From: Methylotenera oryzisoli
Lineage (GTDB): Bacteria; Pseudomonadota; Gammaproteobacteria; Burkholderiales; Methylophilaceae
Direction of reading: 5' to 3'
Assembly: GCF_004661485.1 (NCBI RefSeq)
Contig: NZ_PQVH01000008.1
Location: 248,001 to 312,000, forward strand
Length of the DNA stretch: 64,000 nt
Shown in pieces: positions 1-64,000 of the stretch. The position numbers were made by a program, and so were the translations under genes. The stretch's first letter is position 1. The number at the start of each line of letters is the position of its first letter. Below the pieces are notes generated by a model, which did no database searches, had not been told where the DNA came from, and saw only the letters and a program-made list of their open reading frames with translations.

Positions 1-829
1 TAATACCCACACCGGCAGAAATTAACCCTATCGGCTGTTGATCTAGTACGTCAGGGGTAAAGTTTCCACATGGGTAGCTAATGTCAATCACGCTCCCCAC
101 CCGCACATGCTGATGCAACCAGTTAGATACATTACCACGCGGTTTATATTCGTCGCCTTTTTCGCGTTTCACAGTAATTCTGTAGGTATTGTCCTGATTA
201 GCGTCAGACAGGCTGTATTGTCTTATCTGCCTTAAATTAAGAGCTTCAATATGCACGGCCACACTGATATATTGACCCGGTTTAAACTTAGGCAACACTT
301 GCCCGCCATCCGCTTGCAGCGTAAAGGTCACCACATCCTCTGATTGATGCTGCTTATCTGCCACCTTCACTTTAAGCCACTCATCTGGCTGCTGATTATT
401 CTGCTGGTACAACCTTGCTTCTGCATCAATCAGTGCATCGGCTAATAGGCCATACGCCTCCTCCCAAGCTGCTAGCAGCTCAGGAGTCGCTGCCTCACCT
501 AGCACGCCTTTAATGGCTCCAATTAAATTGCTGCCTACAATAGGATAATGCTCTGCCTTAATACCAACCGACACATGCTTATGTACGATACGCTCAATCA
601 CTGGTGCCAAAGCTGCGCTGTTATCAATATTGGCCGCATAGGCAAATACAGCCGCCGCTAATGATTGCTGCTGCGAGCCATTGGCTTGATTTCCCATGTT
701 AAAAATATTTTTAAGCTCTGGATGTGACTCGAACATGTTCTTATAAAACAATGTAGTAATGGCTATCCCATGCTGCCTAAGCACTGGCACACTGGCATCG
801 ATATAGGGTTTTGCTGATCTTGATAACAT
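1..829 (-). CDS. hmp: Flavohaemoglobin / NO dioxygenase Hmp (C-terminal part outside window)
   Basis: Oxidises NO to nitrate with O2 and NAD(P)H in the cytoplasm. About 276 N-terminal residues are visible and the frame runs off the left edge, so the NAD-binding C-terminus is missing because of the window border, not mutation. The N-terminal globin domain has the proximal haem histidine at residue 85, followed by the linker and an FAD-binding domain with the RQYSLSD motif. The last visible residues reach the GLISAGVG start of the NAD domain. The start is the ATG at 829-827, preceded by a strong AAGGAG ribosome site. An NsrR-type palindrome at 845-868 lies directly upstream, so NO derepression is likely. 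Identification is firm from family knowledge. Confidence 0.95.
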   Translation of the reverse strand, partial: MLSRSAKPYIDASVPVLRQHGIAITTLFYKNMFESHPELKNIFNMGNQANGSQQQSLAAAVFAYAANIDNSAALAPVIERIVHKHVSVGIKAEHYPIVGSNLIGAIKGVLGEAATPELLAAWEEAYGLLADALIDAEARLYQQNNQQPDEWLKVKVADKQHQSEDVVTFTLQADGGQVLPKFKPGQYISVAVHIEALNLRQIRQYSLSDANQDNTYRITVKREKGDEYKPRGNVSNWLHQHVRVGSVIDISYPCGNFTPDVLDQQPIGLISAGVGI

Positions 830-844
830 GACGTCTCCTTATTT

Positions 845-868
845 AAGTTGCATTTAAAATGCTACATT
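845..868 (-). promoter_or_regulatory. NsrR-type operator upstream of hmp
   Basis: An imperfect palindrome, AAGTTGCAT - 5 bases - ATGCTACATT, matches the known NsrR consensus built on ATGCAT-like halves separated by an AT-rich spacer. It lies 16 bases upstream of the hmp start codon, where bound repressor would block transcription. It resembles the better palindrome upstream of nsrR itself, which supports a shared regulator. Confidence 0.75.
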
Positions 869-876
869 TATAATCT

Positions 877-900
877 AAAAAAACACTCGTAAGAGTGCTT
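877..900 (-). terminator. Rho-independent terminator of nsrR
   Basis: On the - strand a short stem (CACTC/GAGTG, extendable with a G-T pair) with a four-base loop is followed by seven T residues. It sits downstream of nsrR and upstream of the hmp operator, so it would separate the two transcripts. Confidence 0.6.
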
Positions 901-920
901 GGTATAACTTACCTACAATT

Positions 921-954
921 AAAACCAAGCAATCATCAACATTAACTTGGTTTT
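921..954. repeat. 9-bp inverted repeat downstream of nsrR
   Basis: AAAACCAAG at 921-929 pairs perfectly with CTTGGTTTT at 946-954 across a 16-base loop. It lies between the nsrR stop and the T-tailed hairpin at 877-900. It may be part of a tandem terminator or stabilise the mRNA end; the long loop makes it weaker than the other hairpin. Confidence 0.4.
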
Positions 955-976
955 ATTAATTTAATGAACTGGGTAA

Positions 977-1417
977 TTAAGCAACAAAGCGCTGATGTAA
1001 TTTAATCACCGCTTGCTGTGTTTTAGAGTCCACAACTCCCTGCAAAGTATATTTGTTCATTTCCTCATAAAAGCTATGTAAGCCGTGATCTAAAATCTCT
1101 TTTAAATTACACTGACCACTCAACACGCAAGGTGGCTCACTACAATTAATTAATGAGGTTTTATTCTCCAGCTCTCTTAATATATCTCCCAGCCTCAACT
1201 GAGACGGTTGTATCCCCAACCTTAAGCCACCACTACGTCCACGGGTAGTAGAAACCCACTTTAACTTATTTAACCTGGTAACCACTTTAATCAAATGATT
1301 TCTGGGTACATCAAACTGCTGTGCGATCTCATTGATTGTGACAATAGAACTACCTACCTCTTGCGTGAGATACATCAATACTCTTAAGCTAAGATCTGTG
1401 AATTTGGTAATTTGCAT
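977..1417 (-). CDS. nsrR: NO-sensing Rrf2-family repressor NsrR
   Basis: A small cytoplasmic transcription factor (146 aa, normal length) that binds an Fe-S cluster and loses DNA binding when the cluster reacts with NO. The N-terminal winged helix covers about residues 1-60. The three cluster cysteines characteristic of NsrR are at 92, 97 and 103 (CSEPPC..GQC). The gene is divergent from nirK and in the same direction as hmp. A near-perfect palindrome just upstream of its start (1435-1463) suggests autoregulation. Rrf2 paralogues such as IscR have a different cysteine spacing, so NsrR is the best call. Confidence 0.93.
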   Translation of the reverse strand: MQITKFTDLSLRVLMYLTQEVGSSIVTINEIAQQFDVPRNHLIKVVTRLNKLKWVSTTRGRSGGLRLGIQPSQLRLGDILRELENKTSLINCSEPPCVLSGQCNLKEILDHGLHSFYEEMNKYTLQGVVDSKTQQAVIKLHQRFVA

Positions 1418-1434
1418 AGGAGAGATTCATTTTA

Positions 1435-1463
1435 TATATGTTGCATTTAATATGCAACATATA
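1435..1463 (-). promoter_or_regulatory. NsrR operator of nsrR (autoregulatory palindrome)
   Basis: A 29-base perfect palindrome centred on 1449. Its halves are TATATGTTGCAT and ATGCAACATATA around a five-base TTAAT core. The half-sites and spacing match the NsrR consensus. It starts 18 bases upstream of the nsrR ATG, so NsrR probably represses its own gene. It lies about 260 bases from the nirK start, too far for simple promoter occlusion of nirK. Confidence 0.8.
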
Positions 1464-1596
1464 ATTAATTTAAAACGGCATTCAATAAAAATCGAGTGAG
1501 GCGCACAATAGGCGCTCGCTTAGCTAAATTGGCAATCCATTGTAGTTCAATGATGATAAACATTACTATCTGCTGTAAATAATATATTTTAACTAA

Positions 1597-1610
1597 TTGA
1601 TGCGTATCAA
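1597..1610 (+). promoter_or_regulatory. Fnr/Dnr-type box upstream of nirK
   Basis: TTGATGCGTATCAA is a perfect TTGAT-N4-ATCAA palindrome, the consensus of Fnr, Anr, Dnr and Nnr activators. If it sits at -41.5 it predicts a start of transcription near 1645, about 80 bases upstream of the nirK ATG. The likely ligand-activated regulator is encoded at 6094-6777, at the end of the same gene cluster. Confidence 0.85.
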
Positions 1611-1723
1611 TTTATCTTCAGCGTAAATTAACTAACATGACATAACATAACATGCAGTCTAGATTCATTCTGTTCATGTGTTTTTAAATTGAATACAGTC
1701 AATACTGGGAGAAAGAGAAAATC

Positions 1724-3166
1724 ATGAAAAAGATACCACTTTTAGTACTAGGCGCTGTACTTTGCATGGCTAACATGGCTACAGCTGCAACTGCACCCAA
1801 GTCCAGCAGTGATAAAGTGATTGGTCAGGAAACAGCGGTACTGACAGACGCACCCGCCGTACCCCCACGCATTACCAGAAAACATGCAACGAAAGTCATC
1901 GTTAATCTTGAAGTTAAAGAGCTGGAAGGCCGTCTTGCTGATGGTGTCAGCTATACGTTCTGGACGTTTGGCGGCAAAGTGCCAGGTAAATTTATCCGCA
2001 TTCGCGAGGGAGATGACGTTGAGTTTCACCTGAACAATCACCCGGATAATAAAATGCCACACAATATTGACCTGCATGCGGTAACCGGCCCTGGTGGCGG
2101 TGCAGCAGCGTCACTGACAGCCCCTGGCCACAGCTCTGTATTTTCGTTCAAAGCACTAAATCCTGGCCTTTATGTATACCACTGCGCTACCGCACCTGTA
2201 GCAATGCATGTAGCTAACGGTATGTACGGTCTGATCTTAGTGGAGCCTAAAGCTGGTATGTCTAAAGTTGACCATGAGTTTTACGTGATGCAGGGAGATT
2301 TTTACACCCAAGGCAAAAATGGTGAACAAGGCTTACAGGCCTTCAGTATGGCGAAAGCGATTGATGAGAAGCCTGAATATGTGGTGTTTAACGGTGCAGC
2401 AGGCGCTTTGACCGGCGACAACGCATTGAAGGCGAAAAAAGGCGACACTGTGCGACTGTATGTTGGTGTTGGTGGCCCTAACCTAACCTCCTCTTTTCAC
2501 GTCATTGGTGAGATATTCGATAAAGTTAACCATGAAGGCAACACTGCCAGCCCCGCCAAAAACATACAGACTACGATGATTCCAGCAGGTGGGGCTGCTT
2601 ATATGGAGTTCAAAGTAAACGTCCCTGGCACCTACATCATGGTAGACCACTCACTCACTAGAGCATTCAATAAAGGCGCTCTGGGCATGCTGAAAGTATC
2701 GGGTGATGAAGAAAAAACCATCTACTCAGGCAAAATGACTGATGAGGTTTACCTGCCTGAAGGCACCAGCATGAGAAATGCAGAAAGATCTCAAGCACAG
2801 ACACCTAGTGCCAAAACCAAAGCTGACCGCATCAAACTGGGGGAGTCTATCTACAACAACAACTGCGCAGCTTGTCACCAAACAAGCGGTGTAGGCGTAC
2901 CGCAGGCGTTCCCTCCCCTAGCAAAGTCAGATTACTTGCTTAACGGCAAAGCGCCCACCATCAAGGCAGTTACTGGCGGCTTACAAGGTAAGCTGATGGT
3001 GAACGGTAATGAATACAACGGCGTTATGCCTGCATGGACGCTTAGCGATGAAGAAGTCGCCAATGTGCTCACTTACATTTACAGCAACTGGGGCAATAAC
3101 GGTGATGAAGTCACCCCGGAAGAAGTAAAACAGCACCGTGTCGCTCCTATAAAACATGTTGAGTAA
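1724..3166 (+). CDS. nirK: Copper nitrite reductase NirK with C-terminal cytochrome c domain
   Basis: Reduces nitrite to NO in the periplasm. A signal peptide covers about residues 1-22. Two cupredoxin domains follow. Type 1 copper ligands are His113, Cys154, His162 and Met167. Type 2 ligands are His118, His153 and His309. The catalytic Asp116 and His259 are also present, so the core is intact. Residues about 370-465 form a class I cytochrome c domain with CAACH at 381-385. This tethered electron donor explains the length of 480 aa against about 360 for plain NirK. It is the first gene of a cluster with nirV, overlapping it by 11 bases. The upstream Dnr box suggests induction by NO or low oxygen. 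Confidence 0.96.
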
Positions 3167-3950
3167 AAAATTAAAACTCATCTCCCTGCTGGCAGTACCT
3201 GCCGCCCTTACTTACGGGGCGGCAGTATCCGCAGAAGAAATGGTGATGATTCCGCAGGGAAGCTTCACCCCTTTCTTTTTGAAGAAAGATTCAGGGAGTA
3301 GCAATGCGGCGAACAAAGTAAAAGTAGACGCATTCTGGATGGACGCCGCCCCTGTTACTAATCGCGAGTTTCGAGCTTTTGTGAGCCAACATCCAGACTG
3401 GCACCCAACCAATATCAAAAAGATATTTTCTGACTCACACTATCTGGATCACTGGAAAAGCACGCAAGATGCCACAGATACAACAAACCTAGACACACAA
3501 AATCCAGATGCCCCAGTAGTCAATGTTTCATGGTTTGCGGCAACGGCATATTGCGAGGCGCAAGATAAACGCCTGCCTTCGACCGACGAGTGGGAATATA
3601 CCCTCAACGATAATGACAGGGATAAAGAAAACCTGCAGAAGCAGATTATTCGCTGGTACTCCGTTCCTAACAGAGCACCATTGGCAATCAAAAACCAGCC
3701 AGCCAACGGGTTTGGTGTATTTGACATGGCAGGCCTGATTTGGGAGTGGACTGCGGATTTTAATAGCTACATGGCACCACCTGACTCTAGAAACTCCGGC
3801 GACAAGACACTGTTTTGTGGCAGCGGCAGCTTGAGTGCGAGCAATCTTGATGATTATGCTGCGTTTATGAGGTACTCATACCGAGAAAGCCTGAAGGGCA
3901 ACTTTACAGGTAAAAGTTTAGGATTCCGTTGTGCAAAGGATATAAAATGA
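3156..3950 (+). CDS. nirV: NirV-like formylglycine-generating-enzyme-fold protein
   Basis: Resembles the NirV proteins found next to nirK in other denitrifiers, whose exact role is unknown. A signal peptide covers about residues 1-26, so it is likely periplasmic. The remainder has the FGE/SUMF1 fold: motifs [43 protein letters not shown] and C-terminal GFRCAKD. The segment equivalent to the FGE copper-binding cysteine pair reads [16 protein letters not shown] and has no cysteine. Formylglycine-forming chemistry is therefore unlikely, and a structural or maturation role for NirK is a better inference. Its start overlaps the nirK end and the next gene overlaps by ATGA, so translation is coupled. 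Confidence 0.82.
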
Positions 3951-4558
3951 AAAAAACGCTAAAGCATCAACTTCTATTGTCATTCATACTGGCTTTGAGC
4001 TCTCCGGCATTCGCTGATAATCATGAGCATCACCATCACCCGCAACAAACAGCTGCCTCAGCCCCCAGCACTGACTCAGTGTTTAATATTACCGATAATT
4101 GGACAGCAGCAAATGGGAGCGCTTTTCAACTGAGCGCACTCGGAGGCAAGCCAACCGTGATAGCCATGGTTTACACGTCATGCCAGTACGTGTGCCCGCT
4201 CACCGTGCAGAATATCAAACGCATCGAGCGCTCACTAGGCGCAGCACAGGCCGCCAACACTAACTTTGCTTTATTCTCGCTAGACCCTGAGCGCGACACC
4301 CCCGCCAAACTCACAGAGTTTGCCAAACTGCATGGCATCACCAGCCCTTCATGGACCTTGGCACAAGGTAATGCAAGCGCAATACGCAAACTGGCCGTTA
4401 CGCTTGGCGTTAAATATAAAAAAGTAGAATCTGGCGACTATGAGCATGATGCTACTATTTTTATTCTGGATAAGGACGGCATGGTTAAATATCAGGTAGA
4501 CGCCATGAATAAAAATATGAATGGTGCATCTGACGCACTCAAAGCATTATTAAGGTAA
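3947..4558 (+). CDS. SCO1/SenC-family copper chaperone
   Basis: Likely delivers copper to, or reduces the copper site of, a periplasmic cuproenzyme; the neighbour NirK is the obvious client. The start at 3947 overlaps the nirV stop as ATGA and gives a clean signal peptide (residues 1-23); an in-frame start 18 bases earlier would add six residues inside nirV. After the peptide comes a short His-rich tail (HEHHHH), then a thioredoxin-like domain. It keeps the SCO copper ligands: CxxxC at Cys79 and Cys83, and His167 in YEHDATIF. At 203 aa it is normal length. SCO proteins usually serve cytochrome oxidase, so the NirK assignment rests on context. Confidence 0.9.
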   Translation: MKKTLKHQLLLSFILALSSPAFADNHEHHHHPQQTAASAPSTDSVFNITDNWTAANGSAFQLSALGGKPTVIAMVYTSCQYVCPLTVQNIKRIERSLGAAQAANTNFALFSLDPERDTPAKLTEFAKLHGITSPSWTLAQGNASAIRKLAVTLGVKYKKVESGDYEHDATIFILDKDGMVKYQVDAMNKNMNGASDALKALLR

Positions 4559-4564
4559 ATAGTG

Positions 4565-4924
4565 ATGACTCTAAACCAACTGAGCTTTAATCAGCTGAAC
4601 CTTAACCAACTTAATAAAGATGAACAGCGCATCTACACTGCTCTGCAATCGGTAATAGACCCAGAAATCGGCGAGAACCTGATCGACCTTGGCCTGATTT
4701 ATGGCATTAGAATCCAGAACAATATTGCCAAAGTCACCTTCAGCATGACATCTCACGCATGTCCGATGTCTGAAATTGTGATTGAAAGCATTCATGACTC
4801 CGTGAGTAAAACGTTGACTGACCATATTGAACTGGAGCTTGATTTAGTATGGGAGCCGCCTTGGGAGCCAGCAATGATGAGCGAGCAGGCAAAGCAGAGG
4901 CTAGGCTGGGGCTCAACAGCTTAA
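4565..4924 (+). CDS. DUF59 / MIP18-family (PaaD-like) metal-sulfur cluster assembly protein
   Basis: A small cytoplasmic protein with the DUF59 fold used by SufT and PaaD in Fe-S cluster maturation. It has VIDPEIGENLIDLGLIY (about residues 30-46) and the conserved cysteine motif TSHACPMSE (Cys66). The C-terminus ends in a WEPPWEP segment. The N-terminus is an unusual run of repeated (L/F)NQL units. A GTG lies at 4562, but the ATG at 4565 is better spaced from AAGGT. In this operon it might help assemble an Fe-S or metal centre linked to nitrite or NO metabolism; the target is unknown. Confidence 0.8.
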   Translation: MTLNQLSFNQLNLNQLNKDEQRIYTALQSVIDPEIGENLIDLGLIYGIRIQNNIAKVTFSMTSHACPMSEIVIESIHDSVSKTLTDHIELELDLVWEPPWEPAMMSEQAKQRLGWGSTA

Positions 4925-4949
4925 CTACAACAGCTGATAATATCTATTT

Positions 4950-6038
4950 ATGAAAACAAATCTCGCCGTACGCTATCGCGTCCCCATGCTGGTAGCTGGA
5001 TTCATCAGCCTGCTATGCGGCATGTATATCGGCCTCATTCGTTTAGGCTGGAACCTTCCAATACCGGCAAACACAGCATTGACAATGCACGCCCCGCTCA
5101 TGGTGTGCGGTTTTTTGGGAACCGTTATTTGTCTGGAACGCGCCGTAGCCATTGGTGAACGCTGGGCTTACCTTGCACCGTTAGCCTCAGTTGCCGGAGC
5201 AATACTACTAATAACAGATGCAGATTATTGCATCGCGCTTGCGCTGATTTTTATCGCCAGTGCATTACTATGCATTGTCTCTATCAAAATATTTTTAAAG
5301 CAGCGTGAGCTATTTACTTTTACGTTAGTGCTTGCCGCCATATGCTGGTGTACAGGATGCTTTCTTTGGCTGAACGGGCTTAGCCTTGCTCGCATTATGC
5401 CTTGGTGGATGGGGTTTTTAATAATGACCATCGTCGCTGAACGACTGGAATTATCTAGATTTCTACGCCCTACTCAAGGCAGCAAATTACTCTTTGTATT
5501 TGCACTGGTTCTATTTTTTGCAGGTGTAATCAGCGCTTCACACAGCGCATGGCCTAACTTTCAAGTATTGTCAGCAGCGCTGGTTGTCATGACGCTGTGG
5601 CTGATGCGTCATGACATTGTGCGCCACACCATCCGGCAAAAAGGGCTGACACGCTATATTGCAATCGCCCTGTGCAGCGGCTATGCATGGCTACTAATTG
5701 CCGGCATTATCGGCCTCACTTTCCCCACACTTAGCCCCGGTGCTAGTTACGATGCATTTAGTCACAGTATTTTTCTAGGTTTTGTATTTTCCATGATATT
5801 CGGTCATGCACCGATCATATTTCCAGCCATTACCAAAGTTAAAATTCCCTACCATGCTAGCTTTTATCTGCCCTTGGGGCTGCTGCATATTTCATTACTG
5901 ATAAGGTTATTAGGTGATTTTCTATTAATGCCCAGCTTGCGCAAAGCTGGCGGCCTCATGCATGTTGCAACAATGATCCTGTTTATATTTATTTTAGCTA
6001 GCGCCGCACTGTGCAATAAGCCGCACAATAAAAAGTAG
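4950..6038 (+). CDS. NnrS-like multi-pass membrane protein
   Basis: A 362-aa integral membrane protein with about 10-12 hydrophobic helices and several membrane histidines. These include TMHAPLMVCGFLG near residue 46 and a late FSHSIFLGF...FGHAPIIFPAI region. The pattern resembles NnrS, a haem- and copper-containing protein that protects against nitrosative stress, but similarity looks distant. Its position between a DUF59 gene and a Dnr-type regulator gene in a nirK cluster supports a role in NO handling. A different membrane haem protein is possible. Confidence 0.6.
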   Translation: MKTNLAVRYRVPMLVAGFISLLCGMYIGLIRLGWNLPIPANTALTMHAPLMVCGFLGTVICLERAVAIGERWAYLAPLASVAGAILLITDADYCIALALIFIASALLCIVSIKIFLKQRELFTFTLVLAAICWCTGCFLWLNGLSLARIMPWWMGFLIMTIVAERLELSRFLRPTQGSKLLFVFALVLFFAGVISASHSAWPNFQVLSAALVVMTLWLMRHDIVRHTIRQKGLTRYIAIALCSGYAWLLIAGIIGLTFPTLSPGASYDAFSHSIFLGFVFSMIFGHAPIIFPAITKVKIPYHASFYLPLGLLHISLLIRLLGDFLLMPSLRKAGGLMHVATMILFIFILASAALCNKPHNKK

Positions 6039-6093
6039 GCGTATCTGCAAAATAACCGCATAATCCACACCCACCAGTTAAAAAGGTTCGCAG

Positions 6094-6777
6094 ATGAATA
6101 CGCTGTTCATTTCCCAAACTTTGTCTGAGTTCTTCATGTTCAAAGAACTCACTGCTGAACAAATCACCCAAATTGCTGGGCATTCACAGCTCATAGACTT
6201 CCCTAAAGGCACCGCCGTTTTTAACCGTGGAGAAGCCGCCGTTGGCCTTTATATATTATTGGATGGCCAGTTAAAGCTTGGCGTCACCTCACCGCAGGGT
6301 AGTGAAAAAATTATCAGTATTGTTTCCCCAGGAGAAAGTTTTGGTGAGGCTATTTTATTCTTAGAGCGCAAGTTTCCAGTGTATGCGCAAGCGATACTGG
6401 ATTCAAAAGTGCTGCTGATCCCTAAAAGCCTGATATTTTCTATGTTGGATAACGACACGATGTTCGCGCGCAAAATGCTGGCAGGCCTCTCTGTCAGAAT
6501 GCATCAACTGGTGCAGGATATTGAAATGCTATCGTTGCAATCATGTACACAACGCTTTATTGGCTATTTGTTACAGATAAGTGCTGACGCCTCCGATGCC
6601 AGTAACATTACGCTACCAGCAAGCAAAACAACCATCGCGTCACTACTCAACCTAACCCCGGAAACCTTATCGCGCACCATCGCAAAACTACAGCAGCTAG
6701 GCTTGATTGAGGTAAACGGGAAAGACGTAATGATTATTGATGTTAAAAAACTCCGCAGCTACGACTTAGGCACTTAA
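6094..6777 (+). CDS. dnr: Crp/Fnr-family regulator, Dnr/Nnr type
   Basis: A 227-aa cytoplasmic transcription factor. The N-terminal cyclic-nucleotide-type sensor domain covers about residues 10-130, then a dimer helix and a winged helix (about 150-225). The recognition helix carries E190-x-x-S193-R194 (ETLSR), the Fnr-type signature for TTGAT half-sites. Boxes of that kind precede nirK and norC. It lacks the N-terminal cysteine cluster of Fnr, so NO sensing through haem, as in Dnr, is the best inference. It is the last gene of the nirK cluster and its stop overlaps the norD stop on the opposite strand by three bases. Confidence 0.88.
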   Translation: MNTLFISQTLSEFFMFKELTAEQITQIAGHSQLIDFPKGTAVFNRGEAAVGLYILLDGQLKLGVTSPQGSEKIISIVSPGESFGEAILFLERKFPVYAQAILDSKVLLIPKSLIFSMLDNDTMFARKMLAGLSVRMHQLVQDIEMLSLQSCTQRFIGYLLQISADASDASNITLPASKTTIASLLNLTPETLSRTIAKLQQLGLIEVNGKDVMIIDVKKLRSYDLGT

Positions 6778-8603
6778 CGGGTCATTTGCGCATAAAGCAA
6801 CGGCAGTTCTTTAGGTAGGTCTTCAGGGTTGCGGATTACCACATAGCCGCCAGCACCAAATAAATGGGGCAGATAATCACTAGCTTCGGTATCAATCGTG
6901 ACACAGAATGGTCGCAGCCCTAGCCTTCTCGCTTCAATCAGCGCCATTCGCGTATCTTCAATGCCATAGCGACCTTCATACTGATCCAGATCATTAGGTT
7001 TGCCATCGGTTAATATCAATAGCAACCGCTGCCGCCTTTTCTGCTGCACCAGTAAACTGCTTGCGTGCCGGATGGCTGCCCCCATGCGGGTGTAATAGCC
7101 AGGTTTAATGGCGGTAATACGCCCCCGCACTTGGCTGCTGTATTTTTCATCAAAACCTTTAATGTAATTAAACCGCACGTGGCTACGCTTGAGAGATGAA
7201 AACCCATAGAGTGCAAAACTGTCACCGGTTGCAGTCAGCGCCTCAGAAAACAACAATAAACTATCGCGGATAACATCAATCACGCGCGCATGGTTAGATA
7301 CATAGGCATCGGTGGACAATGACAAATCAGCCAACAGCAAACAAGCTAGATCACGCTCCTGATTCACCTGCGCGCGGTAAAGCCCATGCTCAGAAGTTGG
7401 CATAGCGCTGTTTCTTTCAGAAACAAGCTGCACCCAGGCATCCAGGTCAAGCTCGTCACCATCCTGCTGACCTTTAAGCCAGTGTCTGGTTGGCGTTAAC
7501 GCCTGAAACTGGCGTCTTAGCTGATTGGCTGTGTTTTTTAAGGCATGCGGTAACTCGCAAGGCTTAGCATCAGTAGCGATTAGCTGCTGCAAACTGCAGT
7601 AATCCGGCTGCAATACCTGCTTTTTCCAATTCCATTCTGGTAATAAAACACCTTCACCCAACGGCGTATCATCCGCAGCACCGGCAGGCAAATCCAGATC
7701 AAACCTAACATTGGCAGCGCTGGCTTTACCATCACGGGCAATGGTGAGGCTATCCATATCTTCTGCTGCCAATTGCGCGGTTTCCGTATCGTCCTCTTCA
7801 TCCTGCGGGCGATTCACCTTTACAAACTCAGCCCATGAAAATAGGCTCTCGGCGCGAAACATCATGAGAAAGCCGTTTTTATCATCCTTCACATCGTTGC
7901 GTTGTGCCAGATGTTTACGTCGGTTTTTTTTCTGTGCGGCGTTGCTTGCTTGCTCAGGAGAACCTACACCAGTCGCAGTGGGTTCACCGCTAACGGGGGG
8001 ATTGGGATGCGGCCACAACGGCACAGGCTGAAACGGGCGCTTGGCTAGTGTAATCTCATCTACACTACCTGGCTGCTGCAATGCCTGACGGATAGAATAC
8101 TCCTGCGCAGCTTCATCCTCTGGCAGTTTGTGCGGTGGAATACGCATTGCGAGCAAGGCATCGACCAACCGACTGTAGCGAACGTGCAAGCCGGGAAAGC
8201 GTTGCAATGTGCTTTGAGTTGCCTGCTGATTTCTAACTATCCACGGCTGATTGTTATCGGTATCTACCGCGGCCATTGCCACTAGCCAGAAGTAAAGGTC
8301 ACGGTTTAGCGCATACTCGGCAAACAGGTCTATCTGCGAGGGTAGCCTCAACACCTCGCCATCACGCCAGCTTAACTCTACCTTTTCACCACTACCAGCC
8401 ATGCGCTGCAACAGGCGCCTACGTGCACCGTGACGTATTGCCGGTGCCGCTGAAATACCTAATCCCGGGTCACCACCCAGCGCCCTAAAAAATATAGCAA
8501 CTGACTTGGCAATATCATCCAGCTTAACGGTGGCTGCAGCATGACGTTTCTCTGCCGCCCCTGTAATCAGGCGATCCCATAGTTCTCCTACATATTCTTC
8601 CAT
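6774..8603 (-). CDS. norD: NO reductase activation protein NorD (VWA domain)
   Basis: Works with the MoxR-type ATPase NorQ to activate cytochrome-c-dependent NO reductase, probably by helping metal insertion. At 609 aa it matches the NorD family. The C-terminal von Willebrand A domain (about residues 415-609) holds the MIDAS-like segment LLLADLSLSTDAYV and a later TDGKPNDLDQYEGRYG. The middle part is acidic and low-complexity. It abuts norQ (the norQ stop and norD start share base 8603) and ends the operon against the dnr gene on the other strand. Confidence 0.93.
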   Translation of the reverse strand: MEEYVGELWDRLITGAAEKRHAAATVKLDDIAKSVAIFFRALGGDPGLGISAAPAIRHGARRRLLQRMAGSGEKVELSWRDGEVLRLPSQIDLFAEYALNRDLYFWLVAMAAVDTDNNQPWIVRNQQATQSTLQRFPGLHVRYSRLVDALLAMRIPPHKLPEDEAAQEYSIRQALQQPGSVDEITLAKRPFQPVPLWPHPNPPVSGEPTATGVGSPEQASNAAQKKNRRKHLAQRNDVKDDKNGFLMMFRAESLFSWAEFVKVNRPQDEEDDTETAQLAAEDMDSLTIARDGKASAANVRFDLDLPAGAADDTPLGEGVLLPEWNWKKQVLQPDYCSLQQLIATDAKPCELPHALKNTANQLRRQFQALTPTRHWLKGQQDGDELDLDAWVQLVSERNSAMPTSEHGLYRAQVNQERDLACLLLADLSLSTDAYVSNHARVIDVIRDSLLLFSEALTATGDSFALYGFSSLKRSHVRFNYIKGFDEKYSSQVRGRITAIKPGYYTRMGAAIRHASSLLVQQKRRQRLLLILTDGKPNDLDQYEGRYGIEDTRMALIEARRLGLRPFCVTIDTEASDYLPHLFGAGGYVVIRNPEDLPKELPLLYAQMTR

Positions 8604-9397
8604 TAACGCCCAAAGGTGGCACTTACCACCTCGCTCAAAGCGACTGCAGTTTCTGCGTCATCGGTTAACGTTTCCACCAATGCTGCCTGACAGGCACGTA
8701 CTGGGTCATAACCATCTTTAATCAAGGTCGCTGCGTACACCAGCAGACGGGTACTGGCTACTTCTTCTAAATCATGATCACGCAAGGCACGAAATGCGCC
8801 AGCGATAGAAACCAACCGTTTTGCAGTCATGCTATCAATACCGGTTTCGCCCATCAGTATCGCCTCTTCCTGCGTTGCGCTAGGGAAATCAAACGTCAGC
8901 GATACAAAGCGCTGCCGCGTTGAAGGCTTCATTCCTTTTAAAAAGTTCTGATAACCAGGGTTATAAGAAACCACCAGCATAAACGCAGGTGGTGCCTGTA
9001 GCAGCTCACCAGTGCGGTCTATCGGCAGCATACGCCTGTCATCGGCCAGCGGATGCAGCACCACGGTCGTATCTTTTCGTGCCTCTACCACTTCATCCAG
9101 ATAGCAGATGCCGCCCTCACGCACCGCGCGAGTAAGCGGACCATCATTCCAGATGGTTTCGCCATCGCCAATCAGGTGTCGCCCCACCAAATCTGCCGCA
9201 GTCAAATCATCATGGCAGGCCACGGTATGTAACGGCAAACCAAGACGTGCAGCCATATGTGCAACAAAGCGTGTTTTACCACAGCCGGTGGGGCCCTTAA
9301 TTAACAGCGGCAGACGATTCTTCCACGCACGTTCAAACAGATCGCACTCATCACCGCTAGGCTCATAAAACGGGGTACTACTTGTTTGTGTTTCCAT
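8603..9397 (-). CDS. norQ: MoxR-family AAA+ ATPase NorQ
   Basis: A cytoplasmic ATPase partner of NorD in NO reductase maturation. It is 264 aa with Walker A GPTGCGKT at residues 35-42, Walker B-type GGICYLDEVVE, and a sensor segment ending VVSYNPGYQNF. CbbQ is a close relative, but the adjacent norD and norBCEF genes settle the name. It is transcribed with norD and lies 52 bases after norF. Confidence 0.94.
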   Translation of the reverse strand: METQTSSTPFYEPSGDECDLFERAWKNRLPLLIKGPTGCGKTRFVAHMAARLGLPLHTVACHDDLTAADLVGRHLIGDGETIWNDGPLTRAVREGGICYLDEVVEARKDTTVVLHPLADDRRMLPIDRTGELLQAPPAFMLVVSYNPGYQNFLKGMKPSTRQRFVSLTFDFPSATQEEAILMGETGIDSMTAKRLVSIAGAFRALRDHDLEEVASTRLLVYAATLIKDGYDPVRACQAALVETLTDDAETAVALSEVVSATFGR

Positions 9398-9449
9398 AAA
9401 GTCTTTCAGTATTCAGTTTGCTTTAGCGAACGCTCAAATAAGCCCCGCG

Positions 9450-9710
9450 TTACAATAAATAAGCAATGGCAACCATGCCACCTACCACCACAAAATAACC
9501 CATAATGATGCCGCGCCACAGCCAGCTTACATAGCGCAGCCCCATAAAATAATTAGCAATCAACTGGCCTTTGATAAAGGCGATTGCCAGTACACTCAAC
9601 ATCACGGCTTTGCCCTGCGCAACCTCTTCCCCGATAGCAAAGGTAAGCATGGTGAGCATAATTAGCACTAGCCAGATGCGTGTAGAAAAATGGTTGATTG
9701 GTTTATTCAT
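9450..9710 (-). CDS. norF: NorF-like small membrane protein (cytochrome oxidase subunit IV family)
   Basis: An 86-aa protein with three hydrophobic helices, of the COX4/CtaF-like family seen as NorF beside NorE. I chose the MNKPINH start at 9710 because it begins directly after the norE stop (9713). An upstream in-frame start would overlap norE by 61 bases. Likely an accessory for full NO reductase activity; biochemical function is not established. Confidence 0.85.
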   Translation of the reverse strand: MNKPINHFSTRIWLVLIMLTMLTFAIGEEVAQGKAVMLSVLAIAFIKGQLIANYFMGLRYVSWLWRGIIMGYFVVVGGMVAIAYLL

Positions 9711-9712
9711 GA

Positions 9713-10312
9713 TTAGTGGATGATATAAACCAGTGGGAAAAGTATGATCCATAGCAAATCCACCATATGCCAAAATGAAGCACCGGTCTCCACACCAAAA
9801 TGCTCAGCCGCTGTGTAGTCACCATTTCTTAACTTAAACACGATACATCCTAGAATAATCATGCCCATCAGCACATGCATCAGATGAAAAGACGTCAGCG
9901 TCAGGTAGTACATGTAAAAATCATTGGTTTCCAGCGTGATGCCTGCAGAGAACTTTTCGTTAAACTCCCACAGCTTGACTACTATAAACATAGCCCCCAA
10001 CGCCATTGCACCAAGCAGCCAGCGCGCAGACTGTCTAGCATCGTTCACTTTAATCGCAGCAACAGAACGTACAACAAAGTAACTGCTGGTAATCAAAATA
10101 ATGGTATTTAAGGTACCCAAGCCACGGTTCAATGTAAGCTGGGACGCATTAAAAACCTCCAGCTGATGGGCGCGTGCAAATGCATATACGATGAACATCA
10201 CGCCAAACACCAGCATTTCTGCAAGTATAAATATCCAGATAGCAAAGTCGCCGGGCAAATCTTCAGCCGGCAAAACCCCATCTTCATTCATCAATGCTGC
10301 ATTTGTATTCAT
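9713..10312 (-). CDS. norE: NorE-like cytochrome oxidase subunit III homologue
   Basis: An accessory membrane protein of the NO reductase cluster, about 199 aa with five membrane helices. COX3 motifs are visible, such as DFAIWIFILAEMLVFG near the start and SFHLMHVLMGM and SFWHMVDLLWI near the end. The start at 10312 gives the expected soluble N-terminus; a more upstream start would add 17 poorly fitting residues. It follows the hairpin at 10349-10377 after norB and is directly followed by norF. Confidence 0.9.
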   Translation of the reverse strand: MNTNAALMNEDGVLPAEDLPGDFAIWIFILAEMLVFGVMFIVYAFARAHQLEVFNASQLTLNRGLGTLNTIILITSSYFVVRSVAAIKVNDARQSARWLLGAMALGAMFIVVKLWEFNEKFSAGITLETNDFYMYYLTLTSFHLMHVLMGMIILGCIVFKLRNGDYTAAEHFGVETGASFWHMVDLLWIILFPLVYIIH

Positions 10313-10348
10313 GCGATGACCCTGTACGACAGATTGTTCAGTTAAACC

Positions 10349-10377
10349 AAAAGAAGGAGGCAAAGCCCCCTTCTTTT
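10349..10377 (-). terminator. Hairpin between norB and norE
   Basis: A 13-bp stem with one mismatch and a three-base loop: AAAAGAAGG-A-GGC pairs with GCC-C-CCTTCTTTT. Read on the - strand it ends in TTCTTTT, resembling an intrinsic terminator. It could end or attenuate the norCB transcript and so lower expression of norEFQD relative to the structural subunits. Confidence 0.7.
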
Positions 10378-10425
10378 GCCGTGCACTGTTGTAACAATAC
10401 GCTAGTAAAAAATCATTACAAAAGA

Positions 10426-11823
<1,398 letters not shown>

Positions 11824-12249
11824 TTAACCTTCGATATTTGGAGGCCAGTTATTGGTATTGATTTCTGAGGTATATTTCAGAAAATCCACCAAGTCATCCA
11901 GCTCTTTATCCGTGAAATTAAACTGCGGCATTTGTCTTCTACCAGGAATGCCGGTTGGCTGACCTTTTATCCATGCCTTAATAAAATCAGGCCCGCGCCG
12001 TTTGTACACATTACCCAGCTCCGGTGCGAAATAAGCACCCTCACCTAACAAAGTATGGCAACCGATACAGTTATTGGTCTCCCACAATTTTTTACCATGA
12101 ATCACTGACGCTGTTAGATTCTGGCTGTTATCACGTTTTGGCAGCTTCTGATTAGTATCAAACGTAAGCGCAAGAAATAGCAGGAAAAAAAACAGCGATC
12201 CCCCCATAAAAATATTACGCGCCATGGATTTAGTAAATCTTGTAGCCAT
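11824..12249 (-). CDS. norC: Nitric oxide reductase cytochrome c subunit NorC
   Basis: Membrane-anchored monohaem cytochrome c passing electrons to NorB. It is 141 aa with an N-terminal signal-anchor helix (about residues 12-30), the haem site CIGCH at 61-65 and the likely distal ligand Met107 (GRRQMPQF). First gene of the nor cluster; a strong GGAGG ribosome site precedes the ATG and a Dnr box lies at 12311-12324. Confidence 0.97.
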   Translation of the reverse strand: MATRFTKSMARNIFMGGSLFFFLLFLALTFDTNQKLPKRDNSQNLTASVIHGKKLWETNNCIGCHTLLGEGAYFAPELGNVYKRRGPDFIKAWIKGQPTGIPGRRQMPQFNFTDKELDDLVDFLKYTSEINTNNWPPNIEG

Positions 12250-12310
12250 TGCGTCCTCCCCATTAATGTAAATGACGTTAAGAATGTACAGTATTGAAAC
12301 TCATATATCC

Positions 12311-12324
12311 TTGACTTTGGTCAA
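12311..12324 (-). promoter_or_regulatory. Dnr/Nnr-type box upstream of norC
   Basis: TTGACTTTGGTCAA is a perfect TTGAC-N4-GTCAA palindrome, a common variant of the Fnr/Dnr box in nor promoters. Its centre is about 68 bases upstream of the norC ATG, so a -41.5 placement predicts a short leader of about 25-30 bases. With the nirK box it forms a two-member regulon for the Dnr-like protein encoded at 6094-6777. Confidence 0.8.
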
Positions 12325-12502
12325 GTTCAAATTACCCCTAGGATAAACGTGCCTATGCAATATACACCAAAGATACTTATATAAGATATAACATGCAGGT
12401 ATTGACAAACATTAGTTCAAAGCTAGTAAAAAATGCATTACACCTACAACGTGTTTCATGTAAACTTGACCAAGAATAATTAATTGGTAGTTAATCATTT
12501 AA

Positions 12503-15500
12503 ATGCAAATGAACGCTAAACCAACTAGCCAGACCTTACACAAAACTATTTTGTGGCTATTGACCGGCACGATAATGTTGGTTGGTTCTCTCATCACCTA
12601 TCAGCTATGGTCAAACGCCAGAGATGATAATTTACAAAAACTAAGCTCAGCCCTGGAAGACTCCGCAGACGTCACCGTTAGCAATCTTCAAGCACGCTTT
12701 AATGCAATCTTGGTCATTATGCGAGGTGTTAAAGGGTTTATTGACGGCTCAGATATAGTCAAGCCGAATGAATTCCATACCTATATAAAATCACTTAATT
12801 TAGGCGATAGATTTGGCGTGCGAGGAATCGCACTCGTCGAACTGATAGATAACGCGCGAAAAACTACGCATATTACAGATGTAAAAAACCGCGGCCTCAA
12901 CAATTATCAAATTAAGCCTGCGGGTGAGCGCCCGTATTACGCACCTATTACCTTAATTGAGCCTTTAGATGCAGCTAATACCAAAGTATTAGGCTTAGAT
13001 GTACTAACTTTACCTACTGCTTTAAAAGCGCTGGAGCAAGCAAGAGATGCCAACAATGTCCGCATCTCAAAACGCATGACACTTGGCCAGGATGCTGGGG
13101 AGAAAAATCAGCATTCATTTGTTATGTACTTGCCAATATATAAAAAACACACAGTCTTAAACAGCTTGGAAGCAAGACGCAATGCCATCATAGGCTGGGT
13201 CGATGTTCCCTTTCGCATGAATGATTTAATGAATGGGTTCAAAGGTGAAATTGACTCAGACGTCAGCATTAACATTTTTCAAGGAAGCGAAGCGACTGAA
13301 GAGTCGTTTTTATACAAGTCTGCACAGGAGTCAAATGATACTAATTACTCTACTCAAAGAGTGCTGACTCAGGCGGTATCAAGAGTGCTGGATGTGGGTG
13401 GCACCAAATGGACACTTCTGTTCCAGACGACACCCGCTTTTGAGGCGCGCATACTGCCCTATGGCAAACCTACACTAGTCGCCTTATTAGGTTCTACACT
13501 CACGATTTTATCTGCCTTTTTAGCATGGTTTTTATTAAGCAGCAGGCAACGTGCAGAAAATCGTTATCAAAAACTTTTCGACCAAGCGGGTGATGGTGTT
13601 TTAGTGCTCAATCACCAGCACCAATTTATTGCAGTCAATGTCGCTGCAGTCAACATGCTTGGTTATCAACATAGTGCACTGCTCAACATGCGGCTACCCG
13701 ATGTATTAGTCGGCAACGTGATCGGACACCCAGAATTCACCTCCAACATCATGTCAGACCACCCTACCAAAGGTGAATGGCAATATCGCCGCGGGGATGG
13801 CTCTCAATTTGTCGCAGAGGTGAGTTGCAGAAAGTTAGACAAGCATTATTACTTTGCCATCATCAGAGACTTAACTGAACGCAAGCTAGCTGAGAGCCGC
13901 ATTTCACATCTAACCCAACTGTACCAAGCTCTAAGTGAGGTGAATCAGGCGATTGTACGCATGGGTGATGATAATGAGCTATTCTCGATTGTTTGCCGTT
14001 GCTCAGTCAACTTTGGCGGTATGAAAATGGCTTGGGTCGGGCAACTAGACCCAGAGAGCCAGCAAATTTTACCGGTAGCCGTCCATGGTGATGGCATCGA
14101 GTATATGGATGGCCTGAATATTTCAGCCAATGGCAATCTCCCTGAGGGGCGAGGCCCGACAGGTACGGCCTTAAGAAATAATCAAATCATGATTATCAAC
14201 GACTTTCTAACGGATCCCAATACGATACTTTGGCGCGATAAGGCTAAGCGCTTTGGATGGGGTTCATCGGCTTGTTTTCCAATTCAGCGCGACCAAAAAC
14301 CGTTTGCAGTGCTCAATGTGTATCACGAAAGCGCCAACGCTTTTGACAGTGAAGCCATCGCACTACTGCAAGAAATGGCGAGTGACATTAGTTTTGCACT
14401 CGACAACTTTGACAGAGAGCAGAAAAAACAGAAGCTAATGGCAGACCTTGATTACGCTCACAAGCATATTAGTCAGATAGTGAACCTTAGTCCTGCTGTG
14501 ATTTACACACTAAAACTCAATGCGGCTGGTGTTTTTAGTACTGATTTCATGAGTGAAAACATTTACCAGATGACAGGATACGCCAAAGATGAGTGGTTAC
14601 AAGATGACTTCTGGCTTAAACATATACACACAGAAGACTTAACCGATGCCTTAGAGTCTCAGAAAACGTTGTTTGAAGCCGGGGTACTCAATCATCAATA
14701 TCGATTCAAACATGCTAACGGCAGCTATATCTGGATAGAAGACCACTTGATGTTAGCGCGGGATAGCAACGGCAAGCCAGTGGAAATTGTAGGTGCATGG
14801 CTTGATATTACCGAGCGGTTATCAGCTGAAGAAAAGTTACGTATCAATGCTAAGGTGTTTGAGTCTAGCCGTGACGGCATTGTCATTACCGACGAAAACA
14901 ATAAAATTATTTCAGTCAATAATGCATTTACTAAAATCACAGGCTACGAGCCTGAAGAAGCTATTGGCAATAACCCTCGCATGCTCGCTTCAGGCAATTT
15001 AGCAGAGTCTTTTTATCGTGCAATGTGGGAAAGCGTTAACATCGTAGGTTATTGGCAGGGGGAAGTCATTAATCATCGTAAAAATGGTGAGGTTTACACA
15101 CAATGGCTTTCTATCAGCACAATTAAAGATACAGACGGTAAAGTGACGCAGCATATTGGCATCATCACCGATATTTCAGAGCGAAAAATTGCAGAAGAGC
15201 GCATACAGTTCTTAAGTAACTTTGACCTACTCACCAACCTGCCCAATAAGAGCTTATTAAACGATAGAGTGACCTTGGCGCTCGCCGCTGCCAAACGCCA
15301 GAAGTCGACAGTAACGCTCATGTTTTTGGATCTTGACCGCTTTAAGCTGATTAATGAATCGCTTGGACCAACTATAGGCGACCGAGTAGTCAAAGAGCTT
15401 GCAGAGCGCTTGGTGAATTATATGCGCCCTGAAGACACGGTATGCCGCCAAGGTGGCGATGAGTTTATTTTATTGCTACCAAACACAGATGCAGAAGGCG

Positions 15501-16492
15501 CTGCCCATGTTGCAAAAAAATTACTCGATATTGTTGCTCAGCCTTTTAATTTTAACGGTCAAAAAATTGTACTGACAGCGAGTATCGGGATTGCAGCTTA
15601 CCCGCAAGATGGGGAAAATTTTGAACAATTATCCCAGTCAGCAGATGCCGCGCTGTATCGTGCAAAATATGAAGGCCGTAATAACTTTCAATTCTTTGCC
15701 CTTCAAATGCATGAGCAGGCGCACGACATTTTGTTACTCGAGAGCGAGTTGCGCAATGCAATAGAGCACCAAGAATTTTTACTTTATTACCAACCACAGT
15801 ACGATAGCAAAACATCTAAGATTGTTGGTTTAGAAGCACTTATACGCTGGCAACATCCAGAGCGAGGCATGGTTTCCCCAGCGCTGTTTATTCCGATTGC
15901 AGAAGAAAGTGGTTTAATTACCGAAATTGGCGACTGGGTATTACGTACTGCCGTGAATCAGCTTGCCACTTGGCAAGAAGCTGGCTTAGAAGCTGTACCC
16001 GTTGCGGTCAATCTATCTGTAGTACAGTTCCACCAAGACACACTTTACAGCAGCGTTTGCCAGATTCTAAGAGATACTAAAGTTGACCCCAGCATGCTGG
16101 AGCTAGAGCTGACTGAAGGTATTGCTATGGAAGACTCAGAACGCACATTGAATGTTCTGAATCAACTCAATAGCCTAGGCGTCAGACTCTCTATCGATGA
16201 TTTTGGTACGGGTTACTCTTCACTCAGCTATTTGAAAAAATTCAAAATTGATAAACTCAAGATTGATCAATCATTTGTACGCGGCATAGGTAGCCACCCT
16301 CAAGATGCAGCCATCATTACTGCGATTATCAGTATGGCAAAAAGCCTGAGTTTTAAAACCATTGCAGAAGGCGTAGAAACACAGGAACAACTTAATTTCT
16401 TAATCCAACATGGCTGCGATGAAATCCAAGGATATTATTTCAGCAAGCCCATTCCTAGCACTGAAGTAACTAAACTTCTAGCCAATAAATAA
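12503..16492 (+). CDS. CHASE-PAS-GAF-PAS-PAS-GGDEF-EAL sensory c-di-GMP enzyme
   Basis: A 1329-aa membrane sensor that may make and/or degrade cyclic di-GMP. TM1 is about residues 14-36, then a periplasmic CHASE domain (about 60-260) and TM2 (about 322-345). In the cytoplasm follow PAS (353-460), GAF (470-635), PAS (650-775), PAS with PAC (775-895), GGDEF (905-1070) and EAL (1080-1325). The GGDEF motif is intact at 984-988. The EAL motif is intact at 1111-1113, with DDFGTGYSSLSYL and IDQSFV also present, so both activities are possible. It is divergent from norC and followed after 34 bases by a TSUP transporter gene. The periplasmic ligand is unknown. Confidence 0.93.
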   Translation: MQMNAKPTSQTLHKTILWLLTGTIMLVGSLITYQLWSNARDDNLQKLSSALEDSADVTVSNLQARFNAILVIMRGVKGFIDGSDIVKPNEFHTYIKSLNLGDRFGVRGIALVELIDNARKTTHITDVKNRGLNNYQIKPAGERPYYAPITLIEPLDAANTKVLGLDVLTLPTALKALEQARDANNVRISKRMTLGQDAGEKNQHSFVMYLPIYKKHTVLNSLEARRNAIIGWVDVPFRMNDLMNGFKGEIDSDVSINIFQGSEATEESFLYKSAQESNDTNYSTQRVLTQAVSRVLDVGGTKWTLLFQTTPAFEARILPYGKPTLVALLGSTLTILSAFLAWFLLSSRQRAENRYQKLFDQAGDGVLVLNHQHQFIAVNVAAVNMLGYQHSALLNMRLPDVLVGNVIGHPEFTSNIMSDHPTKGEWQYRRGDGSQFVAEVSCRKLDKHYYFAIIRDLTERKLAESRISHLTQLYQALSEVNQAIVRMGDDNELFSIVCRCSVNFGGMKMAWVGQLDPESQQILPVAVHGDGIEYMDGLNISANGNLPEGRGPTGTALRNNQIMIINDFLTDPNTILWRDKAKRFGWGSSACFPIQRDQKPFAVLNVYHESANAFDSEAIALLQEMASDISFALDNFDREQKKQKLMADLDYAHKHISQIVNLSPAVIYTLKLNAAGVFSTDFMSENIYQMTGYAKDEWLQDDFWLKHIHTEDLTDALESQKTLFEAGVLNHQYRFKHANGSYIWIEDHLMLARDSNGKPVEIVGAWLDITERLSAEEKLRINAKVFESSRDGIVITDENNKIISVNNAFTKITGYEPEEAIGNNPRMLASGNLAESFYRAMWESVNIVGYWQGEVINHRKNGEVYTQWLSISTIKDTDGKVTQHIGIITDISERKIAEERIQFLSNFDLLTNLPNKSLLNDRVTLALAAAKRQKSTVTLMFLDLDRFKLINESLGPTIGDRVVKELAERLVNYMRPEDTVCRQGGDEFILLLPNTDAEGAAHVAKKLLDIVAQPFNFNGQKIVLTASIGIAAYPQDGENFEQLSQSADAALYRAKYEGRNNFQFFALQMHEQAHDILLLESELRNAIEHQEFLLYYQPQYDSKTSKIVGLEALIRWQHPERGMVSPALFIPIAEESGLITEIGDWVLRTAVNQLATWQEAGLEAVPVAVNLSVVQFHQDTLYSSVCQILRDTKVDPSMLELELTEGIAMEDSERTLNVLNQLNSLGVRLSIDDFGTGYSSLSYLKKFKIDKLKIDQSFVRGIGSHPQDAAIITAIISMAKSLSFKTIAEGVETQEQLNFLIQHGCDEIQGYYFSKPIPSTEVTKLLANK

Positions 16493-16526
16493 TAAAGCTC
16501 CTCTCTTTAAAACATACTACACACAC

Positions 16527-17363
16527 ATGAATTTTGATCTAATTTTAACTTTTTTGGCACTAGGTGCTTTTGTTGGTTTAGCTGCGGGCCTATTAGGTAT
16601 TGGCGGCGGCGGCGTGATGGTTCCAATGCTGACAGCTATATTTTTAAGCCAAAACGTACCTGCCGATCAAGTGGTACATTTAGCCTTGGGTACATCCATG
16701 GCATGCATTATGGTAACGTCTTTATCCAGCTTACGTGCTCACCATGCTAATGGTGCAGTGGTTTGGCCATTAGTTAAGCTCATGGTGCTAGGGGTGGTAT
16801 TAGGCACTTTCTCGGCCACATTTATTGCATCGATGATTAGCTCTAAAGTATTAGCCATATTTTTTGCTTGTTTCATGGGCTACGTGGCAATTCAAATGTT
16901 CTCAAATTCAAAGTCCACACAACACGTCAACAGCGCTGCGCACCATTCAATCAACAGAATTGAGCTCGTATTAGCGTCTATCGGCATAGGCTCCATCTCT
17001 GCCATTGTTTCTATCGGCGGCGGCTCAATTACCGTACCCTACCTTACCTGGCGCAAGGTTGATATCAAAAAAGCCATTGGCACTTCTGCGGCCATTGGTT
17101 TTCCGCTGTCAATTGCGGGCAGCGTTGGTTATCTGTTAAGCGGGTGGTCCCATGTAGCACCGATTCCGTTTACTTACGGCTTTATTAATTTACCTGCAGT
17201 TTTGGTTATCTCCATCACCAGTTTTTTTACTGCACCCATTGGAGCAAACCTCACGCAAAAGTTGCCGGTTGCTACGCTTAAAAAGATCTTTGCATTACTA
17301 CTGGCAACATTAAGCCTGAAAATGCTTTGGAACTTACAATTATTGCCCTGTTGCAATTTTTAA
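16527..17363 (+). CDS. TSUP (TauE/SafE) family permease
   Basis: A 278-aa membrane protein with about eight helices and the duplicated TSUP pattern. The first half has GLAAGLLGIGGGGVMVPML near residue 17 and the second SIGGGSITVPYL near residue 168. Members export sulfite, sulfoacetate or other small organosulfur anions; the substrate here cannot be read from sequence. It lies between the c-di-GMP enzyme gene and the redox locus, same strand, with short gaps. Confidence 0.88.
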   Translation: MNFDLILTFLALGAFVGLAAGLLGIGGGGVMVPMLTAIFLSQNVPADQVVHLALGTSMACIMVTSLSSLRAHHANGAVVWPLVKLMVLGVVLGTFSATFIASMISSKVLAIFFACFMGYVAIQMFSNSKSTQHVNSAAHHSINRIELVLASIGIGSISAIVSIGGGSITVPYLTWRKVDIKKAIGTSAAIGFPLSIAGSVGYLLSGWSHVAPIPFTYGFINLPAVLVISITSFFTAPIGANLTQKLPVATLKKIFALLLATLSLKMLWNLQLLPCCNF

Positions 17364-17430
17364 CGTCAATCCTGCCGCGAGTTTTGGCATATAATCCATA
17401 TCTTATAATATCGCTTTTGCTAACGTTTTC

Positions 17431-19905
17431 ATGCGCAATCACTTTGACGTCATTATTATCGGTGCGGGTCCCAGCGGCTTATCAGCAGCGGCACGTGCGG
17501 CTGAGCAAAAGCTTTCCTATCTGCTATTAGAAGCAACAGAAGCAGCCGCCAATACCATACGTAATTACCAGCGCCGAAAATTAGTCATGGCAGAGCCACG
17601 CGGCTTGCCATTACGTAGCCCGTTGCCGTTTGCGGCATCGCTGCGAGAGTCTGTACTCAACTCATGGGAAAGCGTGATTGCCGACTACAAAATCAACATT
17701 CGCTACAACTCAAAAGTTGTTGCAATCACCCGTGATTCAGAAAGCAAACGCCCAGAAGCATTAAAAGTTGAACTGGGTGACGGTAGCATATTTACTGCCG
17801 ACCATGTCATCTTAGCAATTGGCGTACAGGGCAACCTACGCAAACTGGAAATACCCGGTGGCGATTTACCGCAGGTACAGTATCAACTAGATGATCCAGA
17901 AGCTTACCAAAATGAAACGATCGTTGTCATTGGTGGTGGTGATACCGGCGTTGAAAATGCACTAGCGCTGACTGGGCGTAATCAAGTGATTGTATTAAAC
18001 CGTGCTGAAGACTTTAGCAATTGTAAGGAAAGCAACCTTACACAACTAACAGAGGCAAGGCAAAGAGGCGCGCTAGACTGGTTATTAGAAACACGTCCAC
18101 AATCGATTGAAGCCAATACCAAAGGCGAGTTTCCAGTGACATTGTTTGCGGAAACCCCCAAGGGCATAGAGCGTATTCCATGTCATCGGATTATTGCACG
18201 TCTTGGTGCACTCCCCTCTAGACCTTTGCTGGAAAGCTTCGGCGTCGCATTCCCTACCGCCGACTTAGCCGCCCTGCCCGTGCTGACCCCACGTTATGAA
18301 TCTAACGTGCCTGGCTTATACATTATTGGCGCACTTGCCGGTTACCCATTAATCAAACAGGGCATTAACCAAGGCTATGAAGTCATTGAGCATATTTTGG
18401 GCAACCCAGTTGAGGCCGCTGATACAGCACTACTACGCGAAAAATTTGCCAGTTTCTGCTCTGACCGTGGCATTGAAGATGTGCTGGATAAAATTCAGCG
18501 CAGTGTGCCTTTATTACGCCTACTTAACTCTTTGCAATTAAGAGAGCTGATTCTAGAAAGTAATATTTTATTGCCTGCAGCTGGCGACATTATCTTTGAA
18601 CGTAACGATTACAGCACCTCCTTCTTCTTTGTCATCGAAGGTGAGCTGGAAATGTTCATCGATGAAGACGATATAGCAGATGACTCATTCAAAAGCGGTG
18701 AGTTTTTTGGTGAAATGGGGCTATTGTCCGGCCGACGCAGAATTGCCACGGTAAGGGCCACAACCCAGAGCGCGCTGATTGAAACGCCACGACGCGTTAT
18801 ATTAAAACTGATCAACTCAGTGCAAGCAATGCGCAGAACGCTGGATGAAGTTGCAATCAAGCGCATCGTACATGCGTGCATTGGCCTTTCATTAAGTGAA
18901 GATGACCTCAACGACTTGGCATCACATGCGGTTATTAAACAATATGCAGCAGGTGAAGAGTTATTTCATGAAGGCGATGATGCAGATGGCCTTTACCTAA
19001 TCCGACGTGGCTCCGTTACCGTTTCGCGCATGATGACTGGCCGCGAGGTGGTTTTATTCTATGTAGCCGCCGGCAATTATGTGGGTGAAATGTCACTGAT
19101 TTCTGGTGAGCCGCGCTACGCGACGGTGCGAGCCGCCATTGCAACTGAGGCGATTTTAATTGATGTAGGACGCATGCAAGGCATCATCGCGCGCAATCCT
19201 GAAGTACGCGCATCATTAGACGCACGTTACTTACAACATCTGCAAGAGCAGGAAAAAAGACAGCAACTAGAAACCTCTTCAGACAGTAGCAGTGGCTTTT
19301 CAAATCAATCCGCACAGTCCAGCCTGATCTCCTTCTTGATCCAGCAAGGTGTAGGTGAAGCAACTGACGTTTTATTGATTGACGAATCACTCTGTGTGCG
19401 CTGTAACCACTGTGAGCAGGCATGTGCGGACACCCATGGCGGCGCAACAAGGCTAGACCGCGACACCGGCCCTATTTACGCCAACATTCGCGTCCCGACC
19501 TCATGCCGTCACTGTGAACACCCTCACTGCATGAAAGACTGCCCGCCAGATGCTATCCATCGTGCGCCGCATGGCGAAGTCTATATCGATGATAGCTGCA
19601 TTGGCTGTGGTAACTGTCAGCAAAACTGCCCATATGACGTGATTCAAATGGCCGTGATTCAAGATCAGCCAGAACAAAGCTTATGGCAAATGCTATTGGG
19701 GATTCAACCTAAACAGGTTGCCTCAACCAACAATACCAAAGTCGCGGTTAAATGTGACATGTGTAAAGACATTGCCGATGGGCCAGTATGCGTGCGTGCA
19801 TGCCCGGTTGGCGCAGCCTTACGGGTGAACCCTGAGCAGCTTTTAGGTTATGCAAGTAATAATGTCGCGGACGAACACCACATACTAGGGTTTGATGATG
19901 CATAG
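17431..19905 (+). CDS. FAD/NAD(P) oxidoreductase fused to two cNMP-binding domains and a 4x[4Fe-4S] ferredoxin
   Basis: An 824-aa cytoplasmic fusion. Residues 1-330 form a thioredoxin-reductase-like flavoprotein with FAD motif GAGPSG at 11-16 and an NAD(P) motif GGGDTG at 168-173, but without the redox CxxC of thioredoxin reductase. Two cyclic-nucleotide-binding domains follow (about 365-480 and 490-610). Each has a phosphate-binding-cassette-like segment: FGEMGLLSGRRRIATVRA near 427 and VGEMSLISGEPRYATVRA near 551. The C-terminus is a DmsB/HybA-type ferredoxin with 16 cysteines (655, 658, 661, 665; 692, 695, 700, 704; 723, 726, 729, 733; 775, 778, 787, 791). Likely transfers electrons between NAD(P)H and the membrane protein encoded 12 bases downstream. 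I do not recognise a characterised homologue. Confidence 0.85.
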   Translation: MRNHFDVIIIGAGPSGLSAAARAAEQKLSYLLLEATEAAANTIRNYQRRKLVMAEPRGLPLRSPLPFAASLRESVLNSWESVIADYKINIRYNSKVVAITRDSESKRPEALKVELGDGSIFTADHVILAIGVQGNLRKLEIPGGDLPQVQYQLDDPEAYQNETIVVIGGGDTGVENALALTGRNQVIVLNRAEDFSNCKESNLTQLTEARQRGALDWLLETRPQSIEANTKGEFPVTLFAETPKGIERIPCHRIIARLGALPSRPLLESFGVAFPTADLAALPVLTPRYESNVPGLYIIGALAGYPLIKQGINQGYEVIEHILGNPVEAADTALLREKFASFCSDRGIEDVLDKIQRSVPLLRLLNSLQLRELILESNILLPAAGDIIFERNDYSTSFFFVIEGELEMFIDEDDIADDSFKSGEFFGEMGLLSGRRRIATVRATTQSALIETPRRVILKLINSVQAMRRTLDEVAIKRIVHACIGLSLSEDDLNDLASHAVIKQYAAGEELFHEGDDADGLYLIRRGSVTVSRMMTGREVVLFYVAAGNYVGEMSLISGEPRYATVRAAIATEAILIDVGRMQGIIARNPEVRASLDARYLQHLQEQEKRQQLETSSDSSSGFSNQSAQSSLISFLIQQGVGEATDVLLIDESLCVRCNHCEQACADTHGGATRLDRDTGPIYANIRVPTSCRHCEHPHCMKDCPPDAIHRAPHGEVYIDDSCIGCGNCQQNCPYDVIQMAVIQDQPEQSLWQMLLGIQPKQVASTNNTKVAVKCDMCKDIADGPVCVRACPVGAALRVNPEQLLGYASNNVADEHHILGFDDA

Positions 19906-19917
19906 AGGGAATGCTTA

Positions 19918-20748
19918 ATGCAACAAAGCAATATGTTCGACTATAAAAACTATCGCTATTTCAAAATAGCGGTCGTGGTTATCTTAATTGCATTAGCTGC
20001 CTTTCTGTTTTTTGAACCCGCGGTTGGTCATTACGGCGGTAGCTGGTTGGGTTATACCTTAGGTACGATATCTGCATGCATGGTGTTATGGATGACATGG
20101 TACGGCATCAGAAAAAGGCGCTACCGTGGCACTGGAGCCACTCAAGGCTGGCTATCTGCCCATATTTATCTAGGTACTGCACTCACCTTTATTGTCACCT
20201 TGCACAGCGGCTTTAACTTTGGGCTAAATATTCACACCTTAGCCTACGCCCTACTGCTGATCGTGGTGGCCAGCGGTTTCTTTGGTAATTACACCTACAT
20301 GATTTACCCGCGAAAAATGACAGAAAACATGGGTGAAGACAGCTTGGATGGCCTGCTGTTAAGAATTGCAGAGGCTGATAAGCTGGCACGCAAGATTGCA
20401 CTGCTGATGCCGGACGAAATTAACAATACCGTACTGCGTGCATGCCGTGAGACCTCCATTGGCCTGAGCTTAATTGATCAACTAAGCGGTTTCCAGCCTA
20501 ACTGTCCTTCTGCAAAAGCCGTGCAAGAGCTCACGATACTAGGTAAAGACTTAGCAGTAGAGCAACGTAAATTGTACCGCGAGCTATATTCGATTATGGT
20601 GCGCCGCGAATCATTAGTTAGACGCGCACGGCAAGACTTGATGTACCGCGCCAGGCTTGGTATCTGGCTATACTTGCATGTGCCGTTTACCGTAGGTTTA
20701 CTAGTCGCCATGCTCGCACATATCGTTGCAGTATTTGTGTATTGGTAA
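19918..20748 (+). CDS. Putative dihaem cytochrome b membrane protein
   Basis: A 276-aa membrane protein with about five helices: roughly residues 16-34, 42-62, 80-98, 104-124 and 250-274. Between helices 4 and 5 lies a soluble, partly helical cytoplasmic domain. Two helices each carry a pair of histidines 14 apart: His82/His96 and His254/His268. HX13H pairs on two helices are the classic arrangement for two transmembrane b haems, as in cytochrome bc1; His106 is extra. This would carry electrons across the membrane between the ferredoxin-bearing flavoprotein upstream and the decahaem protein downstream. Not recognised as a named family; the haem assignment is inference from motif spacing. Confidence 0.65.
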   Translation: MQQSNMFDYKNYRYFKIAVVVILIALAAFLFFEPAVGHYGGSWLGYTLGTISACMVLWMTWYGIRKRRYRGTGATQGWLSAHIYLGTALTFIVTLHSGFNFGLNIHTLAYALLLIVVASGFFGNYTYMIYPRKMTENMGEDSLDGLLLRIAEADKLARKIALLMPDEINNTVLRACRETSIGLSLIDQLSGFQPNCPSAKAVQELTILGKDLAVEQRKLYRELYSIMVRRESLVRRARQDLMYRARLGIWLYLHVPFTVGLLVAMLAHIVAVFVYW

Positions 20749-20836
20749 TGGCAAACTTAACACTACCCATCTAAATGCATTTGAAATAACAAAAATAACG
20801 CTGGGCAAAGCAAAAGCAGATGAATAGAACCTCTTT

Positions 20837-22483
20837 ATGATTAATTGTTTGTTAATAAAAATCACAACTAACTCGCGCGGGCTACCTGTACGCAATTACC
20901 GTACTATCCATGCAACAGAGTTAATGATTGGCCGTGGCGCAGAGTGCACAATTCACCTTGCAGATCCTCGCATTGCCATGCATCACGCTGTGATTAAAGA
21001 GTTAGAAGATGGCCATATCTACGTTGTCAGCCTGAACGGTGAAGTTGAGGTTGAGGGTGCGATACTGCAAAACGTCAAGCTCACGCCCGGCAAGCAAATC
21101 ATGATAGGCCCATACCAGCTCAATGTAGAGCCTGCGCCACCTGATGTTAATTTATCAATATCGCTCACGCTCACGCAGCCGTTACCTGATGACTATCAGG
21201 ACCTGAAAGCACGCACGCACGACCCATTACCCAACGCATTTAAATTCAAATGGCGTTTATCCATGTGGCTAGCGGCACTGATTGCCTTGACGTTTTTGCT
21301 ACTGCCGCTCGCGCAAAACTTAATTCCACCATTGCAAACATCGATGTCCACCCTCCCTTTCGGCTTTGACCGCATATGGAGCCCAGGCCGTATTTCAACC
21401 GCACATAGACACTTCGGCTCGCAATGCTTTAACTGCCATCAGGCACCGCTCAAAAAAGTATCAGATCAAGCCTGCGTCCACTGCCATCAGGACACTGCCC
21501 CTCATATTGCAGACCCAGAACTGCAAAAGCGATCACTAAAAGCTGCACACCGTTTTATTGGCAGCATGCGCTGTGCAGAGTGTCATCAAGAGCATAAGGC
21601 ACCACACCCACTGGCACGCCAAGATAACAATATGTGCATTAAATGTCATGGCGCCATTAGAACGATAGACCGAGATACCAAACTACCCAATATCCGTGAC
21701 TTTGAAAAACAGCACCCTGATTTCAAGCTAAGCTTTAAAACCGGGCCAAACGCCAAAGATGTTGTGCGCATTCCACAAGCAGAAAAAGCTAAACTCATCG
21801 AGAACTCAGGATTAAAATTCCCGCACAATCAACACGTTGGCAAAGTACAAGGCCCAAACGGGATTTGGGATGTACGTGAGCTTGCCTGCACCAGCTGCCA
21901 TCAGGCTGAAGGTAAAGAAATGCGCTTTAAAGCGCTCTCTTACAAAAACAACTGTAGCACTTGCCATACCAGTGAGCTGCAAATTGGGCCTAAAGACAAC
22001 AAACTGACACTACCACACGGTGATGAGCAGAATATGTTCAATTCCCTCAAGCTATACGCGCCAAAAGAGTTTGACCGCTATTCAGATCAGCTAAAAAATA
22101 ATGGCTGCGCATATTGCCATGCAATTCAAGATGCCCAGCCAGGCGACAAAACACCTTGGCAGACGATACCTTTACGCCTTAACAATGACTGGCTCAGTAA
22201 GGCTCAGTTTAACCATGCGGCACACAGAACACAGGAATGTACCAGCTGTCACAAAGTAGCGGAATCAATCAGCAGTGCAGATGTGGCTATCCCTGACCGT
22301 CAGTCATGCTTACTCTGTCACTCGGGCAACACACAAAAGCACAAGCGCATTGCAAGTAGCTGCATGTCATGCCATACCTTCCATAATGCACACCAAGGTT
22401 ATGACTTAATTACCGGCGCCAAGGTTGACTCCAAAGACATTGACCTCTTGAACGCATTGCCTAACGGCGCCAAGCAGCCGTAG
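20837..22483 (+). CDS. FHA domain - transmembrane helix - decahaem cytochrome c
   Basis: A 548-aa signal-anchor protein joining cytosolic signalling to periplasmic electron transfer. The N-terminal FHA domain (about residues 28-95) has the GR motif at 32-33, His50 and an NG pair. However, the serine of the canonical S-x-x-H is Ala47 (AMHH). A single helix lies at about 141-163. The rest contains ten CxxCH haem sites, from CFNCH at 197-201 to CMSCH at 509-513, plus many extra histidines suited to bis-His ligation. It follows the cytochrome b gene by 88 bases. Probable function is accepting or donating electrons on the periplasmic side; partner and direction are unknown. Confidence 0.88.
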   Translation: MINCLLIKITTNSRGLPVRNYRTIHATELMIGRGAECTIHLADPRIAMHHAVIKELEDGHIYVVSLNGEVEVEGAILQNVKLTPGKQIMIGPYQLNVEPAPPDVNLSISLTLTQPLPDDYQDLKARTHDPLPNAFKFKWRLSMWLAALIALTFLLLPLAQNLIPPLQTSMSTLPFGFDRIWSPGRISTAHRHFGSQCFNCHQAPLKKVSDQACVHCHQDTAPHIADPELQKRSLKAAHRFIGSMRCAECHQEHKAPHPLARQDNNMCIKCHGAIRTIDRDTKLPNIRDFEKQHPDFKLSFKTGPNAKDVVRIPQAEKAKLIENSGLKFPHNQHVGKVQGPNGIWDVRELACTSCHQAEGKEMRFKALSYKNNCSTCHTSELQIGPKDNKLTLPHGDEQNMFNSLKLYAPKEFDRYSDQLKNNGCAYCHAIQDAQPGDKTPWQTIPLRLNNDWLSKAQFNHAAHRTQECTSCHKVAESISSADVAIPDRQSCLLCHSGNTQKHKRIASSCMSCHTFHNAHQGYDLITGAKVDSKDIDLLNALPNGAKQP

Positions 22484-22522
22484 GGATTGATACAAAAAAT
22501 TTAAACTTATTACTCTTAAATA

Positions 22523-24007
22523 ATGATGACTGTAGATAAAGTAGATGTACTTCTGGTAGGTGGCGGCGTGATGAGTGCCACTTTAGCCACATTACTCAAT
22601 GAACTAGCCCCATTAATGCACATGACCATGGTAGAGCGCTTACCATCGATTGCGACTGAAAGTACTGATGCATGGAACAACGCTGGTACAGGCCATGCCG
22701 GTTATTGCGAGTTAAACTACACACCTACAGATGATGCTGGCAATATCAGCATTAATCGCGCACTGGCCATCAATGCCTCTTTTGAAGTCTCATTGCAGCT
22801 ATGGGCAAGCTTAGTAGAAAAAAACGCACTGCCAGCGCCAGCCAAATTTATTAATAAAACACCTCACCTCAGTTTTGTCTGGGGTGAAGAAAATGTAGCG
22901 TTCTTACGCAAACGCCACCGCCTGCTGCAGGAGCATCCATTATTTAAGGATATGGAGTTCAGTGATGACACTACAAAGCTCACCGAGTGGATGCCACTGA
23001 TGATGCAACAGCGTACGGACAATGAAAAAGTCGCAGCAACACGCGTCAGCTATGGCTCAGATATTGATTTTGGCTCACTCACACGTGAACTGGTTAAACA
23101 CTTACAGCAAACACCCAGCTTCCAATTAAATGTCAGCACCGAAGTCACAGGGCTTAAACAGTTAGATAACGGTCGTTGGCTGGTCAATATCAAAGACCTC
23201 ACTACCAAGAAACAAAAAAAAATTGAAGCTGGCTTTGTGTTCCTAGGTGCTGGCGGTGGCGCATTAAAGCTACTGCAAAAGTCAGGCATCCCTGAAAGCC
23301 AAGGCTACGGCGGTTTTCCAGTAAGTGGTCAATGGCTAGTATGCAACAACCCTGACATCATTAAGCAACATAACAGTAAGGTATATGGCAAAGCTGCAAT
23401 TGGTGCGCCACCGATGTCGGTACCACATTTAGACACGCGCATTATCAACGGTAAACCAGCGTTGCTATTTGGGCCATATGCAGGGTTTACCACCAAGTTT
23501 TTGAAAAAAGGCTCCTATCTAGACTTATTCAAGTCTGTTAAGCCTAATAATTTAAAATCTTTACTAGGCGCAGGCCGTCACAATATGGATTTAACGCGCT
23601 ATTTGATTGGCGAAGCCCTACAAAAGCATTCATCGCGCGTGACTACCCTGCGTGAGTTTTACCCGCTAGCCGCTGATGCAGATTGGCACCTTGAAAGCGC
23701 GGGGAAGCGTGTACAAATTATCAAGCAGTGTGATGAAAAAGGCGGGAAACTGGAGTTCGGTACAGAAATAGTTGCCGCAAAAGATGGTAGCATTGCCGGC
23801 TTATTGGGTGCCTCACCCGGCGCCTCGGTTTCGGTACAGGCAATGATTAATGTCATTGAACGCTGCTTCTCAGACAAAATTAAAACTGAGCAATGGCGTA
23901 GCCGAATTAAAGCATTAATTCCCAGCTACGGTGAGTCATTAATTGATGATAGCCAGCTCTTAGCGCAAGTGCGTAACCGTACCTTACAAGTACTCAATTT
24001 GCGCTAA
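22523..24007 (+). CDS. mqo: Malate:quinone oxidoreductase
   Basis: Membrane-associated FAD enzyme oxidising malate to oxaloacetate with quinone as acceptor, a TCA-cycle step. It is 494 aa, normal for Mqo. The N-terminal dinucleotide motif is VLLVGGGVMSATLATLL. Family signatures include STDAWNNAGTGHAGYCELNY near residue 50 and TRYLIGEALQKH in the C-terminal half. Two adjacent ATG codons open the gene (22523 and 22526). It follows the decahaem gene by 39 bases and may share its transcript. The stem-loop at 24099-24132 would end transcription. Confidence 0.96.
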   Translation: MMTVDKVDVLLVGGGVMSATLATLLNELAPLMHMTMVERLPSIATESTDAWNNAGTGHAGYCELNYTPTDDAGNISINRALAINASFEVSLQLWASLVEKNALPAPAKFINKTPHLSFVWGEENVAFLRKRHRLLQEHPLFKDMEFSDDTTKLTEWMPLMMQQRTDNEKVAATRVSYGSDIDFGSLTRELVKHLQQTPSFQLNVSTEVTGLKQLDNGRWLVNIKDLTTKKQKKIEAGFVFLGAGGGALKLLQKSGIPESQGYGGFPVSGQWLVCNNPDIIKQHNSKVYGKAAIGAPPMSVPHLDTRIINGKPALLFGPYAGFTTKFLKKGSYLDLFKSVKPNNLKSLLGAGRHNMDLTRYLIGEALQKHSSRVTTLREFYPLAADADWHLESAGKRVQIIKQCDEKGGKLEFGTEIVAAKDGSIAGLLGASPGASVSVQAMINVIERCFSDKIKTEQWRSRIKALIPSYGESLIDDSQLLAQVRNRTLQVLNLR

Positions 24008-24098
24008 TTTAAGCGCTAACTTAAGATTCTTTTCGAAGAGGCTTTTTCAAAAACTTCTTGTAAAAAGCGCTTACTCAAAAACACCCATACAAAAGTAC

Positions 24099-24132
24099 AA
24101 CAGGGCTGTGATTACTCAATCACAGCCCTGTT
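24099..24132. terminator. Bidirectional terminator between mqo and rlmB
   Basis: A perfect 15-bp stem (AACAGGGCTGTGATT with AATCACAGCCCTGTT) around a four-base ACTC loop. It lies between two convergent genes, so it could serve both. T-runs are weak on both sides, but the stem is very stable. Confidence 0.8.
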
Positions 24133-24160
24133 AATTGCTATACAAGGTTTATCGTCGGTA

Positions 24161-24913
24161 CTAGACAGCTAAACTTCTTTGGCGCCTTACTTCATACAAG
24201 CAAATACCGCTCGCCACACTTACGTTCAAGCTCTGTACAGAGCCAAACATTGGGATCGTCATCAATGCGTCACAAGTTTCTGCAGTCAAGCGGCGCATAC
24301 CGTCGCCTTCTGCACCTAATACAACAGCAATTGGACCACTCAGCTTAGTATTTAATAAAGTGCTTGGTGCATCCATCGTAGTGCCAACGACAAAAACACC
24401 AGCCTCTTTTAGCTCACGAATTGTTCTGGCTAAATTGGTTACCGCAATAAAAGGCACTGTTTCAGCTGCACCACAGGCCACCTTACGCACGGTAGCATTA
24501 AGGCCTGCTGCTCTATCCTTAGGCGCAATCACTGCGTGCACACCCATAGCGTCAGCTACACGTAAACAAGCGCCCAAATTATGCGGGTCTTCTACACCAT
24601 CTAAAATCAAAAAGAATGCTGGTTCAGATAAGTCTGACTCTAAAATATCATGAATATCTTTGTATGGAATTGGCGTATCTACCACACGCGCAATCACACC
24701 TTGGTGGCGGCCGTTCATCCCTGCCATGCCATCCAGACGGCTACGTTCAACCTGCATTGTGCGTACGCCTGATGACTCTGCCATGCTAAGCAAATCTTTC
24801 ATCCGTGCGTCAACGCGATCTCGGTCAATTAAAATCTCTTGTACGCTAGCACTGTGCTGGCGCAATCGGCTTAATACTGCATGAAAGCCAAATAAAATAC
24901 GGGCGTCACTCAT
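24161..24913 (-). CDS. rlmB: 23S rRNA (guanosine-2'-O)-methyltransferase RlmB
   Basis: SpoU/TrmH-family (SPOUT) enzyme methylating a conserved guanosine of 23S rRNA. It is 250 aa. An N-terminal L30e-like substrate-binding domain (about 1-75) has the start [16 protein letters not shown]. The SPOUT catalytic part has [32 protein letters not shown] and the knot segment [17 protein letters not shown]. Its start overlaps the rnr stop as ATGA, a common rnr-rlmB pairing. Confidence 0.96.
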
Positions 24914-27408
24914 TTTTTTACCTTACGTTTTGTGGTTGCTTTACTTGCCACTTTTTTGGGTTTACTGGTTTTAGTTTTATTTTTTGGTTTAGGTGAGGCT
25001 TTAGATGTACTCACAGGTTTATCCGAAAAACCTGTTTTAGGGCCACGCTTAGGCTTTTTACCAAACGAGTCACCAAACTTCACATTGTCTGCTTTTGGGC
25101 TTTGCGCACCTGCCCCTTCAAATTTAGGAGTGGATTTTACAGCAGATTGCGTGCGAGCACTTGATTTATTCGTGCCATCTTTAACTTTTGAAACTACGTT
25201 AGATTCATCACCTAATTCACTGTTTTTATTTACTAAAGTAAAATCTATCTTCGTAGTTTCTAAATCAACGCGTACAACCTTAATAGTTAAGCGATCACCT
25301 AGGCGATAACGCACGCCAGTACGTTCACCAGCCATCTCGTGTCGTGCTTTGTCATAGATAAAGTAATCATTACCTAACTCTGTCACATGTAGCAAACCTT
25401 CAACGTACACACCATCTAATGCCACAAATAAACCAAAGCTAGTTACGCCGGCAACGGTGCCTTCAAACACTTCACCAATCTTGTCTTGCATATAAAAACA
25501 CTTCAGCCAATTGGTCACATCGCGTGTCGCATCGTCTGCACGGCGCTCAGTCATGGAGCATTGCTCGCCTAAGCTATTCCAATCGCTCGCTTTGTAGCGC
25601 TCCCCATTCAGCACTGCCTTAATTGCACGATGAATCAATAAATCCGGGTAACGGCGAATCGGCGAAGTAAAGTGCGCATAAGCTTCATAAGCTAAACCAA
25701 AATGTCCTACATTATCGGGGCTATACACAGCCTGCTGCATTGAGCGTAACAGCACTGTTTGCAATAGCTGAGCATCTGGGCGATCTTTAATTCGTGCTAA
25801 CAGCTTGCCGTAGTCTTTAGCGTGCGGCGAGTCACCGCCACCTACGCCAAAACCAAACTCACCCATAAACGTGCGTAAAAGCTCTAGTTTTTCAGGGGTT
25901 GGGCCTTCGTGTATACGGTACAACGCTGGATGCTCATGTTTTTTAAGAAACTCAGCAGCACAGACGTTTGCCGCAAGCATGCACTCTTCAATCAGTTTAT
26001 GCGCTTCATTACGTGTGCTTGGCTCAATGCGCTCAATTTTACCTTGATCATTAAAGATCATAATGGTTTCAGAGGACTCAAACTCAATCGCACCACGCTT
26101 TTCGCGCTGCGCTTGTGATAACTGATACACGCTATACAAATGCTGCAAATGTGGCACTAGCCAAGCATATTCTTGTGCCAACTCCCCTTCTGGGTTTTGC
26201 AGTATTTCAAATACTTGGTTGTAGGTCATGCGTGCTTTTGAACGCATGACAGACGGGTAAAATTTATACTGCTTAACGATGCCGGCACCATCTAATTGCA
26301 TATCGCAAATCATGCATAAACGCTCTACATCAGGGTTAAGTGAGCATAGGCCGTTAGACAAAGCCTCAGGCAGCATTGGAATCACACGGCGCGGGAAGTA
26401 AACAGAGTTACCTCGCTCTAAAGCACCTTTGTCTAATGCATCATGCGGCTTTACATAGAAACTTACGTCTGCAATCGCCACCACTAAACGCCAGCCTTTA
26501 CCTTGTGGCTCCGCATAAACCGCATCATCGAAGTCACGCGCAGTTTCACCATCAATGGTAATCAATGGCATTTCACGGCAATCAATGCGGCCCTTATAGT
26601 CGTCCGGCTGTACTAGTTTAGGATAAGACTCTGCCAGACTTATCGCCTCTGCAGTAAACTGATGCGGCAGATTGTGCTTGCGTAAAGCAATTTCAATCTC
26701 CATGCCGCTATCGGCATAGTTACCTAAAATCTCAACCACTTTACCCATAGGCTGCGCATGCGGTGAAGGCTGCTCCGTAAGCTCTACCATGACTACTTGG
26801 CCAGGCTTGGCCTGCATATCTAAATGATACGGAATAAGAATATCCAAGTTAATGCGCTTATCTTCCGCAGCTACAATGGTCACACCAGCCGTGCGAATTA
26901 CGCGCCCAACCAAGCGTTGTGTTCTGCGTTCCAGAACCTCTACAATTTTGCCTTCAGGACGACCTCTTCTATCCAAGCCACTCATGCGGACCATGGCACG
27001 GTCACCGTGCATGACTTGTGACATTTCTTTCGGGCTTAAAAACAAATCCTCGCTCTTGGTTTTATCATCTGGAATCAGAAAACCGAAACCATCAGGGTGA
27101 CCTTGGATAACACCGGCAATTAAATCCAGTTTATCTGCGATACAAAGCGCACCTTTTCTATTTTTAATAATCTGACCTTCGCGTTCCATCGCATTTAGTC
27201 GTCTATTAAAAACTTCGCGCTCAGCATCACTGATGTCTAGCAACAAGTATAGTTGCTCTACGCTTAATGGCACACCTTGGTCGCTCATGGTGCTAAGAAT
27301 CAGTTCACGGCTAGGGAGAGGAGTTTCGTAGCGGCTGGCCTCACGCGCTGCATGAGGGTCATTACTTCTTTTACTTTTGTGAGTATTTTTATGGTTTGTC
27401 ATTGACAA
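24910..27408 (-). CDS. rnr: Ribonuclease R
   Basis: 3'-5' exoribonuclease degrading structured RNA. It is 832 aa. N-terminal winged helix and cold-shock domains cover about 30-240. The RNB catalytic domain has the aspartates of [13 protein letters not shown] near residue 290 and the [17 protein letters not shown] motif. An S1 domain lies near 650-730, followed by a long Lys/Ser/Thr-rich basic tail typical of RNase R. ATG codons at 27408 and 27402 are both possible. It is coupled to rlmB. Confidence 0.97.
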
Positions 27409-27467
27409 AGCTTACCTTTAATATAAAATTCAACGCCTTGATTTGCTAAGTATTTATAGTAGCAAAT

Positions 27468-27552
27468 GCCCAGATGGCGGAATTGGTAGACGCGCTAGTT
27501 TCAGGTACTAGTATCGAAAGATGTGGAGATTCGAGTTCTCTTCTGGGCACCA
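27468..27552 (+). tRNA. tRNA-Leu (anticodon CAG)
   Basis: An 85-base class II tRNA with CCA encoded. The acceptor stem is GCCCAGA paired with TCTGGGC, followed by discriminator A and CCA. The D-arm contains TGGTAGACGCG. The anticodon stem CTAGT/ACTAG encloses loop TTCAGGT with anticodon CAG, reading CUG leucine codons. A long variable arm and a TTCGAGTTC T-loop complete the fold. Confidence 0.97.
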
Positions 27553-27640
27553 TCGTATTTATCCGATTACAAGCCGCTGTTGGGCTTTTAATCTAACTAT
27601 TACAATCATGCCATATTGTAACGCTAACAATGATGATTAG

Positions 27641-27686
27641 GGGCGTGAAATCATTAAAGCATCAAAAGATTCAATCAATCACGCCC
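27641..27686. repeat. 8-bp inverted repeat downstream of the epsA-like gene
   Basis: GGGCGTGA at 27641-27648 is perfectly complementary to TCACGCCC at 27679-27686, enclosing 30 bases with some further weak pairing. It lies between tRNA-Leu and the end of the LuxR-type gene and could act as a terminator for that gene; no T-run follows. Confidence 0.35.
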
Positions 27687-27699
27687 ATGTTATAGGCTT

Positions 27700-28521
27700 C
27701 TAGTTGTAAACCGAATGCGCACCCTGTTGCACTTGAAGCTGCTTCAGTTTAGTTGAAGGCACATTTGCCAACAAAGCCACCGCCTGAGCCCTGCGTCCAA
27801 TATTTAATTTCTGGAAAATTCTTTTCAGATGGCTTTTCACTGTATTTTGGCTAATACTCAATATCATGCCAATTTCCTGATTGGTTTTACCAGCTTTAAT
27901 CCAGCTAATCACCTCAATCTCGCGCTCACTCAAACTTGACAAGTTTACGCCATCGGCCACTGCCAGCACGTCCAACTGCTCAAGTGGTTTAATTTTACGC
28001 AAAATATAATCTATATGCGGCATGATAAAATCCATCATTTGCACATTGATTTCTAGCTTATATTCTTTACTAAAGAATACATATAAACACTCCTCGCCGC
28101 TTCTTTGGTTATTTACGCCATAAACAAGGAGTGAGTTTATCTCAAGCAACTGGTCAGGAAATACTGTTTTGATTTTCTGAAAGATTACGTTTTGACTCAC
28201 CGCATTGATGAGAAAACAATCACAGCCAGATGCAATCCAATATGTGTATAAATCACCTAAAAACTCACTTACACGATCTGAAGCATCAATAATGGCTGGG
28301 GTTCTTAGATCTTTTAGGTTAGAGGCCGCATCATAATGTAACTGGCCATCCTGCTGTTGTCTAAGGTCACCCCAGGCAGTAAGCAGCATGTCATGTGGAA
28401 TTAGCTCAGCCACGCTATTTTGTAACCACACAAAATAATCCAAGTGAGTCTTAATCTGATGCGAACGCTGAATAACAGCCGTCGCTACGTTTACATATTG
28501 ATTGATTGATTCTTTTTTCAT
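27700..28521 (-). CDS. epsA: EpsA-like LuxR-family transcriptional regulator
   Basis: A 273-aa regulator with an uncharacterised sensor-like N-terminal region (about 1-195) and a C-terminal LuxR/GerE helix-turn-helix. The HTH has LSEREIEVISWIKAGKTNQE and QNTVKSHLKRIFQKLN. The layout matches the EpsA regulators associated with exosortase/PEP-CTERM exopolysaccharide loci, known from a methylotroph. I chose the ATG at 28521 because AGGTG precedes it; an upstream ATG at 28554 lacks a ribosome site. The large polysaccharide locus starts 1.7 kb away and is a plausible target, though a separate EPS operon elsewhere is equally possible. Confidence 0.78.
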   Translation of the reverse strand: MKKESINQYVNVATAVIQRSHQIKTHLDYFVWLQNSVAELIPHDMLLTAWGDLRQQQDGQLHYDAASNLKDLRTPAIIDASDRVSEFLGDLYTYWIASGCDCFLINAVSQNVIFQKIKTVFPDQLLEINSLLVYGVNNQRSGEECLYVFFSKEYKLEINVQMMDFIMPHIDYILRKIKPLEQLDVLAVADGVNLSSLSEREIEVISWIKAGKTNQEIGMILSISQNTVKSHLKRIFQKLNIGRRAQAVALLANVPSTKLKQLQVQQGAHSVYN

Positions 28522-28735
28522 GATTTGGCACCTATTCATGGGCATTTTGCTCATGTTAATAAGATTGCAAATTAGATGCCAAGAATCAAACCATTAAAAA
28601 TCAATAAGTTACAAAGAAAATATCTTTAAAAGCAGTAAGTGTTGTTATGATGCCAACTCTAGTGTCAAAATCACAACACATTTAGCGCAAAAAGGGTGAA
28701 TGCGGGTGAATGAAAGCAACGTCTAAAATATGACA

Positions 28736-29278
28736 CTAGGTTTGCAATGCATAAATTGCCGGTAAATTACGCCACCAACCATAAACATCCATGCCATAGC
28801 CAAAAACATATTCGTTTGGCACCTCAAGGCCTACAAAATCCGCCTTTATCGGCTTTACATGATCAAGTTTTTTCTCAATCAGCACGGCGGTAAGCACGCG
28901 GGCAGCTCCCAGCATCAAACATTTATCTTGAATCGCCTTTAATGTGATGCCTTCGTCGAGAATATCGTCTAACAAAAGTACAGTACGGCCAGACAAGTCC
29001 AACTTAGGTAGCGCTTTCCATTCCAGCATTTTTCCCACCGTTTTATTTTGATATCTGCTGGCATGCACGTAATCAAGCTCAAGTGGAAAGCTCAGTTGGG
29101 TGAGTAACTGCCCAGAAAACACCACGCCACCACCCATGACACAAATCACTACAGGGCTTGTGGCTGCCAATGTGTTAGTAATTTCATTCGCCATCGTGGC
29201 AATTGCAGCTTCCACAACTTCTTTTGTGTGAATGATGTTTGATTGCGCTAAGAGCTGCTGGGGATGCAATGTTTCCAA
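28736..29278 (-). CDS. hpt: Hypoxanthine-guanine phosphoribosyltransferase
   Basis: Purine salvage enzyme joining hypoxanthine or guanine to PRPP in the cytoplasm. It is 180 aa with the PRPP-binding motif VLLLDDILDEGITL at about residues 98-111, the upstream VICVMGGGVVFSGQL loop, and the C-terminal FVGLEVPNEYVFGYGMD segment that binds the purine. Monocistronic here, between the epsA-like gene and the polysaccharide locus. Confidence 0.93.
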   Translation of the reverse strand: METLHPQQLLAQSNIIHTKEVVEAAIATMANEITNTLAATSPVVICVMGGGVVFSGQLLTQLSFPLELDYVHASRYQNKTVGKMLEWKALPKLDLSGRTVLLLDDILDEGITLKAIQDKCLMLGAARVLTAVLIEKKLDHVKPIKADFVGLEVPNEYVFGYGMDVYGWWRNLPAIYALQT

Positions 29279-29417
29279 TTGTCGATTAACCCGTAAAAAT
29301 TACAATAAAAGAAAAGACTAAAAGCCGTAAATATGCTTCATACCGCTCAACATTCAAGCAAGCATTGAGTGTGCTTCAGTGTATTAAGATGCAGCGTAAG
29401 TCATCTTACTCACAGTG

Positions 29418-31304
29418 TTAATGCACAGTGATATGCTGTGCGGATGTAGGTATATGTGCATCAACGCTACTGGACACTTGCGGGCTATACTCTTCTACCC
29501 AGCCAGATAACTCAAGCTTCATTTGAGCCTCATGACTACCATGCAAGCCTTCAATCCACACCAGCAAATTACTTACCCAGCTCAAATTAGCAGTTCTGGC
29601 TTGTGCAATTCGTAATTTTTCATGTGGCGTTGGCATGGTATGCTCATCATCGGCTAGTAATTCCTCATACAGTTTCTCACCTGGCCGCAACCCAACATAC
29701 TCGATTTTAATCTCATCGGCACTAAATCCAGATAACCTAATCATATCCAACGCTAAATCTGCAATCTTAACTGGCTCACCCATATCTAATACAAAAATCT
29801 CCCCACCTTTACCCATCAATCCGGCCTGCATCACTAACTGCGCGGCCTCTGGGATCGACATGAAATAACGGGTAATTTCCGGATGCGTAATTGTGATTGG
29901 GCCACCCTTAGCAATCTGTTCCCGAAACTTAGGAATCACACTACCACTGCTGCCTAATACGTTACCAAAACGCACGATCACAAAGCGCGTGCCCTTATCC
30001 CCTTGCAAACCCTGACACACCATTTCAGCCAAACGCTTACTTGCGCCCATCACGTTGGTTGGGTTCACCGCTTTATCGGTAGAAATTAAAACAAACTTAG
30101 CAACACCATTGTCTTTACAAGCTTTGGCAATCGTATGTGTGCCAATTACGTTGTTAGACAAGGCCTCCCAAACATTACCATTTTCCATCATCGGCACATG
30201 CTTATAGGCCGCAGCATGGAACACAACCGATGGCTGATACTGCGCTAATATGTGGTTCATTTGAACGCTATTTTTAACATCAGTAGTTAGGTAAATCAAT
30301 CTGGTGGGTAAACGTAATGGACTCAACTCCTGTTCTAGCTGATAGAGTGAGAATTCAGAAATATCGATACAAACCAATACATTAGGTTGATACTTTACAA
30401 TCTGGCGGCACAGTTCAGAGCCAATAGAACCACCAGCGCCACTCACCATGACAACCTTTTGATCAATCAGCATCTGCAAGCCTGAGCTATCAAGTTTCAC
30501 GGCATCACGACCAAGCAAATCTTCCACGTCTACCTTGCGAATTTGCGAAACACTGACCTTACCGCTCATCAAATCATCAATCGCGGGAACTGTCATCACC
30601 TCCAGTTCAAGTGCATTTGCCAGCTCAATGGCCTCTCTACGCTTTTGGTGATGCACTGATGGCATTGCAACAATGACATACTTAACGCTTAAATACCTGC
30701 TTACTGATGCTAGCTGCGCTATTGTGCCTCTAACTTTTACACCAAATATTTCACGGCCTTGCATGGTTAAATCATCATCTAACAACGCCACAACTCTCCA
30801 TTGCGTGCTACGAGCCAAGTCTTTTACCAATGCGATGGCAGCCTCACCGGCACCTAACACAATCACGGGCTCTCCTTGCTTTAGAGTCATACCATACAGC
30901 AAATGCTCTTTCCAAGCGCGGTAAGCAAAGCGGCTTCCGCCCATGAACAATATTAATAATAGTGGATCTAGCACTAACACCGAACGCGGGATCACAACAT
31001 CGGTTTTGAGCATAAAAAAGAATGCGGCCAACAGCACAGCGGCAGAGCTTACTGCTAAGAAGATACGCTTTAAGTCAGCAACACTGGCAAAGCGCCAAAC
31101 ACCACGATACAAGCCAAAGCCAATAAAAACGCCAACTTGCAACACAACCACCCACCCTAGAGTGAGCAACATTTCCGATGCAAAATCAGCAGGAACTGAA
31201 AAATTAAAGCGCAACAAATAAGCAACAACCCATGCGAATGCGGCTGCCACAATATCGTGAAATATCGCTAAAATAGTACGCGGATTTGTCATTGATTTTT
31301 TCAT
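29418..31304 (-). CDS. CapD/WbpM-family UDP-sugar 4,6-dehydratase
   Basis: Inner-membrane nucleotide-sugar enzyme, likely converting UDP-GlcNAc to a 4-keto-6-deoxy sugar for O-antigen or capsule. It is 628 aa. Four N-terminal membrane helices occupy about 1-125, then a first Rossmann domain (VIVLGAGEAA near 147) and a second catalytic SDR domain (VMVSGAGGSIGSELCR near 281). The active-site region is STDKAVNPTNVMGASK, where Met replaces the usual Tyr, as in WbpM/FlaA1-type enzymes. As in many O-antigen loci it closes the operon, after an initiating transferase gene. Confidence 0.92.
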   Translation of the reverse strand: MKKSMTNPRTILAIFHDIVAAAFAWVVAYLLRFNFSVPADFASEMLLTLGWVVVLQVGVFIGFGLYRGVWRFASVADLKRIFLAVSSAAVLLAAFFFMLKTDVVIPRSVLVLDPLLLILFMGGSRFAYRAWKEHLLYGMTLKQGEPVIVLGAGEAAIALVKDLARSTQWRVVALLDDDLTMQGREIFGVKVRGTIAQLASVSRYLSVKYVIVAMPSVHHQKRREAIELANALELEVMTVPAIDDLMSGKVSVSQIRKVDVEDLLGRDAVKLDSSGLQMLIDQKVVMVSGAGGSIGSELCRQIVKYQPNVLVCIDISEFSLYQLEQELSPLRLPTRLIYLTTDVKNSVQMNHILAQYQPSVVFHAAAYKHVPMMENGNVWEALSNNVIGTHTIAKACKDNGVAKFVLISTDKAVNPTNVMGASKRLAEMVCQGLQGDKGTRFVIVRFGNVLGSSGSVIPKFREQIAKGGPITITHPEITRYFMSIPEAAQLVMQAGLMGKGGEIFVLDMGEPVKIADLALDMIRLSGFSADEIKIEYVGLRPGEKLYEELLADDEHTMPTPHEKLRIAQARTANLSWVSNLLVWIEGLHGSHEAQMKLELSGWVEEYSPQVSSSVDAHIPTSAQHITVH

Positions 31305-31346
31305 TGATTAATTAATGTAACGCACACTTCCATGTGCCCTGCCATT

Positions 31347-31907
31347 CTAATGCTGAATGCCATCTCTTCTTAAAACTTTTACAAAAGTTAAAACAATAAT
31401 TTTCAGATCAAACCACAATGATTGCCTCTGCATATAAACCACATCTAAATTCACTTTATCAGGAATCGGCAATTCATCCCGTCCGTTTATTTGTGCCCAA
31501 CCAGTTAAGCCTGGTACTAGTGCATCCACACCATGCTGAGTACGTAAAGCGATTAAATCCTCTTGATTAAACAATGCAGGACGTGGCCCCACAAAGCTCA
31601 TATCCCCTTTCATAATACTCAGTAGTTGTGGTAACTCATCCAAACTAGATTTTCTTAAAAAAGAACCAATTGGGGTCAAAAACTGCTGGGGATTGTTAAG
31701 TAAGTGTGTAGCAACCGCTGGTGTATCAACCCTCATAGAGCGAAACTTAGGCATTTTAAAAATAACATTGTGGCGCCCTACCCGATCAGACCAATATAAA
31801 GCAGGGCCTTTTGAAGTAGCTCGCACCATTACCCAAACAACAAAAAATGGTAAAGACAAAATCAATGCTGCGATTAACGCTAAACATAAATCAAATAAAC
31901 GTTTCAT
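31347..31907 (-). CDS. Initiating sugar-phosphate transferase (PglC/WbpL-like role)
   Basis: Transfers a sugar 1-phosphate from a nucleotide sugar to undecaprenyl phosphate, the first step of glycan assembly. It is 186 aa, a minimal monotopic PGT of the bacterial sugar transferase family. One N-terminal membrane helix covers about 5-27. The motifs KMPKFRSMRV, SSLDELPQL with its catalytic D-E pair, GDMSFVGPRP and GLTGWAQINGR are all present. Located between an epimerase and the dehydratase gene, so the sugar is probably an N-acetyl-6-deoxyhexosamine, by inference. Confidence 0.92.
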   Translation of the reverse strand: MKRLFDLCLALIAALILSLPFFVVWVMVRATSKGPALYWSDRVGRHNVIFKMPKFRSMRVDTPAVATHLLNNPQQFLTPIGSFLRKSSLDELPQLLSIMKGDMSFVGPRPALFNQEDLIALRTQHGVDALVPGLTGWAQINGRDELPIPDKVNLDVVYMQRQSLWFDLKIIVLTFVKVLRRDGIQH

Positions 31908-32033
31908 TATTCATCAGTCAAATCGTTACGACAATATAAATCAGAGATTTCATGCCAACTTATAGCATAAACACCTCACATATCCTCAAGTTAAGCTTTT
32001 TAATAAGGCAAGGAGCACTAAACTACGAAGATT

Positions 32034-32978
32034 CTAGTTCTGTAAAGCTAAGGCGACCTCTTTAAGACCATCCTCTACAGTAAACTGTGGCTCCCAGCCA
32101 AGCAAATGACGGGTTTTAGTAATATCTACCTGTAAATTACCGCATAATCGTTGCACTAAGTCTCTTTTACCAAGCACTTTTGCAGCAAGCTCTAAAAAGC
32201 ACTGCGGTAATGGCAACAGCCTAGCCTTCACACCCAACGATTGCGCACATGCCTTTAATAGCTCCGTTGTGGAAAGATCATACCCATCAGAAACTAAAAA
32301 AACTTGATTTGCAGCTGATGGGTGATCAATACACTTTAAAATCAAACTAATCAAGTTACCAACATATACAAAGCTGCGCTTGTTATTAATCGCACCAAAA
32401 GGCAATGGAACACCGCGTCTAACAGCGCTCATCATACTGGCAAAGTTTGCTTTCACACCCTTACCATAGATCAAGGGCGGTCTGATAATCACCACCTCCA
32501 GCCCTGTTTCTTCAGCCAGCTTTAAAAGTCCCTGTTCGGCCTCACATTTTGAAATGCCATAAGCATCCTGCGGACTAGGTACATCTGATGCTGTAAAGGG
32601 TTTATTAACTTGCGTAAACTCACCATTTACTTTGATAGAACTTACAAAAATAAAGCGTTTAACACCGGCTTTAATTGCCTGACGCGCTAAGTTAAGCGTG
32701 CCATCCACATTTACTCTACGAAACTCAGCTAACGGATCCGATGCCTGATCATTCATCACATGTACGCGCGCAGCAAGATGAACCACTACATCAATTGCAC
32801 CAAGTGCTGCCGACCAGTCAGTGGCATCAGTTATATCACCAACTGTAACCATCTTAATATTTGTATAGAGACCACCTTGACTGCGCAAGGCGCCGACTAC
32901 ATCATACCGTCTCTCTAGTAAATCACTGATAAGCAATTTACCTACAAAACCATTTGCCCCTGTTACAAGAATACTCAT
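32034..32978 (-). CDS. NAD-dependent sugar epimerase/reductase (extended SDR)
   Basis: A 314-aa extended short-chain dehydrogenase. The NAD motif is VTGANGFVGKLL at about 5-16, the active-site serine is in FIFVSSIKVNG and the catalytic Tyr/Lys in YGISK. The best family match is the UDP-hexosamine 4-epimerase or 4-keto-reductase type (WbpV/Gne-like) that works with a WbpM-type dehydratase. The substrate cannot be fixed from sequence. The start overlaps the glycosyltransferase stop by four bases. Confidence 0.88.
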   Translation of the reverse strand: MSILVTGANGFVGKLLISDLLERRYDVVGALRSQGGLYTNIKMVTVGDITDATDWSAALGAIDVVVHLAARVHVMNDQASDPLAEFRRVNVDGTLNLARQAIKAGVKRFIFVSSIKVNGEFTQVNKPFTASDVPSPQDAYGISKCEAEQGLLKLAEETGLEVVIIRPPLIYGKGVKANFASMMSAVRRGVPLPFGAINNKRSFVYVGNLISLILKCIDHPSAANQVFLVSDGYDLSTTELLKACAQSLGVKARLLPLPQCFLELAAKVLGKRDLVQRLCGNLQVDITKTRHLLGWEPQFTVEDGLKEVALALQN

Positions 32979-33874
32979 CGCTTTAAAGGCAATATTAAAA
33001 ATAAAGCCAAAGCAACTCTATCACGCAAGCGCCTGCGTAGTTTAGTTACATTCAAAATTAACCAAAGCCTATCTGCCAAATTGTATCGTACAAGTTTTTG
33101 TATAGGTAAGGCATTGCTATAGCCTAAAATATTAGCGATTAATAAAGCCTGCTCGACCAACCAACCATCACGCAACTTTTTCCAACGTGCTAATTTGGCT
33201 TTTAATCCCACATTAGCGCCAACCACATTTTCAGCATGCTGACGGTATAACATATGTGGCCTAGGGTCTATAAACCATTTATATCCGCTAGACCTAGCAT
33301 AGGCATAAATAAACCAGTCATGTAGTGCGACTAGCTGGCATTTTTCTTCATTCTCAATTAAAAAACTTTGTAACTCTAAGGCAAGTTTTTTAGTTAACAC
33401 AAAAGTACAGCCAGGCCCTGCAGACTCAAACATATAATCATACTGCTGTTGTGGCTGGGCCTTATTGATTAGTTTTTGTTTGCCATTCGGCCAAAATGCC
33501 AAAACACTGCTGGAATAAGCAGCTATATTATTTTTTACAATCACTTGAATTGCACTGCCTAGTTTATCTTCCTGCCAAACATCATCCTGGTCAGAAAGTG
33601 CAACATAATCGATATACGTCAAATCTGTATCACGCAATAACCTAAAAAAATTAGCTGAGGCACTGCCATTCTTTTTCGTGGGAAGCAAGACTAGGTCAAC
33701 CTTAATGCCAGCATAGTTATTCAACAGTTGTTGAGTGCCATCCGTAGACCCATCATCAGAAACATTGACTACAACATCAACACCACTCTGATTTAGTATG
33801 CTGTCAATCTGGCTTGCCACCCAATCACCACCATTAAAAGTAGCTAATAAAACTTTGACATTAGATTTCATCAT
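32975..33874 (-). CDS. GT2-family glycosyltransferase
   Basis: A GT-A fold glycosyltransferase of about 299 aa with the N-terminal start VKVLLATFNGGDWVASQIDS, a VVVNVSDDGSTDGTQ loop and the metal-binding segment ALSDQDDVW. It resembles rhamnosyltransferase-like family 2 enzymes of O-antigen loci. The frame opens with a GTG at 33919, but the ATG at 33874 places the first strand at the normal position. The C-terminal part is basic and may contact the membrane. Acceptor and donor unknown. Confidence 0.85.
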   Translation of the reverse strand: MMKSNVKVLLATFNGGDWVASQIDSILNQSGVDVVVNVSDDGSTDGTQQLLNNYAGIKVDLVLLPTKKNGSASANFFRLLRDTDLTYIDYVALSDQDDVWQEDKLGSAIQVIVKNNIAAYSSSVLAFWPNGKQKLINKAQPQQQYDYMFESAGPGCTFVLTKKLALELQSFLIENEEKCQLVALHDWFIYAYARSSGYKWFIDPRPHMLYRQHAENVVGANVGLKAKLARWKKLRDGWLVEQALLIANILGYSNALPIQKLVRYNLADRLWLILNVTKLRRRLRDRVALALFLILPLKR

Positions 33875-33933
33875 TACTTGAATAGTAGTTAAATTAACAA
33901 AAAATTTAGAATGAAACACTCACTAATGACCAT

Positions 33934-34962
33934 CTACTTATACGCAACCAGAATCAACTCTTCCCCAGATAGAGGAGAAAAACGCTGGGCAACATTCAAA
34001 TAAAAGCCAGCGAGGTAGGAAAGGTAGCGAGAAGTACGGCTATGTGAACCTATGTTGCCATCATAGTTCTTCAATTTACTACTCATCAACCAAATAAAAA
34101 TAGCACTATAATTCTTTGAGATTACTTTAACATCTTGAAATCCAGCTGTTTTTGCAATACTAGCAAGCGAATTACTTTTAAAAAGATATAAATGCCTAGG
34201 GGGCTCAAGCCCACGCCAGTTTTCTTTAAACTTCTGGTGTAATTTTGAGCCTGCATTAGGCGTTATTGCAACAAGAAAACCTCCTGGCTTAATAACCCGA
34301 GCGCTCTCTTTCAACAAAGCAAAGGGATCAGAAACGTGTTCAATAACATTATTAGAAAATACAACATCAAAGCTACTGTCACTAAAGTTCTGAGCAAAGA
34401 TATCACCTTTGTGAACCAATAGCCCTTTACTAGCTGCAACATTAACAGCATTGTCATCAAAGTCTAAACCCTCTGCCTGCCATCCCCATTTTGTTAATAT
34501 ATCTAAAGTATCACCATTACCGCATCCCAATTCCAACAACTTACCCTTAGGCAACCCTTTTAAGTACACAAAAGGATAATCCATATAATCTTTGAAAACA
34601 TTTAACTTAGAAAGTAGTCGACCAAGAAATCTATAATACGAATTCGTTTGATCGTATAAAAAATCATAAATTGCCGCCTGATAGCCTAAGACTACCCTTG
34701 AAAAAAAACTACGTTCCTCATTGGGTCTATCGGTATGCGTATAGTAACTCTCATATATCTTATATAGATCCTCAGAAACCGGCATAGGATCTAGCCACAA
34801 CAAGCCACACTCAATGTTATTGCATTGTTTGATATTCCACTCACCCTTAGTGCCAAACAAACGATCATTCAGGGATTTATATAAGAAAAACCCTTCCGAC
34901 CCACAACAAATACAATTACTTTTAGTTTTTGTCTTAATTTCATTTTTCATTTTCATACTCAT
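33934..34962 (-). CDS. SAM-dependent methyltransferase with N-terminal zinc ribbon
   Basis: A 342-aa class I methyltransferase. The N-terminus carries a probable zinc site, with cysteines at 17, 19/20, 47 and 52. The SAM motif LLELGCGNGDTLDIL is near residue 147, followed by VVFSNNVIEHVSDP and a KPGGFLVAITPN strand. Proteins of this layout occur in surface-polysaccharide loci and may methylate a sugar or terminate a chain. It directly follows the flippase stop (34963) and precedes the GT2 gene. Strongly AT-rich. Confidence 0.82.
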   Translation of the reverse strand: MSMKMKNEIKTKTKSNCICCGSEGFFLYKSLNDRLFGTKGEWNIKQCNNIECGLLWLDPMPVSEDLYKIYESYYTHTDRPNEERSFFSRVVLGYQAAIYDFLYDQTNSYYRFLGRLLSKLNVFKDYMDYPFVYLKGLPKGKLLELGCGNGDTLDILTKWGWQAEGLDFDDNAVNVAASKGLLVHKGDIFAQNFSDSSFDVVFSNNVIEHVSDPFALLKESARVIKPGGFLVAITPNAGSKLHQKFKENWRGLEPPRHLYLFKSNSLASIAKTAGFQDVKVISKNYSAIFIWLMSSKLKNYDGNIGSHSRTSRYLSYLAGFYLNVAQRFSPLSGEELILVAYK

Positions 34963-36420
34963 TTACAAGCGCTTAAGCTCTTTTATCGACAAGCCGTCTT
35001 TAACTAATCTTTTCCAAACAATAAAACCATATATGAGTCCAGTGATTATTATTAAAGAAAATCTGAATATATAATTTTCAACCAATATGGGTAGCAATAT
35101 TGGTATAAGCCCGACACTAAGCGCCAACATTGGCATTTTAATTCTTGCATAATTAAGAGTATTCAGCTTGCCTACGGCATAAGCCATACCGACTGCATCA
35201 ACAGTAACTCGCAGGAACCAAGCAAGAGCTGCACCTTGTAATCCAAAAAGTTTCAACGCTACCCATAAAAAAATCCAATATGGCACTAATTCTGCAAGAT
35301 GTAGCTTTGCCGTCCAATCCGCTCTACCTGCACCTTGGATTTTTGCAAAAAGAATTTGAGTAACAGCGTTAACTAGCACACCAGCGGACAGCCATCTCAC
35401 TAAGTTTGAACCATTTAAAGAGAATTCAGTGCCAAGCCACAATGAAAGCCATTCATTTGAAAAGATGGAAATTATCAAAACAGCTGGGTATAAAAGAATT
35501 AATACGTAAACAATACCTTTATTGAGGATGTTTGCAGCAACACTAGGATTAACCTCCCATTCTTTAGCAAATATTGGAAATAAAACTCCAGTAAATGATG
35601 CTGGTATCAGCCACAACTTAGTCACTACTTCATATGGTGCTACATAATAACTTACTGCAGATGCTCCTAATAATGCTGCTATTAAAAAACGATCTAAATA
35701 AACCATTAACGGGCCAATGACATTACTTACAGACATCCATCCACCAAAAGCTAATAACTGTCTTAACCATTTATAATTAAATTTGGAAGATTTATTTTTC
35801 AAGAAATTAGAATTTCTAACCACGTATAAATGTAACAACCAACCAACCAATCTAACCAACACCAATGCCAATGCGGCGTACTCCAAGGAAGAACTATAAA
35901 AAGTAGCGATGTACGGACCTAAGAATGTCCCCATTCCTAGAACCAAGCGTATTAAGCTCGCCTGCTTAAAAAGATGCAATGCTTCCATCACACCACGCAA
36001 CGCTGCCGTATGCACAACGAATGGAATGGAGACTGAGACAATTGTAAATAAAGTAATCGTCTCTTGTTTGATTACCGAAGCATCAGAAAGAATTTTATTG
36101 ACTAGCCATGGGGCAATGACCCATAAAGCCGCCCCCCCTAATACTCCCAAACACCACATAATACGAAATGCAGTAAACGTTATTTCAACAGTTTCAGTTT
36201 CATCTAATTTTTTTGCTACCCTATCAGAAATCACTTGAGTTAATGCTCGCGACAACCCCATATCAAAAAGACTAAAATAACCAACTAAAGCCCATGAAAT
36301 AGCTAGAATACCAAAACGCTCAGTACCATATGCATGCACAATCAGAGGAAAGATAAATACGCCAACTAGGAGTGGTAGAACACCACTTAAAAAACTCCAA
36401 AGTATATTTTTCTTGATCAT
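34963..36420 (-). CDS. Polysaccharide flippase (Wzx/MATE-like)
   Basis: A 485-aa membrane protein with about 12-14 helices, fitting the Wzx-type oligosaccharide flippases that move lipid-linked repeat units across the inner membrane. The N-terminus reads NILWSFLSGVLPLLVGVFIFPL and a positively charged loop follows LSRALTQVISDRVAKK, both typical. No Wzy polymerase can be clearly named in the window; export may use a different scheme. AT-rich codon use compared with the nitrogen genes. Confidence 0.88.
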   Translation of the reverse strand: MIKKNILWSFLSGVLPLLVGVFIFPLIVHAYGTERFGILAISWALVGYFSLFDMGLSRALTQVISDRVAKKLDETETVEITFTAFRIMWCLGVLGGAALWVIAPWLVNKILSDASVIKQETITLFTIVSVSIPFVVHTAALRGVMEALHLFKQASLIRLVLGMGTFLGPYIATFYSSSLEYAALALVLVRLVGWLLHLYVVRNSNFLKNKSSKFNYKWLRQLLAFGGWMSVSNVIGPLMVYLDRFLIAALLGASAVSYYVAPYEVVTKLWLIPASFTGVLFPIFAKEWEVNPSVAANILNKGIVYVLILLYPAVLIISIFSNEWLSLWLGTEFSLNGSNLVRWLSAGVLVNAVTQILFAKIQGAGRADWTAKLHLAELVPYWIFLWVALKLFGLQGAALAWFLRVTVDAVGMAYAVGKLNTLNYARIKMPMLALSVGLIPILLPILVENYIFRFSLIIITGLIYGFIVWKRLVKDGLSIKELKRL

Positions 36421-36580
36421 GAGTTAATACTAACAATTATTAGGGCGTCTGTAGTTGAAGTCATTGATTTAATCTTAGATCTATCAAACGCTCTAGCACG
36501 TTGCACTTTTATGATAGTTTGTATCCGTATTCATTAATAGACATTTCTGTAATACAACTCATTAAATAAAAAACTAGCTC

Positions 36581-36982
36581 TCACCGAAATGACCAGCGTT
36601 TATGACCAATATAACTGGTAAATACAGGTACAACGACACCAACAATGTGAGAAATTTCAGGAATCATTTTTGTTACTCCTACCGAAGGTAGGAGATAATA
36701 TGCCAGCCCCATACTAATCAACCAAGTTTGTAATATTGCAACTAAATTTACAAGTATAAAAAAAGCAACTGACCGATGTAATGATTGTTGACTCTTATTA
36801 AACACAAATAATTTAGCAAGAATAAAAGCTGTAATCATCCCTGAAATATAGGCAAGTATGACTGAGGTGGAGAAGCTTAACCAATGATTATAAATAAACC
36901 TTGAAACTAAATTGACTATTGCAGCAAATCCACCAGTCACTAAGAACACTAAAAATTGACGTGATTTGAATAACTCGATCAC
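36581..36982 (-). CDS. GtrA-family membrane protein
   Basis: A 133-aa protein with four membrane helices: [55 protein letters not shown] and a last one around [15 protein letters not shown]. GtrA proteins are thought to flip or help handle polyprenyl-linked sugars. In mycobacteria a GtrA-like protein (Rv3789) belongs to the arabinan pathway, so its presence near a DprE1/DprE2-like pair is suggestive. The start overlaps the next upstream gene by four bases. Confidence 0.88.
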
Positions 36983-38271
36983 GAGATTGCTTCCTTTGCT
37001 ATTCTCCGTCCAAAATCAATACTTTCGGATATACCTCTGTCCTCAGGATAATAATAAGAAGTATCTGCAACCCATAACCCATCAACCGGCAAACTTACCG
37101 ATGGCAGATTATCAAGGTAACCTGGTTGGCAAATAGGCTGCGCATAACGATATCGGCTTGCACGTAGGTCAATAAAGTCATCGTCATTTAGCTCTGGATT
37201 GATCTTTTTCAAGTAACGTCTAACTTTATCAATAAAATTTTGATCAGGTTCAGAAAATTTTGGATGTTCACTCGGCATGTAAAAAGGCACATAAACAATA
37301 TGTTGATTGAGAGGCCTTAAATTAGTGTATTCAACCAAGCCAGGAATATCCATTTCAGGGTCATTTGTGTTTAACCAAAAATTCTCGGTTAATGCTTTCT
37401 TTAGCTTTACTATTACACACACTACAGCGATATTTTTGATTGCCTTAAACTTATCTAAAACACTGCTCGGCAAGTCTGGCATTACACGAGGCACAAAAGG
37501 CAAAGGGATGGTGCTAACAACTTTAGTGAAAGGCTCAAAATGACCAGAAATTTCGACACCTTGCACCTTGGCATCACCAATAACAACTTTGTTCACAGGA
37601 GAGCTTAACCGAACCTCCCCCCCATTTGCCTCAATGGCTAGCCGCATGGCACTGAGTAACGTTTCAGAACCGCCTTCCAAATATCCTAATTTTTCACGGA
37701 ATAAACTGTAGCGAGAGCGGCCTATCCGACGAATCCGGCTCCAAATCCATGCTGCAGATAGATTGCTCGTGTAATCATAAAATTTATAATCAAATAACCT
37801 ACGCCATAAAACCTCATAGGCTTCTTTACCTACCCAGCGTTTAATCCAGCCTGTTGCCTCAACATGGTCAAGCGGCTTCCAATCATTACGTTTTGTACAC
37901 AAAAAAGCATGTAAGCCATATCTAAATTTCGCGAAAAAGCTTAAGCCTTTAAACTTTAAAAGTGCTATTGGGTTCCCCCAAGCTTGAAGTTGACCTTGGT
38001 ACCAATATCCCATTTTAGTTTCTACCCAATGCATTTTATCGGCTATTTTCAGCTCGTCTAAAATTTTTAGAAATGCATGATCTGATATACAGTGAAAATG
38101 ATAATATCTTTCTATAGATAAACCAGAAAAATCAAAACCGGCTGTCATTCCACCGACCCTGTCATCAGCTTCAAAAACAACAGGATGATGCCCATCTTTT
38201 GCCAATTGATATGCAACTGCCAAACCCATTGGGCCTGCGCCCAGAACTGCAATACGCTCTTTCATCATCAA
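36979..38271 (-). CDS. FAD-dependent amine-oxidase/protoporphyrinogen-oxidase-like protein
   Basis: A 430-aa flavoprotein with the N-terminal FAD motif [18 protein letters not shown] and the follow-on [12 protein letters not shown]. The C-terminal FAD contact includes [20 protein letters not shown]. Homologues occur in polysaccharide loci, often beside GtrA genes, with unknown substrate. The fold is shared with UDP-galactopyranose mutase, so a sugar-modifying role is possible, but I see no specific mutase signature. Coupled by four-base overlaps on both sides. Confidence 0.78.
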
Positions 38272-39212
38272 AACTCCAATGTTACATTGCTATAAACTGG
38301 ATGCGTATACGTTTCATTAATAGCGTCAGAAAATATTGTATATGGTACAGAAAAAATACCCGGCCAATCAATCACCTCAAACTCATCTTTTGCAATCAAT
38401 GCAGCAAGTTGCTGGGTTGTAAACGGTGGGTTCTTATCAAAAATACCCCAAATCCAGAGTAACGTGTAAAACAAAAAGTATGGAATTTTAACGATTAGTG
38501 TTTTTACATCTGTTACACGCTTAATTTCACGAATAATGTCAATGTAGTCTATTTGCTCATGCCCCGATATGTTGTAGATACCATTTAATGAATTATTCTC
38601 AATACAGCTCATAATGATGTTACAAAAATCACCAACATACAAAGGCTGGCGCATATAGCGGCCATGGCCAGGTATGGGGAAAACAGGGACTTTTTTCATG
38701 AAACGAGACAGCCAGCCGAGGTGTTTACGATCAAACCAACCAAACATCAGTGTTGGCCTTAAAATTGGACATGGAATATTGCTATTTAGCACAATAGTTT
38801 CTTGCTCTTTTTTTGTATTGGTATAGAAATCATTTGCATGCGACTCTACTACTGAAGAGCTAATATGAACAAGTCTTGGCACTTTATTTATTTTGATTGC
38901 ATTTAAAATTAATTTTGTAGTATCTATGTTGTTGCGAACAAATTCCTGGTAATTATTCCCACCAATCTGTGCCTGCAACATTACAACTACATCAGCATCA
39001 GTAAAATGCTCTTGCCAACGACCTTCTTCTGCTAAGTCCGCATACTCAACATGAATATCTGGTTGCATCTGTTTCAAAATTTCTAAATTGATACGATGTT
39101 TATCAAGAACTACTATATTTGTATAGCCCTTCTCTTTTAAACGCACCACCAAGTTCTGACCAACAAGTCCAGCGCCACCTGGCAATACAATTTTTTTACC
39201 CATTTTATTCAT
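38268..39212 (-). CDS. NAD-dependent epimerase/dehydratase
   Basis: A 314-aa extended SDR with the dinucleotide motif [12 protein letters not shown], the serine strand [11 protein letters not shown] and a YTNTK catalytic pair. A hydrophobic segment near residue 245 ([16 protein letters not shown]) is unusual for a soluble SDR and suggests membrane contact. Substrate unknown; likely a nucleotide- or lipid-linked sugar used by the locus. Overlaps both neighbours by four bases and is AT-rich. Confidence 0.8.
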
Positions 39213-41158
39213 TGAGAAGTTCCGTTACTAATTACCACTTGTTTTTTAATCTTACAAATCTCTTGTTTGCTTTTCCCAGCCACTAATACACCCACGTCAA
39301 AAGTACCATTTAGTGAAGCCTTGTTGATAACGCTTGAAAACAAAATATCATTTTTTTTCATTGGGCTTAAATAAAAACTATCAACAGGCTGCTTTATTGA
39401 TAAAGTTTCGAAATGTATTGAATCATTATTCTCTTTTCTAAATGTGATATAGATTTGTTCTGAAATTAACTGCCTAGCATTTACCAGTGAAGCTACACCT
39501 TTTACTTTTAGGAAGTTAGCATCATTTTCCACTTCAACAATATCAACACTAGCGTGACAATCACTAGTAACAATATTTTGATTTTTGATTGATAAAATCT
39601 GTTGAGGAACAGCAATGTAGCAGCCTTGCACCTCACCAATTTTCCAGCTTCTATTACTTGTGGCCCAGTCACTTAAAATATCTAATGTAGGCAATTTAAC
39701 TGGAGGGCAAGCAACAATAGCGCCTAAAGATTTTTCATCAATAAACTTTTCAGGGTTGGCTGCTATATCACTATATTGTTTATACCACTCTGGGACTGTA
39801 AATGACTTTCTTTCTGAAAGATAAGAGAATGAAGAACTCCAGTCATTTCCAAATGCCACGAAATACTTATCTTGTGGCATGGACTCTTTCAGGACGTTTG
39901 AGACAGCATAATCTCTTGAGTTATGAATGTTGTAATCTTTTTTAATTACTTTCAAATAATGCTTAGAAAAATATTTGTAGTTACACATTGCTATCAGTAT
40001 AGCGAATATAAGAAAAAGCGTTCTTTTGTCAATATATTGTTCTGTCAATACTCCTAAACTAACTGCTAATGCAAATATAATAAATATCAAATTTCCTGTT
40101 TGATAGTACTCATGCACAATATGCAAGTTTGTAAACAAAAAGAATGGAACTAGTGTCATTGTAATTGCAATTGCAATTATCCACTTATTTGTTTTCTTAA
40201 CATCAGAACAAAGTGCTATTGCAAGAATAGCCAGTCCAAACAAACCACCAAGATTTGCAATAAACACTCTTTTCCAAATCACCCCACCGTAAAGAGTAGA
40301 TGACAATCTTTGGCTTAAGGTCCCCCAATTCCAACTCGCGAGTGCGCTAGATGTAATTTCCAACCCCAAGCTATTATTTACTTTTACTTGGTCTGTAAAA
40401 ATAGTCCAAATACCACCTATCAACAGTGGTATGCCAAAGTAAATCAAGCCTAATAAAACCTTTTTATTTAATATCAAGCTTCGAAAAGAGCTTACCTCAC
40501 GCGCAATAAAATACAAATAGACAAAGCTTAATATCATCAGCACAGGTAGCCCTGTGGTTGCTTTTTGCAAAATGCCCAAGGTACTAAAGATCAAGAATAA
40601 GACTGATGATAAAACTACACGCTCATGTTTTAATACATCGATAAAATACTTTATTGATAGGACAGTAAAAAATACTGCCGTAGTTTCAATCATAAAAGAC
40701 CTACCCCAATATAAATATAAAGGGCTAGAAAAAAACAAAATCACAAAAATATAGAAAGTGGAGTTTGGCAGTTTGAGGCTTCGAATAATTGCTCTAATGG
40801 GAAATAAACAAAGCACTAAAAAAATAAAACTTATAACCCTGCCCGTTGCAGTAAGTGACACATTAAATATCTGAGAAACAACAGCTACAATATACTGATA
40901 AATAGGAAACTCAAAAGGTATACTCCATGGAGGGCCCGCAACCGGGGTTTGATAAGCAAAACTGAACCCATCTTGCACGAACCAATAAGCTGTTAAAGCT
41001 GTTTGAGTTTGCCTGAATGAAAAAAGGTCTAACGGAGTCTGGTTGGCATACCTGATTGCAATATAGGTTGAGAAAATCAAGCAAAATAAGCCCAGTAAAA
41101 TTGTAGCTGTTTTCACAAATGATCTTGGATTTACCCTTTGTGGATTATTAAAAAACAT
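39209..41158 (-). CDS. GT39-like membrane glycosyltransferase
   Basis: A 649-aa protein with a GT-C layout: about 10-11 membrane helices in the first 420 residues, then a periplasmic domain. The first periplasmic loop has the acidic segment TPLDLFSFRQTQTA, in the place where ArnT/PMT enzymes keep their catalytic Asp. These enzymes use polyprenyl-phosphate sugars, so this is a plausible user of a polyprenyl-phosphoryl pentose made by the UbiA/DprE-like genes in the same operon. Specificity is inferred only from context. Confidence 0.78.
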   Translation of the reverse strand: MFFNNPQRVNPRSFVKTATILLGLFCLIFSTYIAIRYANQTPLDLFSFRQTQTALTAYWFVQDGFSFAYQTPVAGPPWSIPFEFPIYQYIVAVVSQIFNVSLTATGRVISFIFLVLCLFPIRAIIRSLKLPNSTFYIFVILFFSSPLYLYWGRSFMIETTAVFFTVLSIKYFIDVLKHERVVLSSVLFLIFSTLGILQKATTGLPVLMILSFVYLYFIAREVSSFRSLILNKKVLLGLIYFGIPLLIGGIWTIFTDQVKVNNSLGLEITSSALASWNWGTLSQRLSSTLYGGVIWKRVFIANLGGLFGLAILAIALCSDVKKTNKWIIAIAITMTLVPFFLFTNLHIVHEYYQTGNLIFIIFALAVSLGVLTEQYIDKRTLFLIFAILIAMCNYKYFSKHYLKVIKKDYNIHNSRDYAVSNVLKESMPQDKYFVAFGNDWSSSFSYLSERKSFTVPEWYKQYSDIAANPEKFIDEKSLGAIVACPPVKLPTLDILSDWATSNRSWKIGEVQGCYIAVPQQILSIKNQNIVTSDCHASVDIVEVENDANFLKVKGVASLVNARQLISEQIYITFRKENNDSIHFETLSIKQPVDSFYLSPMKKNDILFSSVINKASLNGTFDVGVLVAGKSKQEICKIKKQVVISNGTSQ

Positions 41159-41210
41159 AACGCAATATATACCTATAAATATTTAAAATTGTTATTAAGT
41201 GTTAACTTGG

Positions 41211-41966
41211 CTATATATTCATTTTATTAAATACAATGGTGGGTAAATGCCTAATAATCATCATGATCAAACCCCATTTTCTTGGGGCATATACTGTTGA
41301 CTCCCCCCTATCGACTGCATCTACAATTAATTTAGCAACATCCTGAACTGAAGCTAATTTTTGATTTTTTGATTTCAAATGTGCTGTCATCGGCGTATCT
41401 GTCGGCCCTGGTTTGACCAATGTAACTTTTACATTAGTATCTGCCAAACGATGCTGCAACCCTTGTACATATCGTGTAACTAAACCCTTTGCTGCACCAT
41501 AGATATAGTTTGATTTTCTACCTCTATCGCCCGCTACAGAGCCTATAACAACTAATCTGCCATAATCACTCTGTTGCATATGAAACGCACAAGCCTCAGC
41601 AAACAATACCGGTGAAACTCCATTCACAAGTAACTCTCTATGACAATCAACCAAATTATCCTGACAAGCATTTTGATCCGGTAAAGATCCATGTGCAATC
41701 AGTACAATATCAACAGTGCCAATTTCGAAAAATTTATCAATTAATGCTCTAATTGCGATTGGGTCAATAAAATCAGTTTGAAGTATATTAAAATTGGAAT
41801 GTGGGCTGCGTACCTTTAAATCTTCTGCTACTTGTTCTAGCTTTTGTGTACTACGCCCAACCAAAGTCAAATCAACTGGTGAGTCTTTTACCCATATCCT
41901 TGCGCAATGTTCTGCCATCAAAGATGTTGCACCAATAATCATGATACGTTTTTTTATTTCTTCCAC
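41211..41966 (-). CDS. DprE2-like short-chain dehydrogenase
   Basis: A 251-aa classical SDR with the modified glycine motif IMIGATSLMAEHCAR and the catalytic YGAAK. The C-terminal hydrophobic segment suggests membrane association. In mycobacteria DprE2 reduces the keto intermediate made by DprE1, giving decaprenylphosphoryl-arabinose. Here it lies two bases after the DprE1-like gene, which strongly supports the pairing. Whether the product is an arabinose or another epimer is inference. Confidence 0.85.
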   Translation of the reverse strand: MEEIKKRIMIIGATSLMAEHCARIWVKDSPVDLTLVGRSTQKLEQVAEDLKVRSPHSNFNILQTDFIDPIAIRALIDKFFEIGTVDIVLIAHGSLPDQNACQDNLVDCHRELLVNGVSPVLFAEACAFHMQQSDYGRLVVIGSVAGDRGRKSNYIYGAAKGLVTRYVQGLQHRLADTNVKVTLVKPGPTDTPMTAHLKSKNQKLASVQDVAKLIVDAVDRGESTVYAPRKWGLIMMIIRHLPTIVFNKMNI

Positions 41967-41968
41967 TC

Positions 41969-43264
41969 TTAACTTCCTATCAATCGACGTGAAAATTCTG
42001 AACTAATACCTGAGTCACGATATTTTAAGAACTCATTGAGACGTGGATAACCAGATTCGAACATATCTCGTGACATTCTGGCATCCTTCGCAATATAAAT
42101 CCGTCCAGTAGCCTCTTTTACAACTGCATCTAAGCGCTCAAAGAAACGCAGTGAGTAATTTCCTTTATTAGGAAAATCTAATGCTAAGGTCACACCTGAC
42201 TGTGGAAAGCTCATCATGCCTACACTTTTAAAATCCCCAAATGTTTTAAGTACTGCGAGAAATGAGCCATCACCCGACAGAGTAATTTGATTAAGCATTT
42301 CAAGTATGGCATCTCTTCCAAACTCACGCGGAATAACGCATTGATATTGATAAAATCCTCGAGGGCCATACATTTTGTTCCAGCCCTGCAAATTATCTAA
42401 TGGATAAAAAAATGACTCATAGTGAGATAAGGTATTGCTTTTATGACACTTATTTAAATAATAATAAAACATGTTGAATGGCTTCAGTGACAACTTATTA
42501 ACCAGTGATACTGGCGGGGTAAATGGCACTGTCAATTGACTTTTATTTGGTATATCACCTAAGTTTAGATCTGTATGATTACCTCGCATGAAAATTCCAC
42601 GGCCTTTTTTAGAAAGGCAATCAATCCATGAAACTGTATGCTCCCACTCCTGCTCTGAGGCATCAGCAAGATTAAAGAACTCGTCTAAATCATTATATGG
42701 AATAATTTCAGTATTCAGCCAAGGCCCTGCTACAGGGCGTAATTGAATCTCAACTTCGGTGATAACACCTGTCATACCAAAGCCGCCAACTGTTGCAGAA
42801 AAAAATTCAGGAAAAAGAGTAGGCCCACACTCTATGATATCCCCATTAGTTCTAACTAATTTAATTTTATTAATATGATTACCAAATGTGCCTAAAACAT
42901 GATGATTTTTACCATGAACATCATTAGCAATTGCACCTCCTACTGTAGCCAATTGCGTGCCCGGCGTAACAGGCAAAATCCAACCTTTAGGAACCATCAT
43001 CTGTTGAATATCTTTTAATAAAACTCCAGCCTCACAAATCAATTTACCTGTCTTGGAGTCAAAACTAATGAAACGATCTAATCCTCTCGTGAACCATAAG
43101 TTTCCATTGGAATTGAGGCAAACATCACCGTAACTTCGCCCCATGCCATGGGCAACACCTGGAAAGTTACTTTTCAATAAATTTTGAATCTGTGAGCGAT
43201 CTGAAAACTCCAAAACGTTATGCTCACTACTTTTCAAGCGACCCCATGATGAAACTGCTACCAT
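41969..43264 (-). CDS. DprE1-like FAD-dependent oxidoreductase
   Basis: A 431-aa VAO-type flavoprotein. The FAD region has HGMGRSYGDVCLNSNG near residue 39 and a glycine-rich VGGAIANDVHGKNHH loop. The C-terminus has YIAKDARMSRDMFESGYPRL, with Lys393 at the position of the DprE1 catalytic lysine. DprE1 oxidises C2 of polyprenylphosphoryl-ribose. It overlaps the UbiA-fusion gene by seven bases and is followed by the DprE2-like gene, matching the actinobacterial pathway order. Mid-high certainty on family, lower on exact substrate. Confidence 0.87.
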   Translation of the reverse strand: MVAVSSWGRLKSSEHNVLEFSDRSQIQNLLKSNFPGVAHGMGRSYGDVCLNSNGNLWFTRGLDRFISFDSKTGKLICEAGVLLKDIQQMMVPKGWILPVTPGTQLATVGGAIANDVHGKNHHVLGTFGNHINKIKLVRTNGDIIECGPTLFPEFFSATVGGFGMTGVITEVEIQLRPVAGPWLNTEIIPYNDLDEFFNLADASEQEWEHTVSWIDCLSKKGRGIFMRGNHTDLNLGDIPNKSQLTVPFTPPVSLVNKLSLKPFNMFYYYLNKCHKSNTLSHYESFFYPLDNLQGWNKMYGPRGFYQYQCVIPREFGRDAILEMLNQITLSGDGSFLAVLKTFGDFKSVGMMSFPQSGVTLALDFPNKGNYSLRFFERLDAVVKEATGRIYIAKDARMSRDMFESGYPRLNEFLKYRDSGISSEFSRRLIGS

Positions 43265-44691
43265 GGCAATCCAATAGCACCAATCATTAACACTACAGCA
43301 AAAAGTAAACCAGACAACAAACTAGCGGGATCTTTAACTGCAAAAACCAATGGATCATCATGCATTTTCCCTCTATGGGCTTGCATCCACATCCAACTTA
43401 CCCAAAATAACATTATAGGTACAGCTAGCCACACAATCTCTGGTAAGCGATATAGACTTGAAACTATGTCACTATTTAAATACAGCGCCAATACTAATAT
43501 GGATGCATATCCTGAAGTAATTCCCATTGTTTGTATTAAGACGGCATCTGAAGTGTAATAACCCCTACCATGCACTTTAAGATTGCCGCTTAAGAGCTGT
43601 ACCTCTAGCTCAGCGTAGCGTTTAACAAACGCAAGAGATAAAAACAAAAATACAGAAAAGCCTAGTAACCAGAATGATAATGACATCTCAGCTGCTGATG
43701 CCCCAGCCAAAATTCTCAAGGTATAAAGCATAGCTAAGGTAAGACAGTCCAGAAGAACTAGACGCTTGATACCCCAAGAGTAAGCACATGTGAGCCCAAA
43801 ATAAAACAACAACCATAAAATAAAAGTTGCTCCAACAAATTGTCCAAGTAACAAACTACTACAGAACAAGACAGGGGCGAGCAAAACACCCATCCATATT
43901 GGTATATTGCCTGCTGCAAAAGGTCTTTTACATTTCCTTGGATGTTGACGATCACTCTCTAAATCTAGCAGGTCATTCGCTATATAAACAGAGGATGCAC
44001 AAAGACTAAAAGATAAAAAAGCAATTATCAATGAATGCCATGTTCCAGCGTTTGCCAACTGATGTGCTGCAAGCATTGGTACAAATAACAATAAATTCTT
44101 TAACCACTGATGCATCCGAAATGCCCTTCTCCAGACACCAAAGTTTAATGTTGGAGAAGGAAATGACCTTTCTATTTCACATTGCAATTCAACTTTTTTA
44201 TAAAGTAGATTTGAAAAATTAACTACTATAGCTTTGCGGGCGTGCTCCCATACGGCCAAATCGTCATTCGAGTTACCTATGTAATCGTATTCTTTCGATC
44301 CAAACCTATTGATTAACGCATGAGCCTTAAACCTACCCCCCAAATTTACTTGCCCATCACTAGCGATCACCTCATCAAAAATATTTAGGTACTCCGCTAT
44401 TTTAGTTGCGATAGAAATGTCAGATGCAGTACAAAGAATTAGTTTTCGACCTTCTAACTTTTGCTGCTTCAACCAATTCAATAGTTCTAGATTGTAAGGT
44501 AATGTGCTCACGTCAAAATCAACTCGAGTAGCGAGATTTTTCTTCAACACTGCTTTACCTTGAAGCAGCCAAAAAGGAATACTCAAAGTAATTTGCGGAC
44601 TGTTGCGAAGAATCTGTACAACTGACTCATGCAACATATCCGTATGAAGCAATGTGCCATCAAGATCAATAACTAAAGGAAAAGAACTCAA
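43258..44691 (-). CDS. HAD phosphatase - UbiA prenyltransferase fusion (polyprenyl-phosphoribose synthase-like)
   Basis: A 477-aa fusion. Residues 1-180 are a HAD hydrolase with DLDGT (Asp9, Asp11) and the metal motif GNSNDD at 139-144. Residues 190-477 are a UbiA-type prenyltransferase with about eight helices and the Asp-rich site NDLLDLESD at 239-247. The mycobacterial homologue of the second part attaches phosphoribose from PRPP to decaprenyl phosphate. The HAD part could remove the 5-phosphate, a step done by a separate protein in mycobacteria. Adjacent DprE1/DprE2-like genes support this. Ubiquinone or haem prenyltransferase is unlikely in this context. Confidence 0.85.
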   Translation of the reverse strand: MSSFPLVIDLDGTLLHTDMLHESVVQILRNSPQITLSIPFWLLQGKAVLKKNLATRVDFDVSTLPYNLELLNWLKQQKLEGRKLILCTASDISIATKIAEYLNIFDEVIASDGQVNLGGRFKAHALINRFGSKEYDYIGNSNDDLAVWEHARKAIVVNFSNLLYKKVELQCEIERSFPSPTLNFGVWRRAFRMHQWLKNLLLFVPMLAAHQLANAGTWHSLIIAFLSFSLCASSVYIANDLLDLESDRQHPRKCKRPFAAGNIPIWMGVLLAPVLFCSSLLLGQFVGATFILWLLFYFGLTCAYSWGIKRLVLLDCLTLAMLYTLRILAGASAAEMSLSFWLLGFSVFLFLSLAFVKRYAELEVQLLSGNLKVHGRGYYTSDAVLIQTMGITSGYASILVLALYLNSDIVSSLYRLPEIVWLAVPIMLFWVSWMWMQAHRGKMHDDPLVFAVKDPASLLSGLLFAVVLMIGAIGLPW

Positions 44692-44749
44692 AAAAACCTC
44701 AGATAATTAAACATTCATTGGGATTGAAACTGTAAAACAATAAATCTTG

Positions 44750-45688
44750 CTAAAAAACAGGACGACCTAGATCCGACAACATCAACTTCACCCCATGTTC
44801 TATTGATACTTTAGGTGTCCACAAAAGCTCGCGCCTTGCCAACGTATTGTCAAGCACGTTCACCGCAACATCAAAACTACGTGCATCAAAGAATCGTGTT
44901 ATAACTGGCTGAGCAATAGCGCTCTCAATTAATCGAATCAAATCGTTTAAGCTCGTACCTACTCCGGTGCCTATATTAAAAACCTTCTCTTCCCCACTGT
45001 AATTTAACGCTCTAACAAAGGACTCAGCAACATCAGAAATATGTAAATAGTCTCGAACAATACTGCCATCACCCCAAATTTCAATTGGAGTATGGCTCAT
45101 AGCCTTTTGTATAAAATTTGCAACTGCACCTTGTGCATTTTCGATTCGCTGATGCACACCATATGGATTTGCAATACGTAGTACTAAGTAGTCTATTCCG
45201 TGCAAATGTTTGTATAAGTCTAAATATTTTTCAACCATAAGCTTAGAAATTCCGTATGAAACTTTAGGCTGAGTTTGGTGGCTCTCTTTTATTGGTGTAT
45301 AGGTAGGATCACCATAAACCGTTCCTCCAGAGGACGCATAAATAATTCTCTTAACGCCGACCTCCTTCATAGCATCCAGTAACCTTAATGTTCCAATTAC
45401 ATTTGACTGGACATCTAAAACCGGATTGTCATTAGATGATTTTGGAAGACTTGTAGATACCAAATGAATCACTGTATCTACTCCTATTAAGCTCTTAAGT
45501 AGGTCATCCTTATTATGAAAGTCACCCACATGCCAATCTAAACCTGGGTATACATCCTCCCCGCAAGATGACCTTAATGCAGCTTTATCCAAAACCCTTA
45601 GGCTAACATTCTCTGTAATGAGTCGCTCTATTAGGGCAGTGCCAATAAATCCACCACCACCTAGAATCAAGCATTGACTTTTAATCAT
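44750..45688 (-). CDS. UDP-glucose 4-epimerase-like extended SDR
   Basis: A 312-aa nucleotide-sugar epimerase. It has the NAD motif ILGGGGFIGTALIERL at about 7-22, the serine strand IIYASSGGTVYGDP, the catalytic YGISK and the C-terminal VRDYLHISDVAES motif seen in GalE-type enzymes. Probably interconverts UDP-hexoses or UDP-pentoses for the locus. It overlaps the preceding glycosyltransferase gene by eight bases. Confidence 0.88.
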   Translation of the reverse strand: MIKSQCLILGGGGFIGTALIERLITENVSLRVLDKAALRSSCGEDVYPGLDWHVGDFHNKDDLLKSLIGVDTVIHLVSTSLPKSSNDNPVLDVQSNVIGTLRLLDAMKEVGVKRIIYASSGGTVYGDPTYTPIKESHQTQPKVSYGISKLMVEKYLDLYKHLHGIDYLVLRIANPYGVHQRIENAQGAVANFIQKAMSHTPIEIWGDGSIVRDYLHISDVAESFVRALNYSGEEKVFNIGTGVGTSLNDLIRLIESAIAQPVITRFFDARSFDVAVNVLDNTLARRELLWTPKVSIEHGVKLMLSDLGRPVF

Positions 45689-47945
45689 CGTTTACCACTT
45701 CTTTAGCATCAGTGACGCTCTTATACACATTTATATAACTGTCCGTCATCGCATTAATGTCAAACTTCAATGCAGCAGCGCCAACTCGTTTGCATAGAGT
45801 TTCATAATAGTCAGAATTTGTAGCAAGATTGATAATTCTCTCGGCTAAATTTTGTATAGGAATCATGCCATTATCAAGATCAAAAACATCTCCAGCCAGT
45901 CCAATCTCCGTACTTAACATGTTTTTAATTTCCCCAACATTACTTCCTAAGAATGGTTTATCTGATAAAAGACAATCTATTAGCACAAGTGGAAAACTTT
46001 CACCCTGAAATCTAGACGGCAAAAACCCGATATCAGCCATTGCAAAATAATCTCGGATATTTCCTCTAAATCCAAGGAAATGAATAAAATCATTTTTAAA
46101 CAAGGGCTTTAAACGATCATACTCAGGCCCATCCCCGATTAATACCAAATGAATTTTTCTAGATACTTCTTTATTAGCAATAATAATTGAACGAATTGCC
46201 TCATCCCAACCTTTTTCTGGAATTGCCCTTGAAACCAGACAAACTACAAAGTCGTTATCCTGCAATCCAAGACTAGATCTTGATATAGGAGTAATTACTG
46301 ATTTTACTAGTGCATTATCAATTTTTATGAATTGCTTCTTCTCTATAAAGTTACTTGTAAATGGCGTCAAATTCTTTTCAGCTGTATATACTATGCGACT
46401 AACTTTTCTATCTATAATTGGCATTAAGTTATTAAACTGAACTTGGCCCATACTTTCGTACATTCCATGCATACTGATGACATGCTTGGTGCTAGAGTCG
46501 CATAGTAGCTTTGCCATAACCATATCTACCCAAGCATGGTGAGAGTGGACAATCTCAATGCCCATGTCATCACACACCTTTTCTAATAACGACAATGAAG
46601 TCAACTCTAACAGCGGTATGCTTTTATCGAGCATATGTCTCACACCTAGTACAGTCTCGCTTACTTTACAATTTAAAAGTGTGGCAGAGAGTCCTTTAAG
46701 TTTCAGCTGATTAATTAACATAATTGGGAAAGTCTCCCCGCCACCACCTACTAGAGAAACACAAACCATCATAACGTTGGGTAACCGTTTTTTTGCTAAC
46801 TTTATGCCTCGCTCTAAGCTATAAAGGTTATTAAATTGATCATCTAATAAATCACCCTTCCTTGACACCCAATGCATATAAACAGACTGCTGCTGTTTTT
46901 GCAAAGCGCCATGTGAAAGATTATATAACTCATTAAGCCTAGTTACTACGTACTCATGCTCTTTGTAATACACCTCTTCTTTTTGTACTGAAATAGAGGT
47001 TCCTTGCTCATGTTGTCTATAAAAATTAGTTGTCAAAGGGCTATACGCTACCAATCCACCCCTTATTAAATTTAGATAAAATACCCAGTCACCACATAAA
47101 CGAAGTTCGCGCCACGTATCATCACTCAACAAAGCAATATTACCTGGATTTCTGAATACTGCAGAACTAACATTAGGAACTATATTCTTAATAGCCCATG
47201 CATTATTGACTAGCCAATGCGCTGATTTCACAAACGGCGTAGACCATATATTAAGTTTCAGATCAGCTAAAAAGTCTTCAGAACTCCAGACTTTATTTGT
47301 TGGTTTGCCTTGAACAAAATCACTTCTACAGAATGCCAACATTACAGCATCGTTCTTAAAAAACCTAATCAACTCCTCCAACATATCTAATGAGCAGTAG
47401 TCGTCGCTTTCAGCAATCCAAATCAAATCTCCTTTTGCGGCTAATAAACCTTTTCTCCATTGATTAAATACACCTCCAGAATTAACCTCATTAAAAGCTA
47501 AGGTAGTAATTTCTGGAAACTGATTTGCGTAAGCCTGAAGAATTTGTCGACTATCATCATCTGAACAATCGTCCAATAATATAACTTCTATATTTTTGTA
47601 AGTCTGATTGTAAACAGAGTCCAACCGCTCTCGCAAATACGCTGCGTGATTATAATTTGGGACAATAATACTAACTAAAGGATTAAAGCCTTGAGCACGC
47701 CTTTCAGGCAGAGAACCGTACAAATCGGGACTGGTTTGCATGCTAATCGCACTTTTACTTAACGAACCGATTTTCGACATAGCAGAAGCTTTTCGAAATA
47801 ACCCAGTAAAACCTTCACGTTTATATACCAGAAACGCCTTAGACAAAACCTTACTTAAGGATCCATAAAAATATATAGAATTAATAAAAGCAGGTATCAA
47901 GCTTTTAATGGGTTTAATAAACTGTGACTTTAATTTTGCAAACAT
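45681..47945 (-). CDS. Bifunctional GT2-GT4 glycosyltransferase
   Basis: A 754-aa fusion. A GT2 domain (about 88-330) starts at LVSIIVPNYNHAAYLRERLD, with LLDDCSDDDSRQ and the metal site IAESDDYC. A GT4 domain (about 385-740) has the glycine loop VSLVGGGGETFPIML, then CLVSRAIPEKGWDEA and PSRFQGESFPLVLID near its end. Two linkages could thus be made by one protein. It is the first gene of the long polysaccharide operon; about 150 AT-rich bases separate it from hslR upstream. AT-rich. Confidence 0.88.
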   Translation of the reverse strand: MFAKLKSQFIKPIKSLIPAFINSIYFYGSLSKVLSKAFLVYKREGFTGLFRKASAMSKIGSLSKSAISMQTSPDLYGSLPERRAQGFNPLVSIIVPNYNHAAYLRERLDSVYNQTYKNIEVILLDDCSDDDSRQILQAYANQFPEITTLAFNEVNSGGVFNQWRKGLLAAKGDLIWIAESDDYCSLDMLEELIRFFKNDAVMLAFCRSDFVQGKPTNKVWSSEDFLADLKLNIWSTPFVKSAHWLVNNAWAIKNIVPNVSSAVFRNPGNIALLSDDTWRELRLCGDWVFYLNLIRGGLVAYSPLTTNFYRQHEQGTSISVQKEEVYYKEHEYVVTRLNELYNLSHGALQKQQQSVYMHWVSRKGDLLDDQFNNLYSLERGIKLAKKRLPNVMMVCVSLVGGGGETFPIMLINQLKLKGLSATLLNCKVSETVLGVRHMLDKSIPLLELTSLSLLEKVCDDMGIEIVHSHHAWVDMVMAKLLCDSSTKHVISMHGMYESMGQVQFNNLMPIIDRKVSRIVYTAEKNLTPFTSNFIEKKQFIKIDNALVKSVITPISRSSLGLQDNDFVVCLVSRAIPEKGWDEAIRSIIIANKEVSRKIHLVLIGDGPEYDRLKPLFKNDFIHFLGFRGNIRDYFAMADIGFLPSRFQGESFPLVLIDCLLSDKPFLGSNVGEIKNMLSTEIGLAGDVFDLDNGMIPIQNLAERIINLATNSDYYETLCKRVGAAALKFDINAMTDSYINVYKSVTDAKEVVNDD

Positions 47946-48095
47946 ATTTTATCTAATTGAAAAGTTTTATTTTTATAATTGTGAAGCAAATGAAGGTAAA
48001 AACCTGAGGACTAAGTCCGTTTTGTATTAATATCAGCTTCGCCAGTTGCTGCAATTTCTTACGTATATTAAATTCATATTAATACTCTTTTATCT

Positions 48096-48494
48096 CTAAT
48101 AAGCACCGCCTGTAAATTTCTTAATATCTCGTAACTGCCTTTTAGTTGGGCGCCCCGTCCCTCTATCTCTTTGGGCGAAGTCGTGCTCACCTGTGAGTTT
48201 TGCATTTTCACGCTTGGCAATACTTCCTGTAGTCTCAGCATATAGCAATGCTGCTTCTGGTGCGCCCTTGCGAACATTAGATAACGCCTGAACATTGACT
48301 TCAATTTCGAAGTCTCGGTTACGGATGTGAATTACTTGGCCAATATGCACTTCTTTTGCTGGCTTTACTCGGTCGCCATCCAGATGGACTTTACCAGTGT
48401 CGATTGCGGTAGTGGCAAGGCTACGTGTTTTAAAAAAACGTGCGGCCCATAGCCATTTGTCCAGCCTGCATTTACTGTCTGCTTCGTTTGCCAT
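48096..48494 (-). CDS. hslR: Hsp15-like S4-domain RNA-binding protein
   Basis: A 132-aa cytoplasmic protein. The S4 RNA-binding domain (about 9-70) has CRLDKWLWAARFFKTRSLA and TGKVHLDGDRVKPAK. The basic C-terminal tail ends in GTGRPTKRQLRDIKKF. Hsp15 binds 50S subunits carrying stalled nascent chains and is part of the heat response. It starts just after the Lon-like protease gene end, a plausible stress-related pairing. Confidence 0.92.
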   Translation of the reverse strand: MANEADSKCRLDKWLWAARFFKTRSLATTAIDTGKVHLDGDRVKPAKEVHIGQVIHIRNRDFEIEVNVQALSNVRKGAPEAALLYAETTGSIAKRENAKLTGEHDFAQRDRGTGRPTKRQLRDIKKFTGGAY

Positions 48495-48517
48495 TTCTTA
48501 ATCAATCAGATACTGAC

Positions 48518-50626
48518 CTAAGCAGGTCGTTTAGGCGAGTTAGTTTCTAGGATTGTTTTAAAATCTTTAAGCACCACTTCTGCCATGACATTCACGGATT
48601 GTAGTTGATGCCCCGTCAAGTAATGAATGCCGTCAGCTACATTATTCATGGTGGCAATGTGAAACTGCCCCTGCTCAACTGCTCTAATTACTTCATCGCT
48701 AAGCACTAGATGGCGCATATTACGCTCGGGCATTAACACGCCTTGCTTGCCATCCAAGCCAATTTCCTTACAAACTCTAAAGTAGCCTTCAATTTTTTCA
48801 TTTAACCCGCCAACAGGTAGGACTTCACCATGTTGATTTAATGCGCCGGTTACCGCAATGCCTTGTTTAATAGGCACTTGTGCAAGTGACGACAACAGTG
48901 CAAACAACTCCGCGCAGGAAGCTGAGTCGCCATCCACACCGCTGTATTCTTGTTCAAACACAAGAGAAGCGGTAAGGTTAAGTGGATTTAAATGTGCAAA
49001 ATTAGCATGCAGCCAACTTTGCAAAATCATCACGCCTTTATCATGCGTAGGCCCGCTCATCTTCACTTCGCGGTCTATGGTCAACACCCCCCTACTACCT
49101 GGGTAGCAATTTGCAGAGATGCGTACTGGTGAACCAAAACTTGCCTCAGATAAATCAATATGCGTTAGGCCGTTAATCTGGCCTATACACTCGCCATGCA
49201 CGCTGATGATTAGCTCTTTGTCTACGATAGAGTCACGCATATGCGCTTCAATATAACTGTGACGCGCATATTTGCGGGCAATGGCAGATTTAACATCTTC
49301 AACCGTCACAAGCTCAGCGCCGCGCAGGCTGGCAGCGGCTGCACTCTCTAACAGCAATTTCTCAAGCACTGCGAACTTAGTGCTCAGTCTCGTTTGGTCT
49401 TCAATTAGGCGGTGCATAGCCTGCAACAATGCGGCGACAGCATCCGCCGTCACATGGCGGCAGTGATGTTGCTGGCACTTATGTGCAATAAACGATGCAT
49501 ATGCAGCATAATTTTCAGGGCTGGCTTTTACCTGATCTGCAAACTCAATTTTAATAGGGAAGTAATCAAAGAAATCCGGTTTAACACCTAGTAGCTCGTA
49601 ATAATCTTCGCGCGTGGCGATCAACACGATTTTTACTGATACCGGTATTGCCGCCTGTGCATTAATCAAGCTACTACCTTGATTGCTACTGCTGCTTAAA
49701 TCTTCAATCTGCAAAGTGCCGTTACGGAGGAAACGATGCAGTTTTTCAAGAATATGTGCACCACTTTGCTCATCGGCAAGAATGTCGCGTAAATGTAGTA
49801 ACAATGTGCCGCCATCTGCGCGCATTAAATTACCTGCGCGTAAACGCATAAAGTCTGGAATGTTACTGGCCTCGCTGGCACCTTCCACCCCACCAAATAA
49901 GGATTGCAAGCTAGGGTCATTATCATATATCACCGGCGCATGCTGTGTGGCGTGGTGTTCAACCAGTACATTGGCACGGTAGCGTCCAAAAAAGCTCTCA
50001 GACATTAGCGCCTCGAGGTTACTTTCACCATCTGGGCTTGTAGTAGGTTGCCAGTTTTCTAGCGTTTCTAATATATCTTTCTGCAGAGTACTAAAATAAT
50101 GCGATGGAATTTTATCTGGCTCTATCAACGTCAGGCTAGTTTTAACTGTGTTTAACTGCGCCTCGACAAATGCTTGCAATGGCGCAATAGAATTTTGCTG
50201 CACTTTAGCATCTAACAAACTGGAGATGTCTTTAGCAAAAACACGTACAAAGCCATCTAATGCTTGCTTAAGTTGCACTCCTGCACCAGCGGGTAACTTA
50301 ATAAACAAAGGCTTACCGTTCGCTTCAAACTGATAAAGCGCGACTAAGTCACTAGCAGCTGGCCACTTTTTAGCAGCCTCGTGCATTACACCTAGCATTA
50401 ACGTAGTACGACCCGAGCCAGGCTCACCTAAAGCGAGCAAGTTAAATCCGGTCTGCTGGATGCTTAATCCAAATTCAGCAGCTTTTTTCGCCTCAGCTTG
50501 TGCCACCCACGCCTGATATTGTGCGCTATCGTGCGCTTCAACACTAAGCTCGGACGTGTCAGCAAAGTTGAATTGCTCTAATGCCACATTAATAGTTAGC
50601 GCTTGGGGTGTTAGTATTTTTTGCAT
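48518..50626 (-). CDS. Lon-related ATP-dependent protease (LonB/YcbZ-like)
   Basis: A 702-aa AAA+ protease with a peptidase S16 domain at the C-terminus. The catalytic Ser lies in GVDGDSASCAE and the Lys in PVGGLNEKIEG, so proteolysis looks intact. The Walker A-like segment is GEPGSGRT (67-74) with Arg73 where Lys is usual; such divergence is seen in this subfamily, from memory. Walker B-like GGTLLLHLRDIL lies near 288. Not the classical Lon, whose N-terminal LAN domain is absent. Its stop lies about 20 bases from hslR and its start directly follows moaE. Confidence 0.88.
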   Translation of the reverse strand: MQKILTPQALTINVALEQFNFADTSELSVEAHDSAQYQAWVAQAEAKKAAEFGLSIQQTGFNLLALGEPGSGRTTLMLGVMHEAAKKWPAASDLVALYQFEANGKPLFIKLPAGAGVQLKQALDGFVRVFAKDISSLLDAKVQQNSIAPLQAFVEAQLNTVKTSLTLIEPDKIPSHYFSTLQKDILETLENWQPTTSPDGESNLEALMSESFFGRYRANVLVEHHATQHAPVIYDNDPSLQSLFGGVEGASEASNIPDFMRLRAGNLMRADGGTLLLHLRDILADEQSGAHILEKLHRFLRNGTLQIEDLSSSSNQGSSLINAQAAIPVSVKIVLIATREDYYELLGVKPDFFDYFPIKIEFADQVKASPENYAAYASFIAHKCQQHHCRHVTADAVAALLQAMHRLIEDQTRLSTKFAVLEKLLLESAAAASLRGAELVTVEDVKSAIARKYARHSYIEAHMRDSIVDKELIISVHGECIGQINGLTHIDLSEASFGSPVRISANCYPGSRGVLTIDREVKMSGPTHDKGVMILQSWLHANFAHLNPLNLTASLVFEQEYSGVDGDSASCAELFALLSSLAQVPIKQGIAVTGALNQHGEVLPVGGLNEKIEGYFRVCKEIGLDGKQGVLMPERNMRHLVLSDEVIRAVEQGQFHIATMNNVADGIHYLTGHQLQSVNVMAEVVLKDFKTILETNSPKRPA

Positions 50627-50627
50627 A

Positions 50628-51086
50628 TTATTTTTCTATACTCCAACGATCACGCGCCGTATCATCTGCTGATTTTGCCTCTACCCAGTGTTCGCCTGCT
50701 GAGTTTGCTTCTTTTTTCCAGAATGGCGCTTCTGTTTTAAGATAATCCATCACAAATTCACAGGCAGAGAACGCATCACCACGATGCGCACTCGTCACGA
50801 TGACCAGCACGATTTGATCGCTAGGTTGTAGCGTGCCAACACGATGCACAATCAAAGCGTCCATGATATTCCAGCGGCTTTTTGCCTGCTGAATAATAGC
50901 TGCCAGCGACTTTTCCGTCATACCAGGATAATACTCAAGCGTTAGCTGTGAAACCGTATCGCCATCGTTTAAGTCGCGCACCAAGCCAACAAAGCTCACC
51001 ACTGCACCAATGTCTTTGCGTGCCTGACGCAATTGGTTGATCTCAACACCGATATCAAAATCTGCTGTTTGCACTCTTACTGTCAT
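50628..51086 (-). CDS. moaE: Molybdopterin synthase catalytic subunit MoaE
   Basis: Large subunit of molybdopterin synthase, which adds two sulfurs to precursor Z. It is 152 aa with family motifs GAVVSFVGLVRD, LTLEYYPGMTEKSL, IVHRVGTLQPSDQIVLV and the catalytic lysine region FWKKEANSAGEHWVE. It follows moaD by about 30 bases; the pair should supply cofactor for molybdoenzymes encoded elsewhere. Confidence 0.96.
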   Translation of the reverse strand: MTVRVQTADFDIGVEINQLRQARKDIGAVVSFVGLVRDLNDGDTVSQLTLEYYPGMTEKSLAAIIQQAKSRWNIMDALIVHRVGTLQPSDQIVLVIVTSAHRGDAFSACEFVMDYLKTEAPFWKKEANSAGEHWVEAKSADDTARDRWSIEK

Positions 51087-51117
51087 AGTTTTACCGCATC
51101 ACTGTCAAGCAAACGCA

Positions 51118-51375
51118 TTAACCACCTGTCACCGGTGGGAAAAATGCTACTTCATCGCCATCATTAATGACGGCCTTGTCATCCACAAGCTCATGATTAA
51201 TGGCTGCACGCACTTTCAGTTTACCCATCAGCATTTGCCCCCAAACATCGCCACGTTTAGCGAGCACGGATTTCAGCTTTAAAATAGTCAGCACATCATC
51301 GGGCAACTCTAAATCTTCTGTAGAGTATTTAAGCGTTTCTTTCAATCTTGCAAAATAAAATAATTTAATTTTCAT
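51118..51375 (-). CDS. moaD: Molybdopterin synthase sulfur-carrier subunit MoaD
   Basis: An 85-aa ubiquitin-like sulfur carrier. It begins IKLFYFARLKETL and ends in the required Gly-Gly (FFPPVTGG), which is thiocarboxylated by MoeB and inserted into MoaE. Same strand as moaE and directly upstream of it in transcription. Confidence 0.95.
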   Translation of the reverse strand: MKIKLFYFARLKETLKYSTEDLELPDDVLTILKLKSVLAKRGDVWGQMLMGKLKVRAAINHELVDDKAVINDGDEVAFFPPVTGG

Positions 51376-51392
51376 TGGGTTACTTAGTTTAA

Positions 51393-52712
51393 TTAATCTG
51401 TTTTATCATCAATAACATCTAGTAAATCTGGTGTGCTTTTCGCTAATTCTACACGTTCAATTTGCGCAAATCTTTGTGAAATTTTTTGGCTAGAAATATG
51501 CACATCCTGTGCATTTTCGTGTGCTTGACGGATATTGTCTGCCAGCTTTTTCATGCGCAGATCGAAGCGGCCAAAATCCTTACTGAGCTTGCCTAACTCC
51601 TCTTTAATCACATGCACCTGTTTACGTGTTTCTACATCTTTTAAGACAGCTCTCGCAGTATTTAGTACGGCCATTAAGGTCGTTGGAGAAACCACCCATA
51701 CACGTTTATTCATGGCATAGGTAATCACATCAGCATGGTATGCATGCAACTCGGCAAATACCGCTTCTGCTGGAATAAACATGACAGCACCATCAGAAGT
51801 CACATTAGAAATAATGTACTTGGTCGCAATATCATCTACATGCTTTTTAACATCTAATTTAAATTGCTTTTCTGCAATCAGCTTCTCTGCTTCACTGAGT
51901 TTGTTATCCAACATGCGGTGGTAGTTTTCCAGCGGGAACTTACTATCTACTGCCACCACGCCTGTAGGCTCAGGTAAGAACAACGCACAGTCGGCACGCG
52001 TACCATTTTCAAAAGTATGCTGCATTGCAAATGAGTTCACGGGCAACACATTACGGACCAAGGCCTCCAACTGCACTTCACCGAAAGCACCGCGCGAACG
52101 TTTATCTCCCAGCAACTCCTGTAAGCTCACCACATTGGTGGTTAAACCATCAATTTTCTTTTGCGCTTCATCAATCGTGGCCAAGCGCGCCATTACATCC
52201 ATAAAGGTTTGGTTGGTCTTTTTAAACCCTTCATCCAAACGCTCAGAAACCTTACCGCCGATAAGCTCTAATCGCCCATCCACTGATTTGGTTAACGCCT
52301 CGATACTTGCCGTCAATTGCAAAGTAGCATTGCGCATGGTTGATTGAATCAGTTCCTGCTCTGCTTTACCCTGCTCGGCTAATGTCGTGTGCAGCTTCTC
52401 CAGTACGGTTTCACGTGTTTGAGACAAGCTATTGTTCTGCGCCAGTTGCAAAGCCTGCATCGCATCTCGCGTTGCTTGCAACTCAGTTGCCACACTAGCG
52501 CGCAAACGCTCACTGGTTTCATTGGTTGCACTGCTCAGCCTGTCGCCAAGTTTGTTTAGACCATCGTTAAAATCCAGCAACATGGCACGATGCTTTTCTT
52601 CAAGCTGCTGCAATATAAGCGTGTTGTGATCAACCTTGCTTGCTCGCCACATCTGCAATAGAAATAACAAAAGAATAGCAAAGGCAATAATTAATATGAT
52701 GATTTGTAACAT
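51393..52712 (-). CDS. rmuC: DNA recombination protein RmuC
   Basis: A 439-aa protein with an N-terminal membrane helix (about 2-22), a long coiled coil (about 25-190) and a C-terminal PD-(D/E)XK-like RmuC domain. The domain has GAFGEVQLEALVRNVLP and VVAVDSKFPLENYHRML. RmuC limits recombination at inverted repeats and affects phage DNA; mechanism is poorly known. Its start lies 189 bases from the divergent CHASE2 operon. Confidence 0.95.
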   Translation of the reverse strand: MLQIIILIIAFAILLLFLLQMWRASKVDHNTLILQQLEEKHRAMLLDFNDGLNKLGDRLSSATNETSERLRASVATELQATRDAMQALQLAQNNSLSQTRETVLEKLHTTLAEQGKAEQELIQSTMRNATLQLTASIEALTKSVDGRLELIGGKVSERLDEGFKKTNQTFMDVMARLATIDEAQKKIDGLTTNVVSLQELLGDKRSRGAFGEVQLEALVRNVLPVNSFAMQHTFENGTRADCALFLPEPTGVVAVDSKFPLENYHRMLDNKLSEAEKLIAEKQFKLDVKKHVDDIATKYIISNVTSDGAVMFIPAEAVFAELHAYHADVITYAMNKRVWVVSPTTLMAVLNTARAVLKDVETRKQVHVIKEELGKLSKDFGRFDLRMKKLADNIRQAHENAQDVHISSQKISQRFAQIERVELAKSTPDLLDVIDDKTD

Positions 52713-52901
52713 ATGCTAAATTATACCCGATGCTTGTTTAGCATCTGTATAAATTCACGGCTTTAACGTAGATTACAACTTAAACTTACTGCATATGACT
52801 CTGCATGCAAACGGCTATCTTCAAAAAAATTAAAAAGAGCGTTTTTAAAATACCTAGGATTATGCCAAACTTAACTTATTACCACTCACGTTAGGCTTAT
52901 C

Positions 52902-54593
52902 GTGCTTAAACTCAAATTACTGCTAAACCAGCAACTAGCCAATATTACGCGCAGGCTGCATAACAACTTTTACTTGTATTTGAGTGCACTGCTCACCGTA
53001 TTGGTTTTATTGGACGCCAGCTTGTTTCATGTGGGTGAAAACATGCGTGACCGCGCGTTTGACATGATGGTAAAAAACCGCATCATGGTACCCAAGCCAG
53101 ACTCGGATATTGTCATTGTAGACATCAACGAAGCCTCATTAAGTGCGATGTCTGCCGAGTATGGCCGTTGGCCTTGGCCTAGACAAGTGCTTGGTGAGTT
53201 CTTAGAAAATATCGAAGCTCAGCAACCTAAGGCTGTCGTGTTTGATATTTTGTTTAGTGACCCGGACATTTACAATCCAGACAGTGATGCCTATTTTAAC
53301 GAGGTGATTGCAAGCACAAAAAACACATTTTTCCCCATGCTGCGCTTGGCGGAAGCAAGTGATCATTTAAGCCAAATCACGCCAAATATGATTCCTGGTA
53401 TTAAGCGTACTGGGGCAGACCAAGAAGGTACAGCTCAACCAATAGCCATCGTGCTGCCGCATTTAGAGGCTGCACTCAACTCAGGACATTTAGGAACACA
53501 CAACATTTATCCAGATAAAGACGGTATCGTGCGCGAATACAGACTCTGGCATGATGAAAGTGGCTGGATACTGCCATCTTTACCACTGGCGGTAGCTAGC
53601 TTCACTAAAGAAAATTCAGAAACTTTGCCGCAAAATATGCTGATTAACTGGCGTGGCAAACCATTTACTTACCAATTTGTCACGTTTAGTGATGTTTATG
53701 CCGATATGGCAAGTAAAGTAAAAAAACGCCCGGCGAATGAGTTTAAAGACAAAATAGTGATTATCGGCTCTACCGCACCATCGCTATTTGACCTAAAAGC
53801 CACTGCCATGGCAAAAGCTCACCCAGGAGTGGAAATACTGGCAACGGCTATTGATAACGTTAAACATGATGATTACTTAAAAGTATGGCGCGGGAAAACA
53901 CCCTATATCCTCATGAGCTTAACGCTCATTTGGCTAACTGCACTGGCCTTTTTCCGCAATGTAGACCGCGATAAAGTCACTAGAGTGTTCAGTAGCAGCC
54001 AGATCATATTGATTACACTGTCTTACCTGGCGATTAACTTTACCAACACCTACCTCGACTTAACCGGCCCGATTACATGGGCAGTGCTGTACTTCAGTGT
54101 GGCTAAGATATATGCGTTGGCTAACGATAGAGCAATGCAACGCTTGCTGGCCAATGATGTGGAGTCAGGCAAAAAAGGGGCGGCTATCTTACTCATGCCG
54201 ATATTATTTGAAACACGAGAACCATTAAGCGACAGCCTGCTCAAAAAATTACAGTACAAAATTGAGCAGTGCCTCCAGCACCGCGCTACTGTGGAAATTT
54301 TAAAAGGGACGCAAAGTGGCATATGGGGGCTATTTAGCGACATGATTATCGTCAGCTGGGCTTATGCGCATGACAACGACACAGAGGCAAGCCAAGCCGT
54401 GCAGGATGCAACAAAACTTGGTGCGCAGCTGAATCAACTAGTGCAAGGGACAGGTATTCCAGAGGACACGACAGCGCGTTATACCCTGCATAACGGCACA
54501 TTAAACACAGAAAAACCTATGGCAAACCAGTGGCGCGGTTTGTTTGCTCAAGCCATTATCAAGTTAGATATTTTAGAAGGTGGAACTCAATGA
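52902..54593 (+). CDS. CHASE2-domain membrane protein without recognisable enzymatic output
   Basis: A 563-aa protein. An N-terminal helix (about 27-45) leads to a periplasmic CHASE2 domain (about 45-320), with VIVDINEASLSAMS and YGRWPWPRQVLGEFL. Three C-terminal helices follow (about 332-350, 362-382, 384-402). The remaining 160 residues show no GGDEF, cyclase or histidine kinase motif that I recognise, so the output is unknown. The only plausible start is GTG at 52902. The next gene overlaps by ATGA and codes an SH3-like protein, so the output may act through its partners. Confidence 0.85.
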   Translation: MLKLKLLLNQQLANITRRLHNNFYLYLSALLTVLVLLDASLFHVGENMRDRAFDMMVKNRIMVPKPDSDIVIVDINEASLSAMSAEYGRWPWPRQVLGEFLENIEAQQPKAVVFDILFSDPDIYNPDSDAYFNEVIASTKNTFFPMLRLAEASDHLSQITPNMIPGIKRTGADQEGTAQPIAIVLPHLEAALNSGHLGTHNIYPDKDGIVREYRLWHDESGWILPSLPLAVASFTKENSETLPQNMLINWRGKPFTYQFVTFSDVYADMASKVKKRPANEFKDKIVIIGSTAPSLFDLKATAMAKAHPGVEILATAIDNVKHDDYLKVWRGKTPYILMSLTLIWLTALAFFRNVDRDKVTRVFSSSQIILITLSYLAINFTNTYLDLTGPITWAVLYFSVAKIYALANDRAMQRLLANDVESGKKGAAILLMPILFETREPLSDSLLKKLQYKIEQCLQHRATVEILKGTQSGIWGLFSDMIIVSWAYAHDNDTEASQAVQDATKLGAQLNQLVQGTGIPEDTTARYTLHNGTLNTEKPMANQWRGLFAQAIIKLDILEGGTQ

Positions 54594-55108
54594 AACATTA
54601 CTTAAAACACGTACTCATTCTGAGTAGTCTAGTGCCCTTGCTTTATGCGGGCGTGAGCGCAGCTGCCGAAAAAGGCAGTGCGCTCAAGAATGACAGCTTA
54701 CGCAGTGAGCCATTCGCAGATGCTAAAGTAACCGGCAGCTTTACACGTGGTGAGAATTTAGAAATCATCAAGAAACAAGGCGCATGGCTGCAAGTAAAGG
54801 CTGCAAAAGGCTCCGGCTGGGTACGTTTACTTTCAGTGAAACGCGGCGCAGCCAGTACTAGCAACCAAGCAGCTGGAGTGCTTGCTGTTGCTAGTGGCAG
54901 AGCAGGCACTGGGCAAGTGATATCCACCACCGGTGTTCGAGGCCTGAGCGAGCAAGAGTTAAAAGCAGCCAAATTTAATGAAGAAGAAGTTAAAACATTA
55001 GAAGGCTATACATTAAGTGCAGATAAAGGCCGCGCCTTCGCCAAAGCGGGCAAATTAAACAGCATTGCATTTAAGAACTTAAAAGAAGCGAAAGGCGGCA
55101 CACAATGA
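54590..55108 (+). CDS. Periplasmic SH3-like domain protein
   Basis: A 172-aa exported protein with a signal peptide of about 26 residues (MKHYLKHVLILSSLVPLLYA) and one bacterial SH3-like domain (about 30-85, GWVRLLSV). An Ala/Ser/Gly-rich C-terminal half follows. I chose the ATG at 54590 because it overlaps the CHASE2 stop as ATGA and gives a proper signal peptide. The gene itself overlaps the M48 gene by ATGA, so three products are translated together. May bind peptidoglycan or steer the peptidase. Confidence 0.85.
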   Translation: MKHYLKHVLILSSLVPLLYAGVSAAAEKGSALKNDSLRSEPFADAKVTGSFTRGENLEIIKKQGAWLQVKAAKGSGWVRLLSVKRGAASTSNQAAGVLAVASGRAGTGQVISTTGVRGLSEQELKAAKFNEEEVKTLEGYTLSADKGRAFAKAGKLNSIAFKNLKEAKGGTQ

Positions 55109-56061
55109 AGGCTAACCTAAGAATGATCAGTATCACATCTGCCCACAAACGCCGCCTAATCTCCATACTACTTGCCTCAGCACTTGGACTGGCAAGCCTG
55201 CAAAGCACCGCCTTTGATTTCAAAGGTGCGCTAAAAGACGCGGTGGAGAAAGAAATTGGCCAAAAATCGGATAGCCCAGCCGCTCCGTCCGAGGCGACTA
55301 GCAGCTCGGAAAGTGCAAAAGCTAACAGCACAACAGCCAGCTCAGAAGCAGCTTTTAACTGGAAAAACCCGAGCACTACAGAAGAAATCAGCCTTGGGCG
55401 CGAAATTGCCGGCAACTTGCTTGGCGCAGCGCCCTTAGTCAAAGACGCCGCATTACAAAAATATGTTAATTCAGTTGGTCGCTGGGTTGCCTCACAATCT
55501 GAGCGCCCTGAGTTGCCTTGGCGTTTTGGGGTGATTGAGAGTGAAGACTTAAATGCGTTTGCCGCGCCAGGTGGCTATATCATGTTGACCAAGGGCTTAT
55601 ATCGCAAGCTTCAAAATGAAGCGCAGCTCGCCGGTGTTTTAGGGCATGAGATTGCTCACGTTGTTAAAAAGCACCAGCTCAAAGTGCTGCAAAAACAACA
55701 ACTGCTGAGCATGGGCGCAGGATTATTAAGTGACAAATACGCAAAAGACAATGCACTCATTAGCAAAGCAATTGGTAGCGGTGCGGAAATCAGTGCACGT
55801 AGTCTAGATAAATCAGCCGAATATGAGGCAGACCGTTTAGGCTTAAGTTATGCCACACGTGCCGGATACGAACCCTATGGATTAGCTGAGGTATTGCAAA
55901 CACTAGGACAATCCAGCAGTAGCGATGCCAACGTTGCCTTACTGTTCAAAACCCACCCTCACCCAGATGAAAGACTCACCGCATTAAGTGAATCTGTGGG
56001 CTCACAGCTAGACAAAATAACTGGTAAAACACTGGAAAATAGATTCTATGTACTGAAGTAA
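55105..56061 (+). CDS. Exported M48-family zinc metallopeptidase
   Basis: A 318-aa protein with an N-terminal hydrophobic export signal (about 15-36), a low-complexity Ser/Ala linker (about 52-85) and a peptidase M48 domain. The zinc site is HEIAH at 181-185 with Glu241 in EYEADRLG as third ligand. The C-terminal HPHPDERL motif is also typical of BepA/LoiP-like proteases that act on outer-membrane proteins. Third gene of the coupled CHASE2-SH3-M48 operon; a strong stem-loop follows at 56173. Confidence 0.92.
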   Translation: MKANLRMISITSAHKRRLISILLASALGLASLQSTAFDFKGALKDAVEKEIGQKSDSPAAPSEATSSSESAKANSTTASSEAAFNWKNPSTTEEISLGREIAGNLLGAAPLVKDAALQKYVNSVGRWVASQSERPELPWRFGVIESEDLNAFAAPGGYIMLTKGLYRKLQNEAQLAGVLGHEIAHVVKKHQLKVLQKQQLLSMGAGLLSDKYAKDNALISKAIGSGAEISARSLDKSAEYEADRLGLSYATRAGYEPYGLAEVLQTLGQSSSSDANVALLFKTHPHPDERLTALSESVGSQLDKITGKTLENRFYVLK

Positions 56062-56172
56062 TAGGTAACGTATTGAGGTAAACAATGGCAATGCACTCTC
56101 TAAGCATTTTTCTTGTTACATGTTAAGCGTGGCTAATACACCAATAAAACAAGTGAAATTTAGTGGTGCATC

Positions 56173-56206
56173 ACCGCTTTGTTTGATCCTGCTCAAACAA
56201 AGCGGT
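56173..56206 (+). terminator. Terminator hairpin downstream of the M48 operon
   Basis: A perfect 14-bp stem, ACCGCTTTGTTTGA with TCAAACAAAGCGGT, around a six-base loop, 112 bases after the M48 stop and 76 bases before the ppk2 start. No long T-run follows, so termination strength is uncertain. The rest of the 220-base gap shows no other feature I can support. Confidence 0.7.
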
Positions 56207-56281
56207 AATTGTTGATTTAGCTGTTTGACATCTCAATGCGCAAGGATAAAAATGTCCTTATAAATTGCAGGAGATTGTGCT

Positions 56282-57457
56282 ATGGCTACGAAACAAAAAG
56301 AGAGTAAACCTAGTCTCGCTTTAAAACAAACAGTCACCAAGCCCACTAGCAACACCTCAAAAAAACGTAAAATATCCTCAGGTGATACTTCGCCAGACAC
56401 TACCGCGAGCGGAGTTGAGAACTTTACAGTGAGTGAAAAAATCGCTGCAGCACAAGGCTCAAAACTCGAGGCAGTGCAGGATATTATTCAACGCATTTCT
56501 CGCAACGACTTATCAACGTTACCTGAGGCACTGCACACCATACTCAAAGGCGCATCCCCTGATGATGCCGCAGCGCTGAGTAAAGCGCTCACGGTGATTA
56601 AAGAATCTAAAACCATCAATTCACGATTACGTAATGATCAAGCATTGGCTAAAGACTGGCGTGATGGTGGCTACCCCTATCAAAACCTGCTCTCACGCAA
56701 GTCTTACGAGAAGCAAAAGTATCACTTACAGGTAGAGTTACTAAAGCTACAGGCTTGGGTAAAAGAAACCGGTCAACGTGTGGTCATTTTATTTGAGGGG
56801 CGAGATGCCGCTGGCAAAGGCGGCACCATCAGACGCTTTATGGAACATCTTAATCCACGTGGTGCACGTGTAGTGGCACTTGAAAAACCAAGCGAAGTCG
56901 AACGTGGGCAATGGTATTTCCAAAGGTATGTTTCACAATTGCCAACCGCTGGTGAGATCGTACTGTTTGACCGCTCATGGTACAACCGCGCCGGTGTGGA
57001 ACGCGTCATGGGCTTTTGTAACAATGACGAGTATCTTGAGTTTATGCGTCAAGCACCGGATTTTGAGCGTAATCTCACAAGATGTGGCATCCATGTCATT
57101 AAGTTCTGGTTCTCCGTAAGCCGCTCAGAACAACGCAGACGTTTTAAAGAGCGTGAGTTGCACCCTCTCAAGCAATGGAAACTTAGCCCGATTGATTTAG
57201 CTTCGCTCGACAAATGGGATGAATATACCAAGGCCAAAGAAGCGATGTTCTTTCATACAGACACCGCCGACTCACCTTGGACTGTCATCAAGTCTGATTG
57301 TAAAAAACGGGCACGCCTCAACGCGATGCGTTATGTCTTACACAAACTGCCCTACACCAATAAAGATATAGACGCAATTGGCAACCTAGACCTATTATTG
57401 GTTGGTCGCGCACATATTGTGTATGAACGTGGTGAGCATAATCATATTATCCTTTAG
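56282..57457 (+). CDS. ppk2: Polyphosphate kinase 2
   Basis: Phosphotransfer between polyphosphate and nucleotides in the cytoplasm. It is 391 aa: a basic, Lys/Ser/Thr-rich N-terminal extension of about 115 residues, then a PPK2 domain. The domain has Walker A LFEGRDAAGKGGTIRRF, the lid/Walker B segment IVLFDRSWYNRAGVE, and the conserved KFWFSVSRSEQRRRF. A single-domain class I/III enzyme by length; donor direction cannot be told from sequence. Monocistronic, between two hairpins. Confidence 0.93.
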   Translation: MATKQKESKPSLALKQTVTKPTSNTSKKRKISSGDTSPDTTASGVENFTVSEKIAAAQGSKLEAVQDIIQRISRNDLSTLPEALHTILKGASPDDAAALSKALTVIKESKTINSRLRNDQALAKDWRDGGYPYQNLLSRKSYEKQKYHLQVELLKLQAWVKETGQRVVILFEGRDAAGKGGTIRRFMEHLNPRGARVVALEKPSEVERGQWYFQRYVSQLPTAGEIVLFDRSWYNRAGVERVMGFCNNDEYLEFMRQAPDFERNLTRCGIHVIKFWFSVSRSEQRRRFKERELHPLKQWKLSPIDLASLDKWDEYTKAKEAMFFHTDTADSPWTVIKSDCKKRARLNAMRYVLHKLPYTNKDIDAIGNLDLLLVGRAHIVYERGEHNHIIL

Positions 57458-57491
57458 CGATACGTTGAATTAGCTAAAGAATAATATGATT
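57440..57491. terminator. Long inverted repeat overlapping the ppk2 stop
   Basis: A 19-bp inverted repeat with one mismatch (57440-57458 with 57473-57491) around a 14-base loop. The left arm includes the last ppk2 codons and the stop. It probably protects or terminates the ppk2 mRNA; the following AT-rich stretch has only short T-runs. Confidence 0.6.
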
Positions 57492-57560
57492 GGGGATTTA
57501 AGGCTAGAAGGCGCATATCAAGTGCTACTCTTAACGGTGAGACGGTAGCCTGAGTGTACG

Positions 57561-58610
57561 TTATATCAAATCACGTACACGCAACTCAGCTTTGATATAG
57601 GCATAATAGATAGGTGCCGCCACAATGCCGATCAAGCCAAACGCAGCCTCCATGCATAACATGGCAATCAGCAACTCCCATGCGTTGGCACGGATTTGGC
57701 CGCCGACAATGCGCGCATTTAAAAAATACTCAAATTTATGAATAATCACTAAATAGAGTAAAGAGCCCAGCGCCACAGCGAGGGTTTGGCTCAAACTCAC
57801 CACGACAATCACCGCATTTGAAATAAGATTGCCAATCACCGGAATCAAGCCCACCACAAAGGTAATTGCAATCATGGTTTTCACCAGCGGCAAATGAATA
57901 CCCATCACCGGCAACACCACCGCCAGATAGATTGCAGTAAAAAAGGTATTAATAGCAGAGATGCGAATTTGTGCAAAAACCACGCGTTTGAATGCATCGC
58001 TTAACAATGCACAGCGCATATAGAGCGCCCCGGCAAACGGTTTAAAATGCTCAACCGTCACGGCCTCTCGCAGCGCCAGCATGCCACCTACAATCATGCC
58101 AATCAATATGTGTGCAGTAACACGTCCAGCCTCTTTACCGACCACTTGCAACTCGCCGGCATGGGTACGTAACCATGTAGTTAACATTTCTTTAAATGTC
58201 AGCGCATCCGCTGGCAAATGGGTTAATAGCCAGCTTGGCAATATTTTTCTTGAGTCTTCTAAAATTTGCGCCATTCTGGCTAAAAGCACAGTTAGGCTAC
58301 CCGCGTCTGAGCGTAAAAATGCCGTTAAACCAGCACCGGCGAGTGAGAGCAAACTCACGATGAAAAACACCAAAATGCCTACCGCCCAAATCTTAGAGTA
58401 ATTACTCGGGCGCTTACTAGGAAATCTACGTGAGATATAAGGGGTAATCATGTGCACTAGCTGATATACCAGCAAACCAGCTAACAGCGCGGGCAGCAAG
58501 CTAAACTTAAGCACAAAAAATAACGCAAACCCAGTGATTAGCCAAGCTGCAATGTCATATCCTGTTGCTTTGGCAACCAGTGATTCCTGTGTAATCTTAG
58601 CCATATCCAC
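57561..58610 (-). CDS. AI-2E family transporter (YdjX/PerM-like permease)
   Basis: A 349-aa membrane protein with about eight helices and the family pattern. Paired N-terminal helices are followed by an amphipathic periplasmic or cytoplasmic stretch (about 90-160), then SAINTFFTAIYLAVVLPVMG and GLIPVIGNLISNAVIV. The family name comes from a proposed autoinducer-2 exporter, but many members export other solutes or have unknown substrates. Monocistronic, converging with ppk2. Confidence 0.87.
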   Translation of the reverse strand: MDMAKITQESLVAKATGYDIAAWLITGFALFFVLKFSLLPALLAGLLVYQLVHMITPYISRRFPSKRPSNYSKIWAVGILVFFIVSLLSLAGAGLTAFLRSDAGSLTVLLARMAQILEDSRKILPSWLLTHLPADALTFKEMLTTWLRTHAGELQVVGKEAGRVTAHILIGMIVGGMLALREAVTVEHFKPFAGALYMRCALLSDAFKRVVFAQIRISAINTFFTAIYLAVVLPVMGIHLPLVKTMIAITFVVGLIPVIGNLISNAVIVVVSLSQTLAVALGSLLYLVIIHKFEYFLNARIVGGQIRANAWELLIAMLCMEAAFGLIGIVAAPIYYAYIKAELRVRDLI

Positions 58611-58661
58611 CTTAAATCAAACACTTAAATACACCGGTTTAGAAAAGTAACCAGTTGTTTA

Positions 58662-59234
58662 TTAATAGTTCTTAATCGAAAACCTATTAACGAAATCAGT
58701 AACATCAGCTGCCGGAAGTGAAACTATCAAATCAATATGCTCATTAAAAGCCTTATCTAAGATGCCACCATTACATTTTGATAGCGCTTTTGTTACATAA
58801 TCCATTTGATTATAGGCGATGGTAAGCCTCACGTTCTTCATTTCCACATAATCAGCCACCTTAGTTGCATCCAGTGCCAGTTTTGCTGTGCCTCCATACG
58901 CACGTGCCAAACCACCTGTCCCCAGATTAATGCCACCGTAATATCTTATAACACCAACACAGGCATTAATCAGATTGCGCCCTTCTAACAGCTTTAACAC
59001 CGGCATTCCAGCAGTGCCGGATGGTTCACCGGCATCTGAAAAGCGCTGCACTATTCCGTCTTCAGTCTTCAATCTGAACGCGTAGGCCAAGTGATGCGCA
59101 GTCGGATGTTTAGCCGCGAAAGCACGTAAAGCTGCACCCACTTCTCGTTCAGAGGTACAAGATACCGCCATGGCAATAAAACGTGACTTAGTAATGGTCT
59201 GCTCAGCAAACCCTGTATCTATTAATATTTGCAA
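58662..59234 (-). CDS. YigZ/IMPACT-family protein
   Basis: A 190-aa cytoplasmic protein with the UPF0029 N-terminal domain. Visible motifs are TITKSRFIAMAV, HHLAYAFRL, RFSDAGEPSGTAGMP and VGVIRYYGGINLGTGGLARAYG. The C-terminal DUF1949-like domain is short. Proposed roles relate to translation control; function in bacteria is unclear. Its start directly follows the stop of the HerA-like gene. Confidence 0.9.
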   Translation of the reverse strand: MQILIDTGFAEQTITKSRFIAMAVSCTSEREVGAALRAFAAKHPTAHHLAYAFRLKTEDGIVQRFSDAGEPSGTAGMPVLKLLEGRNLINACVGVIRYYGGINLGTGGLARAYGGTAKLALDATKVADYVEMKNVRLTIAYNQMDYVTKALSKCNGGILDKAFNEHIDLIVSLPAADVTDFVNRFSIKNY

Positions 59235-60689
59235 CTACTTACGCCCACCCAGAATGCTACCTAAAATACCACGAATGATTTGCCTACCCAACTGTGAGCC
59301 TATAGCGCGTGCTGCGCTTTTAGCCGCGGCTTCTAATATACTATCACCACGACTGGCTGGCTCTTTCCTACCTGAAGCTGCCGTTGCATCATCTTCGTCA
59401 CCAGCAAGTGGCGTAACTTGTGCTTTCAATATCTCATAAGCAGACTCACGATCCACTTGTTTTTCATAAACATTATTCAGGATAGAAGTGCGAATCGATT
59501 CGGCACGCTCAGCATCTGTGGCAGGGCCAACCCGGCTACCTGGTGGGCAAACAAAGGCACGCTCGACCGGTGTCGGAATCCCCTTTTCATCCAAAAATGA
59601 AACAAGCGCCTCCCCTACTCCCAGCTCAGTAATCACACTTTCCACATCCAGCTTAGGGTTGACTCTAAAAGTCGTTGCGGCAGATTTCACTGCCTTTTGA
59701 TCCCTTGGCGTAAAGGCACGTAATGCGTGCTGCACACGATTACCTAATTGCCCCAATACTGCATCCGGGATATCGAGCGGGTTTTGGCTCACAAAATACA
59801 CACCCACCCCTTTAGAGCGAATCAAGCGAACGACTTGCTCGATTTTTTCCAGTAACACGGCTGGCGCATCATTAAACAGCAAATGTGCTTCATCGAAAAA
59901 GAATACTAGCTTAGGTTTATCTAAATCTCCGGCCTCCGGAAGCTTCTCAAACAATTCAGATAGTAGCCACAATAGCAAAGTCGCGTAAATACGTGGTGAG
60001 TTAAATAACTTGTCACTCATCAAGATATTAACGACACCACGACCTTGCTCATCAGTCTGCATCAAGTCATCTAAGTTAAGTGCAGGCTCACCAAACAGCA
60101 TATCAGCCCCTTGTGTTTCAAGCTGTAACAATGCACGTTGCACCGCACCCACACTTGCCGCAGAAATGTTACCGTACTCCGCCTGATACTGCGCTGAATT
60201 CTCAGAAGCGTGCTGCATCATTGCGCGCAAGTCCTTCAAGTCGAGCAGTAACCAGCCTTTATCATCGGCAATTTTAAACACAGCGTTGAGCACACCGGCC
60301 TGCACATCGTTCAAATTCAGCAAACGTGACAGTAGTAAAGGCCCCATTTCCGCAATAGTGGTGCGAACAGGGTGTCCTTTTTCACCAAACATATCCCAAA
60401 ATGTAACTGGGCACTTAGCATAACTAAAATCAGAAAGCGCGAGTTGTTGTACTCTAGCTTCAACTCTGGGATTAGCCCCGCCTTGCTGGGACATACCTGA
60501 TAAATCGCCTTTCACATCGGCCATAAACACCGGCACACCATTTTTTGAAAAGCCCTCTGCCAACGTCTGTAGCGTGACTGTTTTACCTGTACCCGTTGCG
60601 CCGGCAATCAAGCCATGACGATTCGCCATACGTGGCAGGATGACACTGGAAATTTCATTATTTTTTGCAATTAAAATGGGGTTAGCCAT
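59235..60689 (-). CDS. DUF853 HerA-like ATPase
   Basis: A 484-aa ATPase of the HerA/FtsK class. Walker A is GATGTGKT at 30-37, the second strand is [15 protein letters not shown] and the Walker B-type segment is [13 protein letters not shown]. The arginine-finger region is near [15 protein letters not shown] low-complexity C-terminal tail with glycines completes the protein. Common in proteobacteria as a housekeeping gene; not part of a recognisable defence locus here. Adjacent to the YigZ gene. Confidence 0.9.
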
Positions 60690-60743
60690 GAAGTGATTAC
60701 CTAAATTTTAGTAATAAACGTTAATAAATTGGAGGAGCAATGA

Positions 60744-60764
60744 CTGGCTTGCGTTAGAAGCCAG
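60744..60764. repeat. Short inverted repeat between the DUF302 and HerA-like genes
   Basis: CTGGCTT at 60744-60750 pairs with AAGCCAG at 60758-60764 around a seven-base loop. It could be a weak terminator or attenuator downstream of the DUF302 gene; a T-run is present only on the + strand side. Confidence 0.35.
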
Positions 60765-60771
60765 GTAGTTT

Positions 60772-61365
60772 TTAAAAGTCACCTTTACGCGCTTTATCCA
60801 TAATTTCAAGCAACTTGGTTTCTAACTCCTGCGCAGATTTTTTTGCTCGCTCAGTTGGATGCTTAATGCTTTTTAAATCAAAAGTTGGACGATCCATCGC
60901 GATATAAAGCTGAGGCTTGTTATTCCCATCACGCTTCTCATAAATCGCCACTCTGCATGGCGCAAATACTAAAAACTCAGGGTGATCTAAAATAATCTCC
61001 GTACCCATACTCAAGTTGCAAAATGAGCGTACTTCCTTGATGCCTTGTGAATCAACACCGCGCAACTTCATATGCTCACCAATCGGAAAGTTGGCAGGGT
61101 TCACAAAGTTTATCCCCTCTGAAATACTCTTTAAGCTTTCCACCAGATCCTGATAACTCACGTTAGCATTAACCGGCAATTCATAAATAGCGCTGGATGG
61201 ATCGATTGCTGGCATTCCTGGTCGCACTTGGCCGATCAGGGCGTTATCTTTGAGCGCCAAGTTCGGCTGCTTAAAACAACAAGAAACCATGCCTAAACTC
61301 AAGCTGATTAAAAACACAGCATAGTAACTGGTGTACAGGTTACGTCGGGCGCTTACTAATAGCAT
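60772..61365 (-). CDS. Exported DUF302 protein
   Basis: A 197-aa protein with an N-terminal hydrophobic segment (about 13-28) ending in SC-C, a possible lipobox with an unusual residue at -3. The DUF302 fold follows: VSYQDLVESLKSISEGINFV, then FAPCRVAIYEK and LYIAMDRP. The ATG at 61365 is chosen because AGGTGG stands at good distance; a GTG at 61374 is less likely. DUF302 proteins are often periplasmic with unknown ligand; this lies next to sulfur-assimilation regulation genes. Confidence 0.8.
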   Translation of the reverse strand: MLLVSARRNLYTSYYAVFLISLSLGMVSCCFKQPNLALKDNALIGQVRPGMPAIDPSSAIYELPVNANVSYQDLVESLKSISEGINFVNPANFPIGEHMKLRGVDSQGIKEVRSFCNLSMGTEIILDHPEFLVFAPCRVAIYEKRDGNNKPQLYIAMDRPTFDLKSIKHPTERAKKSAQELETKLLEIMDKARKGDF

Positions 61366-61385
61366 GGTGACCACCTAACTCTAAA

Positions 61386-62312
61386 TTAATCTGCAATCTT
61401 GAGTGCCTGATTGACCGCGGCGCGATTAAAATGCGGTGCAATCAGTTCAATAAATCCATACATATATCCACGTAAAAATGCATCTTTACGCACGCCTAGG
61501 TAAGTCGTGCTGTCGGCAAATAAATGGTCAACGTCAATTTTCGCTAAATGCGTATCGCGGTCAGCGTCGTAAGCCATATTGGCGAGCAAGCCAACACCTA
61601 GGCCCAAAGTGACATAAGTCTTAATCACGTCAGCATCAATCGCCGTAAGCACGACATTGGGCGTTAATCCCGCATCAGAAAAAGTCTTAGACACTAGCGT
61701 ACCACCAGTAAATGCAAAGTCATAGGTAATCAGCGGGTAATTCACTAGCTTTTCCAAAGTCAAAGGACCACCCTGCAACAAAGGATGGTCATGCGGCACG
61801 ACAACGCATCGATTCCAGTGATAACAAGGTAAGCATAACAAGCTCTCACGCTCACTAATCGACTCAGTAGCAATCCCAATATCTGCCTCACCACTTTCCA
61901 CTTGCTCAGCCACCTGGCTAGGATTACCTTGATGAATATTTAGCTTAACGCGCGGGTAATTAGTCATAAAGGCTTTAACTGCCGCAGGCAACTTGTAGCG
62001 CGCTTGCGTATGTGTGGTAGCAATCGTTAAAGTGCCAGTTTCCACATCACTAAATTCTTCACCTACACGCTTTATATTTTCAATATCGCGCATCACCTTA
62101 TCAGCCAGCATCACAATCTGCTGACCAGGCACTGTCAAACCAGTTAACCGTTTACCATTGCGCTTAAATATCTGCAAACCAAGCTCTTCTTCAATCAACT
62201 GAATTTGCTTACTCACGCCGGGCTGTGATGTATACAAAGCATCGGCTGCACTGGTAATATTTAACCCCTGCTTCACCACTTCATGCAAATAACGTAACTG
62301 ATGTAATTTCAT
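61386..62312 (-). CDS. cysB: CysB-like LysR-family regulator
   Basis: A 308-aa LysR-type activator with N-terminal winged HTH (MKLHQLRYLHEVVKQGLNIT, TSQPGVSKQIQLIEEELG) and a C-terminal inducer domain (about 92-300). The inducer domain has TLTIATTHTQARYKLP, a CysB-family signature. CysB controls sulfate assimilation through O-acetylserine/thiosulfate. It is divergent from a TSUP transporter gene followed by a sulfite reductase gene, the expected targets. Confidence 0.92.
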   Translation of the reverse strand: MKLHQLRYLHEVVKQGLNITSAADALYTSQPGVSKQIQLIEEELGLQIFKRNGKRLTGLTVPGQQIVMLADKVMRDIENIKRVGEEFSDVETGTLTIATTHTQARYKLPAAVKAFMTNYPRVKLNIHQGNPSQVAEQVESGEADIGIATESISERESLLCLPCYHWNRCVVVPHDHPLLQGGPLTLEKLVNYPLITYDFAFTGGTLVSKTFSDAGLTPNVVLTAIDADVIKTYVTLGLGVGLLANMAYDADRDTHLAKIDVDHLFADSTTYLGVRKDAFLRGYMYGFIELIAPHFNRAAVNQALKIAD

Positions 62313-62501
62313 TGGATTAGCTTCTTCTAAACAACCTAATTAACGAGATATTTCAAGCACACCGCTAACACTGTCAATGTGTAAAAATACGTACACCTTA
62401 TATAACTAAACGATATATCCATAGAATAACATATTCTTAAAAAAAACGAGAACGCACTGTTATAGTACGCGCCTAAATTTAGTTGATAACGGATACTCCA
62501 C
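62313..62501. promoter_or_regulatory. CysB-like gene / TSUP divergent promoter region
   Basis: 189 AT-rich bases between divergent starts. LysR activators usually bind here to regulate both sides. I see AT-rich tracts around 62400-62460 and possible -10-like elements, but no operator precise enough to name. Confidence 0.4.
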
Positions 62502-63296
62502 ATGGAATTTGGTTATGTAATCTCGGGCTTTGCCGTAGGTTTGCTTGTTGGCGTCACAGGTGTAGGTGGCGGTTCATTAATGACCCCCTTACTCGTTTTT
62601 TTATTCGGTTTCAAAGCAGCAGTTGCTGTAGGTACCGACTTGCTCTACGCAGCCATTACCAAAACTGGCGGTGTGTTTGTACATCACAATACGCATAAAT
62701 CTGTTGATTGGCGAGTGGTAGCATGGATGTCGGCTGGCAGCTTACCTTCTGCGGTAATCACAATTTTTGTGATTAAACACCTTATCCAAATTGAAAAAGA
62801 TATTTCAGGCATTATCACCCATACATTGGGGGTTGCACTCATTTTAACGGCGATAGCTTTAATAATCCGCAGCTATTTAACACGCAAAAAAATACGCGAA
62901 ATTGAAGATAGTGTCATTAGTAGTGGTCGTTTTAATAAAATTCAGGTCCCAGCAACCATATTTACTGGCATAATACTGGGTGCGCTAGTTACAATTTCCT
63001 CAGTAGGTGCAGGTGCGCTTGGCACACTGGCGATACTCTTCCTTTATCCTAAGATGAGCACGCTCAAAGTAGTAGGTACTGATTTAGCGCATGCAATCCC
63101 GTTAACGGCGGTTGCTGGCTTCGGTCATTGGACGCTTGGACATGTCAACTTTGAACTGTTAGGCACATTACTCATCGGATCTCTGCCTGGAATATGGGTG
63201 GGTAGCCATTTGAGTGTAAAAATTCCAGAAAAAATACTACGCCTAATTTTAGCCACGCTACTACTTGTGATTGGTTTGAAATTCGTTTTAGTTTAA
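62502..63296 (+). CDS. TSUP (TauE/SafE) family permease
   Basis: A 264-aa membrane protein with about eight helices and the duplicated TSUP pattern GVTGVGGGSLMTPLLVF near residue 18 and ISSVGAGALGTLAILF near 167. Between a CysB-like regulator gene and a sulfite reductase haemoprotein gene, it may move sulfate, sulfite or thiosulfate. Not closely related by eye to the other TSUP gene at 16527. Confidence 0.9.
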   Translation: MEFGYVISGFAVGLLVGVTGVGGGSLMTPLLVFLFGFKAAVAVGTDLLYAAITKTGGVFVHHNTHKSVDWRVVAWMSAGSLPSAVITIFVIKHLIQIEKDISGIITHTLGVALILTAIALIIRSYLTRKKIREIEDSVISSGRFNKIQVPATIFTGIILGALVTISSVGAGALGTLAILFLYPKMSTLKVVGTDLAHAIPLTAVAGFGHWTLGHVNFELLGTLLIGSLPGIWVGSHLSVKIPEKILRLILATLLLVIGLKFVLV

Positions 63297-63327
63297 TTTA
63301 AAAGTTAGTTTAAAAAGCACTATATAT

Positions 63328-64000
63328 ATGTATAAATATGATGAAATAGATCAACAAATTGTTGATGAACGCGTTGCCCAATATCGCGACCAGACTCGTC
63401 GCTACTTAGCTGGCGAGCTATCAGAAGATGAGTTCCGCCCGCTACGCCTTCAAAATGGCTTATATATCCAACGTCAGGCACCGATGCTCCGCATCGCCGT
63501 GCCTTATGGCATGTTATCTAGCGCACAATTGCGCAAACTTGGCGATATTTCAAAAAAATACGACAAAGGTTATGGTCACTTCAGCACACGTCAGAACTTG
63601 CAATTAAACTGGCCTAAGCTAGAAGATGTGCCTGAAATCCTAGCAGATTTAGCCACAGTGGAAATGCACGCCATTCAAACCTCAGGTAACTGCATCCGCA
63701 ACATCACTACCGACCAGTTCGTAGGCGTTGCACCGGATGAAGTGATTGACCCACGCGCGATTGCTGAAATCATGCGCCAATGGAGCACGTTCCACCCTGA
63801 ATTCGCTTTATTGCCACGTAAATTCAAAATTGCAGTTTCTGGTACTAAAAATGACCGCGCGCTAGTACAAGCCCACGACATTGGCTTAGAGTTTTACCGT
63901 GACAGCAACAACCAAGTAGCAATCAAGGTATGGGTTGGCGGTGGCTTAGGCCGCACACCAATCTTGGGTACAGTAATCCGCGAACATCTGGAATGGCAAC
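63328..64000 (+). CDS. cysI: Assimilatory sulfite reductase haemoprotein (N-terminal part)
   Basis: Reduces sulfite to sulfide with sirohaem and a [4Fe-4S] cluster. About 224 residues are visible before the window ends, so the cluster-binding cysteines are out of view. The nitrite/sulfite reductase half-domain is clear: YGHFSTRQNLQLNWPKLEDV, TSGNCIRNITTDQFVG and the linker KVWVGGGLGRTP. A nitrite reductase of the same family is possible, but the CysB-like regulator and TSUP context favour sulfite. The start is the ATG at 63328; the ribosome site is weak. Confidence 0.9.
   Translation, partial: MYKYDEIDQQIVDERVAQYRDQTRRYLAGELSEDEFRPLRLQNGLYIQRQAPMLRIAVPYGMLSSAQLRKLGDISKKYDKGYGHFSTRQNLQLNWPKLEDVPEILADLATVEMHAIQTSGNCIRNITTDQFVGVAPDEVIDPRAIAEIMRQWSTFHPEFALLPRKFKIAVSGTKNDRALVQAHDIGLEFYRDSNNQVAIKVWVGGGLGRTPILGTVIREHLEWQ

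Follow-up and report, generated by a model that had tools for sequence, protein, structure and literature searches.

The window analysed here is a stretch of 64,000 nucleotides from Methylotenera oryzisoli. It contains three consecutive genes, P1, P2 and P3, whose order, strand and gaps of 12 and 88 bases were confirmed by a check of the open reading frames (Table 1). TauE/SafE and Mqo genes are the neighbours of the trio. No further multihaem gene is present among the open reading frames of the window between positions 12000 and 28000.

Table 1 Genes and protein features of the trio (positions in the window)
Feature	Position	Strand	Remarks
P1, 824 aa	17431..19905	+	NAD(P)H/FAD reductase (YpdA/TrxR-like), two cNMP-binding domains and a ferredoxin region for four [4Fe-4S]
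FAD/NAD(P)-binding region of P1 (aa 5-315)	17443..18375	+	Without CXXC pair
cNMP-binding domain 1 of P1	18580..18816	+	Glu428 and Arg437 invariant (53/53)
cNMP-binding domain 2 of P1	18937..19197	+	Glu553 and Arg562 invariant (53/53)
HycB/HydN-like ferredoxin region of P1	19372..19818	+	16 Cys
P2, 276 aa	19918..20748	+	Five TM; W78-x3-H82-x13-H96, S119-G120-x2-G123, W250-x3-H254-x13-H268; large cytoplasmic helical loop 126-250
P3, 548 aa	20837..22483	+	FHA domain, one TM helix, ten-haem c-type cytochrome region
FHA domain of P3 (aa 31-91)	20927..21109	+	Above Pfam cut-off; phospho-threonine pocket degenerate
TM helix of P3 (aa 141-159)	21257..21313	+	Sole hydrophobic stretch
Ten CXXCH of P3 (aa 197-513)	21425..22375	+	Motif starts 197 to 509

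The initial annotation described P1 as a flavoprotein with two cNMP-binding domains and 16 ferredoxin cysteines. This composition was confirmed, as Pyr_redox_3/2, cNMP_binding (two stretches) and 4Fe-4S domains all score above the Pfam cut-off. Since the FAD/NAD(P) region has no CXXC pair, a TrxR-type disulfide active site is absent. The ferredoxin cysteines (655, 658, 661, 665, 692, 695, 700, 704, 723, 726, 729, 733, 775, 778, 787 and 791) are all invariant (16/16) in an alignment of 53 sequences. The identification of P1 as the bacillithiol-disulfide reductase YpdA (TIGR04018) was rejected, with 111.4 bits against a curated cut-off of 339.9.

In P2, the two HX13H pairs noted earlier (His82/96 and His254/268) are present, and all four histidines are invariant in 44 aligned sequences. 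Both WX3HX13H motifs and the SGXXG motif are likewise kept in 44/44 P2 sequences. The predicted structure has five TM helices (mean pLDDT 85.5), and the histidine pairs sit on modelled helices 74-97 and 214-275. Judging from the sequence, two b haems are expected, and loops 63-80 and 126-250 are put in the cytoplasm by the positive-inside rule. A Pfam search at E 0.1 gave no ferric-reductase match (PF01794) and a single cytochrome b561-type match, which remained under the cut-off. With a threshold of E 0.001, the fold search did not return any PDB match.

The reading of P3 as an FHA-TM-decahaem protein also stands, with an FHA domain over the cut-off, one hydrophobic stretch and ten CXXCH motifs. 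The FHA domain would be cytoplasmic and the haem region periplasmic. P3 is not an MtrA/DmsE decahaem cytochrome (TIGR03508), for which it scores 19.1 bits against a curated cut-off of 192.2. FHA pockets that read phospho-threonine have a conserved Arg, Ser and Asn-Gly. Among the aligned relatives of P3, Arg33 is found in 44/44, the expected Ser at position 47 in just 6/44, Asn67 in 13/44 and Gly68 in 14/44. Because this pocket is so poorly kept, the phospho-signal control proposed in the initial annotation is unsupported. Probably, the FHA domain serves in docking and does not read phospho-threonine.

Across Alpha- and Gamma/Betaproteobacteria, the trio is conserved as a unit. Its features are kept in aligned relatives that share 26-95% identity with the proteins of the window, with records titled Alpha-, Beta- and Gammaproteobacteria, and are therefore not due to chance. 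The refuting condition named in the initial annotation, homologues that are usually scattered, did not overturn the proposal. In the best 80 of 411 relatives, corresponding to 79 loci (35 of them, L035-L069, nearest to the window, with P1 at 73-93%), P1, P2 and P3 are contiguous and in this order at 67 loci, and four more are broken by contig ends. In the eight exceptional loci, P1 stands apart and adjoins outer-membrane-type genes, and all 8 genomes with such a stand-alone P1 carry P2 beside a P3-like gene elsewhere. In a phylum sample, the trio occurs at 14 of the 15 P1 places other than that of the M. oryzisoli genome. A search of 274 genomes found P1 in 15, P2 in the same 15 (E 4e-39 or better) and P3 in 14 of these; the query was a single protein for P2 and an alignment each for P1 and P3, and the E-values differed. 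Moreover, P1 and P2 are naturally fused in two open reading frames of 1118 and 1123 aa from the same genus. Synteny, co-occurrence, invariant ligands and the two fusions together support the NAD(P)H-to-periplasm conduit first proposed from the sequence.

The surroundings of the trio differ between lineages. Beyond Methylotenera and Gallionella, it often has genes for a barrel-type protein, c554 and a ten-haem LVIVD cytochrome as neighbours. Of the 79 loci from the best 80 of 411 relatives, 26 lie beside a gene of the barrel type, an HbpS-like gene or another multihaem gene. The barrel-type gene of the other relatives is absent from all 37 loci L035-L071, and the M. oryzisoli genome and five further Methylotenera tested have no outer-membrane set of this type. 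In Methylotenera and Gallionella, the electron line appears to end in the periplasm. In related bacteria, it may be extended to the cell surface via the barrel-type protein, the LVIVD cytochrome and c554.

Several observations bear on cyclic nucleotides. Glu and Arg are residues of the cNMP phosphate-binding cassette, and the GE...R signatures of both P1 cassettes are invariant (E428/R437 and E553/R562 in 53/53 sequences). The host genome encodes a class III cyclase, as do 30 of the 31 other trio carriers tested, versus 5 of 14 control genomes; together with the M. oryzisoli genome, these carriers represent 32 of the 44 known. In 14 of the 32 genomes, against an expectation of 2.3, a class III cyclase is no more than 25 kb from the trio. 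This span was chosen after the distances had been seen (5, 10, 15 and 25 kb were tried), and the 14 include several with a common family and gene order. For these distances, the trio spans of the phylum genomes were approximated from P1, and a few fragment rows of one open reading frame were merged. Among the 79 loci (best 80 of 411 relatives), a profile of four sequences detected a cyclase up to 8 kb on either side of P1 at just three, including one weak match. In the M. oryzisoli genome and five further Methylotenera, 36 to 464 kb separate the trio from the closest cyclase. Cyclic-nucleotide control of the trio is plausible given the invariant Glu and Arg (53/53), the class III cyclase of the host and the clustering of cyclases near the trio elsewhere.

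The trio is therefore interpreted, with moderate confidence, as one inner-membrane, cyclic-nucleotide-regulated electron exporter from NAD(P)H to the periplasm, for which we infer direction, gating and acceptor. Electrons from NAD(P)H would enter the FAD of P1 and pass to its four [4Fe-4S] clusters. Next would come the two b haems of P2, first the one on the cytoplasmic side (H82/H254) and then, across the membrane, the one on the periplasmic side (H96/H268). P3, kept at the membrane by its TM helix, would accept the electrons in its decahaem domain and hand them on to periplasmic carriers. Placed in tandem between the flavin and the ferredoxin, the cNMP domains would set the flow in response to cAMP or cGMP, supplied by class III cyclases that, in a number of relatives, are encoded nearby.

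The potential of NAD(P)H is about -320 mV, and transfer from NAD(P)H to c haems is downhill and along the membrane potential. Outward flow is, for this reason, most likely. An inward flow that delivers periplasmic electrons to NAD(P)+ for assimilation is very improbable: all components are reversible in principle and the carriers include Gallionella, which are lithoautotrophs, but this route runs uphill to about -320 mV and also against the membrane potential, and the host is a methylotroph, a group that makes NAD(P)H from formaldehyde.

A quinone-linked conduit, in which P2 acts as a quinone-active cytochrome b and donors outside the inner membrane, periplasmic or extracellular, such as Fe(II), feed the quinone pool, survives better and is still rather unlikely. 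This model was proposed for the inner-membrane proteins of the porin-cytochrome complexes PCC3 and PCC4, which have the same two HX13H motifs, and PCC3 itself is a prediction only, published as quinone-linked (He et al. 2017, PMC5566968). The presence of Gallionella among the trio carriers would suit it. In Sideroxydans CL21, the inner-membrane gene of one PCC3 copy is reported to increase with iron-oxidation activity, which favours inward flow in that relative (PMC12442390). In Sideroxydans ES-1, in contrast, PCC3 genes are reported to be down on Fe(II) (PMC8788666). The gene neighbourhoods also argue against a quinone link, since a flavo-ferredoxin protein accompanies the P2 family in both the trio and the PCC3-type group and is fused to P2 in two genomes. 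Among 30 PCC3-type proteins, a label given by motif and a neighbour with 15 or more haems and not by comparison with named PCC3 sequences or the porin, a flavo-ferredoxin gene lies within 6 kb, always divergent, at 21 loci; its domains were checked on one example, and two of the 21 (L132 and L134) supplied the query flavoproteins. The other 9 of the 30 have no flavoprotein within 6 kb.

It is improbable that the trio is a redox sensor which reports the periplasmic redox state to cyclic-nucleotide or FHA-partner signaling rather than a respiratory or export line. Two signaling-type domain families occur across the three proteins, cyclases are linked in some relatives, and GGDEF/EAL-type genes lie next to a few trios. 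Nevertheless, a sensor would need far fewer cofactors than the expected ten c and two b haems and four Fe-S clusters, and the barrel-type, HbpS-like or multihaem genes beside 26 of the 79 loci (best 80 of 411 relatives) also speak against it.

The exporter reading can be extended, albeit tentatively and with considerable doubt. In a ligand-gated wire, cNMP bound to the tandem CNB domains would directly switch on or off the passage of NAD(P)H electrons to the periplasm or surface, and a CHASE2-type cyclase that senses the outside would close the loop. PCC3-type conduits would likewise be NAD(P)H-driven exporters, not quinone-linked iron oxidases.

Known extracellular electron routes are mostly quinol-fed and regulated at transcription. 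A conserved module that supplied multihaem cytochromes directly from NAD(P)H and answered directly to a second messenger would revise the view of how export is powered and switched. The trio gives PCC3-type conduits a candidate electron donor and a predicted flow direction. It also points to a way in which methylotrophs, iron bacteria and some alphaproteobacteria might dispose of reducing power.

PCC3 is one of the closest known systems. Five TM helices, two WX3HX13H motifs and SGXXG are common to its inner-membrane protein and P2, and P2 aligns with the 30 PCC3-type proteins at an hhalign probability of 99.4 (E 7e-22). In both systems, a multihaem cytochrome gene is located next to the inner-membrane protein gene. 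However, the window has neither a porin gene nor an extracellular cytochrome, and P1 adds two cNMP domains and 16 ferredoxin cysteines. The periplasmic PCC3 protein has 21-27 haem motifs according to PMC10734462, whereas P3 is an FHA-TM protein with ten. PMC5566968 also lists clusters of "other multiheme cytochrome c" and an inner-membrane protein, in which a five-TM protein with two HX13H motifs and a multihaem cytochrome are mostly joined by another redox protein. Cluster 403 in PMC10734462, a "Forkhead-associated protein" with 10 haem motifs in 27 of 87 FeOB genomes, is probably the P3-type FHA-decahaem protein, entered without comment. Both sets probably include Gallionella members of the trio family; the parts of these two papers that were available make no mention of the flavoprotein, the cNMP domains, the fusion or a cyclase linkage. 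The initial annotation knew of no characterised system with this combination, and none was found; P2 is, however, related to the predicted PCC3 inner-membrane family (PMC5566968).

Outside this family, AegA shares with P1 a ferredoxin region of the HydN/HycB type joined to a pyridine-nucleotide reductase. In P1, unlike AegA, two cNMP domains lie in between and the ferredoxin is C-terminal, and P1 was rejected as AegA by model score (63 bits against a cut-off of 1003). NADPH oxidases/ferric reductases and STEAP proteins combine cytoplasmic NAD(P)H-FAD, a stack of two b haems carried by helices 3 and 5, and an outside acceptor. The trio would resemble them in working principle, whereas its flavoprotein P1 is a separate YpdA/TrxR-like protein with a ferredoxin region and its acceptor would be a dedicated decahaem protein.

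The three genes form a real, conserved system. Re-reading of the ORFs bore out their number, order and gaps as given in the initial annotation. P1, of 824 aa, contains pyridine-nucleotide reductase, cyclic-nucleotide-binding (two stretches) and 4Fe-4S regions, all above the Pfam cut-offs. Its N-terminus matches YpdA/TrxR, its C-terminus matches HycB-type ferredoxins, and the tandem cNMP region matches PKG and PKA regulatory domains of solved structure. The 16 ferredoxin-spaced cysteines are invariant in 53 aligned P1 sequences, as are Glu428/Arg437 and Glu553/Arg562, which we take to be functional residues of the cNMP cassettes. P2 (276 aa) carries W-x3-H-x13-H twice and found no family above the Pfam cut-off; H82, H96, H254, H268, both Trp and SGxxG are invariant (n=44). 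P3 (548 aa) comprises an FHA domain, a single hydrophobic helix (141-159) and ten CXXCH. Across 44 P3 sequences, motifs 1-8 show no variation at Cys and His, and the last two motifs almost none; 36 have ten motifs, 7 have nine and 1 has eight. The M. oryzisoli genome itself holds one full-length P1, three partial domain matches and a single P2 match at E 0.001.

In a species-level genome collection, a P1 peptide pattern hit 465 stretches, of which 411 code for a relative. The 80 best of these 411 gave 79 loci; the closest of those with a name belong to Methylotenera, M. mobilis 13 (93%) among them. The adjacency check on genome databases found the trio contiguous and in order in 67/79 loci, a contig end intervening in four. 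In eight loci, all titled Betaproteobacteria, Burkholderiales or Comamonadaceae, the DNA fetched around P1 lacked P2 and P3, and P1 adjoins an outer-membrane-type gene set. Whole-genome searches detected P2 in 8/8 of these, directly adjoined by a P3-like multihaem gene in 8/8, so the trio is split there, not lost. A search of 274 genomes from the class placed P1 (at E 1e-100 or better) and P2 (at E 4e-39 or better) in the same 15, the next P2 match being at 2e-13. P3 (E 1e-40 or better) was found in 14 of the 15; in the exception, G229, P2 lies at base 190 of its contig. P1 was present in 15/398 genomes of a phylum sample and in 16/100 of a family sample (11/11 in the genus, M. oryzisoli counted). 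The trio stands at 14/15 of the non-own P1 places in the phylum sample, L209 being the exception.

The surroundings of the trio vary. Near P1, 26/79 loci carry at least one member of a set of outer-membrane-type genes. The set encodes an HbpS-like protein, a 600-800 aa barrel-type protein that Pfam assigns to no family, and an LVIVD cytochrome with ten haems (~1250 aa). A C-terminal Tyr/Phe is typical of outer-membrane barrels, and the barrel-type protein ends so in 16/16 complete copies. The set was found in 0/37 of loci L035-L071 (mostly titled Methylotenera), 0/7 Gallionella-type loci and 26/35 of the others. Whole-genome searches detected the LVIVD cytochrome in 5/23 genomes, with no match in M. 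oryzisoli. Proteins resembling the tetrahaem c554 also occur near the trio in some loci; where all four kinds stand together (L077, L104), they possibly form a new porin-cytochrome set. L136, a gammaproteobacterial-class locus, additionally carries ccmF and a gene of ccmH/cycH type. In 8/79 loci, mostly Gallionella (L063, L070, L073, L074, L079, L082, L083, L085), a gene for a single-haem DUF1924 cytochrome (Pfam on the L083 copy) is near the trio. DUF1924 proteins are presumably oxygen- or NO-binding SHP, and this cytochrome could be an acceptor for the trio.

In the window, sensor, transporter and trio share one strand (gaps of 34 and 67 bases), and an Mqo gene follows the trio after 39 bases. 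L083 and L100 likewise have a GGDEF/EAL-type gene upstream of their trio. In M. oryzisoli the nitric-oxide-reductase-like set, adjoined by a CRP-type regulator, lies ~5 kb from the trio.

Coordinates of the trio, its neighbours in the window and selected loci of relatives
Sequence	Positions	Strand	Feature
Window	8603-12249; 6094-6777	-; +	Nitric-oxide-reductase-like set: cytochrome c, COX1-type subunit, COX3-type protein, CbbQ/NirQ/NorQ-type AAA protein
Window	12503-16492	+	1329-aa sensor, GGDEF/EAL-type sequence (read by eye)
Window	16527-17363	+	TauE/SafE transporter
Window	17431-19905	+	P1
Window	19918-20748	+	P2
Window	20837-22483	+	P3
Window	27700-31907	-	XrtB/PEP-CTERM-associated regulator EpsA (above cut-off), then exopolysaccharide-type sugar transferase matches (below cut-off)
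L077	522-7998		HbpS-like, barrel-type, ten-haem LVIVD cytochrome, c554-like
L104	13059-18397		HbpS-like, barrel-type, ten-haem LVIVD cytochrome, c554-like
L133	9407-11032		Flavoprotein gene of PCC3-type locus in two ORFs; possibly frameshift or assembly error
L209	3968-11425		Second P1 copy, no P2/P3 in fetched DNA; FIST-domain class III cyclase ORF ~2 kb off

M. oryzisoli itself encodes a class III cyclase, a strong match (E 3e-64), whereas a class I search of its genome gave no match. Class III cyclases were found in 30/31 other trio carriers tested vs 5/14 control genomes. The distance from the trio to a cyclase is at most 25 kb in 14/32 genomes and at most 5 kb in 5/32, vs 2.3 and 0.63 expected by position alone; the tail probability of this comparison treats the genomes as more independent than they are, and 25 kb was one of four spans, chosen after the distances were seen. 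The 14 genomes fall in 11/19 families, and kinship is thus no full explanation of the clustering. Several near-trio cyclases are of the CHASE2 kind (identified by Pfam in L185 and L186, by our own profile in others). The cyclase of L218, L219, L220 and L223 is lined up with the genes for the LVIVD cytochrome and the barrel-type and HbpS-like proteins; that of L226 lies with HbpS next to P2-P3. As a partial control, the same profile had 0 matches in 44 loci of weak P2 relatives. Speaking against a linkage, the DNA fetched around P1 held a cyclase in only 3/79 loci (L092, L094 weakly, L101), and in six Methylotenera genomes tested the nearest one is at least 36 kb from the trio.

The FHA pocket of P3 is poorly kept. 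Arg33 is invariant (n=44), while Ser is found in 6/44 at position 47, where we assume the pocket Ser to lie, Asn67 in 13/44 and Gly68 in 14/44; phospho-reading is therefore unlikely. A docking role is possible for this domain. Of the proposals made from the first reading, the anatomy is correct, the electron path and cyclic-nucleotide control are plausible, and phospho-signal control is unsupported.

The Lys/Arg-rich loops of P2 (63-80, 126-250) should by their charge be cytoplasmic, which would put the H82/H254 pair close to the cytoplasm and the H96/H268 pair close to the periplasm. Loops 37-46 and 97-108 have zero Lys, Arg, Asp and Glu. The AlphaFold2 model (mean pLDDT 85.5, pTM 0.73) predicts long helices at 13-31, 43-66, 74-97, 105-138 and 214-275, consistent with five TM helices. 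In two genomes of one genus, L210 and L214, a single ORF (1118 and 1123 aa, respectively) encodes both P1 and P2; in L210 the P1 match covers residues 1-793 (51%) and the P2 match residues 807-1118 (39%). Such natural fusions argue that P1 docks on the cytoplasmic face of P2.

Weak P2 relatives in the 274-genome search mostly lie beside 21-24-haem and further large cytochromes, a layout named PCC3 (He et al. 2017, PMC5566968). The main text of that paper gives the PCC3 inner-membrane protein five TM helices, SGXXG and two copies of WX3HX13H, and proposes exchange with the quinone pool. It also records further inner-membrane proteins encoded next to multihaem genes, the majority of them not significantly homologous to PCC3. 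When P2 was compared by profile with 30 PCC3-type proteins, assigned by P2-like motif and a neighbour with 15 or more haems irrespective of a porin, homology was evident (99.4%, E 7e-22, 258 columns). A divergent gene for a flavo-ferredoxin like those of L132 and L134 lies within 6 kb in 21/30 of these loci; the L132 protein has ferredoxin and FAD/NAD(P) domains. Nine loci lack it, the upstream DNA being under 1.5 kb in L143 and L161 and under 5 kb in L175. In L132, L134 and most of L145-L171, a gene for a ~670-aa ankyrin-repeat protein adjoins the flavo-ferredoxin gene (Pfam for two, similarity for others). The main text of PMC5566968 contains neither 'ferredoxin' nor 'thioredoxin reductase', and that of PMC12442390 none of 'flavoprotein', 'oxidoreductase' and 'ferredoxin'. 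Expression evidence for PCC3 is mixed: in Sideroxydans ES-1 its genes were less expressed on Fe(II) (PMC8788666), and in CL21 one copy's inner-membrane gene rose with iron oxidation (PMC12442390). PCC3 is defined by a porin and giant cytochromes; the window has neither, which rules out the trio as a member.

In the literature searched, mainly openly accessible main texts, no paper was recognised as describing the trio and no characterised member was found, in agreement with the initial annotation. PMC10734462 gives, for 27/87 iron oxidisers, a protein of 10 haem motifs under the name 'Forkhead-associated protein', a term used once in its main text. Putative novel porin-cytochrome genes are reported in Methylotenera among others in the accessible text of PMC6344600; that of PMC13322032 contains neither FHA nor cyclic-nucleotide terms.

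The composition is observed; which cofactors are bound, the order and direction of electron flow, its gating and its acceptor are what we infer from it, the best reading being an outward NAD(P)H-to-c-haem line gated by cAMP or cGMP. Electrons would pass from NAD(P)H to the FAD of P1, through its four [4Fe-4S] clusters to the two b haems of P2, and outward to the ten c haems of P3, with the nucleotide on P1 gating the flow. The trio would work like an NADPH oxidase with a tethered multihaem wire as the acceptor.
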